Source of the DNA: Bacteroidetes bacterium GWA2_40_15
GTDB taxonomy: Bacteria; Bacteroidota; Bacteroidia; Bacteroidales; VadinHA17
Length of the DNA stretch: 46,202 nucleotides
Direction of reading: 5' to 3'
Assembly (NCBI GenBank): GCA_001768195.1
Contig: MENI01000025.1
Location: 1 to 46,202 of the forward strand
Under the pieces are notes generated by a model. It did not search any database. It saw only the letters and a list, made by a program, of their open reading frames with translations, and had not been told where the DNA came from. The position numbers were made by a program, and so were the translations under genes. Positions 1 through 46,202 of this stretch are shown in pieces (position 1 is the first letter of the stretch; each line of letters begins with the position of its first letter).

Positions 1-223
1 TGAGGAATCTCACCTCGCATAAAAAAATCAAAGAGTTTATGTGCATTATGCCGGATACTCATTAAAATTTAAATGCGTTGACCCTGGCCTTCTGGCATAC
101 CAAAAGAGTCCTTGGAAGTAATATTAGCAGTATTTTTTAAGATATGACCCCCCCTGCATTTTGAGGCTTCCGATGAAGATGATTTGCGTAGGACAGGGTT
201 TTCAAAAGTTCAAATGCAAAGGA
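1..223. other. Left-edge non-coding sequence
   Basis: I see no convincing gene here. The stretch lies downstream of the caspase-like gene (whose stop is at 224) and contains only short open frames interrupted by stops. No tRNA-like fold, CRISPR repeat or strong terminator hairpin was recognised. It may include the edge of a feature that lies outside the window. Confidence 0.5.
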
Positions 224-3200
224 TTATTTAGCAAAATAGAATTCACCTGTAAGCATATTCCATTCCTGTGGCCTCTGGGCGTTATTAGTCCTTCTCATTA
301 CTTCCTTCCTTGTATTTATAAATACACTTGAAACGGCTTGCGGAATAACTATTTGTTTTACAAGCTCTTCTGTGAAAGTGCCGTTTGAACCCGAACCGTC
401 AGCCGCTGTTGATCCCTCGGAAGTGGCAAATGAGACAATTGTTCCGCTAACCGGATTAATTGCCCTGAAACCCTCTTCACCACCTCGTACCCAGCTTCTG
501 AACGGATTGTTACGGCAGGCATCAAGAATCACAATATTTATATTTTCAGGCACTCTCTCAAATTCTTCCACGATATAATTTACAGGTACAGCTTCCCATT
601 TGCAATCAGATTTTTCTTTAAGCTGAGCGTCAACAGGGATGAGGTAATTCTGACCATCTACCTGTATTCCATGACCTGCATAATAAAACAATGCTACATT
701 ATACTCAGTAAGTTGCTTGCTGAAATCCCTCAGGGCTTCCATCATCTCATTCTTGCTGGCATTTGTCCGTTTGATAATCACAAATCCGAGGTTCTTAAGA
801 GTGCCTTCAATAAGATTTGCATCATTGACAGGATTTTTCAGAATATTCGAACTGCCATAATCAGCGTTGCCAATAACAAGCGCCAGCCGTTTTTCAGTCG
901 TCATAGCCTGCTCAAACCTTATCAGCCTTCTTTCTGAATTTGTACTCCCGGCAAAGTTCGATGCTATTATAAATACGCTGTTATCGCCCTCCTTAAGGAT
1001 CACCTCTTTGTTAAACCTGTAACTGCAGTCGCCGGTCTGCGGATTTTGAAACATCATCTCGCTGGCCTGCTGAACGCCATTCACAAAAATCTGCACTGTT
1101 TTAAGTGTTGTAGCAGTTTTGATGCATGCTTCAATGGTGATTATTTCTGAATTGACTATTGCCTTGGGATTTGCAGGCACAGCCCAGCTTACAACCGGAG
1201 GATTGGTCGGAGGGTTGGTCAGGTAACGGATCTCCGATTTGCTTGTCCCTGCAGTATTTGATGCAACCAGATAAATATTGTTCTCACCGGGTTGAAAATT
1301 AATTACTTTCTCAATAAGATACTCACCCTGGGTATCCGAGGCCAATACCTTACTTAACTCTTCGGATGCTGTTCCATTAACATAAACAAGCAACGACTGA
1401 AGATTTTCATGCGACTTTATCCTTGCTCTTATGGTTCCCGAGTTCTGATCTATATCGGATTTTGGCCTCGATGGTGTAATCCAGGTTATATCAGGTGATG
1501 AAGGAGTCACCTTGCTTATAACTGCTGCCATCATAACAGGAACTGAATCAGGTTTAGTTTCCGGTGGTGCAACAGCTGCAACCACAGGGACTGTATATTT
1601 TACATTCAGTTCTTTTGATCGCACCGTCCCTGCAATATTTCTTGCTGTCAAATATATCGAGTTGTCACCGGGATTGAGCATAATGTTACTTTTGAAAACA
1701 TAGCTGCCATTTTCCTTCTCCACCCTGTTCAATCCTGCCGATTTCTCCAGCACCTTGCCATTTAAGTATACAGTTATGCTGTCAGGTTTCTCTTTCGATC
1801 CAATATCCATCCTGATATCAAGTGAAGGCTGGTTAACTTCACTCCTCTCTGTTAAAGGATTCTTCCATGAAAGCACCGGTAATTCAGGGACAACGCGGGA
1901 AACTGGTTTAATTTCTGATGCAAGACCAGGTTTCCCGACAACTTTAAGGCTTTTTGAATAGCCAATACCTTTTGCATTACCGGCATCTAATTGTATGGTA
2001 TTCTGTCCGGGATTAATCCTGATATTTCTTTCATAGGTATAGTTATCATTATCCACCCTGGTGATAACTCCGCCTTCATCAGTCAGTATAGAATCATTAA
2101 GATTTACCCTTACGCTCTGCAGATCGAATTTTGATTTGATACTGGCCTTGATATTGACTGTTCCTGATGGTATAGTTGTATTATCGGAAGATGGGGTGAC
2201 CCATAGTACAAATGGTTCAACCTGCCAGATGATCTTTTGCTTTTCCGATCCTGATTTGCCCAGAGTGTTTTTTGCTTCAAGATATATTGTATTTGTCCCG
2301 GCCTGCAGTTGTAACTGGCTTTCCACCAAATATGTTACACTATCTTTTTGCACAGGTTTCTTTGAAGGTTCCCCAAAAACCACTTTCCCGTTAAGATATA
2401 ATCTCACTGATTGCAAAGGAGTCTTGGAATCAATTTCAGCTTTAAGAAGTATTGAACCTGAGGTCATAATACTATCCCTGTACGAAGGATAGACCATGCT
2501 GACCACAGGAAAAAGGTAGCCTACAAACCTTGATGATGAAGTGGCAAGACCTTTAGCATTTCCTGTCTGTATGAAAATGCTGTTCTTACCCGGTGCAAGA
2601 TGAATGTTTTTTTCAAATATATATTTCCCCTCATTCACCTTCGATATTTCTCCTTTATCTTCAGGTAATAACGCACCGTTGAGATTTACCAGGGCATTTT
2701 GAAGTTCAAACAGAGTGACGATTTCTGCCCTGACAGTATAAACTTCGGAGTTAGTGAAATTATTGAGAGAAGAAGGTAAAATCCATTTTACAGTCGGTTC
2801 CCTGCTGAATAATATATTGCGTTCACCCGAGCTTCCGGTTCCGATTATATTTTCTGCCTCAACAGAAATAATATTTGAACCATTCTGGAGTTCAAGCTTC
2901 TTTTCAAAAATGTATGTGATACTATCTTTTCGGACGGGTCGCTCCACACTCAGGATTGTCAAAGATTTTCCATTCTGTATCATCCTGTAATCCCTTAAGG
3001 CAGTGCGCGAAATAATCTCCACCCTGACGAGTACCGTACCAATAATATTCAGACTATCCTTTAGAGCCGGATTTACTATCTTGATTTCAGGAACAGCACC
3101 AAAAAGCAGATTAATAACACGTTTGCCTGAATAGGTCACACCCTTTGCATTGGCTGCCAGGATAACAATGTTATTCTTTCCGGGTTGCAGAGAAATGCTT

Positions 3201-3490
3201 TGAGTAAATGAATAGCTGGCCTTGTCTGCAATAATTGTCAGTTCCCGTTTCTCTGACCTTACAGGAACATTGTTTACCAGAACCTCTACATTCTGCAGCT
3301 CAAATTTAGATTCGATCCTTGCTTTAATATTGACGGCACTTTGATTGGTTTTTGAATCAGTCAGTACCGGATCTTCCCAGATTATAACAGGCGATCCGGG
3401 TTGCTGACCTGATAGAGGTAATACAATTAATATTACGCAAATGAGTATACAAAGTCTGCTCAATGAATTGAGCCAGGGTTTGAATTTCAT
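224..3490 (-). CDS. Secreted caspase-like (C14) protease with eight Ig-like repeats
   Basis: The C-terminal ~250 residues form a caspase/metacaspase fold. They carry a KRLALVIGNADY entry strand, the catalytic His in YYAGHG (about H940) and the catalytic Cys in LDACRNNPF (about C992). The preceding ~850 residues are eight imperfect repeats of roughly 90-110 residues. Each opens with a W/V-x-x-P strand such as WILP, WVTP or WITP, and closes with a GxNxIxLxAxNxxG motif typical of bacterial Ig-like/cadherin-like beta-sandwiches. The ATG at 3490 (MKFKPWLNSL) is chosen because a signal peptide ending in LSGQ follows directly; an upstream in-frame Met at 3547 would add 19 atypical residues. The protein is probably exported and cell-surface or periplasmic. 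Its substrate is unknown. The gene is transcribed alone, divergent from the GH16 gene. Both catalytic residues are present, so it is likely active. Confidence 0.9.
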   Translation of the reverse strand: MKFKPWLNSLSRLCILICVILIVLPLSGQQPGSPVIIWEDPVLTDSKTNQSAVNIKARIESKFELQNVEVLVNNVPVRSEKRELTIIADKASYSFTQSISLQPGKNNIVILAANAKGVTYSGKRVINLLFGAVPEIKIVNPALKDSLNIIGTVLVRVEIISRTALRDYRMIQNGKSLTILSVERPVRKDSITYIFEKKLELQNGSNIISVEAENIIGTGSSGERNILFSREPTVKWILPSSLNNFTNSEVYTVRAEIVTLFELQNALVNLNGALLPEDKGEISKVNEGKYIFEKNIHLAPGKNSIFIQTGNAKGLATSSSRFVGYLFPVVSMVYPSYRDSIMTSGSILLKAEIDSKTPLQSVRLYLNGKVVFGEPSKKPVQKDSVTYLVESQLQLQAGTNTIYLEAKNTLGKSGSEKQKIIWQVEPFVLWVTPSSDNTTIPSGTVNIKASIKSKFDLQSVRVNLNDSILTDEGGVITRVDNDNYTYERNIRINPGQNTIQLDAGNAKGIGYSKSLKVVGKPGLASEIKPVSRVVPELPVLSWKNPLTERSEVNQPSLDIRMDIGSKEKPDSITVYLNGKVLEKSAGLNRVEKENGSYVFKSNIMLNPGDNSIYLTARNIAGTVRSKELNVKYTVPVVAAVAPPETKPDSVPVMMAAVISKVTPSSPDITWITPSRPKSDIDQNSGTIRARIKSHENLQSLLVYVNGTASEELSKVLASDTQGEYLIEKVINFQPGENNIYLVASNTAGTSKSEIRYLTNPPTNPPVVSWAVPANPKAIVNSEIITIEACIKTATTLKTVQIFVNGVQQASEMMFQNPQTGDCSYRFNKEVILKEGDNSVFIIASNFAGSTNSERRLIRFEQAMTTEKRLALVIGNADYGSSNILKNPVNDANLIEGTLKNLGFVIIKRTNASKNEMMEALRDFSKQLTEYNVALFYYAGHGIQVDGQNYLIPVDAQLKEKSDCKWEAVPVNYIVEEFERVPENINIVILDACRNNPFRSWVRGGEEGFRAINPVSGTIVSFATSEGSTAADGSGSNGTFTEELVKQIVIPQAVSSVFINTRKEVMRRTNNAQRPQEWNMLTGEFYFAK

Positions 3491-3730
3491 ATTGCAGGAA
3501 TTAATAGCTGATTTACCCATAATGTGTATGAGATGAACAAAGATCAATTCCTTCTTAAGGATATACCAATATCAAAATTAGTCTGAATTTGCTCAAAATC
3601 AAAATATTTGCCTGGTGGAATGATCAATTAAAATTGAAATTGTATTTCTCATTCTTATTTTATTTGTAATTTACCTTGGAAATTGGAATATCAGATAGTT
3701 TTAATTAATAACAATAATGAAATTAATCAA

Positions 3731-4624
3731 ATGAAAAGGATCTTCTTTGCAGCATCAGTTTTAGTTATCCTTGTTACAGTTTCAGCAAAAAAGGATAAAC
3801 ACCATGGGAAGTTTTTTGAGGATTTCAAAAAATCCTCATCCAGATACTTCAATCCAAACCATAAAGAAAGTGGCACAGATCTCCGGTACGAATTTGCATC
3901 TGAATCAAAAAGTGAACAGGGAACAACTATTCTGAAATTCATGATTGATCCTGATGATCCTGCAGGAGCCGGAAAAGGTCCGGAAATAGTTTCAAAGAAC
4001 TTTACCCATTTCGGAACTTATGCAGCCCGGATCAAAGTTCCTGATGTAAGCAAAATACAGCCGAATGTCGGTGCTGTCGTTGGGTATTTCACCTATCATA
4101 TGGATAGTGATCCGGGCCTGAGTGAGATTGATTATGAATGGCTCATTGCTGATCCTGAAATTATCTACATAGGAACCTGGACTGGTCCAAGGGGTAAACT
4201 TGAGAGAATAGGCCGCACACTGAATCTTGCAACGGGAACAATTTACAGCACATCATACCGTGCAGGCCATGAGGGGGAACGCATAAAGCTGGAAGGGGCT
4301 CAGAATCAGCCGGAAACAGTTCCGGCAATTGAAGGATATAATGCTGCAAAACAGTTTTATACTTACGGCTTCGACTGGTATCCGAACCGGTTAAGGTGGT
4401 GGATTATCCATCCCCGGACCGCTGATACTGTTATTCTCTGGGATTACCAGGGCAGCCAGCTTGGGATACCACAGAATCATACTAAATACAGGCTGAATTT
4501 CTGGCATACAAATAACTGGCCGGTTCAGACAAATCCTAATTCTATTGAAAAACCTCTCGATAAATATGAACTTGAAATTGACTGGATGTCTTACGAACCA
4601 TATAAAATTAAAGTCAGTAAATAA
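3731..4624 (+). CDS. Secreted glycoside hydrolase family 16-like enzyme
   Basis: This 297-residue protein has a signal peptide (MKRIFFAASVLVILVTVSA) and a beta-jelly-roll sequence typical of GH16 endo-glycanases. The diagnostic ExDxE motif is present as SEIDYEW, giving nucleophile E132, D134 and acid/base E136. Trp/Tyr-rich strands (FDWYPNRLRWW, LNFWHTNNWP) fit a polysaccharide-binding cleft. Members hydrolyse beta-1,3/1,4-glucans, agar, porphyran or related glycans; the sequence alone does not tell me which. The start is placed at the ATG at 3731, directly before the signal peptide, rather than at an in-frame upstream Met at 3683. It is followed after 18 nt by the GH2 gene on the same strand, so the two probably act on one glycan. 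Confidence 0.85.
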   Translation: MKRIFFAASVLVILVTVSAKKDKHHGKFFEDFKKSSSRYFNPNHKESGTDLRYEFASESKSEQGTTILKFMIDPDDPAGAGKGPEIVSKNFTHFGTYAARIKVPDVSKIQPNVGAVVGYFTYHMDSDPGLSEIDYEWLIADPEIIYIGTWTGPRGKLERIGRTLNLATGTIYSTSYRAGHEGERIKLEGAQNQPETVPAIEGYNAAKQFYTYGFDWYPNRLRWWIIHPRTADTVILWDYQGSQLGIPQNHTKYRLNFWHTNNWPVQTNPNSIEKPLDKYELEIDWMSYEPYKIKVSK

Positions 4625-4642
4625 CATTGAATGAATATTTAA

Positions 4643-6748
4643 ATGAGGAAAATACTAATTAATGCTCGCTGTATAATTGGACTGGCATTTCTATGCTGCT
4701 GTCCGGTTTTTTCTCAGGCACCTGCCCTGCGTGAACAGTTATCCCTTAACGGCGTCTGGAGTTTTACTACTGAAGCCGGAGAAAAATCAACTATTCCGGT
4801 CCCGGAGTTCTGGGACGCTGCACCCGGTTTTACTAAAAAGGTAAGCCGCGAATATACAAATGACAGGGGTGAGAAAACAGTACGTGAAGTATTATTGCCC
4901 TCCACAACCATTGGTATCTACGAAAGAGAAGTAACTATTCCCGAAGCCTGGAAAAACAAGATAATCAAAATTGAGTTTGAAGGAGTTAATTATATCGCTG
5001 AGGTCTATTTTAATGATAAGCTGCTTCAAACCCACATCGGCGGATGGACTCCATTCACAGTTGATATTACTGATCTCATTAAACCCGGTAAAACAGGAAG
5101 ATTAAAGGTATTGGTAAAAGGAGGCAGTCACTCCCCGATTGTTGATGCAAACGGCTATCCTCAATGGCCTGTAGGCTGGTATGGACAGGAAAGCCGGTGG
5201 GGAATTATTTTCGATACCTGGCTGAGAGCTTATGGAACCGTTTACATTGAAGAAGCCTTCATTCAAACCTCATGGAGAAATAAGAATCTGATTGTTAATT
5301 ATTATCTTGTAAATCAATCGCCAGCAAAACAGGAAATAGAACTTCAGGGCGAGATCCGGGATAATGGAAATTCAAAGATTGAACTCAGCCTGAAAAGTGA
5401 AAAAATTGTTCTCCGGCCCGGTGAAAAGAAAATGGTTCAGGTGAAATCTGCATGGGTCAATCCTGAACCCTGGAATCCTGAAACACCAAACCTGTATTTC
5501 CTTACAAGTAAGATAATAAAGGGTAATACAGGCAAGTCTGAGCTGATTGATGAAGAGCGCAGAAGGTTCGGGTTTCGCGAGATATGGATTGAGGGTACAA
5601 AGCTTATGCTTAACGGCCACCGGTTAAATCTGCGAGGGACAAGTATCAACACCCACGGACAGGGTTATAACAGGGGCAGATATAAATATATCTCTACAGA
5701 AACCTGGAATCAAACCATCGACAGGCTGCAGGCAATGAACATTCAGTGCGTCCGTTTTCATCAGCAGCCACCATCAAAAAGAATCATTGAAATTGCCGAT
5801 GAACGCGGTCTGCTGGTTGTTGAAGAATCTCCAATGTATGCACGTGACTATATCTTAAAGTCAAATAACGAAGTCTATTTCAGAAATGCACTGACCTGGC
5901 TCAATCCATGGGTCAGAGACCGTCGCAATAACCCATCAGTAATAATGTGGAGTTCCGAAAACGAAATCGGCCGCGACTGGCTCAAATGGTTCTCTGACAA
6001 ACAATTAAAGACTCTTGCAGACAGTATACGCGCTGTTGATCCAACAAGGCCTGTAATAGCGGAAGGAGATTTTGATATCGGTGATGATTTCTACAGCGAC
6101 CATTACCCGGAAGGCGTGGGTAAAACTGTAACGGGTAGTATTTACAGCTGGGACACTCTCATATCTAAGACAAAACCATCGAGCTTCGGTGAATTCCTCT
6201 TTGGCAATACCGATGGTAAGGAGTGGTGGCATGGTACCTGGTGCCGGGGTTTAAGGTATATCAATGCAGCACAGATGATGCCGTACACGCTCGACTGGGC
6301 ATGGACAGCAGACACCCTTACTGAAGTACATCTGAACCTGAAGAACAGTTTTTCTCCGGTGGCTTTGTTCGATAAGGATTATGATGATCTGGGAATTGAT
6401 GTAATAAGAAAAAAGTTGTATCCCGACCTGAAGGCAGGAACAACTGAAACACGCAATCTGATCCTCTATAATGATTGTTTCACTGATGAGAGTGTTCAGG
6501 TTGAAGTACGACTGGAGAGCCAGGGAAAACTTCTGGCAAACGATATCAGGAATATTGAGCTGACACTCGGAGAACATCTTGATATAAGATGTGAATTCAG
6601 TGTCCCTGACACTGAGAATGAAATGCTTGATCTTGTTTTGATAACACGGAAGAAAGGGAAGCTTACATTCCAGGAATATAAAAAGTTCAGAATCATTCCG
6701 GATTCTGAAAAGAGCGAGCCGGGAAAAATCTATTTAAGGATAATCTGA
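4643..6748 (+). CDS. Glycoside hydrolase family 2 (beta-galactosidase/glucuronidase type)
   Basis: This 701-residue exported protein starts with a signal peptide ending near FSQA. Residues about 25-190 form the sugar-binding jelly-roll domain (GVWSFTTEAG, YEREVTIPE, GVNYIAEVYFND). An Ig-like domain follows, and from about residue 310 a TIM barrel (FGFREIWIEGTKLMLNG, LRGTSIN). The acid/base is E441 in SSENE, and the likely nucleophile is E517 in SSFGEF. It cleaves terminal beta-linked galactose, glucuronate or a related sugar; the specificity cannot be read here. The length is short for family members with extra C-terminal domains, and only a small beta domain follows the barrel. It is co-oriented with the GH16 gene 18 nt upstream, so the endo-enzyme probably supplies oligosaccharides to this exo-enzyme. 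Confidence 0.9.
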   Translation: MRKILINARCIIGLAFLCCCPVFSQAPALREQLSLNGVWSFTTEAGEKSTIPVPEFWDAAPGFTKKVSREYTNDRGEKTVREVLLPSTTIGIYEREVTIPEAWKNKIIKIEFEGVNYIAEVYFNDKLLQTHIGGWTPFTVDITDLIKPGKTGRLKVLVKGGSHSPIVDANGYPQWPVGWYGQESRWGIIFDTWLRAYGTVYIEEAFIQTSWRNKNLIVNYYLVNQSPAKQEIELQGEIRDNGNSKIELSLKSEKIVLRPGEKKMVQVKSAWVNPEPWNPETPNLYFLTSKIIKGNTGKSELIDEERRRFGFREIWIEGTKLMLNGHRLNLRGTSINTHGQGYNRGRYKYISTETWNQTIDRLQAMNIQCVRFHQQPPSKRIIEIADERGLLVVEESPMYARDYILKSNNEVYFRNALTWLNPWVRDRRNNPSVIMWSSENEIGRDWLKWFSDKQLKTLADSIRAVDPTRPVIAEGDFDIGDDFYSDHYPEGVGKTVTGSIYSWDTLISKTKPSSFGEFLFGNTDGKEWWHGTWCRGLRYINAAQMMPYTLDWAWTADTLTEVHLNLKNSFSPVALFDKDYDDLGIDVIRKKLYPDLKAGTTETRNLILYNDCFTDESVQVEVRLESQGKLLANDIRNIELTLGEHLDIRCEFSVPDTENEMLDLVLITRKKGKLTFQEYKKFRIIPDSEKSEPGKIYLRII

Positions 6749-6787
6749 TAATTTATCACTAATAAACGGATAATATATGAATCAACC

Positions 6788-6936
6788 ATGAGATTCTTCG
6801 CTTCACTTCGTTTCGCTCAGAATGACAGGTAATAGTGTTTTTAAGGAGGAGGTGGTTGGCTGCTGTGCAGCCAACCACCTCCTCCACCTAAAACTCCCTA
6901 AGTAATTGTCATTCTGAGCGAAGCGAAGAATCTCAT
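6788..6936. repeat. Nested palindromic element (MITE/REP-like) between convergent genes
   Basis: Two outer arms are inverted copies. The left arm (6788-6827) and right arm (6907-6936) match over 16 and 14 nt, with 10 extra nt in the left arm (GAATGACA/TGTCATTC at the inner ends, ATGAGATTCTTCG at the outer). Inside lies a perfect 19-bp stem (6845-6863 against 6867-6885) with a 3-nt loop. The element fills the gap between the convergent GH2 and PQQ-propeller genes, so the inner hairpin may also act as a bidirectional terminator. The arm shares the 11-mer GAGCGAAGCGA with the palindromic region at 37377-37431. Confidence 0.8.
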
Positions 6937-6986
6937 ACTTTTAATCGGACACTAATGATTATTTAAAATTAAAAATGAAACCTGAT

Positions 6987-8246
6987 TTATTTAACCTGAT
7001 AAGCCATAATATAATCGCCATGCCTGATATACAACTTGCCTTTGTTGATCACTGGATGAGCCCAGAATGGACCTTCTCCCTTTGTGATCTGAAATTCACT
7101 CACTATATCCAGTTTCGCAGGATTTGGATTTGACAGGGCGACATGTCCCGATTTCTCTTCATACATATATAGCATTCCGTCAGCACTTATAATCGAACCT
7201 TTGCTATGCCATTTAGATGTCCACAGGATCTTCCCGGTATTCCAGTCGACACATGCCCATGAGTCAGTCGGCTGCACCTGATGAGTTGATCCGTATATAT
7301 GATCTCCCAGAAGTACAACTCCCCCAAGCTGGGGATCGAAGTTTCTGTTCTCCCAGACAGTGCTTACAGAGTTCCCATCAGCTGAGAGTTTCAAATTCAG
7401 GGCTACCCATTTATATCCGTTTGCAATAAGTATATGACCATCTCTGTACGTTGGAGTCATTGCATGGTTTTTATAACCTCGCTCCGGCCCTGCATTAATA
7501 TTGACATAATCCATTTTCCATATGATCTTACCATCTTTTGCATTAATTGCAAATATGTTTGTACCCATTACTGTAACAATCATTTTCTTTCCGGCATATT
7601 CAATGAGCTTTGGATTTACATACTGAGGCAGGGCTTCTATGGGTTCAGCTTCCCAAACAACCTTTCCATCAGCTGTATTAAAAGCAACCACCGATGCCTT
7701 CTTTCCTCCGGGTGATGCAATTACCATATTATCAACAACAAGAGGTGATTCTGAAATACCAAACATTATCGGCTTGCTTTCATATAAGGCATAGTGGTTT
7801 TTCGACCATTTTATTCTTCCGTCGGAACCCACACAGACAATATCTCCGCTGCCACTGATAAGAAAAATATTCCCATTGTAAAATGTGGGAGTACATCTGG
7901 TGCCATCATGATTGGTCATCCATGCTTTTCCGTAAATAACCTCCCATTTCTTTTTTCCTTCAAGGGTAAGGGCAACCAGAACATCATTGGACTCTTTCCT
8001 GCCGGTAACATAGACAGCATCCTCGGTGACAGTCGGTGATGAAAAGCCATATCCCATCCCCTGAGATTCCCATATAAGTTTTGGTCCTCCATCGGGCCAT
8101 TTCTTCAGTAACCCGGTTTCATTATAGATCCCGGTGCGATCAGGTCCGCGCCATTCATAAAGCTGGCCGGCAACAATATTTGAGAATACTATGCAAATGA
8201 GCAGTGTTAGCAGTAATCTCTGAAAAAGTCGGTCATTTGCTTTCAT
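6987..8246 (-). CDS. Exported PQQ-like beta-propeller protein
   Basis: The protein has 419 residues with a signal peptide ending near IVAGQ. The mature part begins YEWRGPDRTG, a common opening of Bacteroidota and Planctomycetes PQQ-repeat proteins. It then runs through repeated W-strand units of the type GKIIWKMDY, GKVVWEAEP, GRIKWSKN and GKILWTSKW, each followed by A-V-Y-V/I-F-L-I strands, typical of a seven- to eight-bladed quinoprotein-alcohol-dehydrogenase-like propeller. I do not see a full set of dehydrogenase catalytic residues, so it is more likely a BamB-like scaffold or substrate-binding protein than an enzyme. It is a single minus-strand gene, divergent from the methyltransferase gene at 8404 and convergent with GH2 across the palindromic element. 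Confidence 0.8.
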   Translation of the reverse strand: MKANDRLFQRLLLTLLICIVFSNIVAGQLYEWRGPDRTGIYNETGLLKKWPDGGPKLIWESQGMGYGFSSPTVTEDAVYVTGRKESNDVLVALTLEGKKKWEVIYGKAWMTNHDGTRCTPTFYNGNIFLISGSGDIVCVGSDGRIKWSKNHYALYESKPIMFGISESPLVVDNMVIASPGGKKASVVAFNTADGKVVWEAEPIEALPQYVNPKLIEYAGKKMIVTVMGTNIFAINAKDGKIIWKMDYVNINAGPERGYKNHAMTPTYRDGHILIANGYKWVALNLKLSADGNSVSTVWENRNFDPQLGGVVLLGDHIYGSTHQVQPTDSWACVDWNTGKILWTSKWHSKGSIISADGMLYMYEEKSGHVALSNPNPAKLDIVSEFQITKGEGPFWAHPVINKGKLYIRHGDYIMAYQVK

Positions 8247-8347
8247 AATCTATTAGTTTTGATACTTTGCTAATATAAGCGGATTTAATAATTCTGACAC
8301 AACAATCAGGATATTTCGGTTGTTAATCTGTCAGTAATGGTTTTTTC

Positions 8348-8377
8348 GGATAACAAAATCATTTACATTTGTTATCC
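8348..8377. promoter_or_regulatory. Operator-like 30-bp dyad before methyltransferase-permease genes
   Basis: A perfect 10-bp inverted repeat, GGATAACAAA-N10-TTTGTTATCC, lies 26 nt upstream of the ATG at 8404. It overlaps one TAnnTTTG-type element (TACATTTG, 8364-8371) and sits just upstream of another (TATTTTTG, 8382-8389). A bound regulator would cover the promoter. The symmetry is seen directly; the operator role is inferred. Confidence 0.5.
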
Positions 8378-8381
8378 ATTG

Positions 8382-8389
8382 TATTTTTG
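8382..8389 (+). promoter_or_regulatory. Candidate Bacteroidota -7 element (TATTTTTG)
   Basis: TATTTTTG matches the TAnnTTTG element of Bacteroidota promoters. It lies 14 nt before the ATG at 8404, right after the 8348-8377 dyad. The alternative TACATTTG at 8364-8371 would give a longer leader. Confidence 0.35.
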
Positions 8390-8403
8390 TATCAGAAAAC
8401 ATA

Positions 8404-9063
8404 ATGATTATGAAGAGATTTAAAGAAATTTACAGCGTTTTGTTCCTGCTCATTGCAGCAGCAGTTTTTCCGTTAACTCTGAACAGCCAGGACCTCAAAA
8501 AAAATCCTGATCTTGACAAAAGAGTGGAAAAATTCCTTGCAGAACAGTCAGGCCGATGGCACGACCTGAATGTTCCGGAATCTGATGGAAAATTACTTTA
8601 TGATCTGGTTATTAAGGGTAATTACAAAAATGCCCTTGAAATCGGAACATCAACAGGTTACTCAGGAATTTACATTGCCTGGGCCCTGAGTAAAACCGGA
8701 GGAAAACTCATAACAATTGAAATCGATGCAGAGAGACATAAAATTGCCGTTGAGAATTTCAAAAAGGCCGGCCTTCCGGAATACATTGATGCAAGGCTGG
8801 CTGATGCCCACTCTCTTGTAAAGGAGTTAAAAGGTCCGTTTGATTTTGTCTTCAGCGATGCAGACAAGGGTTGGCTTAAAAACTACTTTATTGATATTGA
8901 TCCAAAATTTATTGTCGGAGGCTGTTATGCCACACATAATATATCCCGAAGAAATTATTTGCAGTCGTATCTGGAATATATTGAGAGCCTGAGTAATTAC
9001 GAAAGCACGCTGAACACACAGGGTGCAGGTATGCTGATAAGTTACAAGAGAGCAGCGAAATAA
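8404..9063 (+). CDS. O-methyltransferase-like protein with signal peptide
   Basis: The body (residues about 55-215) is a class I SAM-dependent methyltransferase of the catechol O-methyltransferase/Methyltransf_3 type. It has motif I ALEIGTSTGYSG, an acidic ribose-binding strand (LITIEIDAER) and the DFVFSDADKGW motif that holds the metal-binding Asp residues. Unusually, the first ~28 residues are a good signal peptide or membrane anchor (FLLIAAAVFPLTLNSQ), so the enzyme appears to be exported or tethered. A start at the second Met (8410) is equally possible and keeps this segment. The permease follows after 11 nt, so the two are very likely co-transcribed. The substrate is unknown. Confidence 0.85.
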   Translation: MIMKRFKEIYSVLFLLIAAAVFPLTLNSQDLKKNPDLDKRVEKFLAEQSGRWHDLNVPESDGKLLYDLVIKGNYKNALEIGTSTGYSGIYIAWALSKTGGKLITIEIDAERHKIAVENFKKAGLPEYIDARLADAHSLVKELKGPFDFVFSDADKGWLKNYFIDIDPKFIVGGCYATHNISRRNYLQSYLEYIESLSNYESTLNTQGAGMLISYKRAAK

Positions 9064-9074
9064 CTATTCCCGGC

Positions 9075-10415
9075 ATGACCTCAAATAACCTGCAAAGGAA
9101 ACTGGGGCTCTTCCCTGCCACAAATATCGTTATGGCAAATATGATAGGTGCAGGGATATTCACAACATCAGGCTTGCTCATGTCGGGGCTGAATGATCCG
9201 CTTTTAATGCTGGCACTATGGTTTGCAGGAGGAGTTATAGCGCTTTGTGGTGCTCTTTCTTACGGAGAGCTTGGGGCATCAATGCCCGGATCGGGAGGTG
9301 AATATCATTTCCTGTCAGAACTTTATAATCCATTATTTGGATTTCTCAGCGGCTGGGTATCGTTCACTGTAGGTTTTTCAGCTCCTATTGCAGCTTCGGC
9401 AATGGGCTTCAGCGAATATTTCTGCAGGGCCCTTCCTGTAATCCCGGTGTGGCTTGAAACCACCGGGATAATGGATCCTTCTGCCACAAAGACTTTTCTT
9501 TCTATCAGCGTTATATTGATTTTTACTTCAATTCATTTTTTCGGATTAAAATACGGTGCACCAGTTCAGAATATCCTCACAATTCTCAAGGTAGCTCTCA
9601 TCATGTTTCTGCTTCTGGCGGGATTTCTCCGGGGAAACGGAAGCATTGGCAATTTTTCTGCAGATACCGGAGTTTCTTCCGGTCCGGGGGGATTGAAGAC
9701 TATCGGACTTTCACTAATGTGGATCATGTTTGCATACAGCGGATGGAATGCCTCCACCTACCTGGGGGCTGAGATTAAGGATCCGGCAAAAACCCTGCCC
9801 CTCTCATTAATTACAGGTACCGGAATAGTAATGCTTCTCTATCTGGGCCTGAATGCATTATATATCTACAGTATTGAGCCAGCTGACATGAGAGGTGTAA
9901 TTTCTGTCGGAGGACTGGCCATGGGAAACCTTTTCGGGAAAACTGCTGAAATACTCTTTTCACTGCTTATCGCATTTGCTCTTTTTTCTTCATTGAGCGC
10001 TTTTATTATTATCGGACCAAGAGTATATTATGCAATGGCAAAAGATGGATTATTTTTCAAATCCGTCAGCAGGCTGCATCCCAGGTTCCATGTTCCCTCC
10101 AATTCAATAATTCTGCAGGGGATTATTGCCATAATTCTTACTCTTTCAGGAACTTTTGAGCAGGTCCTTACCTATATGGGATTCGCCCTCGGAATATTTC
10201 CTATATTGACTGTTATTGGAGTTTTCAGATCAAGGAAGAAATTCCCGTATGGTCTCAGGCTTCCAGGATATCCGTATTCGCAGATATTATATGTAACAAC
10301 CGGAGTATTAATATTAAGTCTCTCTTTTCTTGAAAGGCCTCTGGAATCATCCATTGCTTTACTTACTGTAGCGGCAGGAGTACCGGCATATTACCTGTTT
10401 AAGAAACAAATTTGA
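9075..10415 (+). CDS. APC-superfamily amino acid permease
   Basis: This 446-residue integral membrane protein has about twelve hydrophobic segments. It starts with the classic APC helix-1 motif NMIGAGIFTTSG and contains the PGSGGEYHFL helix-3 region and the YSGWNASTYLGAEIKDPAKTLP helix-6 region found in amino acid/polyamine/organocation transporters of the LAT/YfnA type. It probably exchanges or imports neutral amino acids across the inner membrane; the substrate is not readable. It is probably co-transcribed with the exported methyltransferase (11 nt upstream) and perhaps with the small membrane protein 82 nt downstream. Confidence 0.9.
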   Translation: MTSNNLQRKLGLFPATNIVMANMIGAGIFTTSGLLMSGLNDPLLMLALWFAGGVIALCGALSYGELGASMPGSGGEYHFLSELYNPLFGFLSGWVSFTVGFSAPIAASAMGFSEYFCRALPVIPVWLETTGIMDPSATKTFLSISVILIFTSIHFFGLKYGAPVQNILTILKVALIMFLLLAGFLRGNGSIGNFSADTGVSSGPGGLKTIGLSLMWIMFAYSGWNASTYLGAEIKDPAKTLPLSLITGTGIVMLLYLGLNALYIYSIEPADMRGVISVGGLAMGNLFGKTAEILFSLLIAFALFSSLSAFIIIGPRVYYAMAKDGLFFKSVSRLHPRFHVPSNSIILQGIIAIILTLSGTFEQVLTYMGFALGIFPILTVIGVFRSRKKFPYGLRLPGYPYSQILYVTTGVLILSLSFLERPLESSIALLTVAAGVPAYYLFKKQI

Positions 10416-10497
10416 GATGAACGACTAACTTTAAATCAATGAAAATGAATTTTATGCATCATTTTGAGTTTGTTCCGGTCTTTAAATAAAACCCATC

Positions 10498-10785
10498 ATG
10501 GTAATGCGCAGCGAAGATCCTATCGAAAAATTCATCCGCGAAAACAAAGATGAATTTGGTAATTATGCTCCTCCGGGAGACCATATGGAAACATTCCTCA
10601 ATAAATTAAACCGGAGGATCAGGCACTTCATCAGTATAGCACCATATCTTTTAAAAGTTGCTGTTGCTACTGTTATAATTTTCACAGCTTCCGTAATAGT
10701 CTGGAATAATTTCATCAGAAAGGACAGGAACGCTATCTCCCTGAAAGACAAAATATCTCTGGAGTTCTACAGATTATTGGATTAG
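10498..10785 (+). CDS. Small single-pass membrane protein, anti-sigma-like N-terminus
   Basis: This is a 95-residue hypothetical protein. The N-terminal half (EKFIRENKDEFGNYAPPGDHMETFLNKL, split by Pro/Gly) resembles the short cytosolic segment of small Bacteroidota membrane proteins that often sit beside sigma-70-type factors. It is followed by one transmembrane helix (about residues 47-67, VAVATVIIFTASVIVW) and a short outer tail. No sigma factor is present nearby, so an anti-sigma role is only suggested by the shape. A start at the Met at 10504 is also possible. Coding potential is supported by the intact frame and sensible topology. Confidence 0.6.
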   Translation: MVMRSEDPIEKFIRENKDEFGNYAPPGDHMETFLNKLNRRIRHFISIAPYLLKVAVATVIIFTASVIVWNNFIRKDRNAISLKDKISLEFYRLLD

Positions 10786-10839
10786 TAATCTTCCTGATGC
10801 TATTTCTTTTCAGGCTCGCTGCCCGGCCTTCACCAATAA

Positions 10840-11715
10840 TTATTTAATTATGTTCAGTGCCATTGCCATTCCAAACCAGTTAACCCTGCCGTAATCTATT
10901 GTACTGTACGGAAGTTTGCCTGAGCAGTACTCAGCCCAGATCCGTATCAGGGGTTCAGATTTACGATTTAAATTAATTCCGAAGGCAGTCCGGATATCGG
11001 GATAAAAATCGTTTTCAGCCAGAATTTTAATGTCAATACCCGTGAAATAACTTACCGGGTTTTCTTCCCTGAAATTCAATACTCCCCCTGACAGGATAGA
11101 AAATCTTTCCCTGAAAACATGTATTGTGTAGATATAACCTGCGCCGGCATACCAGTAATTATTTCCATATTTTCCCATGTATGTCAGGTCAGCCTGCTCA
11201 TAGTTCGCCGACTTATCATTTGTCAGAGTATCGGAATACCGCTGAAGATAATCATCTCCAAGATGTGAAGAGAGATGATATGTCCGAAGTCTCAGAAGAT
11301 TGTTATTTTTCCTGATTGTAAGATCCCCGCTCAGCTTGAAATCATTGTTCATTAAACCGGCCAGACAGGTTCCGTCATCCTTTTTTATCAGATCGAACTG
11401 TGAAAAAATTGCAGTGCCAAAATTCAATTCCCATGCTACCTTCTTGCCTCTCCCGGCTATAACGGGCAATGTGAATCCCATATTTACAGTTGAGTAGAGA
11501 CTAAGGTTCTTGCCTGACTGGCTTAATAAGTAAGATCCGCTCATTATCTGACATTCCAGGGGATCAAGGAAAATCACAGGGTAGATCCGGTTCTCAGGAA
11601 AGAAGCTAATTGTCGAATCCGGGGGACCTGAAAATACTATAGATGAATTAGTTATAAATAGAATAATAAATAAAGGCAAAGATATCTTCCTCATAACAGG
11701 AAATGATAAATTCAT
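10840..11715 (-). CDS. Outer-membrane-type protein, DUF1207-like
   Basis: This 291-residue protein has a signal peptide (IILFITNSSIVFSG) and alternating amphipathic strands. The mature N-terminus (FFPENRIYPVIFLDPLECQ, followed by SGSYLL) resembles the 'FP..ADP.EP....Y' opening of DUF1207 proteins, a family of unknown function thought to be outer-membrane beta-barrels. Strand-like segments continue to the C-terminus (FGMAMALNIIK). Its start codon overlaps the stop codon of the upstream 66-residue ORF (TAATG), so translation is probably coupled. The DUF1207 assignment is from memory of the motif and needs an HMM search. Confidence 0.6.
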   Translation of the reverse strand: MNLSFPVMRKISLPLFIILFITNSSIVFSGPPDSTISFFPENRIYPVIFLDPLECQIMSGSYLLSQSGKNLSLYSTVNMGFTLPVIAGRGKKVAWELNFGTAIFSQFDLIKKDDGTCLAGLMNNDFKLSGDLTIRKNNNLLRLRTYHLSSHLGDDYLQRYSDTLTNDKSANYEQADLTYMGKYGNNYWYAGAGYIYTIHVFRERFSILSGGVLNFREENPVSYFTGIDIKILAENDFYPDIRTAFGINLNRKSEPLIRIWAEYCSGKLPYSTIDYGRVNWFGMAMALNIIK

Positions 11716-11915
11716 TAGAATGTTATTATTTTATTATAGGTGGGGCCGGGTCCGTCACCATGCTTCAGAACGATACCGGTATCCTTAGCATCCATTCTCA
11801 GGTTTGCCACCGGCCTTTTATCACTGTATGGCTGAGACTGTAAAGGCAATAACTTACTGAATATAGCAATCGTAATCACAATAATATGCGGAAATATTTT
11901 AAAAAAAGTTATCAT
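11715..11915 (-). pseudogene. 66-residue ORF, probable truncated glycosidase-like leader
   Basis: The ORF encodes a signal peptide (FPHIIVITIAIFSKLLPLQSQ) and then about 40 residues including DAKDTGIVLKHGDGPGP. This stretch resembles the start of GH43/GH130-type five-bladed-propeller glycosidases, which commonly read D-x-G-x-V-L-x-H/Y-G-D-G-P near the mature N-terminus. The reading frame then ends a few residues later, with the stop overlapping the next start (TAATG). I read it as the remnant of a larger gene whose 3' part was lost; it could instead be a genuine short secreted peptide. It lies just downstream of the Crp/Fnr gene (12-nt gap). Confidence 0.45.
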
Positions 11916-11927
11916 ATTTACTGAGGG

Positions 11928-12623
11928 TCAACCTGTTTCACTTATCTGTTTCATCTTCTCCCTGTCAAGCAACTTAAACATTTTACCTTCAATTCCGATA
12001 AGACTATCCTGCCGGAACACTTTCAGCATCCGGATAACTGTCTCTGAGCTCAAACCGGATAGCTCAGCAAGTTCCTTTCTTGACAGCGGAAGCTCAAATT
12101 CATCTTTTTTGAATATTCTGTCGGATAAACATAAAAGGATATCAGCAAGACGCCCGAATGACTGTTTATGGGTGAGACAGAAAAATCGTCCATAAATCTG
12201 AACACTGTTTGCATTCTGAATATCTATCACTTCTTTGGCAAATACAGGATTCTGAACCAGTAGTTTTTTGAATGTCCCAATATCAATCTGAAGGATTTCA
12301 GAATCAATATAAGCCATAACGGAATATTCAAATGTTTTAAAATCATCTGAAACAGATGCAAGACCCAGTAGGTTTTTTTCAGGTAATATCTTTAATACCA
12401 GAGTATTAACACCATCTTCAATGTAAACTTTTGCCAATCCGCTCTCAAGATACATGACATGTGATGCAAAACTACCTCTCTTGCATATCACTTCTCCTTT
12501 TTTATAACTAATTGAAACTGAGTTCTTTTCTACAAGCTTTTTTTCATTCTCTGTCAGAGTATCAAAGCACCTGCACTGGTGCATACTTATTGAACATCCT
12601 GAAAAATAAGTTTTGTTGTTCAT
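11928..12623 (-). CDS. Crp/Fnr-family regulator with N-terminal Cys cluster
   Basis: This 231-residue regulator has a cyclic-nucleotide-like beta-roll (YKKGEVICKRGS, about residues 35-120), a dimerisation helix (about 125-155) and a C-terminal winged helix (LSRKELAELSGLSSETVIRML). The recognition helix keeps the Glu and Arg of the FNR-type ETxxR pattern. Near the N-terminus is a C-x6-C-x-C cluster (C10, C17, C19), with further Cys in the beta-roll (VICKRG) and dimer helix (FFCLTHK). This could bind an Fe-S cluster or sense redox or NO. The ATG at 12623 is preferred over a GTG at 12629. It is divergent from the multihaem cytochrome gene. A dyad with FNR-like half-sites lies upstream at 12670-12685, so it is likely autoregulated. 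Confidence 0.88.
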   Translation of the reverse strand: MNNKTYFSGCSISMHQCRCFDTLTENEKKLVEKNSVSISYKKGEVICKRGSFASHVMYLESGLAKVYIEDGVNTLVLKILPEKNLLGLASVSDDFKTFEYSVMAYIDSEILQIDIGTFKKLLVQNPVFAKEVIDIQNANSVQIYGRFFCLTHKQSFGRLADILLCLSDRIFKKDEFELPLSRKELAELSGLSSETVIRMLKVFRQDSLIGIEGKMFKLLDREKMKQISETG

Positions 12624-12642
12624 TGACACATTTTTGTTTTTG

Positions 12643-12650
12643 CAAAAATA
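12643..12650 (-). promoter_or_regulatory. Candidate -7 element of the first Crp/Fnr gene
   Basis: On the minus strand this reads TATTTTTG, fitting TAnnTTTG, and ends 20 nt before the ATG at 12623. The centre of the FNR-like dyad (12677.5) is 27.5 nt upstream of its first base, which puts the dyad near -40 relative to the expected transcript start. Confidence 0.4.
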
Positions 12651-12669
12651 GTAAAATAAGACTTGAGTT

Positions 12670-12685
12670 ACTGATCTGGATCAGT
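12670..12685. promoter_or_regulatory. FNR-like dyad between Crp/Fnr and cytochrome genes
   Basis: The 16-bp perfect dyad ACTGATC-TG-GATCAGT reads as CTGAT-N4-ATCAG in the FNR frame, one mismatch per half-site from TTGAT-N4-ATCAA. It sits in the 180-nt intergenic region shared by the divergent regulator and the multihaem cytochrome/rhodanese operon, so it could control both. Confidence 0.5.
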
Positions 12686-12803
12686 TTGATTTATGTTAAG
12701 AATCATATTAAAACAACATGCGCGACTGCTGTTATTTTATTAACAATTAGTTTGAATAGTCTATTTTCGCCAGTGAAAAATGATCTGCTTAAAACAATTT
12801 TGA

Positions 12804-14144
12804 ATGAAGAATAATTATTTAAAATCAGTATTGTTATCATGTATTGTCATCTTAACTATGGGCGGCTGCAAAGAAAAAGATAATATCCATGGTATTGAGG
12901 TTAACTCATGTGAGACCTGCCATACCGACTATGCGATGCTTCAAAAAGTTTATTCACCTGATACAGAACCACCTGCCAGTGGATGCGGAGGTGATGCTCC
13001 CTATTATGAACCTTACGACAGAGTGTATATGGGAGGAGACGGGTTCACAGAGTTTAAGAGTTCCGGACATTATGAAATTGGCTGTGCAGGATGTCATAAT
13101 GGGGATGACAAATCATCAGATAAGGATAAAGCCCATTCAGGAACATTTATAGCTCATCCGTCAGCAGTTGCTGAAGAGAGTTGCGGAACATGCCATAAAG
13201 AAATCTCCACGAATTTTGCATCAAGCCTGCACAATGGAATGGGGCAGAAAAGGAAAGTTGCAATCAGAAGCGGTTATTCCGGTTCTGGTGATTTTGATAA
13301 ATTGCCAGCCCATCAGACCGAGGGATATAATAAAAACTGTGCCACCTGCCATGGTACATGTGGTAACTGTCATGTAGTACGTCCATTGATCGGAGGGGGA
13401 GGCCTTGCTAAAGGACACATGTTCACAAAAGAACCTGATATGGTTGGTGTATGTGTTACATGTCACTCTTCGCGGGGCGGTCATGCCTATATGGGTGTTG
13501 CTTCCGGAACAGTCCCTGATGTTCATCTCACCGCTAAAGGATTCAAGTGTACTGATTGCCATGAAGGAGCAGAACTGCATGGTGACGGAACAAAGGTTGA
13601 GCAGAGGTATGCTTACAATAAGCTTCCGGAATGTGATGATTGTCATACAGGGATTGCCAAGAAAAATACTTACCATTCAATTCATTATGAAAGCTTTAAC
13701 TGTCAGGTCTGTCATTCGCAAAACTATAACAATTGTGGAAGCTGTCATATTCATGGTGAAGGGGCCAGGATTCCTGCCTACATGGATTTCAAAATTGCTG
13801 CAAATCCAATTCCTGATATTAAAACCGGTTATGATTTCACTCTTGTAAGAAGAACTCTTGCAGCTCCTGATAACTGGAAGGAGTATGGTGTAGCCGAGTA
13901 CTCAAATTTCAACTCATTACCAACATTCAATTATGCCACTCCCCATAATATCCAGAGATGGACAGACAGGACTAAGATTAGTGATGGAGGAAATTGTACT
14001 TCAAGATGCCACATCAGAAAAGAGGGTAATGTGCTTGTAAACAAGACCCTTTATCTTTTCCGTGAAAACCTGAACAGCTGGGAGCTTAACGCTACAACCG
14101 GAATAACAGTTGATGGCAAATTACCTTCAGGCTGGTTCAATTGA
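12804..14144 (+). CDS. Multihaem c-type cytochrome lipoprotein (10 CxxCH + 1 CxxxCH)
   Basis: This 446-residue protein has a lipoprotein signal with lipobox MGGC (lipid Cys about C22), followed by KEKD, an acidic context resembling Bacteroidota surface-export signals. I count ten CxxCH haem motifs: CETCH, CAGCH, CGTCH, CATCH, CGNCH, CVTCH, CTDCH, CDDCH, CQVCH and CGSCH. Near the C-terminus there is one CTSRCH, a CxxxCH variant, and many spare His residues could serve as distal ligands. It is probably an outer-membrane-anchored electron carrier or terminal reductase. It does not obviously match nitrite, hydroxylamine or tetrathionate reductase classes. It is followed 55 nt later by the double-rhodanese lipoprotein and is divergent from a Crp/Fnr gene, pointing to an anaerobic respiratory or sulfur/metalloid function. 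Confidence 0.9.
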   Translation: MKNNYLKSVLLSCIVILTMGGCKEKDNIHGIEVNSCETCHTDYAMLQKVYSPDTEPPASGCGGDAPYYEPYDRVYMGGDGFTEFKSSGHYEIGCAGCHNGDDKSSDKDKAHSGTFIAHPSAVAEESCGTCHKEISTNFASSLHNGMGQKRKVAIRSGYSGSGDFDKLPAHQTEGYNKNCATCHGTCGNCHVVRPLIGGGGLAKGHMFTKEPDMVGVCVTCHSSRGGHAYMGVASGTVPDVHLTAKGFKCTDCHEGAELHGDGTKVEQRYAYNKLPECDDCHTGIAKKNTYHSIHYESFNCQVCHSQNYNNCGSCHIHGEGARIPAYMDFKIAANPIPDIKTGYDFTLVRRTLAAPDNWKEYGVAEYSNFNSLPTFNYATPHNIQRWTDRTKISDGGNCTSRCHIRKEGNVLVNKTLYLFRENLNSWELNATTGITVDGKLPSGWFN

Positions 14145-14199
14145 TCTTCTTTTTAATAAAACCAAATAAATAATTGTTAAACTAAATAAAACAACCATT

Positions 14200-15192
14200 A
14201 TGATCAGAAAGAATTATTACCTGCTTCTTCTTCTTTTATCCATTTTTATTAATTCCTGTGAAAAAGACAAGGAAGATCCTATCAATGAATCCGAAGTTCT
14301 TGCAGCATATCTGGAATCTACAGAATCTCCATTGCATAAGGATTATGTAAATTCCGACATGCCTTCTATTATAGCTGCAAGTGAAGTAAAAACACTTAAT
14401 GAAACCAGCCAGGTTTGTATTATTGACATACGGTCAGCAACTGATTTTGCTCTCGGTCATATCAAGAATGCACATAATGTAGCTCTTGCCGATATCCTTA
14501 CACATATTAAAGGAGTCAACCTTTCCTCATATACAAAGGTTGCTGTGGTTTGTTATACCGGACAGACAGCTGGTTTTGCAACTTCACTGCTCAGACTAAT
14601 GGGTTATGACAAAGCATTTTCAATGAAATGGGGAATGTGTGCATGGCATTCAGATTTTGCAGGCAAATGGAATACAGCAATAGCCGGCGGTAATGCTTAT
14701 CAGACACAGTTTACTGCTACTGCAACAGCAAAGAATACAGCAGGAGAAATGCCGGTACTGTCAACCGGAAAAACAACAGGACAGGAGATTCTTGAAGCCA
14801 GAGTGGCTGTTCTGCTCACCGAAGGGTTTACTCCTGCATCAGTTAATACCCAGACTCTCTTCGGTAACCTCTCAGGATATTATATAGTTAATTACTGGCC
14901 CGAAGCACAATATACTGACCCCGGTCATATTACCGGAGCTGCACAGTATACCCCGAAAGAATCAATAAAGTTGGCTGCCGGTCTTAAAACACTACCTGCG
15001 GATAAACCAATTGCTGTATATTGCTATACAGGCCAGACCAGTGCGTTCCTTTCAGCCTATCTAAGGCTCCTTGGTTATGATGCAAAATCTATACTTTTCG
15101 GAACAAACGGAATGATCTATGATAAAATGGTCGCTAAACAGATGACTGTTTTCAAGCCAACAGAAATTATGGGATATACATTCGAAAAATAA
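14200..15192 (+). CDS. Lipoprotein with two rhodanese domains
   Basis: This 330-residue protein has a lipoprotein signal (FINSC, lipid Cys C20) followed by the acidic run EKDKED. Two rhodanese folds follow. The first (about 60-160) has IIDIRSATDFALGHI and the catalytic loop CYTGQTA with C118. The second (about 215-325) has the matching loop CYTGQTS with C275. Both active-site Cys are kept, so both domains may transfer sulfane sulfur, or bind selenium or another metalloid, outside the cytoplasm. It is downstream of the multihaem cytochrome in an apparent two-gene operon that ends at a strong terminator (15211-15241). Neighbours suggest it supplies or receives sulfur species for the cytochrome. 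Confidence 0.88.
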   Translation: MIRKNYYLLLLLLSIFINSCEKDKEDPINESEVLAAYLESTESPLHKDYVNSDMPSIIAASEVKTLNETSQVCIIDIRSATDFALGHIKNAHNVALADILTHIKGVNLSSYTKVAVVCYTGQTAGFATSLLRLMGYDKAFSMKWGMCAWHSDFAGKWNTAIAGGNAYQTQFTATATAKNTAGEMPVLSTGKTTGQEILEARVAVLLTEGFTPASVNTQTLFGNLSGYYIVNYWPEAQYTDPGHITGAAQYTPKESIKLAAGLKTLPADKPIAVYCYTGQTSAFLSAYLRLLGYDAKSILFGTNGMIYDKMVAKQMTVFKPTEIMGYTFEK

Positions 15193-15210
15193 ATTTCAGA
15201 TTTCCCATAA

Positions 15211-15241
15211 AGGCTATCCCGCAAAGGATAGCTTTTTTTTT
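15211..15241 (+). terminator. Rho-independent terminator after rhodanese gene
   Basis: The stem GCTATCC (15213-15219) pairs with GGATAGC (15226-15232) across a 6-nt loop and is followed by nine T residues. It ends the cytochrome-rhodanese transcript and separates it from carB. Confidence 0.9.
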
Positions 15242-15333
15242 GCGGTTAATAACTTATAGAATATTTTATTATACCTGACTTATCGCCTTACAATTTGATT
15301 TTTTATATTGTACTGCCACATAAATTTAAGCCT

Positions 15334-18300
15334 ATGCCACGTCGTGAGGATATTAAAAAAGTACTGATAATAGGTTCAGGGCCGATCATCATCGGACAGG
15401 CCTGTGAATTTGATTATTCCGGAACTCAGGCCTGTAAGGCGCTCCGGTCACTGGGTTACAAGATAGTACTGGTCAATTCAAATCCTGCTACGATCATGAC
15501 TGATCCCGGAATTGCCGATGCAACATACATTGAGCCTCTGAATGAATATGCACTCACGGAGATAATAAAAAAGGAACGGCCCGATGCACTGCTGCCAAAC
15601 CTTGGCGGTCAGACCGGACTTAACCTCTCATCTCTGCTTGCAAAAAAGGGAGTACTTGATAAATATAATGTAAAGGTCATCGGTGTCAATATAGATGCCA
15701 TTGAAAGAGGTGAGGACAGGATAGCTTTCAAGGAGACAATGACCAGGCTGGGTATCGAAATGCCCAAAAGTAAAGCTGTAAATAATGTTGAAGATGCTGA
15801 AAAGGTGGCTGCAGAACTCGGATATCCTGTAGTGATAAGACCTGCATACACAATGGGAGGAACAGGCGGTGGACTGGTTTACAATCTCGAGGAATTGAGA
15901 ACCATTGCCAGCAGAGGACTATCAGCCAGCATAGTAAACCAGGTATTGATCGAAGAATCGGTCCTTGGCTGGGAAGAGCTTGAACTTGAAGTAGTCAGGG
16001 ACTCTAAGAATCAGATGATTACAGTCTGTTTCATTGAGAACGTTGATGCAATGGGGGTGCATACCGGCGATTCATACTGCACTGCACCCATGCTTACAAT
16101 AGCTCCTGATCTGCAGAAACGGCTCCAAAAATATTCATATGATATTGTGGAGGCAATTGAAGTTATCGGCGGAACAAATGTCCAGTTTGCCCATGATCCC
16201 AAAACCGGCAGGGTGGTTGTGATCGAGATAAACCCAAGAACATCCCGTTCATCGGCCCTCGCATCAAAGGCCACCGGATTTCCGATTGCATTCATTTCAT
16301 CTCTCCTGGCAGGTGGACTCACACTTGATGAACTGCCTTACTGGCGCGAGGGAACCCTCGACAAGTACACTCCGTCAGGTGAATATGTTGTAGTAAAATT
16401 TGCACGCTGGGCATTTGAAAAATTCGATGGACTCGAAGACAAGCTGGGCACACAGATGCTGGCAGTAGGCGAGGTAATGAGCATTGGTAAAAATTACAAG
16501 GAAGCATTGCAGAAAGCAATACGGTCACTTGAAATAGGTCGCTATGGCCTTGGTTTTGCAAAAGATTTCAATAAGAAACCTCTTGATGAACTTATGAACA
16601 TGCTTACTCATCCTTCAAGCGAAAGGCAGTTCATAATGTATGAAGCATTGCGTAAAGAAGCTGATATTGAAGAACTTCACAAGAAGACCCATATTAAGAA
16701 ATGGTTCATTTCCCAGATGAAAGAGCTTGTTAAAGAAGAGGAGCAGATACTTGAGTATAAAGGGAAGATGCTTCCTGATGAATCCCTGATAAAGGCAAAA
16801 AAAGATGGATTTGCAGATAAATACCTGGCTAAACTACTGGAAATACCTGAAAAAGATATCAGGGCAAAAAGGATATCACTGGGGCTTAAAGAGGCATGGG
16901 AACCTGTTCCTGTGAGTGGTGTAAAAGATGCTGCCTATTATTATTCAACTTACAACGCCCCCGATAAGGTAAAAGTCAGCAACAGGAAGAAGATAATGGT
17001 TCTCGGAGGCGGACCCAACAGGATAGGTCAGGGAATTGAATTCGACTACTGCTGCGTACATGCAGCCTTTGCAATAAGGGAGGCAGGATATGAGTCCATA
17101 ATGGTCAACTGCAATCCTGAAACAGTATCAACCGATTATGATACATCTGACAAACTCTACTTTGAACCCCTTACTGCTGAAGATGTACTGAGCATATACG
17201 ACAATGAAAAACCTGATGGTGTAATTGTTCAGTTCGGAGGCCAGACACCTCTGAACCTTGCGAAAGAGCTTGCTGAAGCCGGAGTTAAGATACTTGGAAC
17301 CACACCCGAAACCATTGATCTGGCAGAAGACCGCGACAGATTCAGGCATGTCATAACCCGGCTGGGGATCCCTCAGCCTGAATCAGGCATGGCAAGTAAC
17401 CTCGAACAGGCACTTGCAATTGCCGGAAGGATAGGTTACCCTCTTATGATCAGACCTTCGTATGTGCTGGGAGGAAGGGCAATGAAGATCATACTTGATG
17501 AAGCTATGCTTGAGGAGTATGTTACCAGGGCAGTCGGCGTATCACCCGACAGACCCCTGCTGCTTGATAAGTTCCTCGAAGATGCCATTGAAGCTGAGGC
17601 TGATGCAATTTCTGACGGAGTTGGTGCATTTGTTCCTGCGGTGATGCAGCATATAGAGTATGCAGGGATCCACTCAGGAGATTCAGCATGTGTTATTCCG
17701 CCGGTTATTATCCCGAAAGATCATAAGAAAACGATCTATGATTATACCAGAAGGATCGCAATGGAACTCAAGGTAGTTGGACTAATGAATATCCAGTATG
17801 CTATCTATGACGATACTGTTTATATCCTGGAAGCCAATCCAAGGGCATCACGTACAGTTCCCCTGGTATCAAAAGTGTGCAATATCGGTATGGCAACAAT
17901 CGCCACAAAAATTTTGCTCGGACAGAAGCTCTCCGTTTTTAATCTGAAGAAGAGGACAATAAATCACTATGGAGTGAAGGAAGCTGTATTCCCATTCAAT
18001 ATGTTCCCGGCAATCGATCCTCTGCTTGGACCAGAAATGCGATCGACAGGTGAAGTACTTGGAATGGCTGATTCATATGGCATGGCGTTTTTCAAAGCGC
18101 AGGAGGCAACTTCAACCCCTCTTCCGGTAAACGGAACCGTCCTGATAACAATAGCTGACCGTGACAAGGATAAGATAATTGAAGCTGCACAAAATTTCAG
18201 GGATATGGGATTCAAAATACTGTCAACCGGAGGTACAAGGGACTTTCTTGCAAAGCACGGAATTGAAGCCACTCCCATTCTGAAGGTTCATGAAGGAAGG

Positions 18301-18537
18301 CCCAATATAGTTGATGCTATTAAAAACCATGAAATAGACCTGGTTGTCAATACACCGGCTGGCCGTCTCAGCGAATACGATGACTCCTATATAAGGAAGA
18401 ATGCCATCAAATACAAAATCCCTTATATTACTACCACCTCTGCAGCTCTCTCCTCTGCCAAAGGTATCAGAGAGAGGCAGAATGGTGAATATAAAGTAAA
18501 GTCATTACAGGACTATCATTCTGAAATTGTGGACTGA
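15334..18537 (+). CDS. carB: Carbamoyl-phosphate synthase large subunit
   Basis: This 1067-residue protein makes carbamoyl phosphate from bicarbonate, ATP and glutamine-derived ammonia for pyrimidine and arginine synthesis. It has the duplicated ATP-grasp architecture: two nucleotide-binding openings ([21 protein letters not shown] and [19 protein letters not shown]), two ATP-grasp halves ([13 protein letters not shown] and [12 protein letters not shown]) and a C-terminal methylglyoxal-synthase-like allosteric domain ([12 protein letters not shown]). The start is put at the ATG at 15334 (MPRREDIKK), the usual N-terminus of CarB; a longer TTG-initiated frame from 15295 is unlikely. Full length. 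The small subunit carA is not in this window, so the two subunits are unlinked here. Confidence 0.98.
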   Translation: [1067 protein letters not shown]

Positions 18538-18546
18538 AGTGAGGTA

Positions 18547-19461
18547 TTAAACATAACCCCACATCTTCATAATCTCAAGGTCTTTTTTGACACATTCCAT
18601 AGGTGTCTTGCCCTGGTATGACTCCTGTTCAATTATATATACCTGGGCACCACCTATCTTTGTAGCAAGGTCAGTAACCTCTCTGGTATTTACAATTCCT
18701 TCTCCTATGATGGTGCTCTCATATTTTTCATCGCTGCCTGCCGGTGCCTCAATTTCATCCTTAACATGAAGGTTTTCAAACCTTCCCGGATACTGTTTAA
18801 CCACATCGAGTGCAATTGCACCTCCATTGTAAAGGTTTCCCATATCAAGCTGAACAACAACAAGCTTAGGATCCATACTCTTCATCATGATATCGAATAG
18901 TTTTTCACCATTAAGCGATTCAGCGAATTCAAACGAGTGGTTGTGGTAACCGAATTTCATACCCTGCTTGTTACACAGCTCTCCACACTTATTAAAAATA
19001 TCCATATAACCTTTAAAATCCTCATACTTATTTCTCATGGTCATGTCCATCGAAGGGCTTACAACATATTTCTGGCCCAGGATTGCTGCATCATCAACAA
19101 GCTTTTCCCACGAATCAGAAAAATCCTTTTTCGAAGCATCCCAGTGGGTTTTTCCAAAAACAGTATGACCACTTACCATCTTTAGACCAAGATCGTCAAG
19201 TATCTTTCTGAATTCTTTTGGAGCATAGGTATAAAACTTACCATCCACATAATTGGCATGCTCTACATAAACATATCCCATTTTTGCCACTTCCTTAAGT
19301 GACCCCAGAGGGTCCTTCTTCATCTCATCGCGTATGGAGTAAAGCTGAAGCCCCACTATAGAAGTTTTAGGAGCCGAGGCAAATACCTGGTTCCTTAACA
19401 GGGCGGCACCGGCAGTGACCAGGGCCCCTGTTTTGATAAATGTTCTTCTTGAAGTTTTCAT
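18547..19461 (-). CDS. Tat-exported sugar phosphate isomerase/epimerase-like TIM-barrel protein
   Basis: This 304-residue protein has a Tat signal (SRRTFIKTGALVTAGAALL) and a xylose-isomerase-like/AP-endonuclease-2 TIM barrel. Strand motifs include VGLQLYSIRDEM at the first strand, KFGYHNHSFEF with the conserved metal-binding His/Glu region, VVQLDMGNLY, ENLHVKDE and VYIIEQESY. Family members isomerise or epimerise sugars or inositols using a divalent metal. It is the last gene of an apparent minus-strand cluster with creatininase-family, sulfatase and OmpA-like genes, so it may act on a sulfated or modified sugar in the periplasm. The 76-nt gap to the upstream gene leaves room for its own promoter. 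Confidence 0.85.
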   Translation of the reverse strand: MKTSRRTFIKTGALVTAGAALLRNQVFASAPKTSIVGLQLYSIRDEMKKDPLGSLKEVAKMGYVYVEHANYVDGKFYTYAPKEFRKILDDLGLKMVSGHTVFGKTHWDASKKDFSDSWEKLVDDAAILGQKYVVSPSMDMTMRNKYEDFKGYMDIFNKCGELCNKQGMKFGYHNHSFEFAESLNGEKLFDIMMKSMDPKLVVVQLDMGNLYNGGAIALDVVKQYPGRFENLHVKDEIEAPAGSDEKYESTIIGEGIVNTREVTDLATKIGGAQVYIIEQESYQGKTPMECVKKDLEIMKMWGYV

Positions 19462-19537
19462 TAATCTGTTTTCTTTAAGTACTAACTATTCTATAATTAC
19501 TTGAATATATGTTTTATAACATGTTTTTATGAAACTA

Positions 19538-20299
19538 CTATTTATACATATTATTAATATCTGCCTGCGATAATTCAAGCATCAGGTTCCCTATTTTAGT
19601 AATAACGTCTTCATAGCACTTTTTAGCTTTATCAGGAGTAGCTTTCGATGGATTTCCTATACCGGTATCTTTGGTTATCTGGGTCCATTTTCTCTCAGCC
19701 CAGGCCCATTTTTCATTCAAAGCTTTAATTCTGAACTTTTTCCCCTCTCCTTTCCCTGCTTCAGTCAAAGGCAGTAAAAGCCCCGGGGCAATCAATTGCA
19801 TCATGCTGGTCTCCATTTCATCAGCATGGCCTCCGCTCTCCTCGAAGTAATCAGAATTTTCAAAAGACTGGTACCAGTTGCAGCAGCATATGAACATCTT
19901 TGGAAACTTAAAGCCAAGCTCTCTTATTATCTGTTTAAAATCATTTCCCCCATGTCCGTTAAGTATCATAAACTTTAAAATACCATGACGGTTAAGTACA
20001 TCAGCAACATCAGTAAGAACGGCCATCTGGGTGCTGGGATTCATATTAATATTCAGCTTAATATCAAGCTGACCTGTATTTACTCCAAAAGGAATTGTCG
20101 GCAGAACAATCACTTTACCACCCTTTTCCCATGCAAGTTTTGCTGAGTCCTTAGCAACACTTTCAACCATTATGTTATCGGTTGAATAGGGCAAATGATA
20201 GTTATGAGCCTCCGTGGCGCCCCATGGAAGAATGACCAGTTCGACTTTCAGTTCTTTAACAGTTTTCCAGTTGGACTCTGCTAATATGTATGGCTTCAT
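19538..20299 (-). CDS. Creatininase-family amidohydrolase
   Basis: This 253-residue cytosolic protein of the creatininase/MftE-like family has the metal-site motifs LPWGATEAHNYHLPYSTD (Glu, His and Asp ligands), LNGHGGND and the conserved GGHADEMETS segment. Family members are Zn/Mn-dependent hydrolases acting on amide or lactam bonds of small molecules. The neighbourhood (sulfatase upstream, isomerase downstream) does not fit creatinine breakdown, and I cannot name the substrate. No signal peptide is visible, although both neighbours are exported. It lies 50 nt after the sulfatase on the same strand. Confidence 0.85.
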   Translation of the reverse strand: MKPYILAESNWKTVKELKVELVILPWGATEAHNYHLPYSTDNIMVESVAKDSAKLAWEKGGKVIVLPTIPFGVNTGQLDIKLNINMNPSTQMAVLTDVADVLNRHGILKFMILNGHGGNDFKQIIRELGFKFPKMFICCCNWYQSFENSDYFEESGGHADEMETSMMQLIAPGLLLPLTEAGKGEGKKFRIKALNEKWAWAERKWTQITKDTGIGNPSKATPDKAKKCYEDVITKIGNLMLELSQADINNMYK

Positions 20300-20349
20300 T
20301 TTTCAGGCAATAATATTTATGAGTCTGACAGCCAAAGTTAGTAATTTAT

Positions 20350-22095
20350 TCACTTTATCCTCTCAACCTCAACCCAGAAAGGGAATATACTTTTCGAGTC
20401 GACAAGGTAATAAGGCACAAGATCGCACTCCATTTCCGGGAAGTGGATCCCATTCATTTCGATCTCGACAGCCTGATCAATCGTGTTTATTTTCTGATTT
20501 ATAAATGACCTGGTCTCCAGTATCATCTGCCCCTTGCCTTTTACCGGTTTCACAAACCTGAATTTCAGGTTATAATCTCCTTCGGTAAATCTGACCCGCC
20601 ACTTTCCGTTCACCTCCTCCTGGTCCCATATGCCCCGCTCACCGTCAGCATCATTCCTGCTGAGAAAGAGAGGATTTTCATGATTGCTGCCCAGAACAGC
20701 ATACGGAGGATCTGTCAGGTTGGGAGAATTGACCAATTCCTTAAATAACTTATCAAGATCATCTTTCAGGTTAATGGCAACGTCGGCTCTTTCCCCTACT
20801 ATATTATTCTGTTCGTACGGGTCTTTTGATATGTCAAAAAGCTCAAACCCGTTAATGTCAGAATCATATGCTACATGCCCTGCAAGCTTATAGTTACCCT
20901 TCAGAAGAGCAACATTATTGTAGAATTCCGGATATTTTCTCGTCCAGTAGAAGAAAATCGGCCGGGTCTGCCATTCCCTGGTTTTCCCTGTTATTAAAGG
21001 TACAAGGCTTTTGCCATCAATAATCCTGTCAGTGGGTAATCCGGCGTGGCATAATTCAGCTATCGTTGGCATTATATCAATATATGCCGTGTTTATTCCC
21101 ACTTCACCACTTTCTTTTAAAAGACCGGGGTATCTGATAAAACAAGGAACTCTGATACCTCCATTGTAAACTGAACCTTTGATGCCCCTCATTCCTGCAA
21201 CATATCTACGTTGCTGTGGGCCGTTATCAGTCATGAAGACAACTATTGTATTCTCCGATAGTTTCAGATCTTCCAGCTTCCTGAGTAGCTTCCCGATGTT
21301 CTCATCGATGTTTGCTACCATTGCGTAGACCTTCCTTGCATCTTCCTTGTCTTTCTCGCTCATTGCCGGAAAGGGCCTTCCATCATGCTTAAACCCTTTT
21401 GAAGGATCGGTATCCCTGAATAAATCATAATACCTGTCAGGTACCTGGAGGGGAGTATGAGGAGCGTTAAATGAGAGATAGCAGAAGAAAGGAGAGCTAT
21501 GGTTTCTCTCAATAAACTCAATAGCCTCATCAGCAAATATATCTGAACAATAGCCGGTATGTTTCTCCCGTTTCCCGTTGCTCCAAAGTACAGGATCAAA
21601 ATAACTGCTGTCATTCCTGAACCAGGTGGTTATATCTCCTACCTGACCCATTCCTCCGGCAAGATGGATCAGAGATTCGTCAAAACCCTGGTCAACAGGC
21701 CGCGAGGGATAATTGTCACCAAGATGCCATTTGCCAAAAATACCGGTTGCATAACCCTCTTTCTTCAATATTTCTGCTATCGTGATCTCATCTGAAGCCA
21801 TAATAGCTCCACCATTGTAAGTGTCGCGGATGCCTGTACGCAGTGAATAACGTCCTGTCATCAGGCCTGATCGTGTCGGAGCAGAAACGGGACAAACATA
21901 AAAGTTGTTAAGTCTGATACTCTGCCTTGCCAGATTATCAATAGCAGGAGTTTTAAGATGGGGATTCCCGGTAAATGAGAGGTCTCCGTAACCCTGGTCG
22001 TCGGTAATTATTATAACAACGTTCGGATGTTCTTTGGATTGAGCCGGACATAATGAGGACCCGGCCATAGCAATTGCTATAAGTCTGTATCGCAT
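20350..22095 (-). CDS. Secreted type I sulfatase, Ser-type active site
   Basis: This 581-residue sulfatase has a short signal peptide ending near CPAQ. Metal-binding residues are in IITDDQGYGDL and FMTDNGPQ. The formylglycine motif reads SAPTRSGLMTG, so the residue to be oxidised is Ser71 rather than Cys; a Cys sits three positions earlier (C68). Ser-type sulfatases need a radical-SAM maturase (anSME), which works without oxygen. The GIFGKWHLG and APHTPLQVP motifs are intact. The ~100 C-terminal residues beyond the catalytic domain are beta-rich. It would remove sulfate esters from glycans outside the cytoplasm. It follows the coiled-coil protein by 14 nt. No maturase is in the window. Confidence 0.92.
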   Translation of the reverse strand: MRYRLIAIAMAGSSLCPAQSKEHPNVVIIITDDQGYGDLSFTGNPHLKTPAIDNLARQSIRLNNFYVCPVSAPTRSGLMTGRYSLRTGIRDTYNGGAIMASDEITIAEILKKEGYATGIFGKWHLGDNYPSRPVDQGFDESLIHLAGGMGQVGDITTWFRNDSSYFDPVLWSNGKREKHTGYCSDIFADEAIEFIERNHSSPFFCYLSFNAPHTPLQVPDRYYDLFRDTDPSKGFKHDGRPFPAMSEKDKEDARKVYAMVANIDENIGKLLRKLEDLKLSENTIVVFMTDNGPQQRRYVAGMRGIKGSVYNGGIRVPCFIRYPGLLKESGEVGINTAYIDIMPTIAELCHAGLPTDRIIDGKSLVPLITGKTREWQTRPIFFYWTRKYPEFYNNVALLKGNYKLAGHVAYDSDINGFELFDISKDPYEQNNIVGERADVAINLKDDLDKLFKELVNSPNLTDPPYAVLGSNHENPLFLSRNDADGERGIWDQEEVNGKWRVRFTEGDYNLKFRFVKPVKGKGQMILETRSFINQKINTIDQAVEIEMNGIHFPEMECDLVPYYLVDSKSIFPFWVEVERIK

Positions 22096-22109
22096 AAAAA
22101 TATCCGTAG

Positions 22110-22463
22110 CTATTTTTGGGGATTCTTAAGTTCGCTTATCTGTTTGTCCCTTTCGTAAATGAGCTTTTCTTTTTCTGCAATGAGTTTACTCTTCTCAGAG
22201 ATCTCATTTTCAAGCTGTGCAATATCCTGATTAAGTTTTTCGGTTTTCGCATTAAGCTTCGTTATGTCATCCTTTAAACCGGCAACCTGCTTATGGAGAT
22301 CTGCCTTTTCAGCTTCCAGGCCTTTTATTATGGGCGTATAAATTGATTTTGAGTAAAACCAGGCTGTAACATATCCGATGCCGGCAGCAACAAGCAGCAG
22401 AGCCACAATGGTAATTACTGCTCCTGTTACAGATAGTGCGAGTTGTACAAATAATTGTGTCAT
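22110..22463 (-). CDS. Membrane-anchored coiled-coil protein
   Basis: This 117-residue protein has an N-terminal transmembrane helix (about 10-33, ALSVTGAVITIVALLLVAAG) followed by about 65 residues of heptad-rich coiled coil (KADLHKQVAGLKDDITKL onward, many Lys/Glu/Leu/Ile). No catalytic domain is visible. It sits 1 nt downstream of an OmpA-like gene and 14 nt upstream of the sulfatase, so it is probably part of the same transcript. It may be a scaffold or spacer linking membrane and envelope components. Function unknown. Confidence 0.75.
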   Translation of the reverse strand: MTQLFVQLALSVTGAVITIVALLLVAAGIGYVTAWFYSKSIYTPIIKGLEAEKADLHKQVAGLKDDITKLNAKTEKLNQDIAQLENEISEKSKLIAEKEKLIYERDKQISELKNPQK

Positions 22464-22464
22464 G

Positions 22465-22977
22465 TTATTGTATTTTTATTGATATTTCTGTTCTTCTGTT
22501 CTTCGCTCTTCCCTCAGCTGTAATATAACCAGCAGCAGGTTCAGTTTCACCTTTTGATTCAATGATCATCTTGCTGCCGGCTATCCCCAGCGATTCAAGA
22601 TACTTAGCCACATCCCGGGCCCGCTTAAGCCCAAGATCTTCATTATATTGAGGTTCTCCCACAAGGTCAGTGTGACCTGTAACTGACAACACTGAGGTCG
22701 GATATTTTTCAAGCCATCCCTTAAATGCACCAACGCTGTTATCAGTTTGCGGATCCGGTTTGAATCTGTAATCATTAAATTCAAAGTAGATCAGAAGTGT
22801 TGCAGGCATAGATGCTTTAAGCTGTGCCAAAGAATCTGCCGTGTTTGACTGAGGTTCAGGGATTGTCTGCATAGGAACCGGCTTTTTAATCACAGGCAGC
22901 AGAATATCATTGAAGAGCCATGCTGAAATAAAACACCAGATCACAAATGCAATAAACCCTGTTACAAGGATTCTCAT
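22465..22977 (-). CDS. OmpA-family protein with N-terminal membrane helix
   Basis: This 170-residue protein has an N-terminal hydrophobic helix (about 4-28) likely to act as a membrane anchor and, from about residue 60, an OmpA C-terminal-like domain. The domain has a beta strand with FEFNDYRFKPD, then VTGHTDLVGEPQYNEDLGLKRARDVAKYL, then NRRTEISI. These match the peptidoglycan-binding motifs (the TGHTD strand, the Asn/Leu/Arg helix and the R-x-x-E end). It probably tethers the envelope to peptidoglycan from the inner-membrane side. First gene of the minus-strand cluster OmpA, coiled-coil, sulfatase, creatininase-family, isomerase-like. Confidence 0.85.
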   Translation of the reverse strand: MRILVTGFIAFVIWCFISAWLFNDILLPVIKKPVPMQTIPEPQSNTADSLAQLKASMPATLLIYFEFNDYRFKPDPQTDNSVGAFKGWLEKYPTSVLSVTGHTDLVGEPQYNEDLGLKRARDVAKYLESLGIAGSKMIIESKGETEPAAGYITAEGRAKNRRTEISIKIQ

Positions 22978-23083
22978 TTTTTACATATGTTATTGTTATT
23001 ACCAATTATAATTACCTACAAGTTAAGAAATAATTGTAAGATAGACTTCAGATAAGGTTAAAATTAAATCCCGAAAAAAATCA

Positions 23084-23161
23084 ATGACACAGGATATTTC
23101 AGCTGATTACAGAAAGCTTGATATCGATACCCGGATCTATGATTTTTACAAACTGAAGTAA
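23084..23161 (+). CDS. Possible 25-residue peptide
   Basis: The ATG-initiated frame encodes a charged, hydrophilic peptide (opening MTQDISADYRKLDI and ending in Lys) and stops at 23161, 21 nt before a terminator-like hairpin. No homologue is recognised. It may be a real small protein, the tail of a lost gene, or chance. Confidence 0.2.
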   Translation: MTQDISADYRKLDIDTRIYDFYKLK

Positions 23162-23181
23162 TCATCTTATTCTTCTCAGGA

Positions 23182-23211
23182 GGTGTCCTCTGCTCCCGGA
23201 GGTCACCTTTT
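23182..23211 (+). terminator. Terminator-like hairpin
   Basis: GGTGTCCTC (23182-23190) pairs with GAGGTCACC (23199-23207) with one internal T:T mismatch, an 8-nt loop and a short T4 run. It would end any transcript of the small ORF just upstream. Confidence 0.45.
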
Positions 23212-23295
23212 AAGTCTCCCTTAAACCGTTTATTAAAAATTGACTAACTTTAAGTTTTACTGGCAGAATCCATTAAAAGTGGGCTGATTGCTGAT

Positions 23296-24060
23296 ATGAA
23301 AATCGGAATAATAACTGACATACATGAAAATACCCTGCTGCTGCAGGAAGCACTTCGTATGATGTCAGTTAACAAATGTGATGAGATCGCCTGCCTGGGG
23401 GATATAGTTGGATATGATCGCAGGTTTTACAGATATGATGATTCCCGTAGCGGAAAGGAGTGCTTAAGGCTTATCAGATCGAACTGTAAATGGGTTACAT
23501 CAGGAAATCATGACCTGTATGCGGCCCACATCTTCCCTTCATATTCAAACGGATTTTCTTATCCCGAAAACTGGTATGAGCTTGATCCTGTTCAAAGGAA
23601 AAATATTTCTGCAGGCAAGGTATGGTGTTATGAAGGCGAAGCCCCAAATGATCTTACAGAAGATGATATTCTGTTTTTACGAAAGATCCCCGAGTATATT
23701 ATAGCTGAATATGGCGGATTCTCATGCCTGTTTACACATTATTTTGCACCTGATTTCACCGGTTCAACAACTACCTACATCGAACGCGGCTCTCAACTTA
23801 AATACCACTGGCAAACTCTCAGGGATTTTACTGTCAGATATTCCTTTTCCGGTCATTGCCATAGTCATTTTACAGGATTTGCTTACCATTCTGCCGGTTC
23901 ATATTCAAAAGCCATTCATTCCTTTTCAGGGAATAAATTTAATCTGGGCAGGGAAATGGTAGCAGTAATATTACCACCTCTCTCGGGTGAAAAGGGCAGA
24001 AGAGGTTATTCAATACTTGATACGGAAAGTATGACTTTGAAAATTTTCACTTCACTTTAA
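23296..24060 (+). CDS. Calcineurin-like metallophosphoesterase
   Basis: This 254-residue cytosolic protein carries the full set of metallophosphoesterase motifs: GIITDIHEN (Asp, His), CLGDIVGY (Asp), TSGNHDLY (Asn, His), a metal-binding His in FTHYFAP and FSGHCHSHF near the C-terminal side. Such enzymes hydrolyse phosphomonoesters or cyclic nucleotides with a two-metal centre, and YfcE/MJ0936-like forms are its closest shape. It ends 18 nt before the large DUF294 sensor gene, so the two are probably co-transcribed. This suggests, without proving it, that it acts on a nucleotide or phosphorylated signal connected with the sensor. Confidence 0.88.
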   Translation: MKIGIITDIHENTLLLQEALRMMSVNKCDEIACLGDIVGYDRRFYRYDDSRSGKECLRLIRSNCKWVTSGNHDLYAAHIFPSYSNGFSYPENWYELDPVQRKNISAGKVWCYEGEAPNDLTEDDILFLRKIPEYIIAEYGGFSCLFTHYFAPDFTGSTTTYIERGSQLKYHWQTLRDFTVRYSFSGHCHSHFTGFAYHSAGSYSKAIHSFSGNKFNLGREMVAVILPPLSGEKGRRGYSILDTESMTLKIFTSL

Positions 24061-24078
24061 TTTGAACCAGGATAAATT

Positions 24079-26940
24079 ATGCAGCAGTCAGAAGCAGGTC
24101 AGGGTAAAAAGCTCTTCTTCCTTAAAACAGATCTTCCCGCACTGTTTGCATTCATTCTTTTTGCAGGTTTGATCTTCATATATCTGATCCCCGGATTTGA
24201 GGATGCGATGATGGAAAGGAAAAGGACCCTGATAAAGGAAATGACATCATCAGCATACTCACTTCTTGATCATTATCATTCACTTGAATTAACAGGAGCC
24301 ATGGAAAGTGAAAAGGCCAGGACTCAGGCAAAGAATGCTATTGGTTCCATCAGATACGGGGATCAGCTTAAGGACTATTTCTGGATTACCGACAGGGAAC
24401 CTGTTATGGTTATACATCCATACAGACCCGACCTGAACGGGAAGGACCTTTCAGGATATCAGGATTCAAAGGGAAAACTCATTTTTGTTGAATTTGCCAG
24501 GGCGGTTTCCCCAACCGGCGAAAGCTATGTTGAGTATATGTGGCAGTGGAACGATGACTCTACCACAATTGTCCCAAAACTATCATATGTAAGACTGTTT
24601 GAACCATGGAACTGGATTATCGGAACCGGTATATATATTGAAGATGTCAGGACAGAAATAAGAAGGATGGAGTTCAGGGCACTGATTATTTCAGGTGTAA
24701 TAGGCATTCTTATCATAATTTTATTATCTGTTATTACCCGGCAAAGTCACAGGATTGAACAGAAGAGGAGAAAGACCGAGGAGGATCTCTTCCATTCAAG
24801 GGAGCTTTACAGGACTCTTGCTGAAGCAACAACGGAAGGGATAATTATCTGGACAAATAGCGGAATTCAGGCCAATAAGACACTTTTAACCCTGCTCGGA
24901 TATACTGAACAAGAGTTTAATAAAAAAACTGTGGATGATATTTTTGCATCCGTCGACATTGATTCCAGATTGGGCTCCGACCATGCTTACGAAGATCTTG
25001 GACTCCTCCAATTCGGGGAGTGTGAACTTAAGTCAGCTGATGGAACTCTGTTGAAAGCACATTCCGGGTACTCAAGGATACTGCTGGGGGATAATAAAGC
25101 CGTAGTCATTGTTATCCGGCCGGTAAAACAACAGGCAGCCGTGAAGGTTTTCAACCTTCCTCCGGAGATCCTGAAATCAATAGAAACAGGATTCTTCCGG
25201 ATCAGCTTTGGCAGAAAAACCAGGTTTATTGATGCAACTGAACCGGCCTTGAGAATCCTGGGATTTGACAATATAAGTGACCTCCTGATGTACCAGGTTG
25301 AATCACTTTTCGTGAATCCGAAACAATTAAGAATACTTAAAAAAAGGCTTGCCTCAAAAATTTCCATCTCAGAAATGGTATTAACACTTAAAAAGAAATC
25401 CGGTGCCGGTTTTGAAGCAATTGTGAGTATAATGGTGTTAGACCAGAACTATCCCGAAGTTTGGTGTGAGGGTACTATCGAATATTTAACAGCTGTTGAA
25501 CCAGTTGGTGAAGAATCCAATCCGGTACCGCCGAAGTATTATTTCTCGCTTATACAGAATGCTCCGGTAAGATCATTAATGAAAAGTCCGGTTGAATGCA
25601 GTTTCGATACATCTGCTTCAAAAGCGATGGAATATATGTTAGCGATTGATGCAGATGTTATTGTGGTAAATAATAACAAAGGTGTCCCCTGCGGAACTAT
25701 TGATACCTCAACTATTGTAAAAAAACTTGTGAATGGGGAATCCGCAGGAACTGAAGTTGGCAAATGGGTGAGCTCTCCTCCTGAATTTATAAATTTAGAC
25801 AAACCGTTGGCTCTTGCTATCGAAATTATATACAGCCACGGGAAAAAACCGCTGCTTGTAACTTCCTCTGATAACAAGCTGGAGGGTATCTTAACGGAAC
25901 GTGAGATTCTGCGTATGGCATCACTTTCAGATGACCTTCTGCGAAATCTGACAAACAATGCAGCAACACTGAATGACTATAAAGAAGTCTCTTATATAAT
26001 GAAACAGATGGCTGTTTCATTGATCCTGGGTAACATCGATCCACTTACAATCTCTTCTTTCATCTCAGGAACGGCCGATATGATTTGTGTTAAAGTCATA
26101 AAGATGTGCATTGATTCTTTGGGGCCTCCTCCATGCCGATTTGCTTTTATACAAACCGGGAGCGCCGGCAGAAGGGAACAGACACTGGTAACAGACCAGG
26201 ATAACGGAATAATTTTTGAAGATTGCGACGGAGAATTATTGAACAATGCCCGGAGCTATTTTCCCAAACTAGGGAGGAAAATTAATGAGACGCTGGCAGC
26301 GGCAGGATATAATTTATGCAAAGGGAATAACATGGCGGGTAATCCGAACTGGTCGCAGCCTGTAAAGGTCTGGAAGGAATATTTTTCAGGCTGGATAAGG
26401 ATCCCTGAACCTGTACGCCTTCTCGAAATGAGCATCTTCTTTGATTTCAGACATTGCTACGGAGATGATACATTAACAAGTGAACTCCGTGAGTACGTAA
26501 ATAACAGCCTGGTAACAAACGACATCTATTTTCATCACCTGGCTTCTGCCCTGAAACATTTTCAACCCTCCCTGATCAGAACCGGTTCAGGCATAACTGA
26601 CATAAAAAGGATCCTGATGCCACTTACCGGACTGATACGTCTGTACACCCTCAGATATGGTATCAGTGAATACTCTACAACTACAAGAATTCTGACTCTT
26701 CATAAAGGTGAATATTTTGATGCCGGATTGTTGCGTGAAACAATGAAATCACTAAAATTCCTGTCAAAGCTCAGATTCCGGCACCAGGCAGAGTGTATTT
26801 ACGGTGAAAAAGAACCTGATAATCTTATCGATTTCAGCTTAGCCGGAGAAAACACACTTTACTTTGCCAACCTCGCCATCGGGAGCATAAATAATCTTAT
26901 GCTGAAAGCCGGTAATGATTTTTATGCAACTGAAATCTAG
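24079..26940 (+). CDS. Membrane sensor: Cache-PAS-PAS-CBS-DUF294 nucleotidyltransferase
   Basis: Residue ranges are approximate. 19-40 is transmembrane helix 1. 41-195 is an extracytoplasmic sCache_2-type ligand domain (DYFWITDREPVMVIHPY, WNWIIGTGIYIEDV). 200-222 is transmembrane helix 2. 240-350 and 365-475 are PAS-like domains. 500-620 is a CBS pair (VRSLMKSP onward, ILTEREIL). 635-770 is a DUF294/GlnD-like nucleotidyltransferase with GS at 694-695 and catalytic Asp residues D706 and D708 (TDQDNG). 790-950 is the helical DUF294 C-terminal domain. Usual family members have a cNMP-binding domain ahead of CBS-DUF294; here a Cache/PAS membrane module takes that place. DUF294/CBS proteins are known neighbours of VC_2705-type symporters, and the symporter operon converges on this gene. 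The two stop codons overlap in the palindrome CTAG (26937-26940). It probably senses an external ligand and nucleotidylates or otherwise regulates the transport system. Confidence 0.88.
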   Translation: MQQSEAGQGKKLFFLKTDLPALFAFILFAGLIFIYLIPGFEDAMMERKRTLIKEMTSSAYSLLDHYHSLELTGAMESEKARTQAKNAIGSIRYGDQLKDYFWITDREPVMVIHPYRPDLNGKDLSGYQDSKGKLIFVEFARAVSPTGESYVEYMWQWNDDSTTIVPKLSYVRLFEPWNWIIGTGIYIEDVRTEIRRMEFRALIISGVIGILIIILLSVITRQSHRIEQKRRKTEEDLFHSRELYRTLAEATTEGIIIWTNSGIQANKTLLTLLGYTEQEFNKKTVDDIFASVDIDSRLGSDHAYEDLGLLQFGECELKSADGTLLKAHSGYSRILLGDNKAVVIVIRPVKQQAAVKVFNLPPEILKSIETGFFRISFGRKTRFIDATEPALRILGFDNISDLLMYQVESLFVNPKQLRILKKRLASKISISEMVLTLKKKSGAGFEAIVSIMVLDQNYPEVWCEGTIEYLTAVEPVGEESNPVPPKYYFSLIQNAPVRSLMKSPVECSFDTSASKAMEYMLAIDADVIVVNNNKGVPCGTIDTSTIVKKLVNGESAGTEVGKWVSSPPEFINLDKPLALAIEIIYSHGKKPLLVTSSDNKLEGILTEREILRMASLSDDLLRNLTNNAATLNDYKEVSYIMKQMAVSLILGNIDPLTISSFISGTADMICVKVIKMCIDSLGPPPCRFAFIQTGSAGRREQTLVTDQDNGIIFEDCDGELLNNARSYFPKLGRKINETLAAAGYNLCKGNNMAGNPNWSQPVKVWKEYFSGWIRIPEPVRLLEMSIFFDFRHCYGDDTLTSELREYVNNSLVTNDIYFHHLASALKHFQPSLIRTGSGITDIKRILMPLTGLIRLYTLRYGISEYSTTTRILTLHKGEYFDAGLLRETMKSLKFLSKLRFRHQAECIYGEKEPDNLIDFSLAGENTLYFANLAIGSINNLMLKAGNDFYATEI

Positions 26941-28175
26941 AACCTGTAAATTGCACTCAGCAGCACTCTGACATTTGTAACACTCTTTGCATCAGCTACT
27001 TTACCATTACTCTGCATTGTACCATAGGCTGCAGAGGTTGTTTCAATCTCAGTCCCAAAGCTGACCTTCCCGCTGGTAAAAATTATCCTTGGAGAAATTC
27101 TGAAGACCCTGTCTATATTGCTGCCCCTGGAATAAACAGGACCAGTTATTTCATCCACTGAGCCAAGATTGAGGCAGTATCCTGAGAATAATCCTACGGT
27201 AACTTTACTCCCGTTTGTTGACATGTCAATCCAGAAGCTTGCAGTATTGAGAGTTGTATATTTCTTATCCTGCCGTAGAGGATCAGTAATTTCAGAAACA
27301 CCATACCCTCCGATCATAAACAGATCTGTACCATTCTGTGTATAAGTACCCATCATGCTAACAGTAACAGGATTTGTTTTGATTCTGACTGTTGTAAATA
27401 ACGCCATCGATCCAATTGTTGCATCTGTTTCATAGTTTGCAGTAGTTTTTACCTCTGGCCGGAGTTTTTTGTAATCTACTCCTCCCCAGGCTGTTACATT
27501 CTCACTTAAAGGAATTTTTGCCTGGAGATTGATCCCTGGAAGAGCACTGTTTCTCATATATTTATTGCTTGGGCCTTCTATACCTGTAGAGATAAAATCA
27601 CGCTGCGAATATGCAGCTAACTGTACTGCAGCAGTTCCTGCTTTAAGAGTAATTCTTGCCTGTGGATTCCTGCTGAAAGGTGTAAAGGGTGCCCCCGTGT
27701 TGAAACTCAGGGTTCCCGGAAAGCTTTCGGACGGAAACATAGGATGCCAGTTCTGTCCAACCATAAGAGAAACATTACTCCAGTCGAGCTTTACAAATGC
27801 ATGACGTAACCTGAAACCATTTATGTCGGTTTCACATGTCCCAAAAAACTCAGCTTCAATCACACCTGATGTTTTTGCTCCAAATGCATCAGGGCCATTA
27901 ATATCGCCCTTCAGCCTTGACTGGATACTAAGAATATGGAAAGAAGGGCTAGCATTCAGATCATTCCCTTCCAGATCGGGAAGAACATTGTCAGGATAAA
28001 GATAAAAATGGCCCTCTCTGACTCCACACGACACCGGTGTCTGCCTTGTATCGTAAAAAATATCTGACTTAACAAATCCTGAAAACTTAATACCCCATTG
28101 AGGATCTGAACTCTGTGAATTTACATCGAGAAAAAAGGATGCTACCGTCATGTAAAAAATAAAGCTCTTTTTCAT
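26937..28175 (-). CDS. Porin-like outer-membrane beta-barrel
   Basis: This 412-residue protein has a signal peptide ending in VNSQS and the rhythm of a beta-barrel: amphipathic strands with G/N-rich turns throughout, an F-S-G-F-V-K-S-D first strand, the LMVGQNWHPMFPSESFPGT segment and a C-terminal strand ending in Tyr-Arg-Phe, a typical outer-membrane assembly signal. The DTRQ and GQNWHPMF-like segments resemble Bacteroidota porins encoded near carboxylate or sugar transporters. It is the last gene of the symporter operon, 55 nt after the TPR-like protein, so it may provide outer-membrane passage for the symporter substrate. Confidence 0.8.
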   Translation of the reverse strand: MKKSFIFYMTVASFFLDVNSQSSDPQWGIKFSGFVKSDIFYDTRQTPVSCGVREGHFYLYPDNVLPDLEGNDLNASPSFHILSIQSRLKGDINGPDAFGAKTSGVIEAEFFGTCETDINGFRLRHAFVKLDWSNVSLMVGQNWHPMFPSESFPGTLSFNTGAPFTPFSRNPQARITLKAGTAAVQLAAYSQRDFISTGIEGPSNKYMRNSALPGINLQAKIPLSENVTAWGGVDYKKLRPEVKTTANYETDATIGSMALFTTVRIKTNPVTVSMMGTYTQNGTDLFMIGGYGVSEITDPLRQDKKYTTLNTASFWIDMSTNGSKVTVGLFSGYCLNLGSVDEITGPVYSRGSNIDRVFRISPRIIFTSGKVSFGTEIETTSAAYGTMQSNGKVADAKSVTNVRVLLSAIYRF

Positions 28176-28230
28176 TTCTATCTGAATTTAATATATTCTT
28201 AATTTATTAGGCAATAGAATACTCTATGCC

Positions 28231-29022
28231 TCATTTTATAATTATCTGCTTCTTCTTTTTATCCGGAGGGAAAAGTGACTCCAGCAGAGTAGGCTTAACA
28301 GGTTCACCTCCCATAAGAACACTCAGATTGCTTTTTGCGGTCCTGTTGTCTTCCCATAATTCAAGAGCTTCCCGGAAACAGATAAGTGCGGAATCCTGCT
28401 TTTGTAAATGCCTGTAAATTGTACCTTTGTTGGTCATACTTACCGAAAGACGACGATCTGTTTCAATCTGAGCAGTAAGTATATTCTTAACTCTTCTTTC
28501 AAAAACCCTATCAAAATTAATTTTTTTAAACCGGGAATCATCTTCCAGCATTAACTGCCTGAGTTTCAAACTGATCTCTTCCGATGACAGATTGCCCCAC
28601 TCGGCTTTCCAACGGTTGTAACATGTTATACTGCTGTCGCAGTAATTCCCTGAAAGGCCCAGCAGACTTAATTTCTCAGAGTTGCTTATTGTGCTGTCAT
28701 AAATTGCCATTATCAACAAAGTACTGCTTTTATTATTATAGATAACCCCTATCTCAAATGAGCAGGCATAATCCGGCAATGATTTAAAAACAGCAGCTGC
28801 TGAATCCAGCACCGGGAAGGCATCAAAACCTGCCAGGCTCCCGGATACTTTTTCAAATTCAAGCAATATCTCCCTGGCCCTTGTTATCCTGGGATCCTCT
28901 GCCCTGTTTATCCTTCTGTAATAAAAGAAAGCAAAAAGCAGAGCCAGTAACGAAACTGAGAAGGTGATCGTAAGGATCACCTTCGTTCCTTTTGATACTA
29001 TAAAAATTTCCCGTAATCGCAT
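28231..29022 (-). CDS. Membrane-anchored TPR-like protein
   Basis: This 263-residue protein has one N-terminal transmembrane helix (about 15-35), a soluble region with scattered Cys and Ser residues, and a C-terminal TPR-type helix pair (SMTNKGTIYRHLQKQDSALI, CFREALELWEDN). It ends with a Lys-rich tail. Its ATG overlaps the symporter stop (TGATG), so translation is coupled. No enzyme motif is visible. It probably has an accessory or scaffolding role for the transporter or its sensor, which is an inference from context. Confidence 0.75.
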   Translation of the reverse strand: MRLREIFIVSKGTKVILTITFSVSLLALLFAFFYYRRINRAEDPRITRAREILLEFEKVSGSLAGFDAFPVLDSAAAVFKSLPDYACSFEIGVIYNNKSSTLLIMAIYDSTISNSEKLSLLGLSGNYCDSSITCYNRWKAEWGNLSSEEISLKLRQLMLEDDSRFKKINFDRVFERRVKNILTAQIETDRRLSVSMTNKGTIYRHLQKQDSALICFREALELWEDNRTAKSNLSVLMGGEPVKPTLLESLFPPDKKKKQIIIK

Positions 29023-30701
29023 CAATTATGAACCTGTTCGGCTAGAAACTTTTTGATTTCCAGAGGAGTAGGTGTAGTAAATTTGGAAACAACAATATTT
29101 ACAATTATCGAAATAGGAGCCCCGAACCAGGCAAAGTACCAGACATTCAGCCAGTATGATATAAACTCCTGACCCGGAAGCCTGCCACCACTTAAGCCTA
29201 CAATAAAATATGTCAGCGCAATTGTTGTTACCATAATTCCGGCAAACAACCCTGCTTTTGCTCCTGCACGGTTCGATCCACTCCACCATATTCCGAGAAG
29301 GAATAAAGGGAAGATGGTGCAGGCAGCCATTGAAAATGCCACTGACACAAGCTGTGCAATCAGTCCAAGCTTGAGAAGTGCCACAATTGTAACTGCAAGT
29401 CCCATAATTACAGTTCCGATTCTTGCAATCTTCAGTTGTGTTTTAGGAGTAGATTCCGGATTAATCACTTTAACATACAGATCGTGAGAAAATGCAGATG
29501 CACCTGCCACAAGTAACCCTGAAACAGTTGAGAATGCCGCTGATATAGCCCCGGCAGCCAGCAATCCGACTATCAGACCATTAACTCCGCCAAGCTGTGC
29601 TGTATATACCACAATAGCATCTTTTGCAAGGGATCCGACTTCGGGATTCGAGGAGAGAAGCCTGCCAAATGTTGAATACGCAGGAGCTGTCCAGTAAACC
29701 AGGCAGATAAAGAATAATCCCCAGACAACAGACCATCTTGCATCAGTTACTTTGGGAACTACATAAAACCGCTGAATGACGTGAGGCAGACCGGCTGTTC
29801 CAACCATAAGGGAGAAACAGATAGCTACCCACTGAAAAAATGATGTGCCTGTCGAAGGATCCCAGGGCATTGCAAATTCCGGACTCGGAACTATAGCCAG
29901 ATCATGCCCGTAAGCATTAAGAAGTGCTTCCCCTCCGGCAATATTTGGAGCAGCGATCCCTTGCACAATATCTGTAACAGCTGCTCCATAACCAACCTGT
30001 GGTATAAGCCAGAAATAGTCAAACTTAAATGCCATAACAAAAGTTGGTATCAGGAATGAGACAACAATTATAACATACTGGATCTGCATATTCTTGGTAG
30101 CACCTATCATTCCTGATATAAGGGTGTACAATAATACAACAGATGAACCTATTATAACTGCCCAGGTGTAATTCAGCCCAAGGATCCATTTGAACATCAA
30201 TCCTATACCTCCGAATTGTCCGACACAATAGGCGAATGAAATCAGTATTGTAAAGATAGCGCTTACAATCCTCAGATTGCGTGAATAGTACCTGTCACCA
30301 ATGAAATCAGGAGCAGTGTATTTACCATACTTTCTTATCTGTGCTGCCATCAGAATAAGAAGAAGTACATATCCTCCCGTCCATCCTACAACATACGCCA
30401 GGCCATTGTATCCAAAACCATACATCATACCTGCCATCCCCAAAACTGAGGCCGCACTCATCCAGTTTGAAGCAATTGCCATTCCGGAACCTACAGTTGA
30501 TATTTTTCTGCCGGCAGCGTAATAGTCGGCCGGATCCTTTGCCCTGAAAAATATCCCTACCAGAACAAATGTTATCAATATGGCAATAAGGATAATTGCC
30601 GGACCCGTTTTGAAACTTCCCTCAAGCTGAGTAAGACTCTGCCCAAAACCATTCAGGAGGTTTGCAAGGGAAAGAAATATAATAAGATAAATTTTTTTCA
30701 T
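29022..30701 (-). CDS. Sodium:solute symporter, ActP/VC_2705-type
   Basis: This 559-residue SSS-family (TC 2.A.21) transporter has about thirteen transmembrane segments and an additional N-terminal hydrophobic segment. Family motifs include AGRKISTVGSGMAIASNWMS, GTAGLPHVIQRFYVVPKVTDARWSVVW and AAGAISAAFSTVSGLLV. The MVGTAGLPHVIQRF block is typical of the VC_2705 subfamily, probable acetate or organic-acid:sodium symporters that usually work with a DUF4212 small subunit and are often near DUF294/CBS regulators. ATG 30701 is preferred; 30713 would add four residues. It lies 17 nt after the small-subunit-like gene and is translationally coupled to the TPR-like gene. The substrate is most likely a small carboxylate such as acetate, by family. 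Confidence 0.9.
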   Translation of the reverse strand: MKKIYLIIFLSLANLLNGFGQSLTQLEGSFKTGPAIILIAILITFVLVGIFFRAKDPADYYAAGRKISTVGSGMAIASNWMSAASVLGMAGMMYGFGYNGLAYVVGWTGGYVLLLILMAAQIRKYGKYTAPDFIGDRYYSRNLRIVSAIFTILISFAYCVGQFGGIGLMFKWILGLNYTWAVIIGSSVVLLYTLISGMIGATKNMQIQYVIIVVSFLIPTFVMAFKFDYFWLIPQVGYGAAVTDIVQGIAAPNIAGGEALLNAYGHDLAIVPSPEFAMPWDPSTGTSFFQWVAICFSLMVGTAGLPHVIQRFYVVPKVTDARWSVVWGLFFICLVYWTAPAYSTFGRLLSSNPEVGSLAKDAIVVYTAQLGGVNGLIVGLLAAGAISAAFSTVSGLLVAGASAFSHDLYVKVINPESTPKTQLKIARIGTVIMGLAVTIVALLKLGLIAQLVSVAFSMAACTIFPLFLLGIWWSGSNRAGAKAGLFAGIMVTTIALTYFIVGLSGGRLPGQEFISYWLNVWYFAWFGAPISIIVNIVVSKFTTPTPLEIKKFLAEQVHN

Positions 30702-30718
30702 ATCTGTTATCATGTTTT

Positions 30719-31489
30719 TTATTCAACAACTCCCTGCTTCTTCAATCTCCACTCTATCAATATGTTATATACTATACACAAACCAATGAACAGGATAAGC
30801 AGGAAGACTGCCGTATAGAAATAATGGAAAGGAAAACCAAGAAATTTTGTATCGGTCAGTATTGACTGATTATGTGTCATATATAACTTCATAATATCTT
30901 CCAGCCCCTCAAATGACTTATCATTCAATGTCCCCGGATAATCACTTTTCAGAGTGTATTTAAAAATCTCCGACTCAAGTGTCCCTTTTTCAATCCCTGT
31001 AAATGGCGCTGTGATTACAACTATCGAATTCGACAGTTCTGAAATTCTCTTCTTCGTCGCCAGGAATTCCTGGTCCTTTAATGCCGGCAGCATTAACCGG
31101 AGAGATTCTATTTCAGAGATTGTGGAAGTAAGTGTTGCTCTAAGTTCCTCTGTAAGCATCTGACCAGAGAAGCAACTGATTACATCGGAAAGGACTTTCT
31201 GTTCATCTGTTTTAAGAGTACCCTTCCCTCTTGCCATTATGAGGGAATTAAGAAATGACTTTGCATCGTCTGCTGAAACCCGGCCTGTTTTAACTGCCGG
31301 CCACAGCTTCTCAAAAGTAACAAGTGCCTTCTCCGGAACCGGTTTCTCAATAGCACGGAGCAGGAACTGGAAACCGAACACAGCAACAATCCAGACCAGA
31401 AGCATGGTAAGAATGACATTCCTGTTCTTCCTTCCATGTACATTCCGGGGCCGGAAAATACTGAAATTGTAATTTTCTGAAGATTCCAT
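30719..31489 (-). CDS. DUF4212-like symporter small subunit with large insertion
   Basis: This 256-residue protein has transmembrane helix 1 at about 25-45 (NVILTMLLVWIVAVFGF) and helix 2 at about 222-246 after the motif GFPFHYFYTAVF. DUF4212 small subunits are usually about 90 residues, with an opening VW helix and a GFP-x(n) second helix ending in a basic tail; both are present here. Between them lies about 165 residues of mostly helical, Ser/Thr/Glu/Leu-rich sequence (LTEELRATLTSTISEIESL), which by position should face outside the cytoplasm. The gene sits directly upstream of the symporter, where a DUF4212 subunit is expected. The assignment is by topology and position and awaits a profile search. 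Confidence 0.7.
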   Translation of the reverse strand: MESSENYNFSIFRPRNVHGRKNRNVILTMLLVWIVAVFGFQFLLRAIEKPVPEKALVTFEKLWPAVKTGRVSADDAKSFLNSLIMARGKGTLKTDEQKVLSDVISCFSGQMLTEELRATLTSTISEIESLRLMLPALKDQEFLATKKRISELSNSIVVITAPFTGIEKGTLESEIFKYTLKSDYPGTLNDKSFEGLEDIMKLYMTHNQSILTDTKFLGFPFHYFYTAVFLLILFIGLCIVYNILIEWRLKKQGVVE

Positions 31490-31581
31490 AAGATCTTGAT
31501 GGTTTAGGTATCGTTTTTAAATGCCAGCTAAAATAAAGAATATGTCTGTGCACTCTGCAATTAATATATTGCAATGTATCA

Positions 31582-31595
31582 TTGATTTAAATCAA
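31582..31595. promoter_or_regulatory. Perfect FNR-type operator between symporter operon and Crp/Fnr
   Basis: TTGATTTAAATCAA is a perfect dyad, and exactly matches the FNR consensus TTGAT-N4-ATCAA. Its centre (31588.5) lies 28.5 nt upstream of the first base of a TATATTTG promoter element (31617-31624) of the Crp/Fnr gene, and 99.5 nt upstream of the symporter operon start at 31489. Autoregulation and control of the operon are inferred. Confidence 0.65.
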
Positions 31596-31616
31596 CCTTT
31601 AGAATCAACTTTTGTG

Positions 31617-31624
31617 TATATTTG
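31617..31624 (+). promoter_or_regulatory. Candidate -7 element of the second Crp/Fnr gene
   Basis: TATATTTG fits TAnnTTTG, ends 30 nt before the ATG at 31655, and lies downstream of the FNR-type dyad at a distance that places the dyad near -41. Confidence 0.45.
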
Positions 31625-31654
31625 AAAACCTGATCAGTAAAATCTGATACATAT

Positions 31655-32344
31655 ATGAAAGTGACAACCAAAGTATCCTGTGAAATCTGTAAAAACAGAT
31701 GCGACATATTTGAAGCAATAACACTGACAGGACGATCATTCGCAGGTGCAAAGACAATCCAGGCGCAATTAAGGAAGCACGAAAGGATATGCCGTCAGGG
31801 AGACTTTGTAACTCATGCAATATACCTTATGGATGGTACTGCCAAGCTTTTTATTGAGGGGATAAACAGTCATAATATCATCCTCTACTTAATGAAGCCG
31901 CCTGCATATATAGGACTTCTCTCTTTTTTTCAGAGTATAAGCTATACATACTCAGTTACAGCGCTTGAAGATGCAAGGATATGCATGGTTGATCTTGATT
32001 ATCTGAAAGCGCTCTATCTGGAAAATAACGCTGTCCTCCTCAAACTGAACAAAGCTTTTGGAAAATCTGTGGCACTTATAATGAATAAGATAATTTGTTT
32101 GAATCAGAAGAATATACGTGGACGTATTGCAGAAAGTCTTTTATATCTGGCAGACTTCTACGGCAGCAACGAATATAGATTATCATTAACACGCAAAGAG
32201 CTGGGCGAGATGTCTGCAATCTCTGAAGAGAATACTGTCAGATTGCTGACTGAAATGCGTAAAGAAGGCATCATCAGTCTCGAAGGCAGGCAGGTAACAA
32301 TAAATGACAAAAGTATTCTCCGGAAAATTTCAGATCTTGGATAA
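31655..32344 (+). CDS. Crp/Fnr-family regulator with CxxCxxxC N-terminus
   Basis: This 229-residue regulator has a beta-roll sensor (about 45-135, including ERICRQGDFVTHA), dimer helix and winged-helix domain (LTRKELGEMSAISEENTVRLL) that keeps the Glu and Arg of the FNR-type recognition helix. The N-terminus has C9-x2-C12-x3-C16, and the beta-roll (RICRQG) and dimer helix (IICLNQK) carry further Cys at the same places as in the regulator at 11928-12623. That arrangement suggests an Fe-S or redox/NO sensor rather than cAMP binding. Its gene is divergent from the symporter operon, and the perfect FNR-type dyad sits in the gap. Confidence 0.88.
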   Translation: MKVTTKVSCEICKNRCDIFEAITLTGRSFAGAKTIQAQLRKHERICRQGDFVTHAIYLMDGTAKLFIEGINSHNIILYLMKPPAYIGLLSFFQSISYTYSVTALEDARICMVDLDYLKALYLENNAVLLKLNKAFGKSVALIMNKIICLNQKNIRGRIAESLLYLADFYGSNEYRLSLTRKELGEMSAISEENTVRLLTEMRKEGIISLEGRQVTINDKSILRKISDLG

Positions 32345-32357
32345 GTGTGATATCCGA

Positions 32358-32801
32358 TTAACCATTATTTTTAAAAAGCTCTGTTTTAAATTTCTTCAGC
32401 AGTTCTTCCTCACTCTCCATATTTCTGATCCCCCCGATCAGAACCTCTTCCAGTATCTCTATTGCCCTGTCGTCAAATCCCACTTCAATAGCAAACCTCC
32501 TGAGCAATCGTAATTCATCATCATTAATTACATCATCAGCAAGCATCATCTCAGCAATGTAGAAGAGATCCTCGAACTTATCATCAAGACTATAGGGAGG
32601 ATGGTATTGATGATCTTTTTCTTTTTCGATCAGGTTATCAATCTCAGCATCTGTCAATCCGAATCTGCGACCCTCCTTATGAAGTATAGCCATTTCCTGC
32701 CGATCAATTTTACCGTCAGCCCGGGCAACCTGGATGAGGTGCAGATAATGTACCTTCGGTACCTTAATTCCATGATAAGTAGTGAAATCTGAAAAGCTCA
32801 T
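32358..32801 (-). CDS. TerB-like helical protein
   Basis: This 147-residue cytosolic protein has the acidic-helix layout of TerB-family domains: HLIQVARADGKIDRQEMAIL at about 20-40 (the D-G-x-I-D-x-x-E motif), IDNLIEKEKD, and a second copy-like motif AEMMLADDVINDDELRLLR at about 85-105. TerB-like domains are acidic helical modules that bind metals or partner proteins, named from tellurite resistance operons. No other ter genes are visible, and the neighbours (Crp/Fnr, glycosyltransferase) do not define a role. Confidence 0.8.
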   Translation of the reverse strand: MSFSDFTTYHGIKVPKVHYLHLIQVARADGKIDRQEMAILHKEGRRFGLTDAEIDNLIEKEKDHQYHPPYSLDDKFEDLFYIAEMMLADDVINDDELRLLRRFAIEVGFDDRAIEILEEVLIGGIRNMESEEELLKKFKTELFKNNG

Positions 32802-32928
32802 AAATTGTTTCTTTTTTTATCATTTATCCTATTAGTAACACCATTCCATGTTCTTTTGTTTAATGCTTCAGATCTTTGGAAACGGAGCCGGAAAGTTATT
32901 AATAAAAATGAAATATTTCAAGAATATG

Positions 32929-32952
32929 AAATCCCGCATCAAGTCGGGATTT
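32929..32952. terminator. Bidirectional terminator-like hairpin
   Basis: AAATCCCG (32929-32936) pairs perfectly with CGGGATTT (32945-32952) across an 8-nt loop. It lies directly beyond the stop of the minus-strand glycosyltransferase gene (32954) and has A/T runs on both sides. Confidence 0.65.
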
Positions 32953-32953
32953 G

Positions 32954-34489
32954 TTATTCAGCATTGATCCTTTCTGTCCAGAAATCATTGAAACTGCGTG
33001 CCGGCTCCTCACAAAGATATACTGCAGTGCGGTATTCCCTTGAATGCGGATTAGAGATACTCCCTACCATTGTTATCCTGGAGAACAGCGCCCTTACATC
33101 TTCACCCGGTTCCTCATCATTAATGTAAAGAACCGATTTAATATCAGGCTCAAACTGCCGGGGTATCCAGTACTGAAAACTCTCACTGAAACTTATTGCT
33201 TCAGGGAGACCGTATTTCTTCCCGATAACCGTAATTGCCCCTGCCTGTCCGTAATTTTCTCCATATATAAAACATGCACCTTTATCTCTGACCATCCGGT
33301 ATGCAGAATCTGCAACAGTTGTCAGCTCCACCCACCCGAGCATATCGGCATAATCCTGCGGTAATGAATGAATAGTCCCATCTTCAAATCTACGACCCAG
33401 GTCGATCCCTAACTTGTCTTCCTGAAATTCAAAATATTTAATTAAACCAGGTGTCTTGAATACAGGGATGCCAATTGGAACAACGGGTAAGGTAACCAGG
33501 ATAAGGATAACAATAAAAAGTATCCTCTTCCATATTTCCGATAACCATTGTTCGTATGCAACTGCCCCTGATGCAATAAGCAAAGGGAATACTCCCAGAG
33601 TATAATAACTTTTACCTTTAAGGAGCAAAAGTCCTCCTATTACAAAAAGTGCCAGCCAACCAAGGAATCTGTAACTCTTCAATTTGTCTGATGTAAGTAA
33701 AAAAATCAGACCGGCAACAGTAAAAAAAGATCCGGCGAACGGCATGATAAGCTGCTCCGTAAGGAAAAGGGGTGCATCCGTATGAACAAGCTGTGTATCA
33801 TAGAGTTCAGACATATGATTAAAAACTGGGAATCCCCTGTAAAATTGCCATATAAGGTTGGGCAGAAAGACCAGTAATCCTGCTGCCAGTCCTGCCAAAA
33901 ATTTTCTTTCCAGAAAAACATAACGGTGTTTTGTGAAAGGAATCATTGCGAAGAGTCCTGCAAGAAGCAATACTGTAAGGTATTTATTCAGCAGGGCCAG
34001 TCCTGAAAAAATACCAAGAAGAATAAGAATATTGCCATTATTTGAATTAATATATTTTATTACCAGAAAGATAATTAGTGTCCAAAGAAATATCTCGATA
34101 TGGACCGGCTGAAAAAGAAAATAGGTACGCTGGAAGAAGATCGAAATCATCAGTCCGACTGATGACAGGAAGGCAGCATATTTTGAACCGCCAAGCTCCC
34201 TGGTAACAGAAGCCACAAGAATTATCAGGGCTCCGCCCAAAAGAGCAGGAAAGAGTCTCACTGCAAAAACAGAATATCCAAAAATACTCTGCATGATCCA
34301 GGCAATCCACCCCGTAAGGGGAGGAACCGAGGCATACCCTGCAGCCGGATGCATTCCGAGGGAGAAATACAACAATTCATCTCTGTGGTATTCAAGATTG
34401 TTAATGATAATAAGGTGAATGAATATGCTTATGAGAGCCATCATGGGGATCAGCGGATCCTTTGTAACAGTAAGGATTGAATTCTTCAT
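32954..34489 (-). CDS. GT39-type (ArnT/PMT-like) membrane glycosyltransferase
   Basis: This 511-residue polytopic membrane protein has a first periplasmic loop with YHRDELLYFS, the Asp/Glu motif characteristic of dolichyl-/undecaprenyl-phosphate-sugar-using GT-C transferases such as ArnT, followed by PPLTGWIAW and VRLFPALLGGALI. About ten transmembrane helices precede a C-terminal soluble domain of about 170 residues (AYRMVRDKGACFIYGENYGQAG). It would transfer a sugar from a lipid carrier to protein or lipid A in the periplasm. ATG 34489 (MKNSILTVTK) is preferred; an in-frame start at 34540 would add 17 residues. It stands alone, divergent from the metal cluster. Confidence 0.85.
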   Translation of the reverse strand: MKNSILTVTKDPLIPMMALISIFIHLIIINNLEYHRDELLYFSLGMHPAAGYASVPPLTGWIAWIMQSIFGYSVFAVRLFPALLGGALIILVASVTRELGGSKYAAFLSSVGLMISIFFQRTYFLFQPVHIEIFLWTLIIFLVIKYINSNNGNILILLGIFSGLALLNKYLTVLLLAGLFAMIPFTKHRYVFLERKFLAGLAAGLLVFLPNLIWQFYRGFPVFNHMSELYDTQLVHTDAPLFLTEQLIMPFAGSFFTVAGLIFLLTSDKLKSYRFLGWLALFVIGGLLLLKGKSYYTLGVFPLLIASGAVAYEQWLSEIWKRILFIVILILVTLPVVPIGIPVFKTPGLIKYFEFQEDKLGIDLGRRFEDGTIHSLPQDYADMLGWVELTTVADSAYRMVRDKGACFIYGENYGQAGAITVIGKKYGLPEAISFSESFQYWIPRQFEPDIKSVLYINDEEPGEDVRALFSRITMVGSISNPHSREYRTAVYLCEEPARSFNDFWTERINAE

Positions 34490-34600
34490 CCCACAAGTTA
34501 TGAAAGAAAAACTTTTCGTACAAGAAGGCAATAGTTGCATAAAATGAAAATTTTAACCTTTTTTAATATGCCGGTCAGAACAAATGAATATGCAAGGTGT

Positions 34601-34608
34601 TATATTTG
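34601..34608 (+). promoter_or_regulatory. Candidate -7 element of the metal-handling operon
   Basis: TATATTTG fits TAnnTTTG and is followed immediately by the TGCAAAA/TTTTGCA dyad and then the ATG at 34638. Confidence 0.4.
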
Positions 34609-34610
34609 TA

Positions 34611-34633
34611 TGCAAAATTTACTTACTTTTGCA
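34611..34633. promoter_or_regulatory. Operator-like dyad TGCAAAA-N9-TTTTGCA
   Basis: A perfect 7-bp inverted repeat with a 9-nt spacer lies between a TATATTTG element and the start codon at 34638. It overlaps the expected transcript start, a position typical of a repressor site. A metal-responsive repressor would suit the genes downstream; no such regulator is in the window. Confidence 0.4.
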
Positions 34634-34637
34634 TTTA

Positions 34638-35069
34638 ATGAAAGGCAGTAGAACCATATTATCAATAACATCAGGTTTTCTGATCATACTTTTAATGATC
34701 GGAAGCACCGGAGCAGTTATTGTTAAACACACCTGCATTTCATGCGGATTATCAGATCTACACACTGAAATATTTTCTTCAGTCCACACACAACATTCCT
34801 GTGATTGTGAAAAGGATAAATCATCATGCCATAATCATGAAGAGGAGGCCTTGCAGAATAACTGCTGTACTTTCATCTCTGAAAAATTATCTCTTAAAGA
34901 ATATAATCAGACAACACCGGTCAATCTTTCAGTTGTTTTAATTCCGGCTTCACCTGCTCAGTTTTTGTCTTATGATGATCCCCCGGAAAAACCATCTTCC
35001 ACTTTTGAAATCCGGAATAAACATGGAGGAAGGGATATACTCAGATCCAACTGCCAGTTAACCATTTGA
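34638..35069 (+). CDS. Cys/His-rich small exported protein (HYC_CC_PP-like)
   Basis: This 143-residue protein has an N-terminal signal or membrane helix (ITSGFLIILLMIGSTGAVIV) followed by KHTCISCG, then a Cys/His-rich stretch (HTQHSCDCEKDKSSCHNHEEE), a CC pair (NNCCTF) and a Pro-rich DDPPEKP near the end. This pattern of a H-x-C, a CC pair and a PP matches the Bacteroidota HYC_CC_PP family, which often precedes TonB receptors and metal-handling genes. The Cys/His content suggests copper or another soft metal is bound outside the cytoplasm. ATG 34638 is chosen because the hydrophobic segment follows directly; upstream in-frame Mets exist. First gene of a probable three-gene unit. Confidence 0.75.
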   Translation: MKGSRTILSITSGFLIILLMIGSTGAVIVKHTCISCGLSDLHTEIFSSVHTQHSCDCEKDKSSCHNHEEEALQNNCCTFISEKLSLKEYNQTTPVNLSVVLIPASPAQFLSYDDPPEKPSSTFEIRNKHGGRDILRSNCQLTI

Positions 35070-35149
35070 TCAATCATCCTGTTTTCAGGTAGATACCTGA
35101 CTACTTACTTTTTACACAAATTATTGTGTATCACTTTATTATTTACAGG

Positions 35150-37372
35150 ATGAATAGATTATTTCATATATTATTTACATTAATGATTTTTATTCCGGCA
35201 TTTCTGAACGGACAGAATAGTATCGAAGGAAAAGTATTTGATCCTGAGGATAAGGATGAGACGGGTTTGCCTGGTGCCAGTATTATATGGGCAGGTACAG
35301 TTACAGGTACTTCAACCAATGCAGCCGGCTACTTTAAGCTGAAAAGAAGCCGGGAAACAGATAAGCTTGTGATTAGTTTCATCGGTTATAAGAGCGATAC
35401 CATAACAGTCGGAAAGGACGATGAATATATAATTACAAGCCTTATCAAGGGCAACGAACTGGAGGAGGTACTTGTATTCGGAAAAGCACCGGGGGCACAT
35501 ATCAGCAGAACTGATCCGGTACTGACAGTAAATATTACAGGCGCAGAACTCCGAAAAGCTGCCTGCTGTAATCTTTCTGAAAGTTTTGAAACAAGTGCAT
35601 CGGTGGATGTGAACTACACCGATGCTGCAACGGGCGCCAAACAGATACAACTGCTCGGACTTGCTGGCAATTACACTCAGATACTGACCGAGAATGTACC
35701 TTCAATGTACGGACTCTCATCAGCTTATGGTTTGAACTACATACCCGGACCCTGGATGGAATCGATTCAGGTTGCCAAAGGAACATCTTCCGTAAGGAAT
35801 GGCTATGAATCAATTGCCGGCCAGATAAATGTTGAATACAAGAAACCTGCTGCAAGTGAAAAAATTTATGTAAATGGCTTCTTAAGTGATGCAGGCCGGC
35901 AGGAGATCAATGCAAACGCTTCACTCATCCTGAATGATAAGCTAAGCACGATGATACTTGCCCATGCCGAGAACCAGAGCGGCATGAGCGACCATAACCA
36001 CGATGGTTTCAGGGATGAGCCTGATATAAGGCAGTACCACTTTGTGAACAGGTGGGATTACCTTACAAATGGAGGTGATATCCGGGTTGGAGTTAACTAT
36101 CTCGAAGAGGAAAGGATCGGTGGCCAGCTTGCATATAAAAGAAATAATACCGACACCTGGACCGACGCTTTCGGAATAGATATTAAATCGAAGAGGTTTG
36201 AGGCTTTTGCAAAAGCCGGGGTTCTGTTTACCGAAAACAAGAGCATGTCGGTAGGATGGATCCAGAATGTTTCATTACACGATCAGAATTCATTCTTTGG
36301 CCTGAAGAAATACGATGCTTCACAGAAAAGCTATTACTCAAACCTTCTTTACCAGTGGAATCCTCTGTTCGGAAGACATACTATCGATGCCGGAATAAGT
36401 TACAAGTATGATCTTTATAATGAACAGCTCAATACAAACCCATTCGACAAAAAGGAGTCAGTGCCGGGAGCTTTTGTACAATATACATATGCTGATACAT
36501 CAAAAATAACAATTGTTGCAGGGATAAGAACTGATCATCATAACCTGTATGGTAACCTGTTTACACCAAGGTTGCATGTGAGATATGAAATTATTCACGG
36601 ATTGATACTGAGAGCTTCGGCAGGTAAAGGTTATCGGTCGGCCAATATACTTGCTGAAAATGCTTTCATGCTTGCCAGCAGCCGTGATATGATAATCGCA
36701 GGTGACCTTAAAATTGAGGAAGCATGGAACTCAGGCATAAGCCTTTCCGGTCATGTGAATGTATTTGGGAAAGAGATAAAGCTATCTACAGAATTCTTCC
36801 ATACCAACTTTGTTAATCAGATCATTACTGATCTCGATGCTGATGTTGATGAAGTAAGATTCTATAACCTGAATGGCAGATCTTTTTCAAATGTACTTCA
36901 GTTTGAAGCATCAGTTCAGCCAGTTCAGGGATTTGATCTTCTGGCTGCCTGGAGGATAAATGATGTTATGATGACAATAGATGATGTACTCAGAACAAAG
37001 CCACTTGCAAGCCGTTATAAAGGTCTGTTCACGGCTTCATATCTGACCCGTTTGCGTAAATGGCAGTTTGACTATACCCTGCAGATCAATGGCCCTGGCA
37101 GGATACCTTCAACAATTTCCAATCCGGAAGCATACAGGATGCCGGATTCCTATAATCCTTTCCCTGTCATGAATGGACAGATTACAAGAAATTTCAGGAA
37201 AATGCATATCTATGCCGGGGTTGAAAATATATTTAATTTCACTCAGGAGATGGCAATAATTGATGCTAATGATCCATTTGGTGAATACTTCGACTCAAGC
37301 CTGATCTGGGGGCCGGTACATGGAAGGAAAATATATGCAGGACTCAGGTTCTTTCTGAACAGAGATATATAA
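35150..37372 (+). CDS. TonB-dependent receptor, likely metal-related
   Basis: This 740-residue outer-membrane receptor has a signal peptide ending NGQN, an N-terminal carboxypeptidase-regulatory-like domain (about 22-105, IEGKVFDPED, GYKSDTITV), a plug domain (about 120-235) with the block KAACCNLSESFETSASVDV, then AATGAKQIQLLGLAGNY and a barrel ending in GRKIYAGLRFFL. The plug Cys pair and the PGPWMESIQVAKGTSSVRNG segment are features of a Bacteroidota receptor group found with HMA-domain proteins. Neighbours (Cys/His-rich protein upstream, HMA protein downstream) point to uptake or handling of a metal or metal chelate; which metal is not shown. ATG 35150 is preferred over an upstream GTG at 35126. 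Confidence 0.88.
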   Translation: MNRLFHILFTLMIFIPAFLNGQNSIEGKVFDPEDKDETGLPGASIIWAGTVTGTSTNAAGYFKLKRSRETDKLVISFIGYKSDTITVGKDDEYIITSLIKGNELEEVLVFGKAPGAHISRTDPVLTVNITGAELRKAACCNLSESFETSASVDVNYTDAATGAKQIQLLGLAGNYTQILTENVPSMYGLSSAYGLNYIPGPWMESIQVAKGTSSVRNGYESIAGQINVEYKKPAASEKIYVNGFLSDAGRQEINANASLILNDKLSTMILAHAENQSGMSDHNHDGFRDEPDIRQYHFVNRWDYLTNGGDIRVGVNYLEEERIGGQLAYKRNNTDTWTDAFGIDIKSKRFEAFAKAGVLFTENKSMSVGWIQNVSLHDQNSFFGLKKYDASQKSYYSNLLYQWNPLFGRHTIDAGISYKYDLYNEQLNTNPFDKKESVPGAFVQYTYADTSKITIVAGIRTDHHNLYGNLFTPRLHVRYEIIHGLILRASAGKGYRSANILAENAFMLASSRDMIIAGDLKIEEAWNSGISLSGHVNVFGKEIKLSTEFFHTNFVNQIITDLDADVDEVRFYNLNGRSFSNVLQFEASVQPVQGFDLLAAWRINDVMMTIDDVLRTKPLASRYKGLFTASYLTRLRKWQFDYTLQINGPGRIPSTISNPEAYRMPDSYNPFPVMNGQITRNFRKMHIYAGVENIFNFTQEMAIIDANDPFGEYFDSSLIWGPVHGRKIYAGLRFFLNRDI

Positions 37373-37376
37373 TTTA

Positions 37377-37431
37377 CTGCGGGCGCAGGCTGAGGAGCGA
37401 AGCGACGAAGTCCCGCATAGCGGGAGCGCAG
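37377..37431. repeat. GC-rich palindromic (REP-like) element
   Basis: The AT-rich gap between the TonB receptor and HMA genes holds a GC-rich block. It contains CTGCG-GG-CGCAG (37377-37388), CCCGC-ATA-GCGGG (37412-37424), a further CGCAG at 37427-37431 that can pair with the opening CTGCG, and the 11-mer GAGCGAAGCGA shared with the element at 6788-6936. It looks like an interspersed extragenic repeat and may reduce read-through to the HMA gene. Confidence 0.6.
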
Positions 37432-37478
37432 GGTTAATTGGTTAAAAAATAGTTTTTAAATATTAAATCATAATTGAA

Positions 37479-37802
37479 ATGAAAAAAATAAGAGACTTAT
37501 TAGCAGTGATCGTTCTGATTACACTTCCTTTTGCAGTAAATGCACAGCAGAAATCAAAATCTACAGAAACAGTTAAATACAAAACCTCAATCGACTGCCA
37601 GGAATGTGTGGATAAGATAATGACAAATCTTCCGCAGGAGAAAGGGATAAAAGATGTTAAATGCGATCTTAATACCAAAGAGGTTACAGTAGTTTATCAG
37701 AAAGAAAAGAATAATCCTGAAGAGATTAAGAAATCAATTGAAAAGCTGGGATATACTGCTAAGCAAACTCCTGCTGAAAGCGGGGAGAACCTAAAGAAGT
37801 AA
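37479..37802 (+). CDS. Exported heavy-metal-associated (HMA) domain protein
   Basis: This 107-residue protein has a signal peptide (LLAVIVLITLPFAVNAQ) and one HMA/ferredoxin-like domain (about 33-95). The metal-binding pair is C-x-x-C in IDCQECVDKI, in the place of the usual M-x-C-x-x-C; the fold continues with the KCDLNTKEVTVVY strand and the final IKKSIEKLGY helix. It likely binds copper or a similar soft metal in the periplasm and may pass it to or from the TonB system. Its 3' end overlaps the convergent TatD-like gene by 12 nt. Confidence 0.85.
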   Translation: MKKIRDLLAVIVLITLPFAVNAQQKSKSTETVKYKTSIDCQECVDKIMTNLPQEKGIKDVKCDLNTKEVTVVYQKEKNNPEEIKKSIEKLGYTAKQTPAESGENLKK

Positions 37803-38468
37803 CAATCCTTCAAAATTTGATCTTATCTGGTCCCTCAGGGAATCGACTGATATTCCGAGATCATCTGCAACCGTCCTGTAGATCTCTCTTATATCAGCTC
37901 CGCTACCATCAGTTTCAAGGAAGATCCTGTTAACGGGAAGGGAACGTACAAGCATAGTGGCTTCAGGACGAACAATAAAATCAAACCAGAATGAGATATA
38001 CATGTTTCGCGAAATAAGTTGCATGGCTAACTCTTTCTTTCCCCTGAACCCATGGATCAGCCATGGCATCTGTGGGTTAACTCTTTTGTGAGCTGCCATC
38101 AGTTCGTCCCATGCTTTTACACAATGAATTACCAGGGGTTTCCCGGTCTCTTCCGAAATTGCAACCTGCTCTGCAAATGTCCTGTTCTGAAGGTCCATAG
38201 CAGGCCCCTTAAGTTTGTCAAACCCTGCTTCCCCTATGGCTGCAATCGATATATCTGATACATTTTGCCTCACAAAATCAATTAAAACATCATGATTGGT
38301 TTCATTCAGGAACCAGGGATGAATTCCAAGAGAATGTATCATACCTTTTTCATTTCCGGGAAGCGTCTCTTCGTGTGCCATCAGGTTATCGAGGATGAAA
38401 ACCCCCTCTTCAGGCCTTGAATCGTGATTATGAATATCAATATAGTCCCCGGGTTGAGGAAGATTCAT
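37791..38468 (-). CDS. TatD-family metal-dependent hydrolase
   Basis: This 225-residue protein has the amidohydrolase/TatD TIM-barrel layout: DIHNHD (first His pair), AIGEAGFD (catalytic Glu region), LVIHCVKAWDE (His), LIHGFRG (His) and IFLETDG (Asp). TatD enzymes are metal-dependent nucleases/phosphoesterases; this copy is somewhat short of the usual ~260 residues, with a compact loop between the first two motifs. Its start overlaps the gltX stop by 4 nt (ATGA), so it is probably co-translated with gltX. Housekeeping-type context. Confidence 0.85.
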   Translation of the reverse strand: MNLPQPGDYIDIHNHDSRPEEGVFILDNLMAHEETLPGNEKGMIHSLGIHPWFLNETNHDVLIDFVRQNVSDISIAAIGEAGFDKLKGPAMDLQNRTFAEQVAISEETGKPLVIHCVKAWDELMAAHKRVNPQMPWLIHGFRGKKELAMQLISRNMYISFWFDFIVRPEATMLVRSLPVNRIFLETDGSGADIREIYRTVADDLGISVDSLRDQIRSNFEGLLLL

Positions 38469-39982
38469 TTTGATATATTTCCAATTACAGCAATTCCTTT
38501 ATCAATACGCTGAAGGGTCTCATCTTTTCCTATCCAGCTTATAATATCAAACATATGAGGACCTCGCGATGCTCCCACAATAACCAGTCTGAAAGCATTC
38601 ATTATAGCGCCCGTATTGTATCCATTATTCTCTATCCACGACTTGACAACACCCTCTGTCGAAGCAACAGAAAAATCTTCGCATTCTTCAAGAACTGCCC
38701 TTAATTCCATCAGCCGGGCCGGAGTATCGTCTTTCCACCTTTTCTTTATTACCTCCTGATCATATAATTCAGGGGCTTTGAAAAAGTAGTCAGTCTGATC
38801 CCATATTTCCTTAACAAAATTCACTCTCTCCTTGACCAGTGCTATCAGAGTTTCTAATCTTACAATATCAAAATGAAATCCCTTTGCCCGCAGAAATTCC
38901 CTGAATTCAATGGCAATCTGGTCATCCGGCTTTGTCTGCAAATACTGGTGATTAAACCATTTAGCCTTTTCCGGATCAAATCTGGATCCTGATTTTCCTA
39001 CCCGTTCAATTGTGAAAGCTTCTATGAGCTGATCCATTGAGAATATCTCCTGCTCCGTCCCCGGATTCCACCCAAGCAGTGCAATCATATTGACAAATGC
39101 ATCGGGATAATAACCCTCTTCCCTGTATCCTTTAGCTGTCTCACCGTATGGCCAGAAAACCGGGAAAACCGGAAAACCCATCTTATCCCCATCCCGCTTG
39201 CTAAGCTTTCCCTTTCCGTCAGGTTTAAGCAGAAGAGGCAGGTGTGCAAACCTGGGCGGGTCCCATTTAAAGGATCGATAGAGCATAAAATGCAGAGGAA
39301 GTGATGGAAGCCATTCCTCTCCTCTTATAACATGGCTTATCTTCATCAGATGATCATCGACAAGATGTGCAAGATGGTAAGTAGGCATCCCGTCAGATTT
39401 GTACAAAACCTTATCATCAAGTGTAGAGGTATTTACAACTATATCTCCTCTTATAAGGTCATCAAAATGAATATCTTCATTAAGCGGCATTTTATACCTT
39501 ATTACAAAAGGATCTCCATTTTCCAGTTTTGATTTCCAGTCAGCTTCAGCAAGTGATAAGGAATTATTCAGTTTCGCCCGTATATATCCGTTATAAATAA
39601 AGGTATTACCGGCATTTTCAGATTCTCTCCTTAGTATTTCCAGTTCTTCCGGAGTATCAAAAGCATAATATGCATCTCCTGATTCTATCAGCATATCAGC
39701 ATATTGTCTGTATATCGCTTTTCTGTCGCTCTGTCTGTATGGTCCGTATTCACCTCCCTCATAAATTCCCTCATCGATCTTAATACCGCACCATTTCAGT
39801 GAATCAATAATATAATCTTCAGCTCCCTCAACAAACCTTGTCTGATCAGTATCCTCTATCCTGAGAATAAAAGTACCTCCGTTCTTTTTTGCAAACAGAT
39901 AATTATACAGAGCTGTCCTTACACCTCCTATATGAAGCGGCCCTGTGGGGCTTGGAGCAAATCGCACTCTTACTTCTGACAT
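38465..39982 (-). CDS. gltX: Glutamyl-tRNA synthetase
   Basis: This 505-residue class I aminoacyl-tRNA synthetase has the HIGH-type signature in RFAPSPTGPLHIGG and the KMSKS-type loop as KGKLSKRDGD, plus the Glu-binding region LRIEDTDQTR. The C-terminal half is the helical anticodon-binding domain. It charges tRNA-Glu, and in lineages lacking GlnRS also tRNA-Gln. Full length; the start at 39982 (MSEVRVRFAPSP) is the normal N-terminus. It is followed by a TatD-like gene with a 4-nt overlap. Confidence 0.97.
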   Translation of the reverse strand: MSEVRVRFAPSPTGPLHIGGVRTALYNYLFAKKNGGTFILRIEDTDQTRFVEGAEDYIIDSLKWCGIKIDEGIYEGGEYGPYRQSDRKAIYRQYADMLIESGDAYYAFDTPEELEILRRESENAGNTFIYNGYIRAKLNNSLSLAEADWKSKLENGDPFVIRYKMPLNEDIHFDDLIRGDIVVNTSTLDDKVLYKSDGMPTYHLAHLVDDHLMKISHVIRGEEWLPSLPLHFMLYRSFKWDPPRFAHLPLLLKPDGKGKLSKRDGDKMGFPVFPVFWPYGETAKGYREEGYYPDAFVNMIALLGWNPGTEQEIFSMDQLIEAFTIERVGKSGSRFDPEKAKWFNHQYLQTKPDDQIAIEFREFLRAKGFHFDIVRLETLIALVKERVNFVKEIWDQTDYFFKAPELYDQEVIKKRWKDDTPARLMELRAVLEECEDFSVASTEGVVKSWIENNGYNTGAIMNAFRLVIVGASRGPHMFDIISWIGKDETLQRIDKGIAVIGNISK

Positions 39983-40014
39983 AATGAAATTCTGAATTGT
40001 TTTTAATCAATGTG

Positions 40015-40022
40015 CAAAGATA
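40015..40022 (-). promoter_or_regulatory. Candidate -7 element of gltX
   Basis: On the minus strand this is TATCTTTG, matching TAnnTTTG, 32 nt upstream of the gltX ATG (39982). It lies in the divergent region shared with tdh. Confidence 0.35.
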
Positions 40023-40114
40023 TGCAAACCATATAACATACAATACTATAACGAAAATCAGGTTTTGTGGAAGAGAAATGTATTAATTTAGCAGAATTCT
40101 ATTATCATCCCTCT

Positions 40115-41149
40115 ATGAAAAAAATGAAAGCTCTTGTCAAAGCCAGGCCGGAAAAAGGCTTATGGATGCAGGAAGTACCTGTACCCGAACCTGGCCTGAA
40201 TGACGTTATCATTAAGGTAAAAAAATCTGCCATCTGCGGTACCGATCTGCATATTTATGAATGGGATCACTGGGCACAGAAAACCATTAAAACACCAATG
40301 GTTATAGGTCATGAATACATGGGATATATTGAAAAAATGGGAGCCGGAGTCCCTAATCTGAAATTAGGTGAGAGAGTTACAGGAGAGGGGCATCTGGCAT
40401 GCGGGCATTGTCGTAACTGCCGCCGGGGTAAAGAGCACGTATGTGAAAATACCATTGGAATAGGAGTAAATACCGACGGATCATTTGCTGAATATGTAAA
40501 GATCCCTGCACAAAATGTCATACCTCTTGACCATCGCATCCCGGATGAATGGGCCGCTATAATGGACCCATTCGGAAATGCTACTCATACTGCACTTTCT
40601 TTTCCTCTGCTGGGGGAAGATGTTCTGATTACCGGATCAGGATTGATTGGCAGTATGGCCGTTGCAATTGCAAAATTTGCAGGAGCAAGATTCATTGTTG
40701 CCAGCGATCTTAGTGACTACCGCCTTGAAATTGCAAAAAAAATGGGTGCCACTCTTACAATTAATCCTTCAAAGGGGAATAAGATATCTGATGCTCTTAA
40801 AAAACTGGGAATGAGAGGTTTTGATATTGGCCTTGAGATGTCAGGCTCACCAAAGGCTTTCGTTGAGATGATCAGCTGCATGTACAACGGATCAAGCATT
40901 TCACTTCTGGGTATTCTCCCCTCCAATTTCGAAGTGCCCTGGAGCGATATAATCTTTAAGGCAATTACTCTGAAAGGAATATACGGAAGGGAGATGTGGG
41001 AAACATGGTACAAAATGGAACAGATGATAATCGGAGGAATCGATCTTAATCCGGTTATCACTCACCGCTTCCATATCGACGAATTCCAGAAAGGCTTCGA
41101 TGCCATGGAAGAAGGAAACTGCGGTAAAGTAATCCTAAGTTGGGACTGA
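40115..41149 (+). CDS. tdh: L-threonine 3-dehydrogenase
   Basis: This 344-residue zinc-dependent medium-chain dehydrogenase oxidises threonine to 2-amino-3-oxobutanoate with NAD+. Catalytic Zn ligands are in AICGTDLHIYEWDHW (Cys, His region) and GHEYMG; the structural Zn site is the four-Cys lobe CGHCRNCRRGKEHVC. The Rossmann motif is VLITGSGLIGSMA. MKKMKALVKA is the usual start, so ATG 40115 is chosen, with ATG 40124 also possible; a GTG-initiated extension from 40067 is unlikely. The partner kbl follows after 19 nt, making a standard threonine-to-glycine plus acetyl-CoA pathway. Confidence 0.95.
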   Translation: MKKMKALVKARPEKGLWMQEVPVPEPGLNDVIIKVKKSAICGTDLHIYEWDHWAQKTIKTPMVIGHEYMGYIEKMGAGVPNLKLGERVTGEGHLACGHCRNCRRGKEHVCENTIGIGVNTDGSFAEYVKIPAQNVIPLDHRIPDEWAAIMDPFGNATHTALSFPLLGEDVLITGSGLIGSMAVAIAKFAGARFIVASDLSDYRLEIAKKMGATLTINPSKGNKISDALKKLGMRGFDIGLEMSGSPKAFVEMISCMYNGSSISLLGILPSNFEVPWSDIIFKAITLKGIYGREMWETWYKMEQMIIGGIDLNPVITHRFHIDEFQKGFDAMEEGNCGKVILSWD

Positions 41150-41168
41150 TTTAAATAAGACAATAGAT

Positions 41169-42359
41169 ATGTATAACGAATACAAGAAGCATCTCGATAG
41201 TACTTTAAACGAGATCAGGGAGGCTGGTCTCTTTAAGAACGAACGCATTATCGTTTCACCTCAGGGTGCAGAGATTGAACTGAATACCGGTCAGAAGGTG
41301 CTGAACTTCTGCTCAAACAACTACCTCGGACTGTCAAACAACAAATCATTAATTGCTGCAGCTAAATCTTCGCTTGATGATCATGGCTACGGAATGTCGT
41401 CTGTGAGGTTTATCTGCGGGACTACTGATCTTCATAAAGAACTTGAAAAAAAGATTGCTGAATTCTTCAATACGGAAGATACCATACTGTATGCTGCCTG
41501 CTTTGATGCCAACGGAGGTGTCTTTGAACCATTACTTTCTGAAGAGGATGCAATTATCTCAGATTCACTCAACCACGCATCAATAATTGATGGCGTGCGT
41601 CTGTGCAAAGCTCAGCGCTACAGGTATCAGAATGCCGACATTGAGGACCTTGAGAAACAACTGCAACTGGCTCAGGCACAGAGATTCAGACTTATTGTTA
41701 CAGATGGCGTTTTCTCAATGGACGGAAATGTTGCTCCTCTCGACAGAATATTTGACCTGGCAAACAAATATAACGCCATGATCATGGTTGATGAATCGCA
41801 CTCGGCAGGCGTTGTTGGCAATACAGGAAGAGGAATTACTGAATTATATGACCTTAAAGGTAAAATAGAAATCATTACAGGTACTCTTGGAAAAGCATTC
41901 GGGGGGGCAATTGGCGGTTTTACCACCGGGAAAAAGGAGATAACAGACCTGCTCAGGCAAAGATCGCGTCCTTACCTTTTTTCAAATTCAATCCCTCCGC
42001 TTGTTGCTGCAGCCGGTATCCGCATGATTGAAATGATGACAGAAACAAACACACTTCAGGACAAGCTGCACAGGAATTCTGATTATTTCATTTCCGGTAT
42101 GAAGAAGCTGGGATTTGACTTAAAGCCTACAAAATCGGCTATTTGCGCTGTCATGCTTTATGACGCTAAATTATCCCAGGAGTTCGCTGCAAAGCTACTG
42201 AATGAAGGGATTTATGTTATAGGTTTCTATTATCCCGTTGTTCCAAAAGGTCAGGCAAGAATCAGAGTTCAGCTTTCGGCAGGACATGAGAACGAACACC
42301 TTGATAAGGCGCTTAAAGCCTTTGAGAAGATCGGAAAAGAACTTGGAGTCTTAAAATAA
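41169..42359 (+). CDS. kbl: 2-amino-3-ketobutyrate CoA ligase (glycine C-acetyltransferase)
   Basis: This 396-residue PLP-dependent enzyme of the alpha-oxoamine synthase family cleaves 2-amino-3-oxobutanoate with CoA to glycine and acetyl-CoA. The PLP Lys is K242 in GTLGKAFGG; other conserved parts are NNYLGLSN, GYGMSSVRFICGT, DSLNHASIIDG and MVDESHSAG. Length and motifs are standard. It is 19 nt downstream of tdh, its metabolic partner, and its acetyl-CoA product links to the organic-acid metabolism suggested elsewhere in the window. Confidence 0.96.
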   Translation: MYNEYKKHLDSTLNEIREAGLFKNERIIVSPQGAEIELNTGQKVLNFCSNNYLGLSNNKSLIAAAKSSLDDHGYGMSSVRFICGTTDLHKELEKKIAEFFNTEDTILYAACFDANGGVFEPLLSEEDAIISDSLNHASIIDGVRLCKAQRYRYQNADIEDLEKQLQLAQAQRFRLIVTDGVFSMDGNVAPLDRIFDLANKYNAMIMVDESHSAGVVGNTGRGITELYDLKGKIEIITGTLGKAFGGAIGGFTTGKKEITDLLRQRSRPYLFSNSIPPLVAAAGIRMIEMMTETNTLQDKLHRNSDYFISGMKKLGFDLKPTKSAICAVMLYDAKLSQEFAAKLLNEGIYVIGFYYPVVPKGQARIRVQLSAGHENEHLDKALKAFEKIGKELGVLK

Positions 42360-42370
42360 ACATCTGATTG

Positions 42371-43255
42371 ATGAATAAGTACATTTTCCCGGTTTATCGG
42401 ATCCTGGTTCCAAAACCGTTAAGGACAATAATCCTTAAGAAATCTCTCAGGAAAAAAATTATCGCCCATTACTCATCACTCCCTGAAGACGATGTTAATG
42501 ATGAACACAGGGAAATAATGAAATACCTTGAGTCGAACGAGGTAAGAATTTTTCCATACCCTTTTCATGATGATTATTCCCCCGAAAAGATAGAAGTCCT
42601 GTACGATCCGGAAAATAAAATGAGATATGTAATGCAGGATGATAAAAGACTGTACTTTAAGCGGAGGTGGGGGGCAAAGAGGATCCGGCAGGCATATTCA
42701 GATCTTTCGAGGGAGCAGGATATTAAAAGTCCCCACAGATACCTGACAGACTCATTCACAATCAACAACGATGATGTTTTAGCCGATATCGGAGCTGCGG
42801 AAGGTAATTTCAGCCTTTCTGTTATCGACATTGTTAAAAAAATATATCTTTTTGAATACGACAGGGAATGGGATGAAGCATTAAGGGCAACTTTTGCTCC
42901 ATGGAGCGATAAAGTTGAGATAGTAAATAAGTATGTCTCCGATTTTAATGATGATTCGCACATAACCCTGGATGGTTTTTACGAACAGAAGAAGGACCTT
43001 ACTTTCCTCAAGATCGATGTTGATGGCGCAGAATCAATAGTACTTAACAGTTGCAACACAATTTTTAATTCAGGAACACCCTTTAGAGTAGCTCTGTGTA
43101 CATATCATAAGAATAATGATGAAGAAGACTTTACGTCGCTTCTGAAGAAACACCAATTCAGTGTTACTCCCTCAGAAGGGTATATGATTAACTATTACGA
43201 CAAGAAGCTGAAATCACCTTATCTGAGAAGAGGATTAATAAGAGCTGTCAGGTGA
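42371..43255 (+). CDS. FkbM-like SAM-dependent methyltransferase
   Basis: This 294-residue protein has SAM motif I as LADIGAAEGNFSL (about residues 136-150) and the FkbM-family motif LKIDVDGAES (about 213-222), followed by VALCTYHK. The first ~110 residues form an N-terminal extension with no recognised motif. FkbM-like enzymes O-methylate sugars or polyketides; the target here is unknown. ATG 42371 is chosen over the TTG at 42368. It starts 12 nt after kbl on the same strand but appears functionally unrelated. Its stop is immediately adjacent to the convergent nrdJ stop. Confidence 0.8.
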   Translation: MNKYIFPVYRILVPKPLRTIILKKSLRKKIIAHYSSLPEDDVNDEHREIMKYLESNEVRIFPYPFHDDYSPEKIEVLYDPENKMRYVMQDDKRLYFKRRWGAKRIRQAYSDLSREQDIKSPHRYLTDSFTINNDDVLADIGAAEGNFSLSVIDIVKKIYLFEYDREWDEALRATFAPWSDKVEIVNKYVSDFNDDSHITLDGFYEQKKDLTFLKIDVDGAESIVLNSCNTIFNSGTPFRVALCTYHKNNDEEDFTSLLKKHQFSVTPSEGYMINYYDKKLKSPYLRRGLIRAVR

Positions 43256-45859
43256 TTATCCGCATTTTGAAGTACCGCAATCTCTGCAAATAAGGCATCC
43301 CTCCTCATAAACCAAGTTCTCTGAACCGCATTCCCCACATTTGCCTTTTGCCTTTGTCCCGTTAGGGATATATTTCTTGAGCGCCATTTCCACCCCGTTT
43401 TTCCAGTTATTGATCGACTCACTGTCGAGCCTTAATGATTCTACAAGGATTACTACATCGGCAATCGGCATTTCATGGCGCAGAACTCCGGATATCAGTT
43501 TGGCATAGTTCCAGAACTCAGGCTTGAACATATGAGACAAACCTTCAATATTCTTCCTGTATCCATATTTATCGGTATACTGAAAATCATATCGTGTTTT
43601 ATTGCCATCCTCTTTCACCTTTATAATCTTGCCTTTCACAATGCTCTTAGGGATCGGGAATACCTCATCATCGGCAAGACCTGTGAATATTTCATAAGGC
43701 CGGCTGTCTTTCAGTCCGACAAATGCGACCCATTTTTCCTCATTAATGCTGAATCTGATCACGTCAGCATCAAGTACTTTGGGTCTTTTTGGTCTTTCGG
43801 AGCGCACCTCAGTTTTTCCGGCAATAAGAACTCCGCTTCTTGAACCGTCGCGATACACCGTTGCCCCTTTGCATCCCGATTTCCAGGCAGTCAGATAGAG
43901 ATCACTCACAAGTTCCTCTTTCGCATCCGATGGCAGATTTATTGTTACGCTTATAGAATGATCCACCCATTTCTGTATTGCTCCCTGCATTCTCACCTTG
44001 GCGATCCAGTCAACATCATTTGCTGTTGCTTTAGAATAGGGTGATTTTGCGATGATTTCTTCTATTTCTGTATCGCCCATACGTGTGACCTGATCAGGAT
44101 CATACCCGTTAAGCCTCAGCCAGTCTACGAATTTATGGTGGAATACATTGAATTCTTCCCATGAATCTCCAACCTCATCTTTGAATGTAACTTTTACATC
44201 CTTATCATTGGGGTTAACTTTTCTTCTTCTCTTGTAGAAAGTTGAGAAAATAGGTTCTATCCCCGAGGTTGTCTGTGTCATAAGGCTGGTAGTCCCGGTC
44301 GGAGCAATTGTCAGAAGAGCAATATTCCTTCTTCCGAATTTAACCATGTTGTTATACATAACAGGATCTGCCTCTTTCATCCTTAGTATAAAAGGATTAT
44401 TGGCTTCCCTCTCAGCATCATATATTGTGAACGGGCCTCTTTCCTTTGCCAGGTATGTTGAGGATTTGTAGGCTTCAAGTGCCAGGGTTTTATGAATCCC
44501 TACCGAGAATTCCGTAGCCTCATCACTTCCATACCTCAATCCCAGCGCTGCCAGCATGTCGCCTTCCGCAGTTATACCTATCCCTGTCCTTCTTCCCTGT
44601 CCGCATTTCTCTTTTATGTTGGTCCAGAGGTTTCTTTCAACTCTTTTTAGCTCCTCCTTCTCCGGATCTGCATCGATCTTTGCAAGAATTGAATCGATCT
44701 TTTCCATCTCAAGGTCAATGATATCATCCATCATTCTTTGTGCCAGCCCGACATGCTCTTTATAGAGTTCAAAATCGAATTCAGCCTTCTTTGTGAAAGG
44801 ATCATTTACATAGCTGTAGAGGTTAATGGCAAGCAGACGGCAGCTGTCATAAGGGCATAAAGGTATCTCACCGCACGGGTTTGTTGATACTGTTTCAAAC
44901 CCCCGGTCAGCATAACAGTCGGGAACGCTCTCCTTTATTATTGTATCCCAGAAAAGCACCCCGGGTTCGGCTGACTTCCAGGCATTATGGATTATTTTAT
45001 TCCACAACTGCAGAGCATCAATGTCCTTTGAATACTTTGGATTTGGTGAACCGATAGGGTATTCCTGCCTGAAGATAGTTTTACCTTCAACAGCTTTCAT
45101 AAAATCGTCTGTAAGCTTTACTGATACATTAGCACCGGTAACTTTTCCGCTTTCAAGTTTTGCATCGATAAATTTTCCGGAATCGGGATGCTTAATGGAA
45201 ATGGAAAGCATTAAAGCGCCTCTTCTTCCATCCTGTGCAACCTCCCTTGTAGAATTCGAATAGCGTTCCATGAAAGGAACGACACCGGTTGATGTGAGCG
45301 CGCTGTTCAGCACAGGTGTACCCTTTGGCCTGATATGTGAAAGGTCATGACCTACACCTCCGCGCCGCTTCATAAGCTGCACCTGCTCCTGGTCTATCTT
45401 CATTATTCCTCCGTAAGAATCGGCCAATCCTTCATTACCAATTACGAAACAGTTCGATAATGATGCTATCTGATAATCATTGCCTATTCCTGTCATTGGA
45501 CCACCCTGGGGAACGATATATTTAAAGTCTTTTAATACACTGTAAATAAGTTCCTCTGAAAGCGGATTTTTGTATTTCTTTTCAATACGGTGTATCTCCC
45601 GGGCAATCCTGCGATGCATGTCATCAGGTGATTTTTCAAACAGATTTCCGTATGAGTCCTTCAGTGCATACTTATTTGCCCATACCCGTGCTGCAAGCTC
45701 ATCACCTTTGAAGTATTCAATGCTGGCTTCAACGGCTTCATCATGTGAATATGTTTTTTTCCCATTCACTTCACGTTTCTTTTCAACCCCGGGTGTTGAC
45801 TTCTCTTTTTTGATTTTTTCAGCAGCGACAGCAGGCTCCTGGACAAATAATTCTTCCAT
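43256..45859 (-). CDS. nrdJ: Adenosylcobalamin-dependent ribonucleotide reductase (class II)
   Basis: This 867-residue enzyme reduces ribonucleotides using coenzyme B12. Family signatures include NCFVIGN, MKRRGGVGHDLSHIRPKG, STNPCGEIPL (catalytic Cys/Glu loop), IAPTGTTSLM and a Cys-rich C-terminal zinc-ribbon-like tail (CGECG, CLICRDCG, final KCG) that carries the redox Cys. No N-terminal ATP cone is visible; the first ~40 residues are a Lys/Glu-rich extension. The ATG at 45859 (MEELFVQEP) is accepted. Class II RNR works with or without oxygen and needs B12. I see no cobalamin riboswitch upstream, but there is an NrdR-like inverted repeat. Confidence 0.95.
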   Translation of the reverse strand: MEELFVQEPAVAAEKIKKEKSTPGVEKKREVNGKKTYSHDEAVEASIEYFKGDELAARVWANKYALKDSYGNLFEKSPDDMHRRIAREIHRIEKKYKNPLSEELIYSVLKDFKYIVPQGGPMTGIGNDYQIASLSNCFVIGNEGLADSYGGIMKIDQEQVQLMKRRGGVGHDLSHIRPKGTPVLNSALTSTGVVPFMERYSNSTREVAQDGRRGALMLSISIKHPDSGKFIDAKLESGKVTGANVSVKLTDDFMKAVEGKTIFRQEYPIGSPNPKYSKDIDALQLWNKIIHNAWKSAEPGVLFWDTIIKESVPDCYADRGFETVSTNPCGEIPLCPYDSCRLLAINLYSYVNDPFTKKAEFDFELYKEHVGLAQRMMDDIIDLEMEKIDSILAKIDADPEKEELKRVERNLWTNIKEKCGQGRRTGIGITAEGDMLAALGLRYGSDEATEFSVGIHKTLALEAYKSSTYLAKERGPFTIYDAEREANNPFILRMKEADPVMYNNMVKFGRRNIALLTIAPTGTTSLMTQTTSGIEPIFSTFYKRRRKVNPNDKDVKVTFKDEVGDSWEEFNVFHHKFVDWLRLNGYDPDQVTRMGDTEIEEIIAKSPYSKATANDVDWIAKVRMQGAIQKWVDHSISVTINLPSDAKEELVSDLYLTAWKSGCKGATVYRDGSRSGVLIAGKTEVRSERPKRPKVLDADVIRFSINEEKWVAFVGLKDSRPYEIFTGLADDEVFPIPKSIVKGKIIKVKEDGNKTRYDFQYTDKYGYRKNIEGLSHMFKPEFWNYAKLISGVLRHEMPIADVVILVESLRLDSESINNWKNGVEMALKKYIPNGTKAKGKCGECGSENLVYEEGCLICRDCGTSKCG

Positions 45860-46202
45860 ACAATTTGTTATGTTCTGATTTTAATACGATTACAAGGCCC
45901 CTGATTTCCGAAGCAGGTAATTGCTAAATTAAACAAGTGTAAAACCCAATGCAAGAGTAAAAATTTAAGTTTATTAACATTAGGTAGTGTAGTTATTAAC
46001 TATTACACTAATCTCTGATAATGAGGCCATTACATTTATATAAGTTTGTTAAAGAATTAACACAAAAAGGATTAGAGAGAGGCAGACAAAATTGTTAATA
46101 AGTCAATACTCCTGTTTTGAGCGGTTTATAGTCCCATGAAAACATAACTATTTGATAAGTAGCAAATAAGAGAATTATTTATTGTAAATTTGGGTGTCTC
46201 TC
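45860..46202. other. 343-nt upstream region of nrdJ at the window edge
   Basis: No gene is visible in this AT-rich region. It contains the perfect inverted repeat TAGTGTA-N12-TACACTA and, close to the right edge, TAAATTTG (46185-46192), which could be the promoter of a plus-strand gene outside the window. I searched by eye for a cobalamin riboswitch box and found none. Confidence 0.6.
45985..46010. promoter_or_regulatory. NrdR-like inverted repeat upstream of nrdJ
   Basis: TAGTGTA (45985-45991) and TACACTA (46004-46010) are a perfect inverted pair 12 nt apart. NrdR boxes (ACACwAyATmTwGTGT) occur as tandem pairs, so the inner half-sites read GTGT then ACAC across the linker, as here; the outer half-sites are degenerate. 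It lies 126-151 nt upstream of the nrdJ start. Confidence 0.35.

Follow-up and report, generated by a model that had tools for sequence, protein, structure and literature searches.

The stretch of DNA that was analysed, termed the window, comprises positions 1 to 46,202 of contig MENI01000025.1 from Bacteroidetes bacterium GWA2_40_15, in which a block between positions 23296 and 32344 encodes a metallophosphoesterase (MPE), a membrane receptor, a porin, a TPR-like protein, a symporter, an enlarged small subunit and a regulator, all seven with intact open frames. A sequence-only reading had described this block as a candidate carboxylate uptake system controlled by a sensor and an FNR-type regulator, and all the features that it had named, including an exact FNR-type site, were recovered:

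23296..24060, plus strand: MPE, 254 aa, Pfam Metallophos, no predicted membrane segment
24079..26940, plus strand: receptor, 953 aa, organized as TM - sCache_2 - TM - PAS - CBS - DUF294 - DUF294_C
24208..24669, plus strand: sCache_2 domain, predicted to be periplasmic, with predicted ligand contacts Y100, W102, H113, F136, Y153, W155 and K167
24796..25119, plus strand: receptor PAS domain (Pfam PAS_8, TIGR00229 sensory_box)
25573..25914, plus strand: receptor CBS region (Pfam CBS at residues 562-612, wider CBS-type match at 499-610)
26002..26412, plus strand: DUF294 nucleotidyltransferase domain (Pfam 1.7e-38) with the motif G694 S695 x2 R698 x E700 ... D706 x D708
26587..26835, plus strand: DUF294_C, putatively substrate-binding (Pfam 3.2e-14)
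26937..28175, minus strand: DcaP-like outer-membrane porin, 412 aa (family profile against 6eus, E 4.9e-9)
28231..29025, minus strand: membrane-anchored TPR-like protein, starting with TTG at 29025 or ATG at 29022 and overlapping the symporter gene
29022..30713, minus strand: sodium:solute symporter of the VC_2705 family (TIGR03648), 563 aa, 497.7 bits against a cut-off of 320.75
30719..31489, minus strand: enlarged DUF4212-type small subunit, 256 aa, Pfam and TIGR03647 matches confined to residues 210-245
30851..31345, minus strand: inserted subunit domain (residues 49-213), predicted to be periplasmic, mostly helical in the model
31582..31595, no strand: exact FNR-type palindrome TTGATTTAAATCAA, located where the subunit and regulator genes diverge
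31655..32344, plus strand: Crp/Fnr-family regulator (cNMP_binding and HTH_Crp_2) with CxxCxxxC and cysteine 110

Module loci were fetched via the symporter, covering the best 80 of its 190 relatives. As many of these loci are shortened by contig ends, presence counts are lower bounds, and the 80-locus tallies omit same-contig duplicates (L042/L057, L044/L108, L045/L126, L046/L106, L047/L093 and L048/L091). Among the loci holding both respective genes, the enlarged subunit adjoins the symporter in 77 of 77, the symporter the TPR-like protein in 63 of 63, the TPR-like protein the porin in 35 of 36 and the MPE the receptor in 28 of 28, which rules out a chance neighbourhood and bears out the joint conservation and the link between symporter and sensor on which the earlier proposal depended. 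A receptor match is found in at least 47 of the 80 loci, in 45 of them exceeding 300 aa. The same neighbours reappear in MAGs carrying the labels Bacteroidota, Ignavibacteria, KSB1, Cloacimonadota and Delongbacteria. Flanking genes are poorly kept (TerB-like 4, PMT-like 3 and OmpA-like 4 of the 88 sources searched), and the limits of the block are thus approximately those drawn before. No additional gene common to the loci was detected, with flanking clusters reaching at most 8 of 82 sources and the top cluster consisting of a TIM-barrel protein. The sequences directly show the parts of the module and their joint conservation, a ligand pocket and catalytic motifs that are intact and the dedicated pairing of receptor and MPE.

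Hydrophobic segments span residues 12-44 and 196-224 of the receptor, whose alignment comprises only proteins of at least 780 aa (n=42, the window and 41 loci). CBS is matched in 40 of these 42 receptors, DUF294 together with DUF294_C is found in all, and the GSxxRxE ... DxD catalytic motif is invariant throughout. By this motif and by DUF294_C, for which a common group with the C-terminal domains of enzymes of the GlnD/GlnE type has been described (PMC3710099), the domain is assigned to the GlnD/GlnE-like nucleotidyltransferases, with the transfer of a nucleotide to a protein as its predicted activity. A shared acceptor residue for nucleotidylation was looked for and none was found. Known substrates of GlnD/GlnE-type enzymes are proteins.

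DUF294-type proteins recur near acetate transporters. Their regulatory action by nucleotidylation was predicted in 1999 (as cited in PMC5715377), and the same source places one of them, with this predicted mode of action, in the acetate CrbS/R regulon and calls the signals and pathways of these proteins unknown. It also describes negligible effects on acetate growth in P. fluorescens upon deletion of the DUF294 protein, actP or the DUF485 gene (PMC5715377). In P. aeruginosa, a mutant of the actP homologue was described to grow normally on propionate, and PA3233-PA3235 to be twofold down after propionate addition, with the cluster up during propionate growth (PMC9765439). The cNMP-CBS-DUF294 proteins, such as Pflu5625 from Pseudomonas acetate regulation, have the CBS, DUF294 and DUF294_C core in common with the window receptor (as in the example of L168), but contain a cytoplasmic cNMP domain instead of a transmembrane Cache-PAS input and are accompanied by a DEDDh exonuclease instead of an MPE. 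In 19 hand-picked canonical loci of this type, the catalytic motif is present in 17, the exonuclease adjoins in 11 and an MPE ortholog is nearby in none, while a profile search for the exonuclease in module loci returned none in 88 sources.

Calcineurin-like metal sites are characterized by DxH, GD, GNHD, H and GHxH motifs. These are present and invariant in all 26 MPEs of 235-300 aa, which were aligned, with D8, H10, D36, N71, H72, H148, H187 and H189 as the corresponding invariant residues, and PDB relatives include 3rqz and 3qfm. In a sample of 395 genomes of the phylum, where MPE and TIM-barrel candidates were scored for up to six proteins per genome, MPE orthologs (at least 250 bits) occur in eight, that of the window included, always beside a receptor, and all eight are contained within the 13 receptor genomes (Fisher 9e-14, ignoring kinship between genomes). 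Four of the five receptor genomes without MPE carry a TIM-barrel protein (PF01261, PDB matches including endonuclease 4) that displays an endonuclease-IV-like metal pattern and has orthologs in no other sampled genome of the phylum (Fisher 7e-7, again ignoring kinship), and a single one (G409) carries neither. In the 382 receptor-less genomes, neither protein was found at ortholog level. Its distribution marks the MPE as dedicated to the receptor, and a protein that the sequence-only reading had merely listed has thereby become the most telling of the partners.

The alternative partners belong to families with nucleic-acid or nucleotide enzymes (RNase_T-type exonuclease, Metallophos and PF01261), as would be expected if the nucleotidyltransferase made a soluble nucleotide signal or modified RNA and the partner enzyme degraded or trimmed the product, with transport being affected indirectly. 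We regard this as somewhat unlikely, since the described grouping of DUF294_C with GlnD/GlnE-type C-terminal domains (PMC3710099) points to protein substrates, and since the partner enzyme varies while a carboxylate symporter remains near, which fits a target at the level of the symporter.

The ligand of the receptor may be predicted in detail. The best solved relatives of its sCache_2 domain are 4k08 and 5g4y/5g4z, from the chemoreceptors Adeh_3718 and PscD, whose output is a chemotaxis signalling domain instead of a nucleotidyltransferase. PscD contacts propionate via Y90, W92, H103, F126, Y143, W145 and K156 and was reported to also bind pyruvate and glycolate (PMC5062169). All seven equivalents (Y100, W102, H113, F136, Y153, W155 and K167) are kept in the receptor and invariant in 42 of 42 aligned sequences. 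They are also complete in nine of nine further receptors, eight of which lie beside ActP-like or MctC-like symporters (L157 one gene off), with symporters scanned in L151 and L155 only and DUF485 subunits in L151, L155 and L158 only. C2-C3 monocarboxylates are thus the likely ligands as judged from the pocket. A related sensor region (7.5e-22, receptor residues 37-218 only) is found in the histidine kinase MctS (NF052443), against whose equivalog cut-off of 700 the receptor scores 77 bits; its name presumably refers to the control of monocarboxylate transport.

The symporter remains far below the equivalog cut-offs for ActP (TIGR02711, 180.5 bits against 1099.25) and MctC (NF058657, 205 bits against 670), and the assignment of its substrate therefore relies on family and context, which, by its VC_2705 membership and the proximity of the receptor to ActP-like and MctC-like symporters, support a substrate of the acetate type. 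As in the VC2704/VC2705-type pair (TIGR03647/TIGR03648) and in ActP with DUF485, a large SSF subunit is combined with a small two-helix subunit, which in the window differs by an inserted, mostly helical and presumably periplasmic domain of about 150-165 residues, located between hydrophobic segments 22-48 and 216-249. The Pfam DUF4212 match (39.9 bits against a cut-off of 30) covers only profile positions 36-69 and corresponds to the second membrane helix (residues 213-245), which sets the subunit apart from the short canonical form where nearly the whole profile is matched. Four other genomes of the phylum sample match DUF4212 positions 33-77 only, in frames of 234-257 codons. Of the 77 listed subunits 72 were aligned, after dropping odd starts or truncations, as was done for the porins (37 of 41) and TPR proteins (59 of 60). 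The AF2 model of the subunit shows a pLDDT of 91 and a pTM of 0.79, and fold searches with its inserted domain gave no informative match. The porin, in which the sequence-only reading had seen a novel protein, does not define a new family but is DcaP-like: Pfam DcaP (PF19577) is matched by 6 of its 37 aligned relatives and the family profile by 6eus, the window protein itself being without Pfam match. The TPR-like protein contains a hydrophobic segment at residues 13-36 and matches TPR profiles below the Pfam cut-off, with TPR_1 detected in 54 of 59 family members at E <= 0.01. Its AF2 model (pLDDT 92) resembles TPR proteins in Foldseek searches (best E 2.4e-3 at a probability of 1.0, none at 1e-3).

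An acetate context is suggested by an Acs-type gene (417-424 bits) in the flank of at least 3 of the 80 module loci, with a weak fourth match in L062 (51 bits), by Acs being near the symporter in 10 of 22 hand-picked canonical DUF4212 loci and by the presence of Acs and acetate kinase in the genome of the window. The module might still import another organic acid such as lactate, pyruvate or a C4-dicarboxylate, with the acetate-type Cache pocket reporting a related metabolite: di- and tricarboxylates are the substrates with which DcaP porins are mainly associated (PMC12338516), the symporter is just 33.6% identical to the canonical Acs-linked Bacteroidota VC_2705 symporter of L049, and PscD accepts pyruvate and glycolate too. 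Given the named Acs neighbours and the identical pocket in receptors accompanying ActP-like and MctC-like symporters, we consider such a substrate unlikely. The pocket, the symporter family and the receptor contexts instead favor carboxylate import combined with ligand sensing, as had been anticipated, and the recurring gene set apparently serves the import of small organic acids, for example acetate, under the control of a membrane receptor.

In E. coli FNR, the cysteines are arranged as CX2CX5C with C122. The spacing in the regulator (CxxCxxxC with C110) differs from this pattern, and the four cysteines are kept in 11 of 11 aligned module-linked regulators. As the protein scores 45.8 bits against the Fnr subfamily NF008365 (cut-off 228), we call it only FNR-like. 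Sites with at most one mismatch are found in 10 of 11 regulator-linked intergenic regions, three of them exact and L064 being the exception. Since 2 to 5% of shuffles also yield a one-mismatch site at any one locus, the case for the site rests on its recurrence. Upstream of the subunit, the exact palindrome is present in 3 of 76 testable sources (of 82), all regulator-linked, and we therefore reject the notion that modules generally possess it. Besides the window and L043, at least 9 of the 80 fetched loci have the regulator next to the module. The proposed FNR-type control would therefore apply to a subset of modules.

Among the 45 loci with a receptor exceeding 300 aa, 16 have no upstream MPE despite at least 800 nt of upstream sequence; eight of these contain the TIM barrel, seven contain neither and L093 runs off the contig. 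In a quick, midpoint-rooted tree, the eight receptors beside a TIM barrel all fall outside a 41-row set (SH-aLRT 97) containing every MPE-bearing receptor in the tree, and partner choice thus follows lineage. That both proteins accompany the receptor by descent only, without a reversing role, would agree with this segregation, with all four TIM-barrel genomes belonging to one family (f42), with a TIM-barrel gene that is convergent to the receptor and about 1.2 kb away in L091 and with the seven loci lacking either partner, but is improbable in light of an MPE that is kept directly upstream and in the same orientation in three different transporter contexts, of four MPE genomes in the same family f42 and of the receptor-less genomes being devoid of both.

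Taken together, the block probably constitutes a self-contained module that takes up short monocarboxylates, and we propose that uptake is controlled by carboxylate-gated nucleotidylation, which exchangeable partners of the phosphodiesterase type would reverse. Judging from homologues, the acid, most likely acetate with propionate, glycolate or pyruvate as further possibilities, would cross the outer membrane via the DcaP-like porin and be taken up across the inner membrane by the presumably sodium-coupled VC_2705-type symporter together with the enlarged periplasmic subunit and the membrane-anchored TPR protein. The Cache domain would bind the imported acid in the periplasm, and the PAS and CBS domains would relay this event to the cytoplasmic GlnD/GlnE-like nucleotidyltransferase to set its activity. 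We hypothesize that a protein is nucleotidylated, most plausibly the symporter, the subunit or another protein of the module, and that the neighbouring MPE would strip the nucleotide off its target. In the clade of the window, oxygen or redox control may be added by the FNR-like regulator, which has a conserved site of its own. A bolder proposal, which we advance tentatively and as possible, is that these proteins are the first transmembrane receptor nucleotidyltransferases to be recognised as a class, where a periplasmic acetate/propionate domain gates the reversible nucleotidylation of the symporter complex and where the eraser has been swapped among at least three unrelated phosphodiesterase-type folds, namely a DEDDh exonuclease in soluble forms, a calcineurin-like phosphoesterase in most receptors and an endonuclease-IV-like TIM barrel in most of the remaining ones.

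The usual receptor classes comprise chemoreceptors, histidine kinases, cyclases and Ser/Thr kinases and phosphatases (PMC4822843), and a membrane receptor with nucleotidyltransferase output, none of which we found in the literature searched, would extend this list by one class. Only a handful of proteins would be needed to test the candidates that the module offers, namely a receptor with ligand prediction at the level of residues, a putative eraser dedicated to it and a small number of possible targets. To our knowledge, few uptake systems have been characterised in environmental, mostly Bacteroidota MAGs, and the module links carboxylate capture to these organisms.

The genes of the investigated block form a module. 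The window comprises the entire contig C25 (46,202 bases) of a genome of 4.77 Mb in 127 contigs, and the best matches of its symporter among named genomes are found in Bacteroidales MAGs. The genes of the metallophosphoesterase (MPE) and the receptor are located on the plus strand with a gap of 18 nt. The minus strand carries those of the subunit, the symporter, the TPR-like protein and the porin, with 5 nt between subunit and symporter, an overlap of the TPR with the symporter gene and the porin about 55 nt beyond the TPR gene. Receptor and porin genes meet tail to tail in a 4-nt overlap, and the regulator gene diverges from the subunit gene, with an FNR-type palindrome between both. Elsewhere, the window contains the following genes:

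227-3547, minus strand: large protein combining bacterial Ig-like domains with a caspase-like peptidase domain at its C-terminus
11928-12629, minus strand: second Crp/Fnr-family regulator, 30% identical to that of the block, without the CxxCxxxC motif but with other N-terminal cysteines
18547-22095, minus strand: PF01261 TIM-barrel protein, then two further genes that by eye we take to be creatininase-like and sulfatase-like, in this order
40067-42359, plus strand: zinc-type alcohol dehydrogenase family gene, then by eye a glycine C-acetyltransferase-like gene, possibly a threonine-degradation pair

The conservation of this arrangement was investigated in the best 80 of 190 relatives retrieved with a symporter alignment, where profile searches assigned the symporter in 80 loci, the subunit in 77, the TPR protein in 63, the receptor in 47, the porin in 44, the MPE in 29 and the regulator in 9. 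In the three loci where the enlarged subunit was not found (L059, L061, L117), the symporter resides at a contig end. In line with the sequence-only reading, the genes are conserved together: among these 80 relatives, same-strand adjacency is observed in all 77 loci containing both subunit and symporter, in 63 of 63 for symporter and TPR protein, in 35 of 36 for TPR protein and porin and in 28 of 28 for MPE and receptor. Several Bacteroidales loci (such as L075, L077, L085 and L121) contain subunit, symporter, TPR protein, porin, MPE and receptor in a single co-directional six-gene run, and Ignavibacteria-type loci (such as L098, L112 and L126) show the order porin-subunit-symporter-receptor, with TPR protein and MPE absent. 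Since the subunit is found in only 3 of 37 genomes of the window's genus, a set which includes that of the window and several incomplete ones, the distribution of the module is patchy.

The porin, which had been proposed as a novel component, turned out to be DcaP-like at the level of its family; DcaP3 is, according to the available text of PMC12338516, required for growth of Acinetobacter on di- and tricarboxylic acids. The TPR protein contains one membrane segment and a predicted TPR-like fold. In the regulator, the CxxCxxxC motif and C110 are retained in all 11 module-linked members, and in 10 of the 11 regulator-linked loci, the intergenic region contains a TTGAT-N4-ATCAA site with no more than one mismatch; we refer to the regulator only as FNR-like because its score is far below the Fnr subfamily cut-off. 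DUF4212 matches are present in 129 of 395 phylum genomes. Besides the window, those of four genomes of family f42 (G126, G284, G405, G413) are confined to positions 33-77 of the profile, with frames of 234-257 codons, and nearly all others cover almost the entire profile in frames mostly below 185 codons. The predicted model of the enlarged subunit (72 sequences, pLDDT 91, pTM 0.79) suggests two membrane helices that enclose a helical domain of about 150 residues; fold searches returned no informative match.

The closest PDB structures of the receptor Cache region are 4k08 and 5g4y. The latter is the chemoreceptor PscD, which binds glycolate, acetate, propionate and pyruvate via seven named contact residues (PMC5062169, available text). 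All seven are found in the receptor of the window, are unchanged in each of the 42 receptors aligned and recur in 9 of 9 further receptors from the phylum sample. The same pocket is encountered next to an ActP-like symporter (L151-L154, L156; one gene away in L157) and near an MctC-like one (L155, L158), and thus accompanies three kinds of monocarboxylate-family symporters including VC_2705, so that the receptor cassette is not bound to a single transporter type. Scans of examples place the L151 symporter at 747.6 bits against an ActP cut-off of 750 and that of L155 at 461.8 bits against an MctC cut-off of 670, and show a DUF485 match in the small protein encoded at each of L151, L155 and L158, the remaining assignments being based on similar scores and sizes. 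In L151-L158, where these symporters occur with DUF485 subunits, the MPE accompanies the receptor in seven of eight loci. In a quick tree, ActP-linked and MctC-linked receptors form one supported group each inside an otherwise VC_2705-linked set of 41 rows. The ninth of the further receptors, that of L159 (G126), is located near a contig end, and the symporter and enlarged subunit of this genome at the end of another.

On the output side, DUF294, DUF294_C and the GSxxRxE/DxD motif are present in 42 of 42 aligned receptors and CBS in 40. DUF294 matches occur in 125 of 395 phylum genomes, with a single one in that of the window. In 13 genomes, a strong match (at least 136 bits) is located in an open frame of 806-985 codons, and all 13 are part of proteins with the seven Cache residues. 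Orthologs of the MPE were detected in 8 of the 395 genomes, the eight representing five families (250-328 bits vs 76 for the next best in any genome), all among these 13 and all adjoining the receptor (Fisher 9e-14, kinship ignored). Four of the remaining five, the f42 genomes mentioned, contain a PF01261 TIM-barrel protein (421-470 bits; a second copy in G126 at 260 bits; in G405 on a separate contig with one stop in frame), which elsewhere in the sample is matched by one genome at 65 bits (Fisher 7e-7, kinship ignored). At ortholog level, it is restricted in this sample to genomes with receptor but without MPE. The TIM barrel of the window itself is no ortholog, as the receptor-linked protein found no match in this genome at 1e-15.

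In the 45 module loci with receptors above 300 aa (from the best 80 of 190 relatives), the MPE is directly upstream of the receptor in 27, the TIM barrel adjoins it convergently in 8 (about 1.2 kb off in L091) and both occur together in none (Fisher 2e-4). Two of the others are cut off, in L093 the contig ends just past the receptor and seven contain neither partner. The TIM barrel is located next to the receptor gene in L091, L098, L104, L110, L112, L123, L126, L128 and L159. Nine of nine TIM-barrel proteins retain H69, H109, E151, D189, H192, H216, D223, H225 and E254, a metal-ligand-like pattern that appears to resemble the nine residues with which endonuclease IV binds zinc. In the PDB, these proteins are closest to MJ1311, sugar epimerases and endonuclease 4, and may accordingly also act in the manner of an epimerase. 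Canonical DUF294 proteins without Cache domain adjoin a DEDDh exonuclease in 11 of 19 loci, and a different RNase_T protein is found upstream in L171; none of the 19 contains an MPE ortholog within three genes. In the simplest reading, each form of the nucleotidyltransferase would have a phosphodiesterase-type partner acting on its product. No such partner is seen in 7 of the 45 module loci, in 1 of the 13 receptor genomes and in 7 of the 19 canonical ones.

The module parts are known families. As far as the available texts report, a cAMP/CBS/nucleotidyltransferase protein belongs to the acetate CrbS/R regulon, with a cited prediction of nucleotidylation and negligible effect of its deletion (PMC5715377), and the PA3232-PA3235 cluster is up during propionate growth and down after propionate addition, its ActP homologue being dispensable for propionate growth (PMC9765439). 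A census of Cache outputs lists chemoreceptors, kinases, cyclases, phosphatases and others, and the words nucleotidyltransferase, DUF294 and CBS are absent from its main text as available (PMC4822843). No paper pairing Cache with DUF294 was found in the open-access literature searched, nor any description of the receptor form, the dedicated partners or the enlarged subunit, in line with the earlier impression that receptor form and inserted subunit are new.

By score, the symporter is a member of TIGR03648, and the only close one of VC_2705 type in its genome, which contains four weaker SSF matches of at most 33 bits. Canonical symporter-subunit pairs of the phylum are found near an acetyl-CoA synthetase (Acs) in 10 of 22 loci, that of L049 being an acetate-CoA ligase by score. 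Among the best 80 of 190 relatives, an Acs-type gene flanks three module loci (L070, L084 and L089, the last scoring as acetate-CoA ligase), and L062 adds a fourth but weak match. Since the genome of the window encodes both Acs (981 bits) and acetate kinase (514 bits), the organism could use imported acetate.
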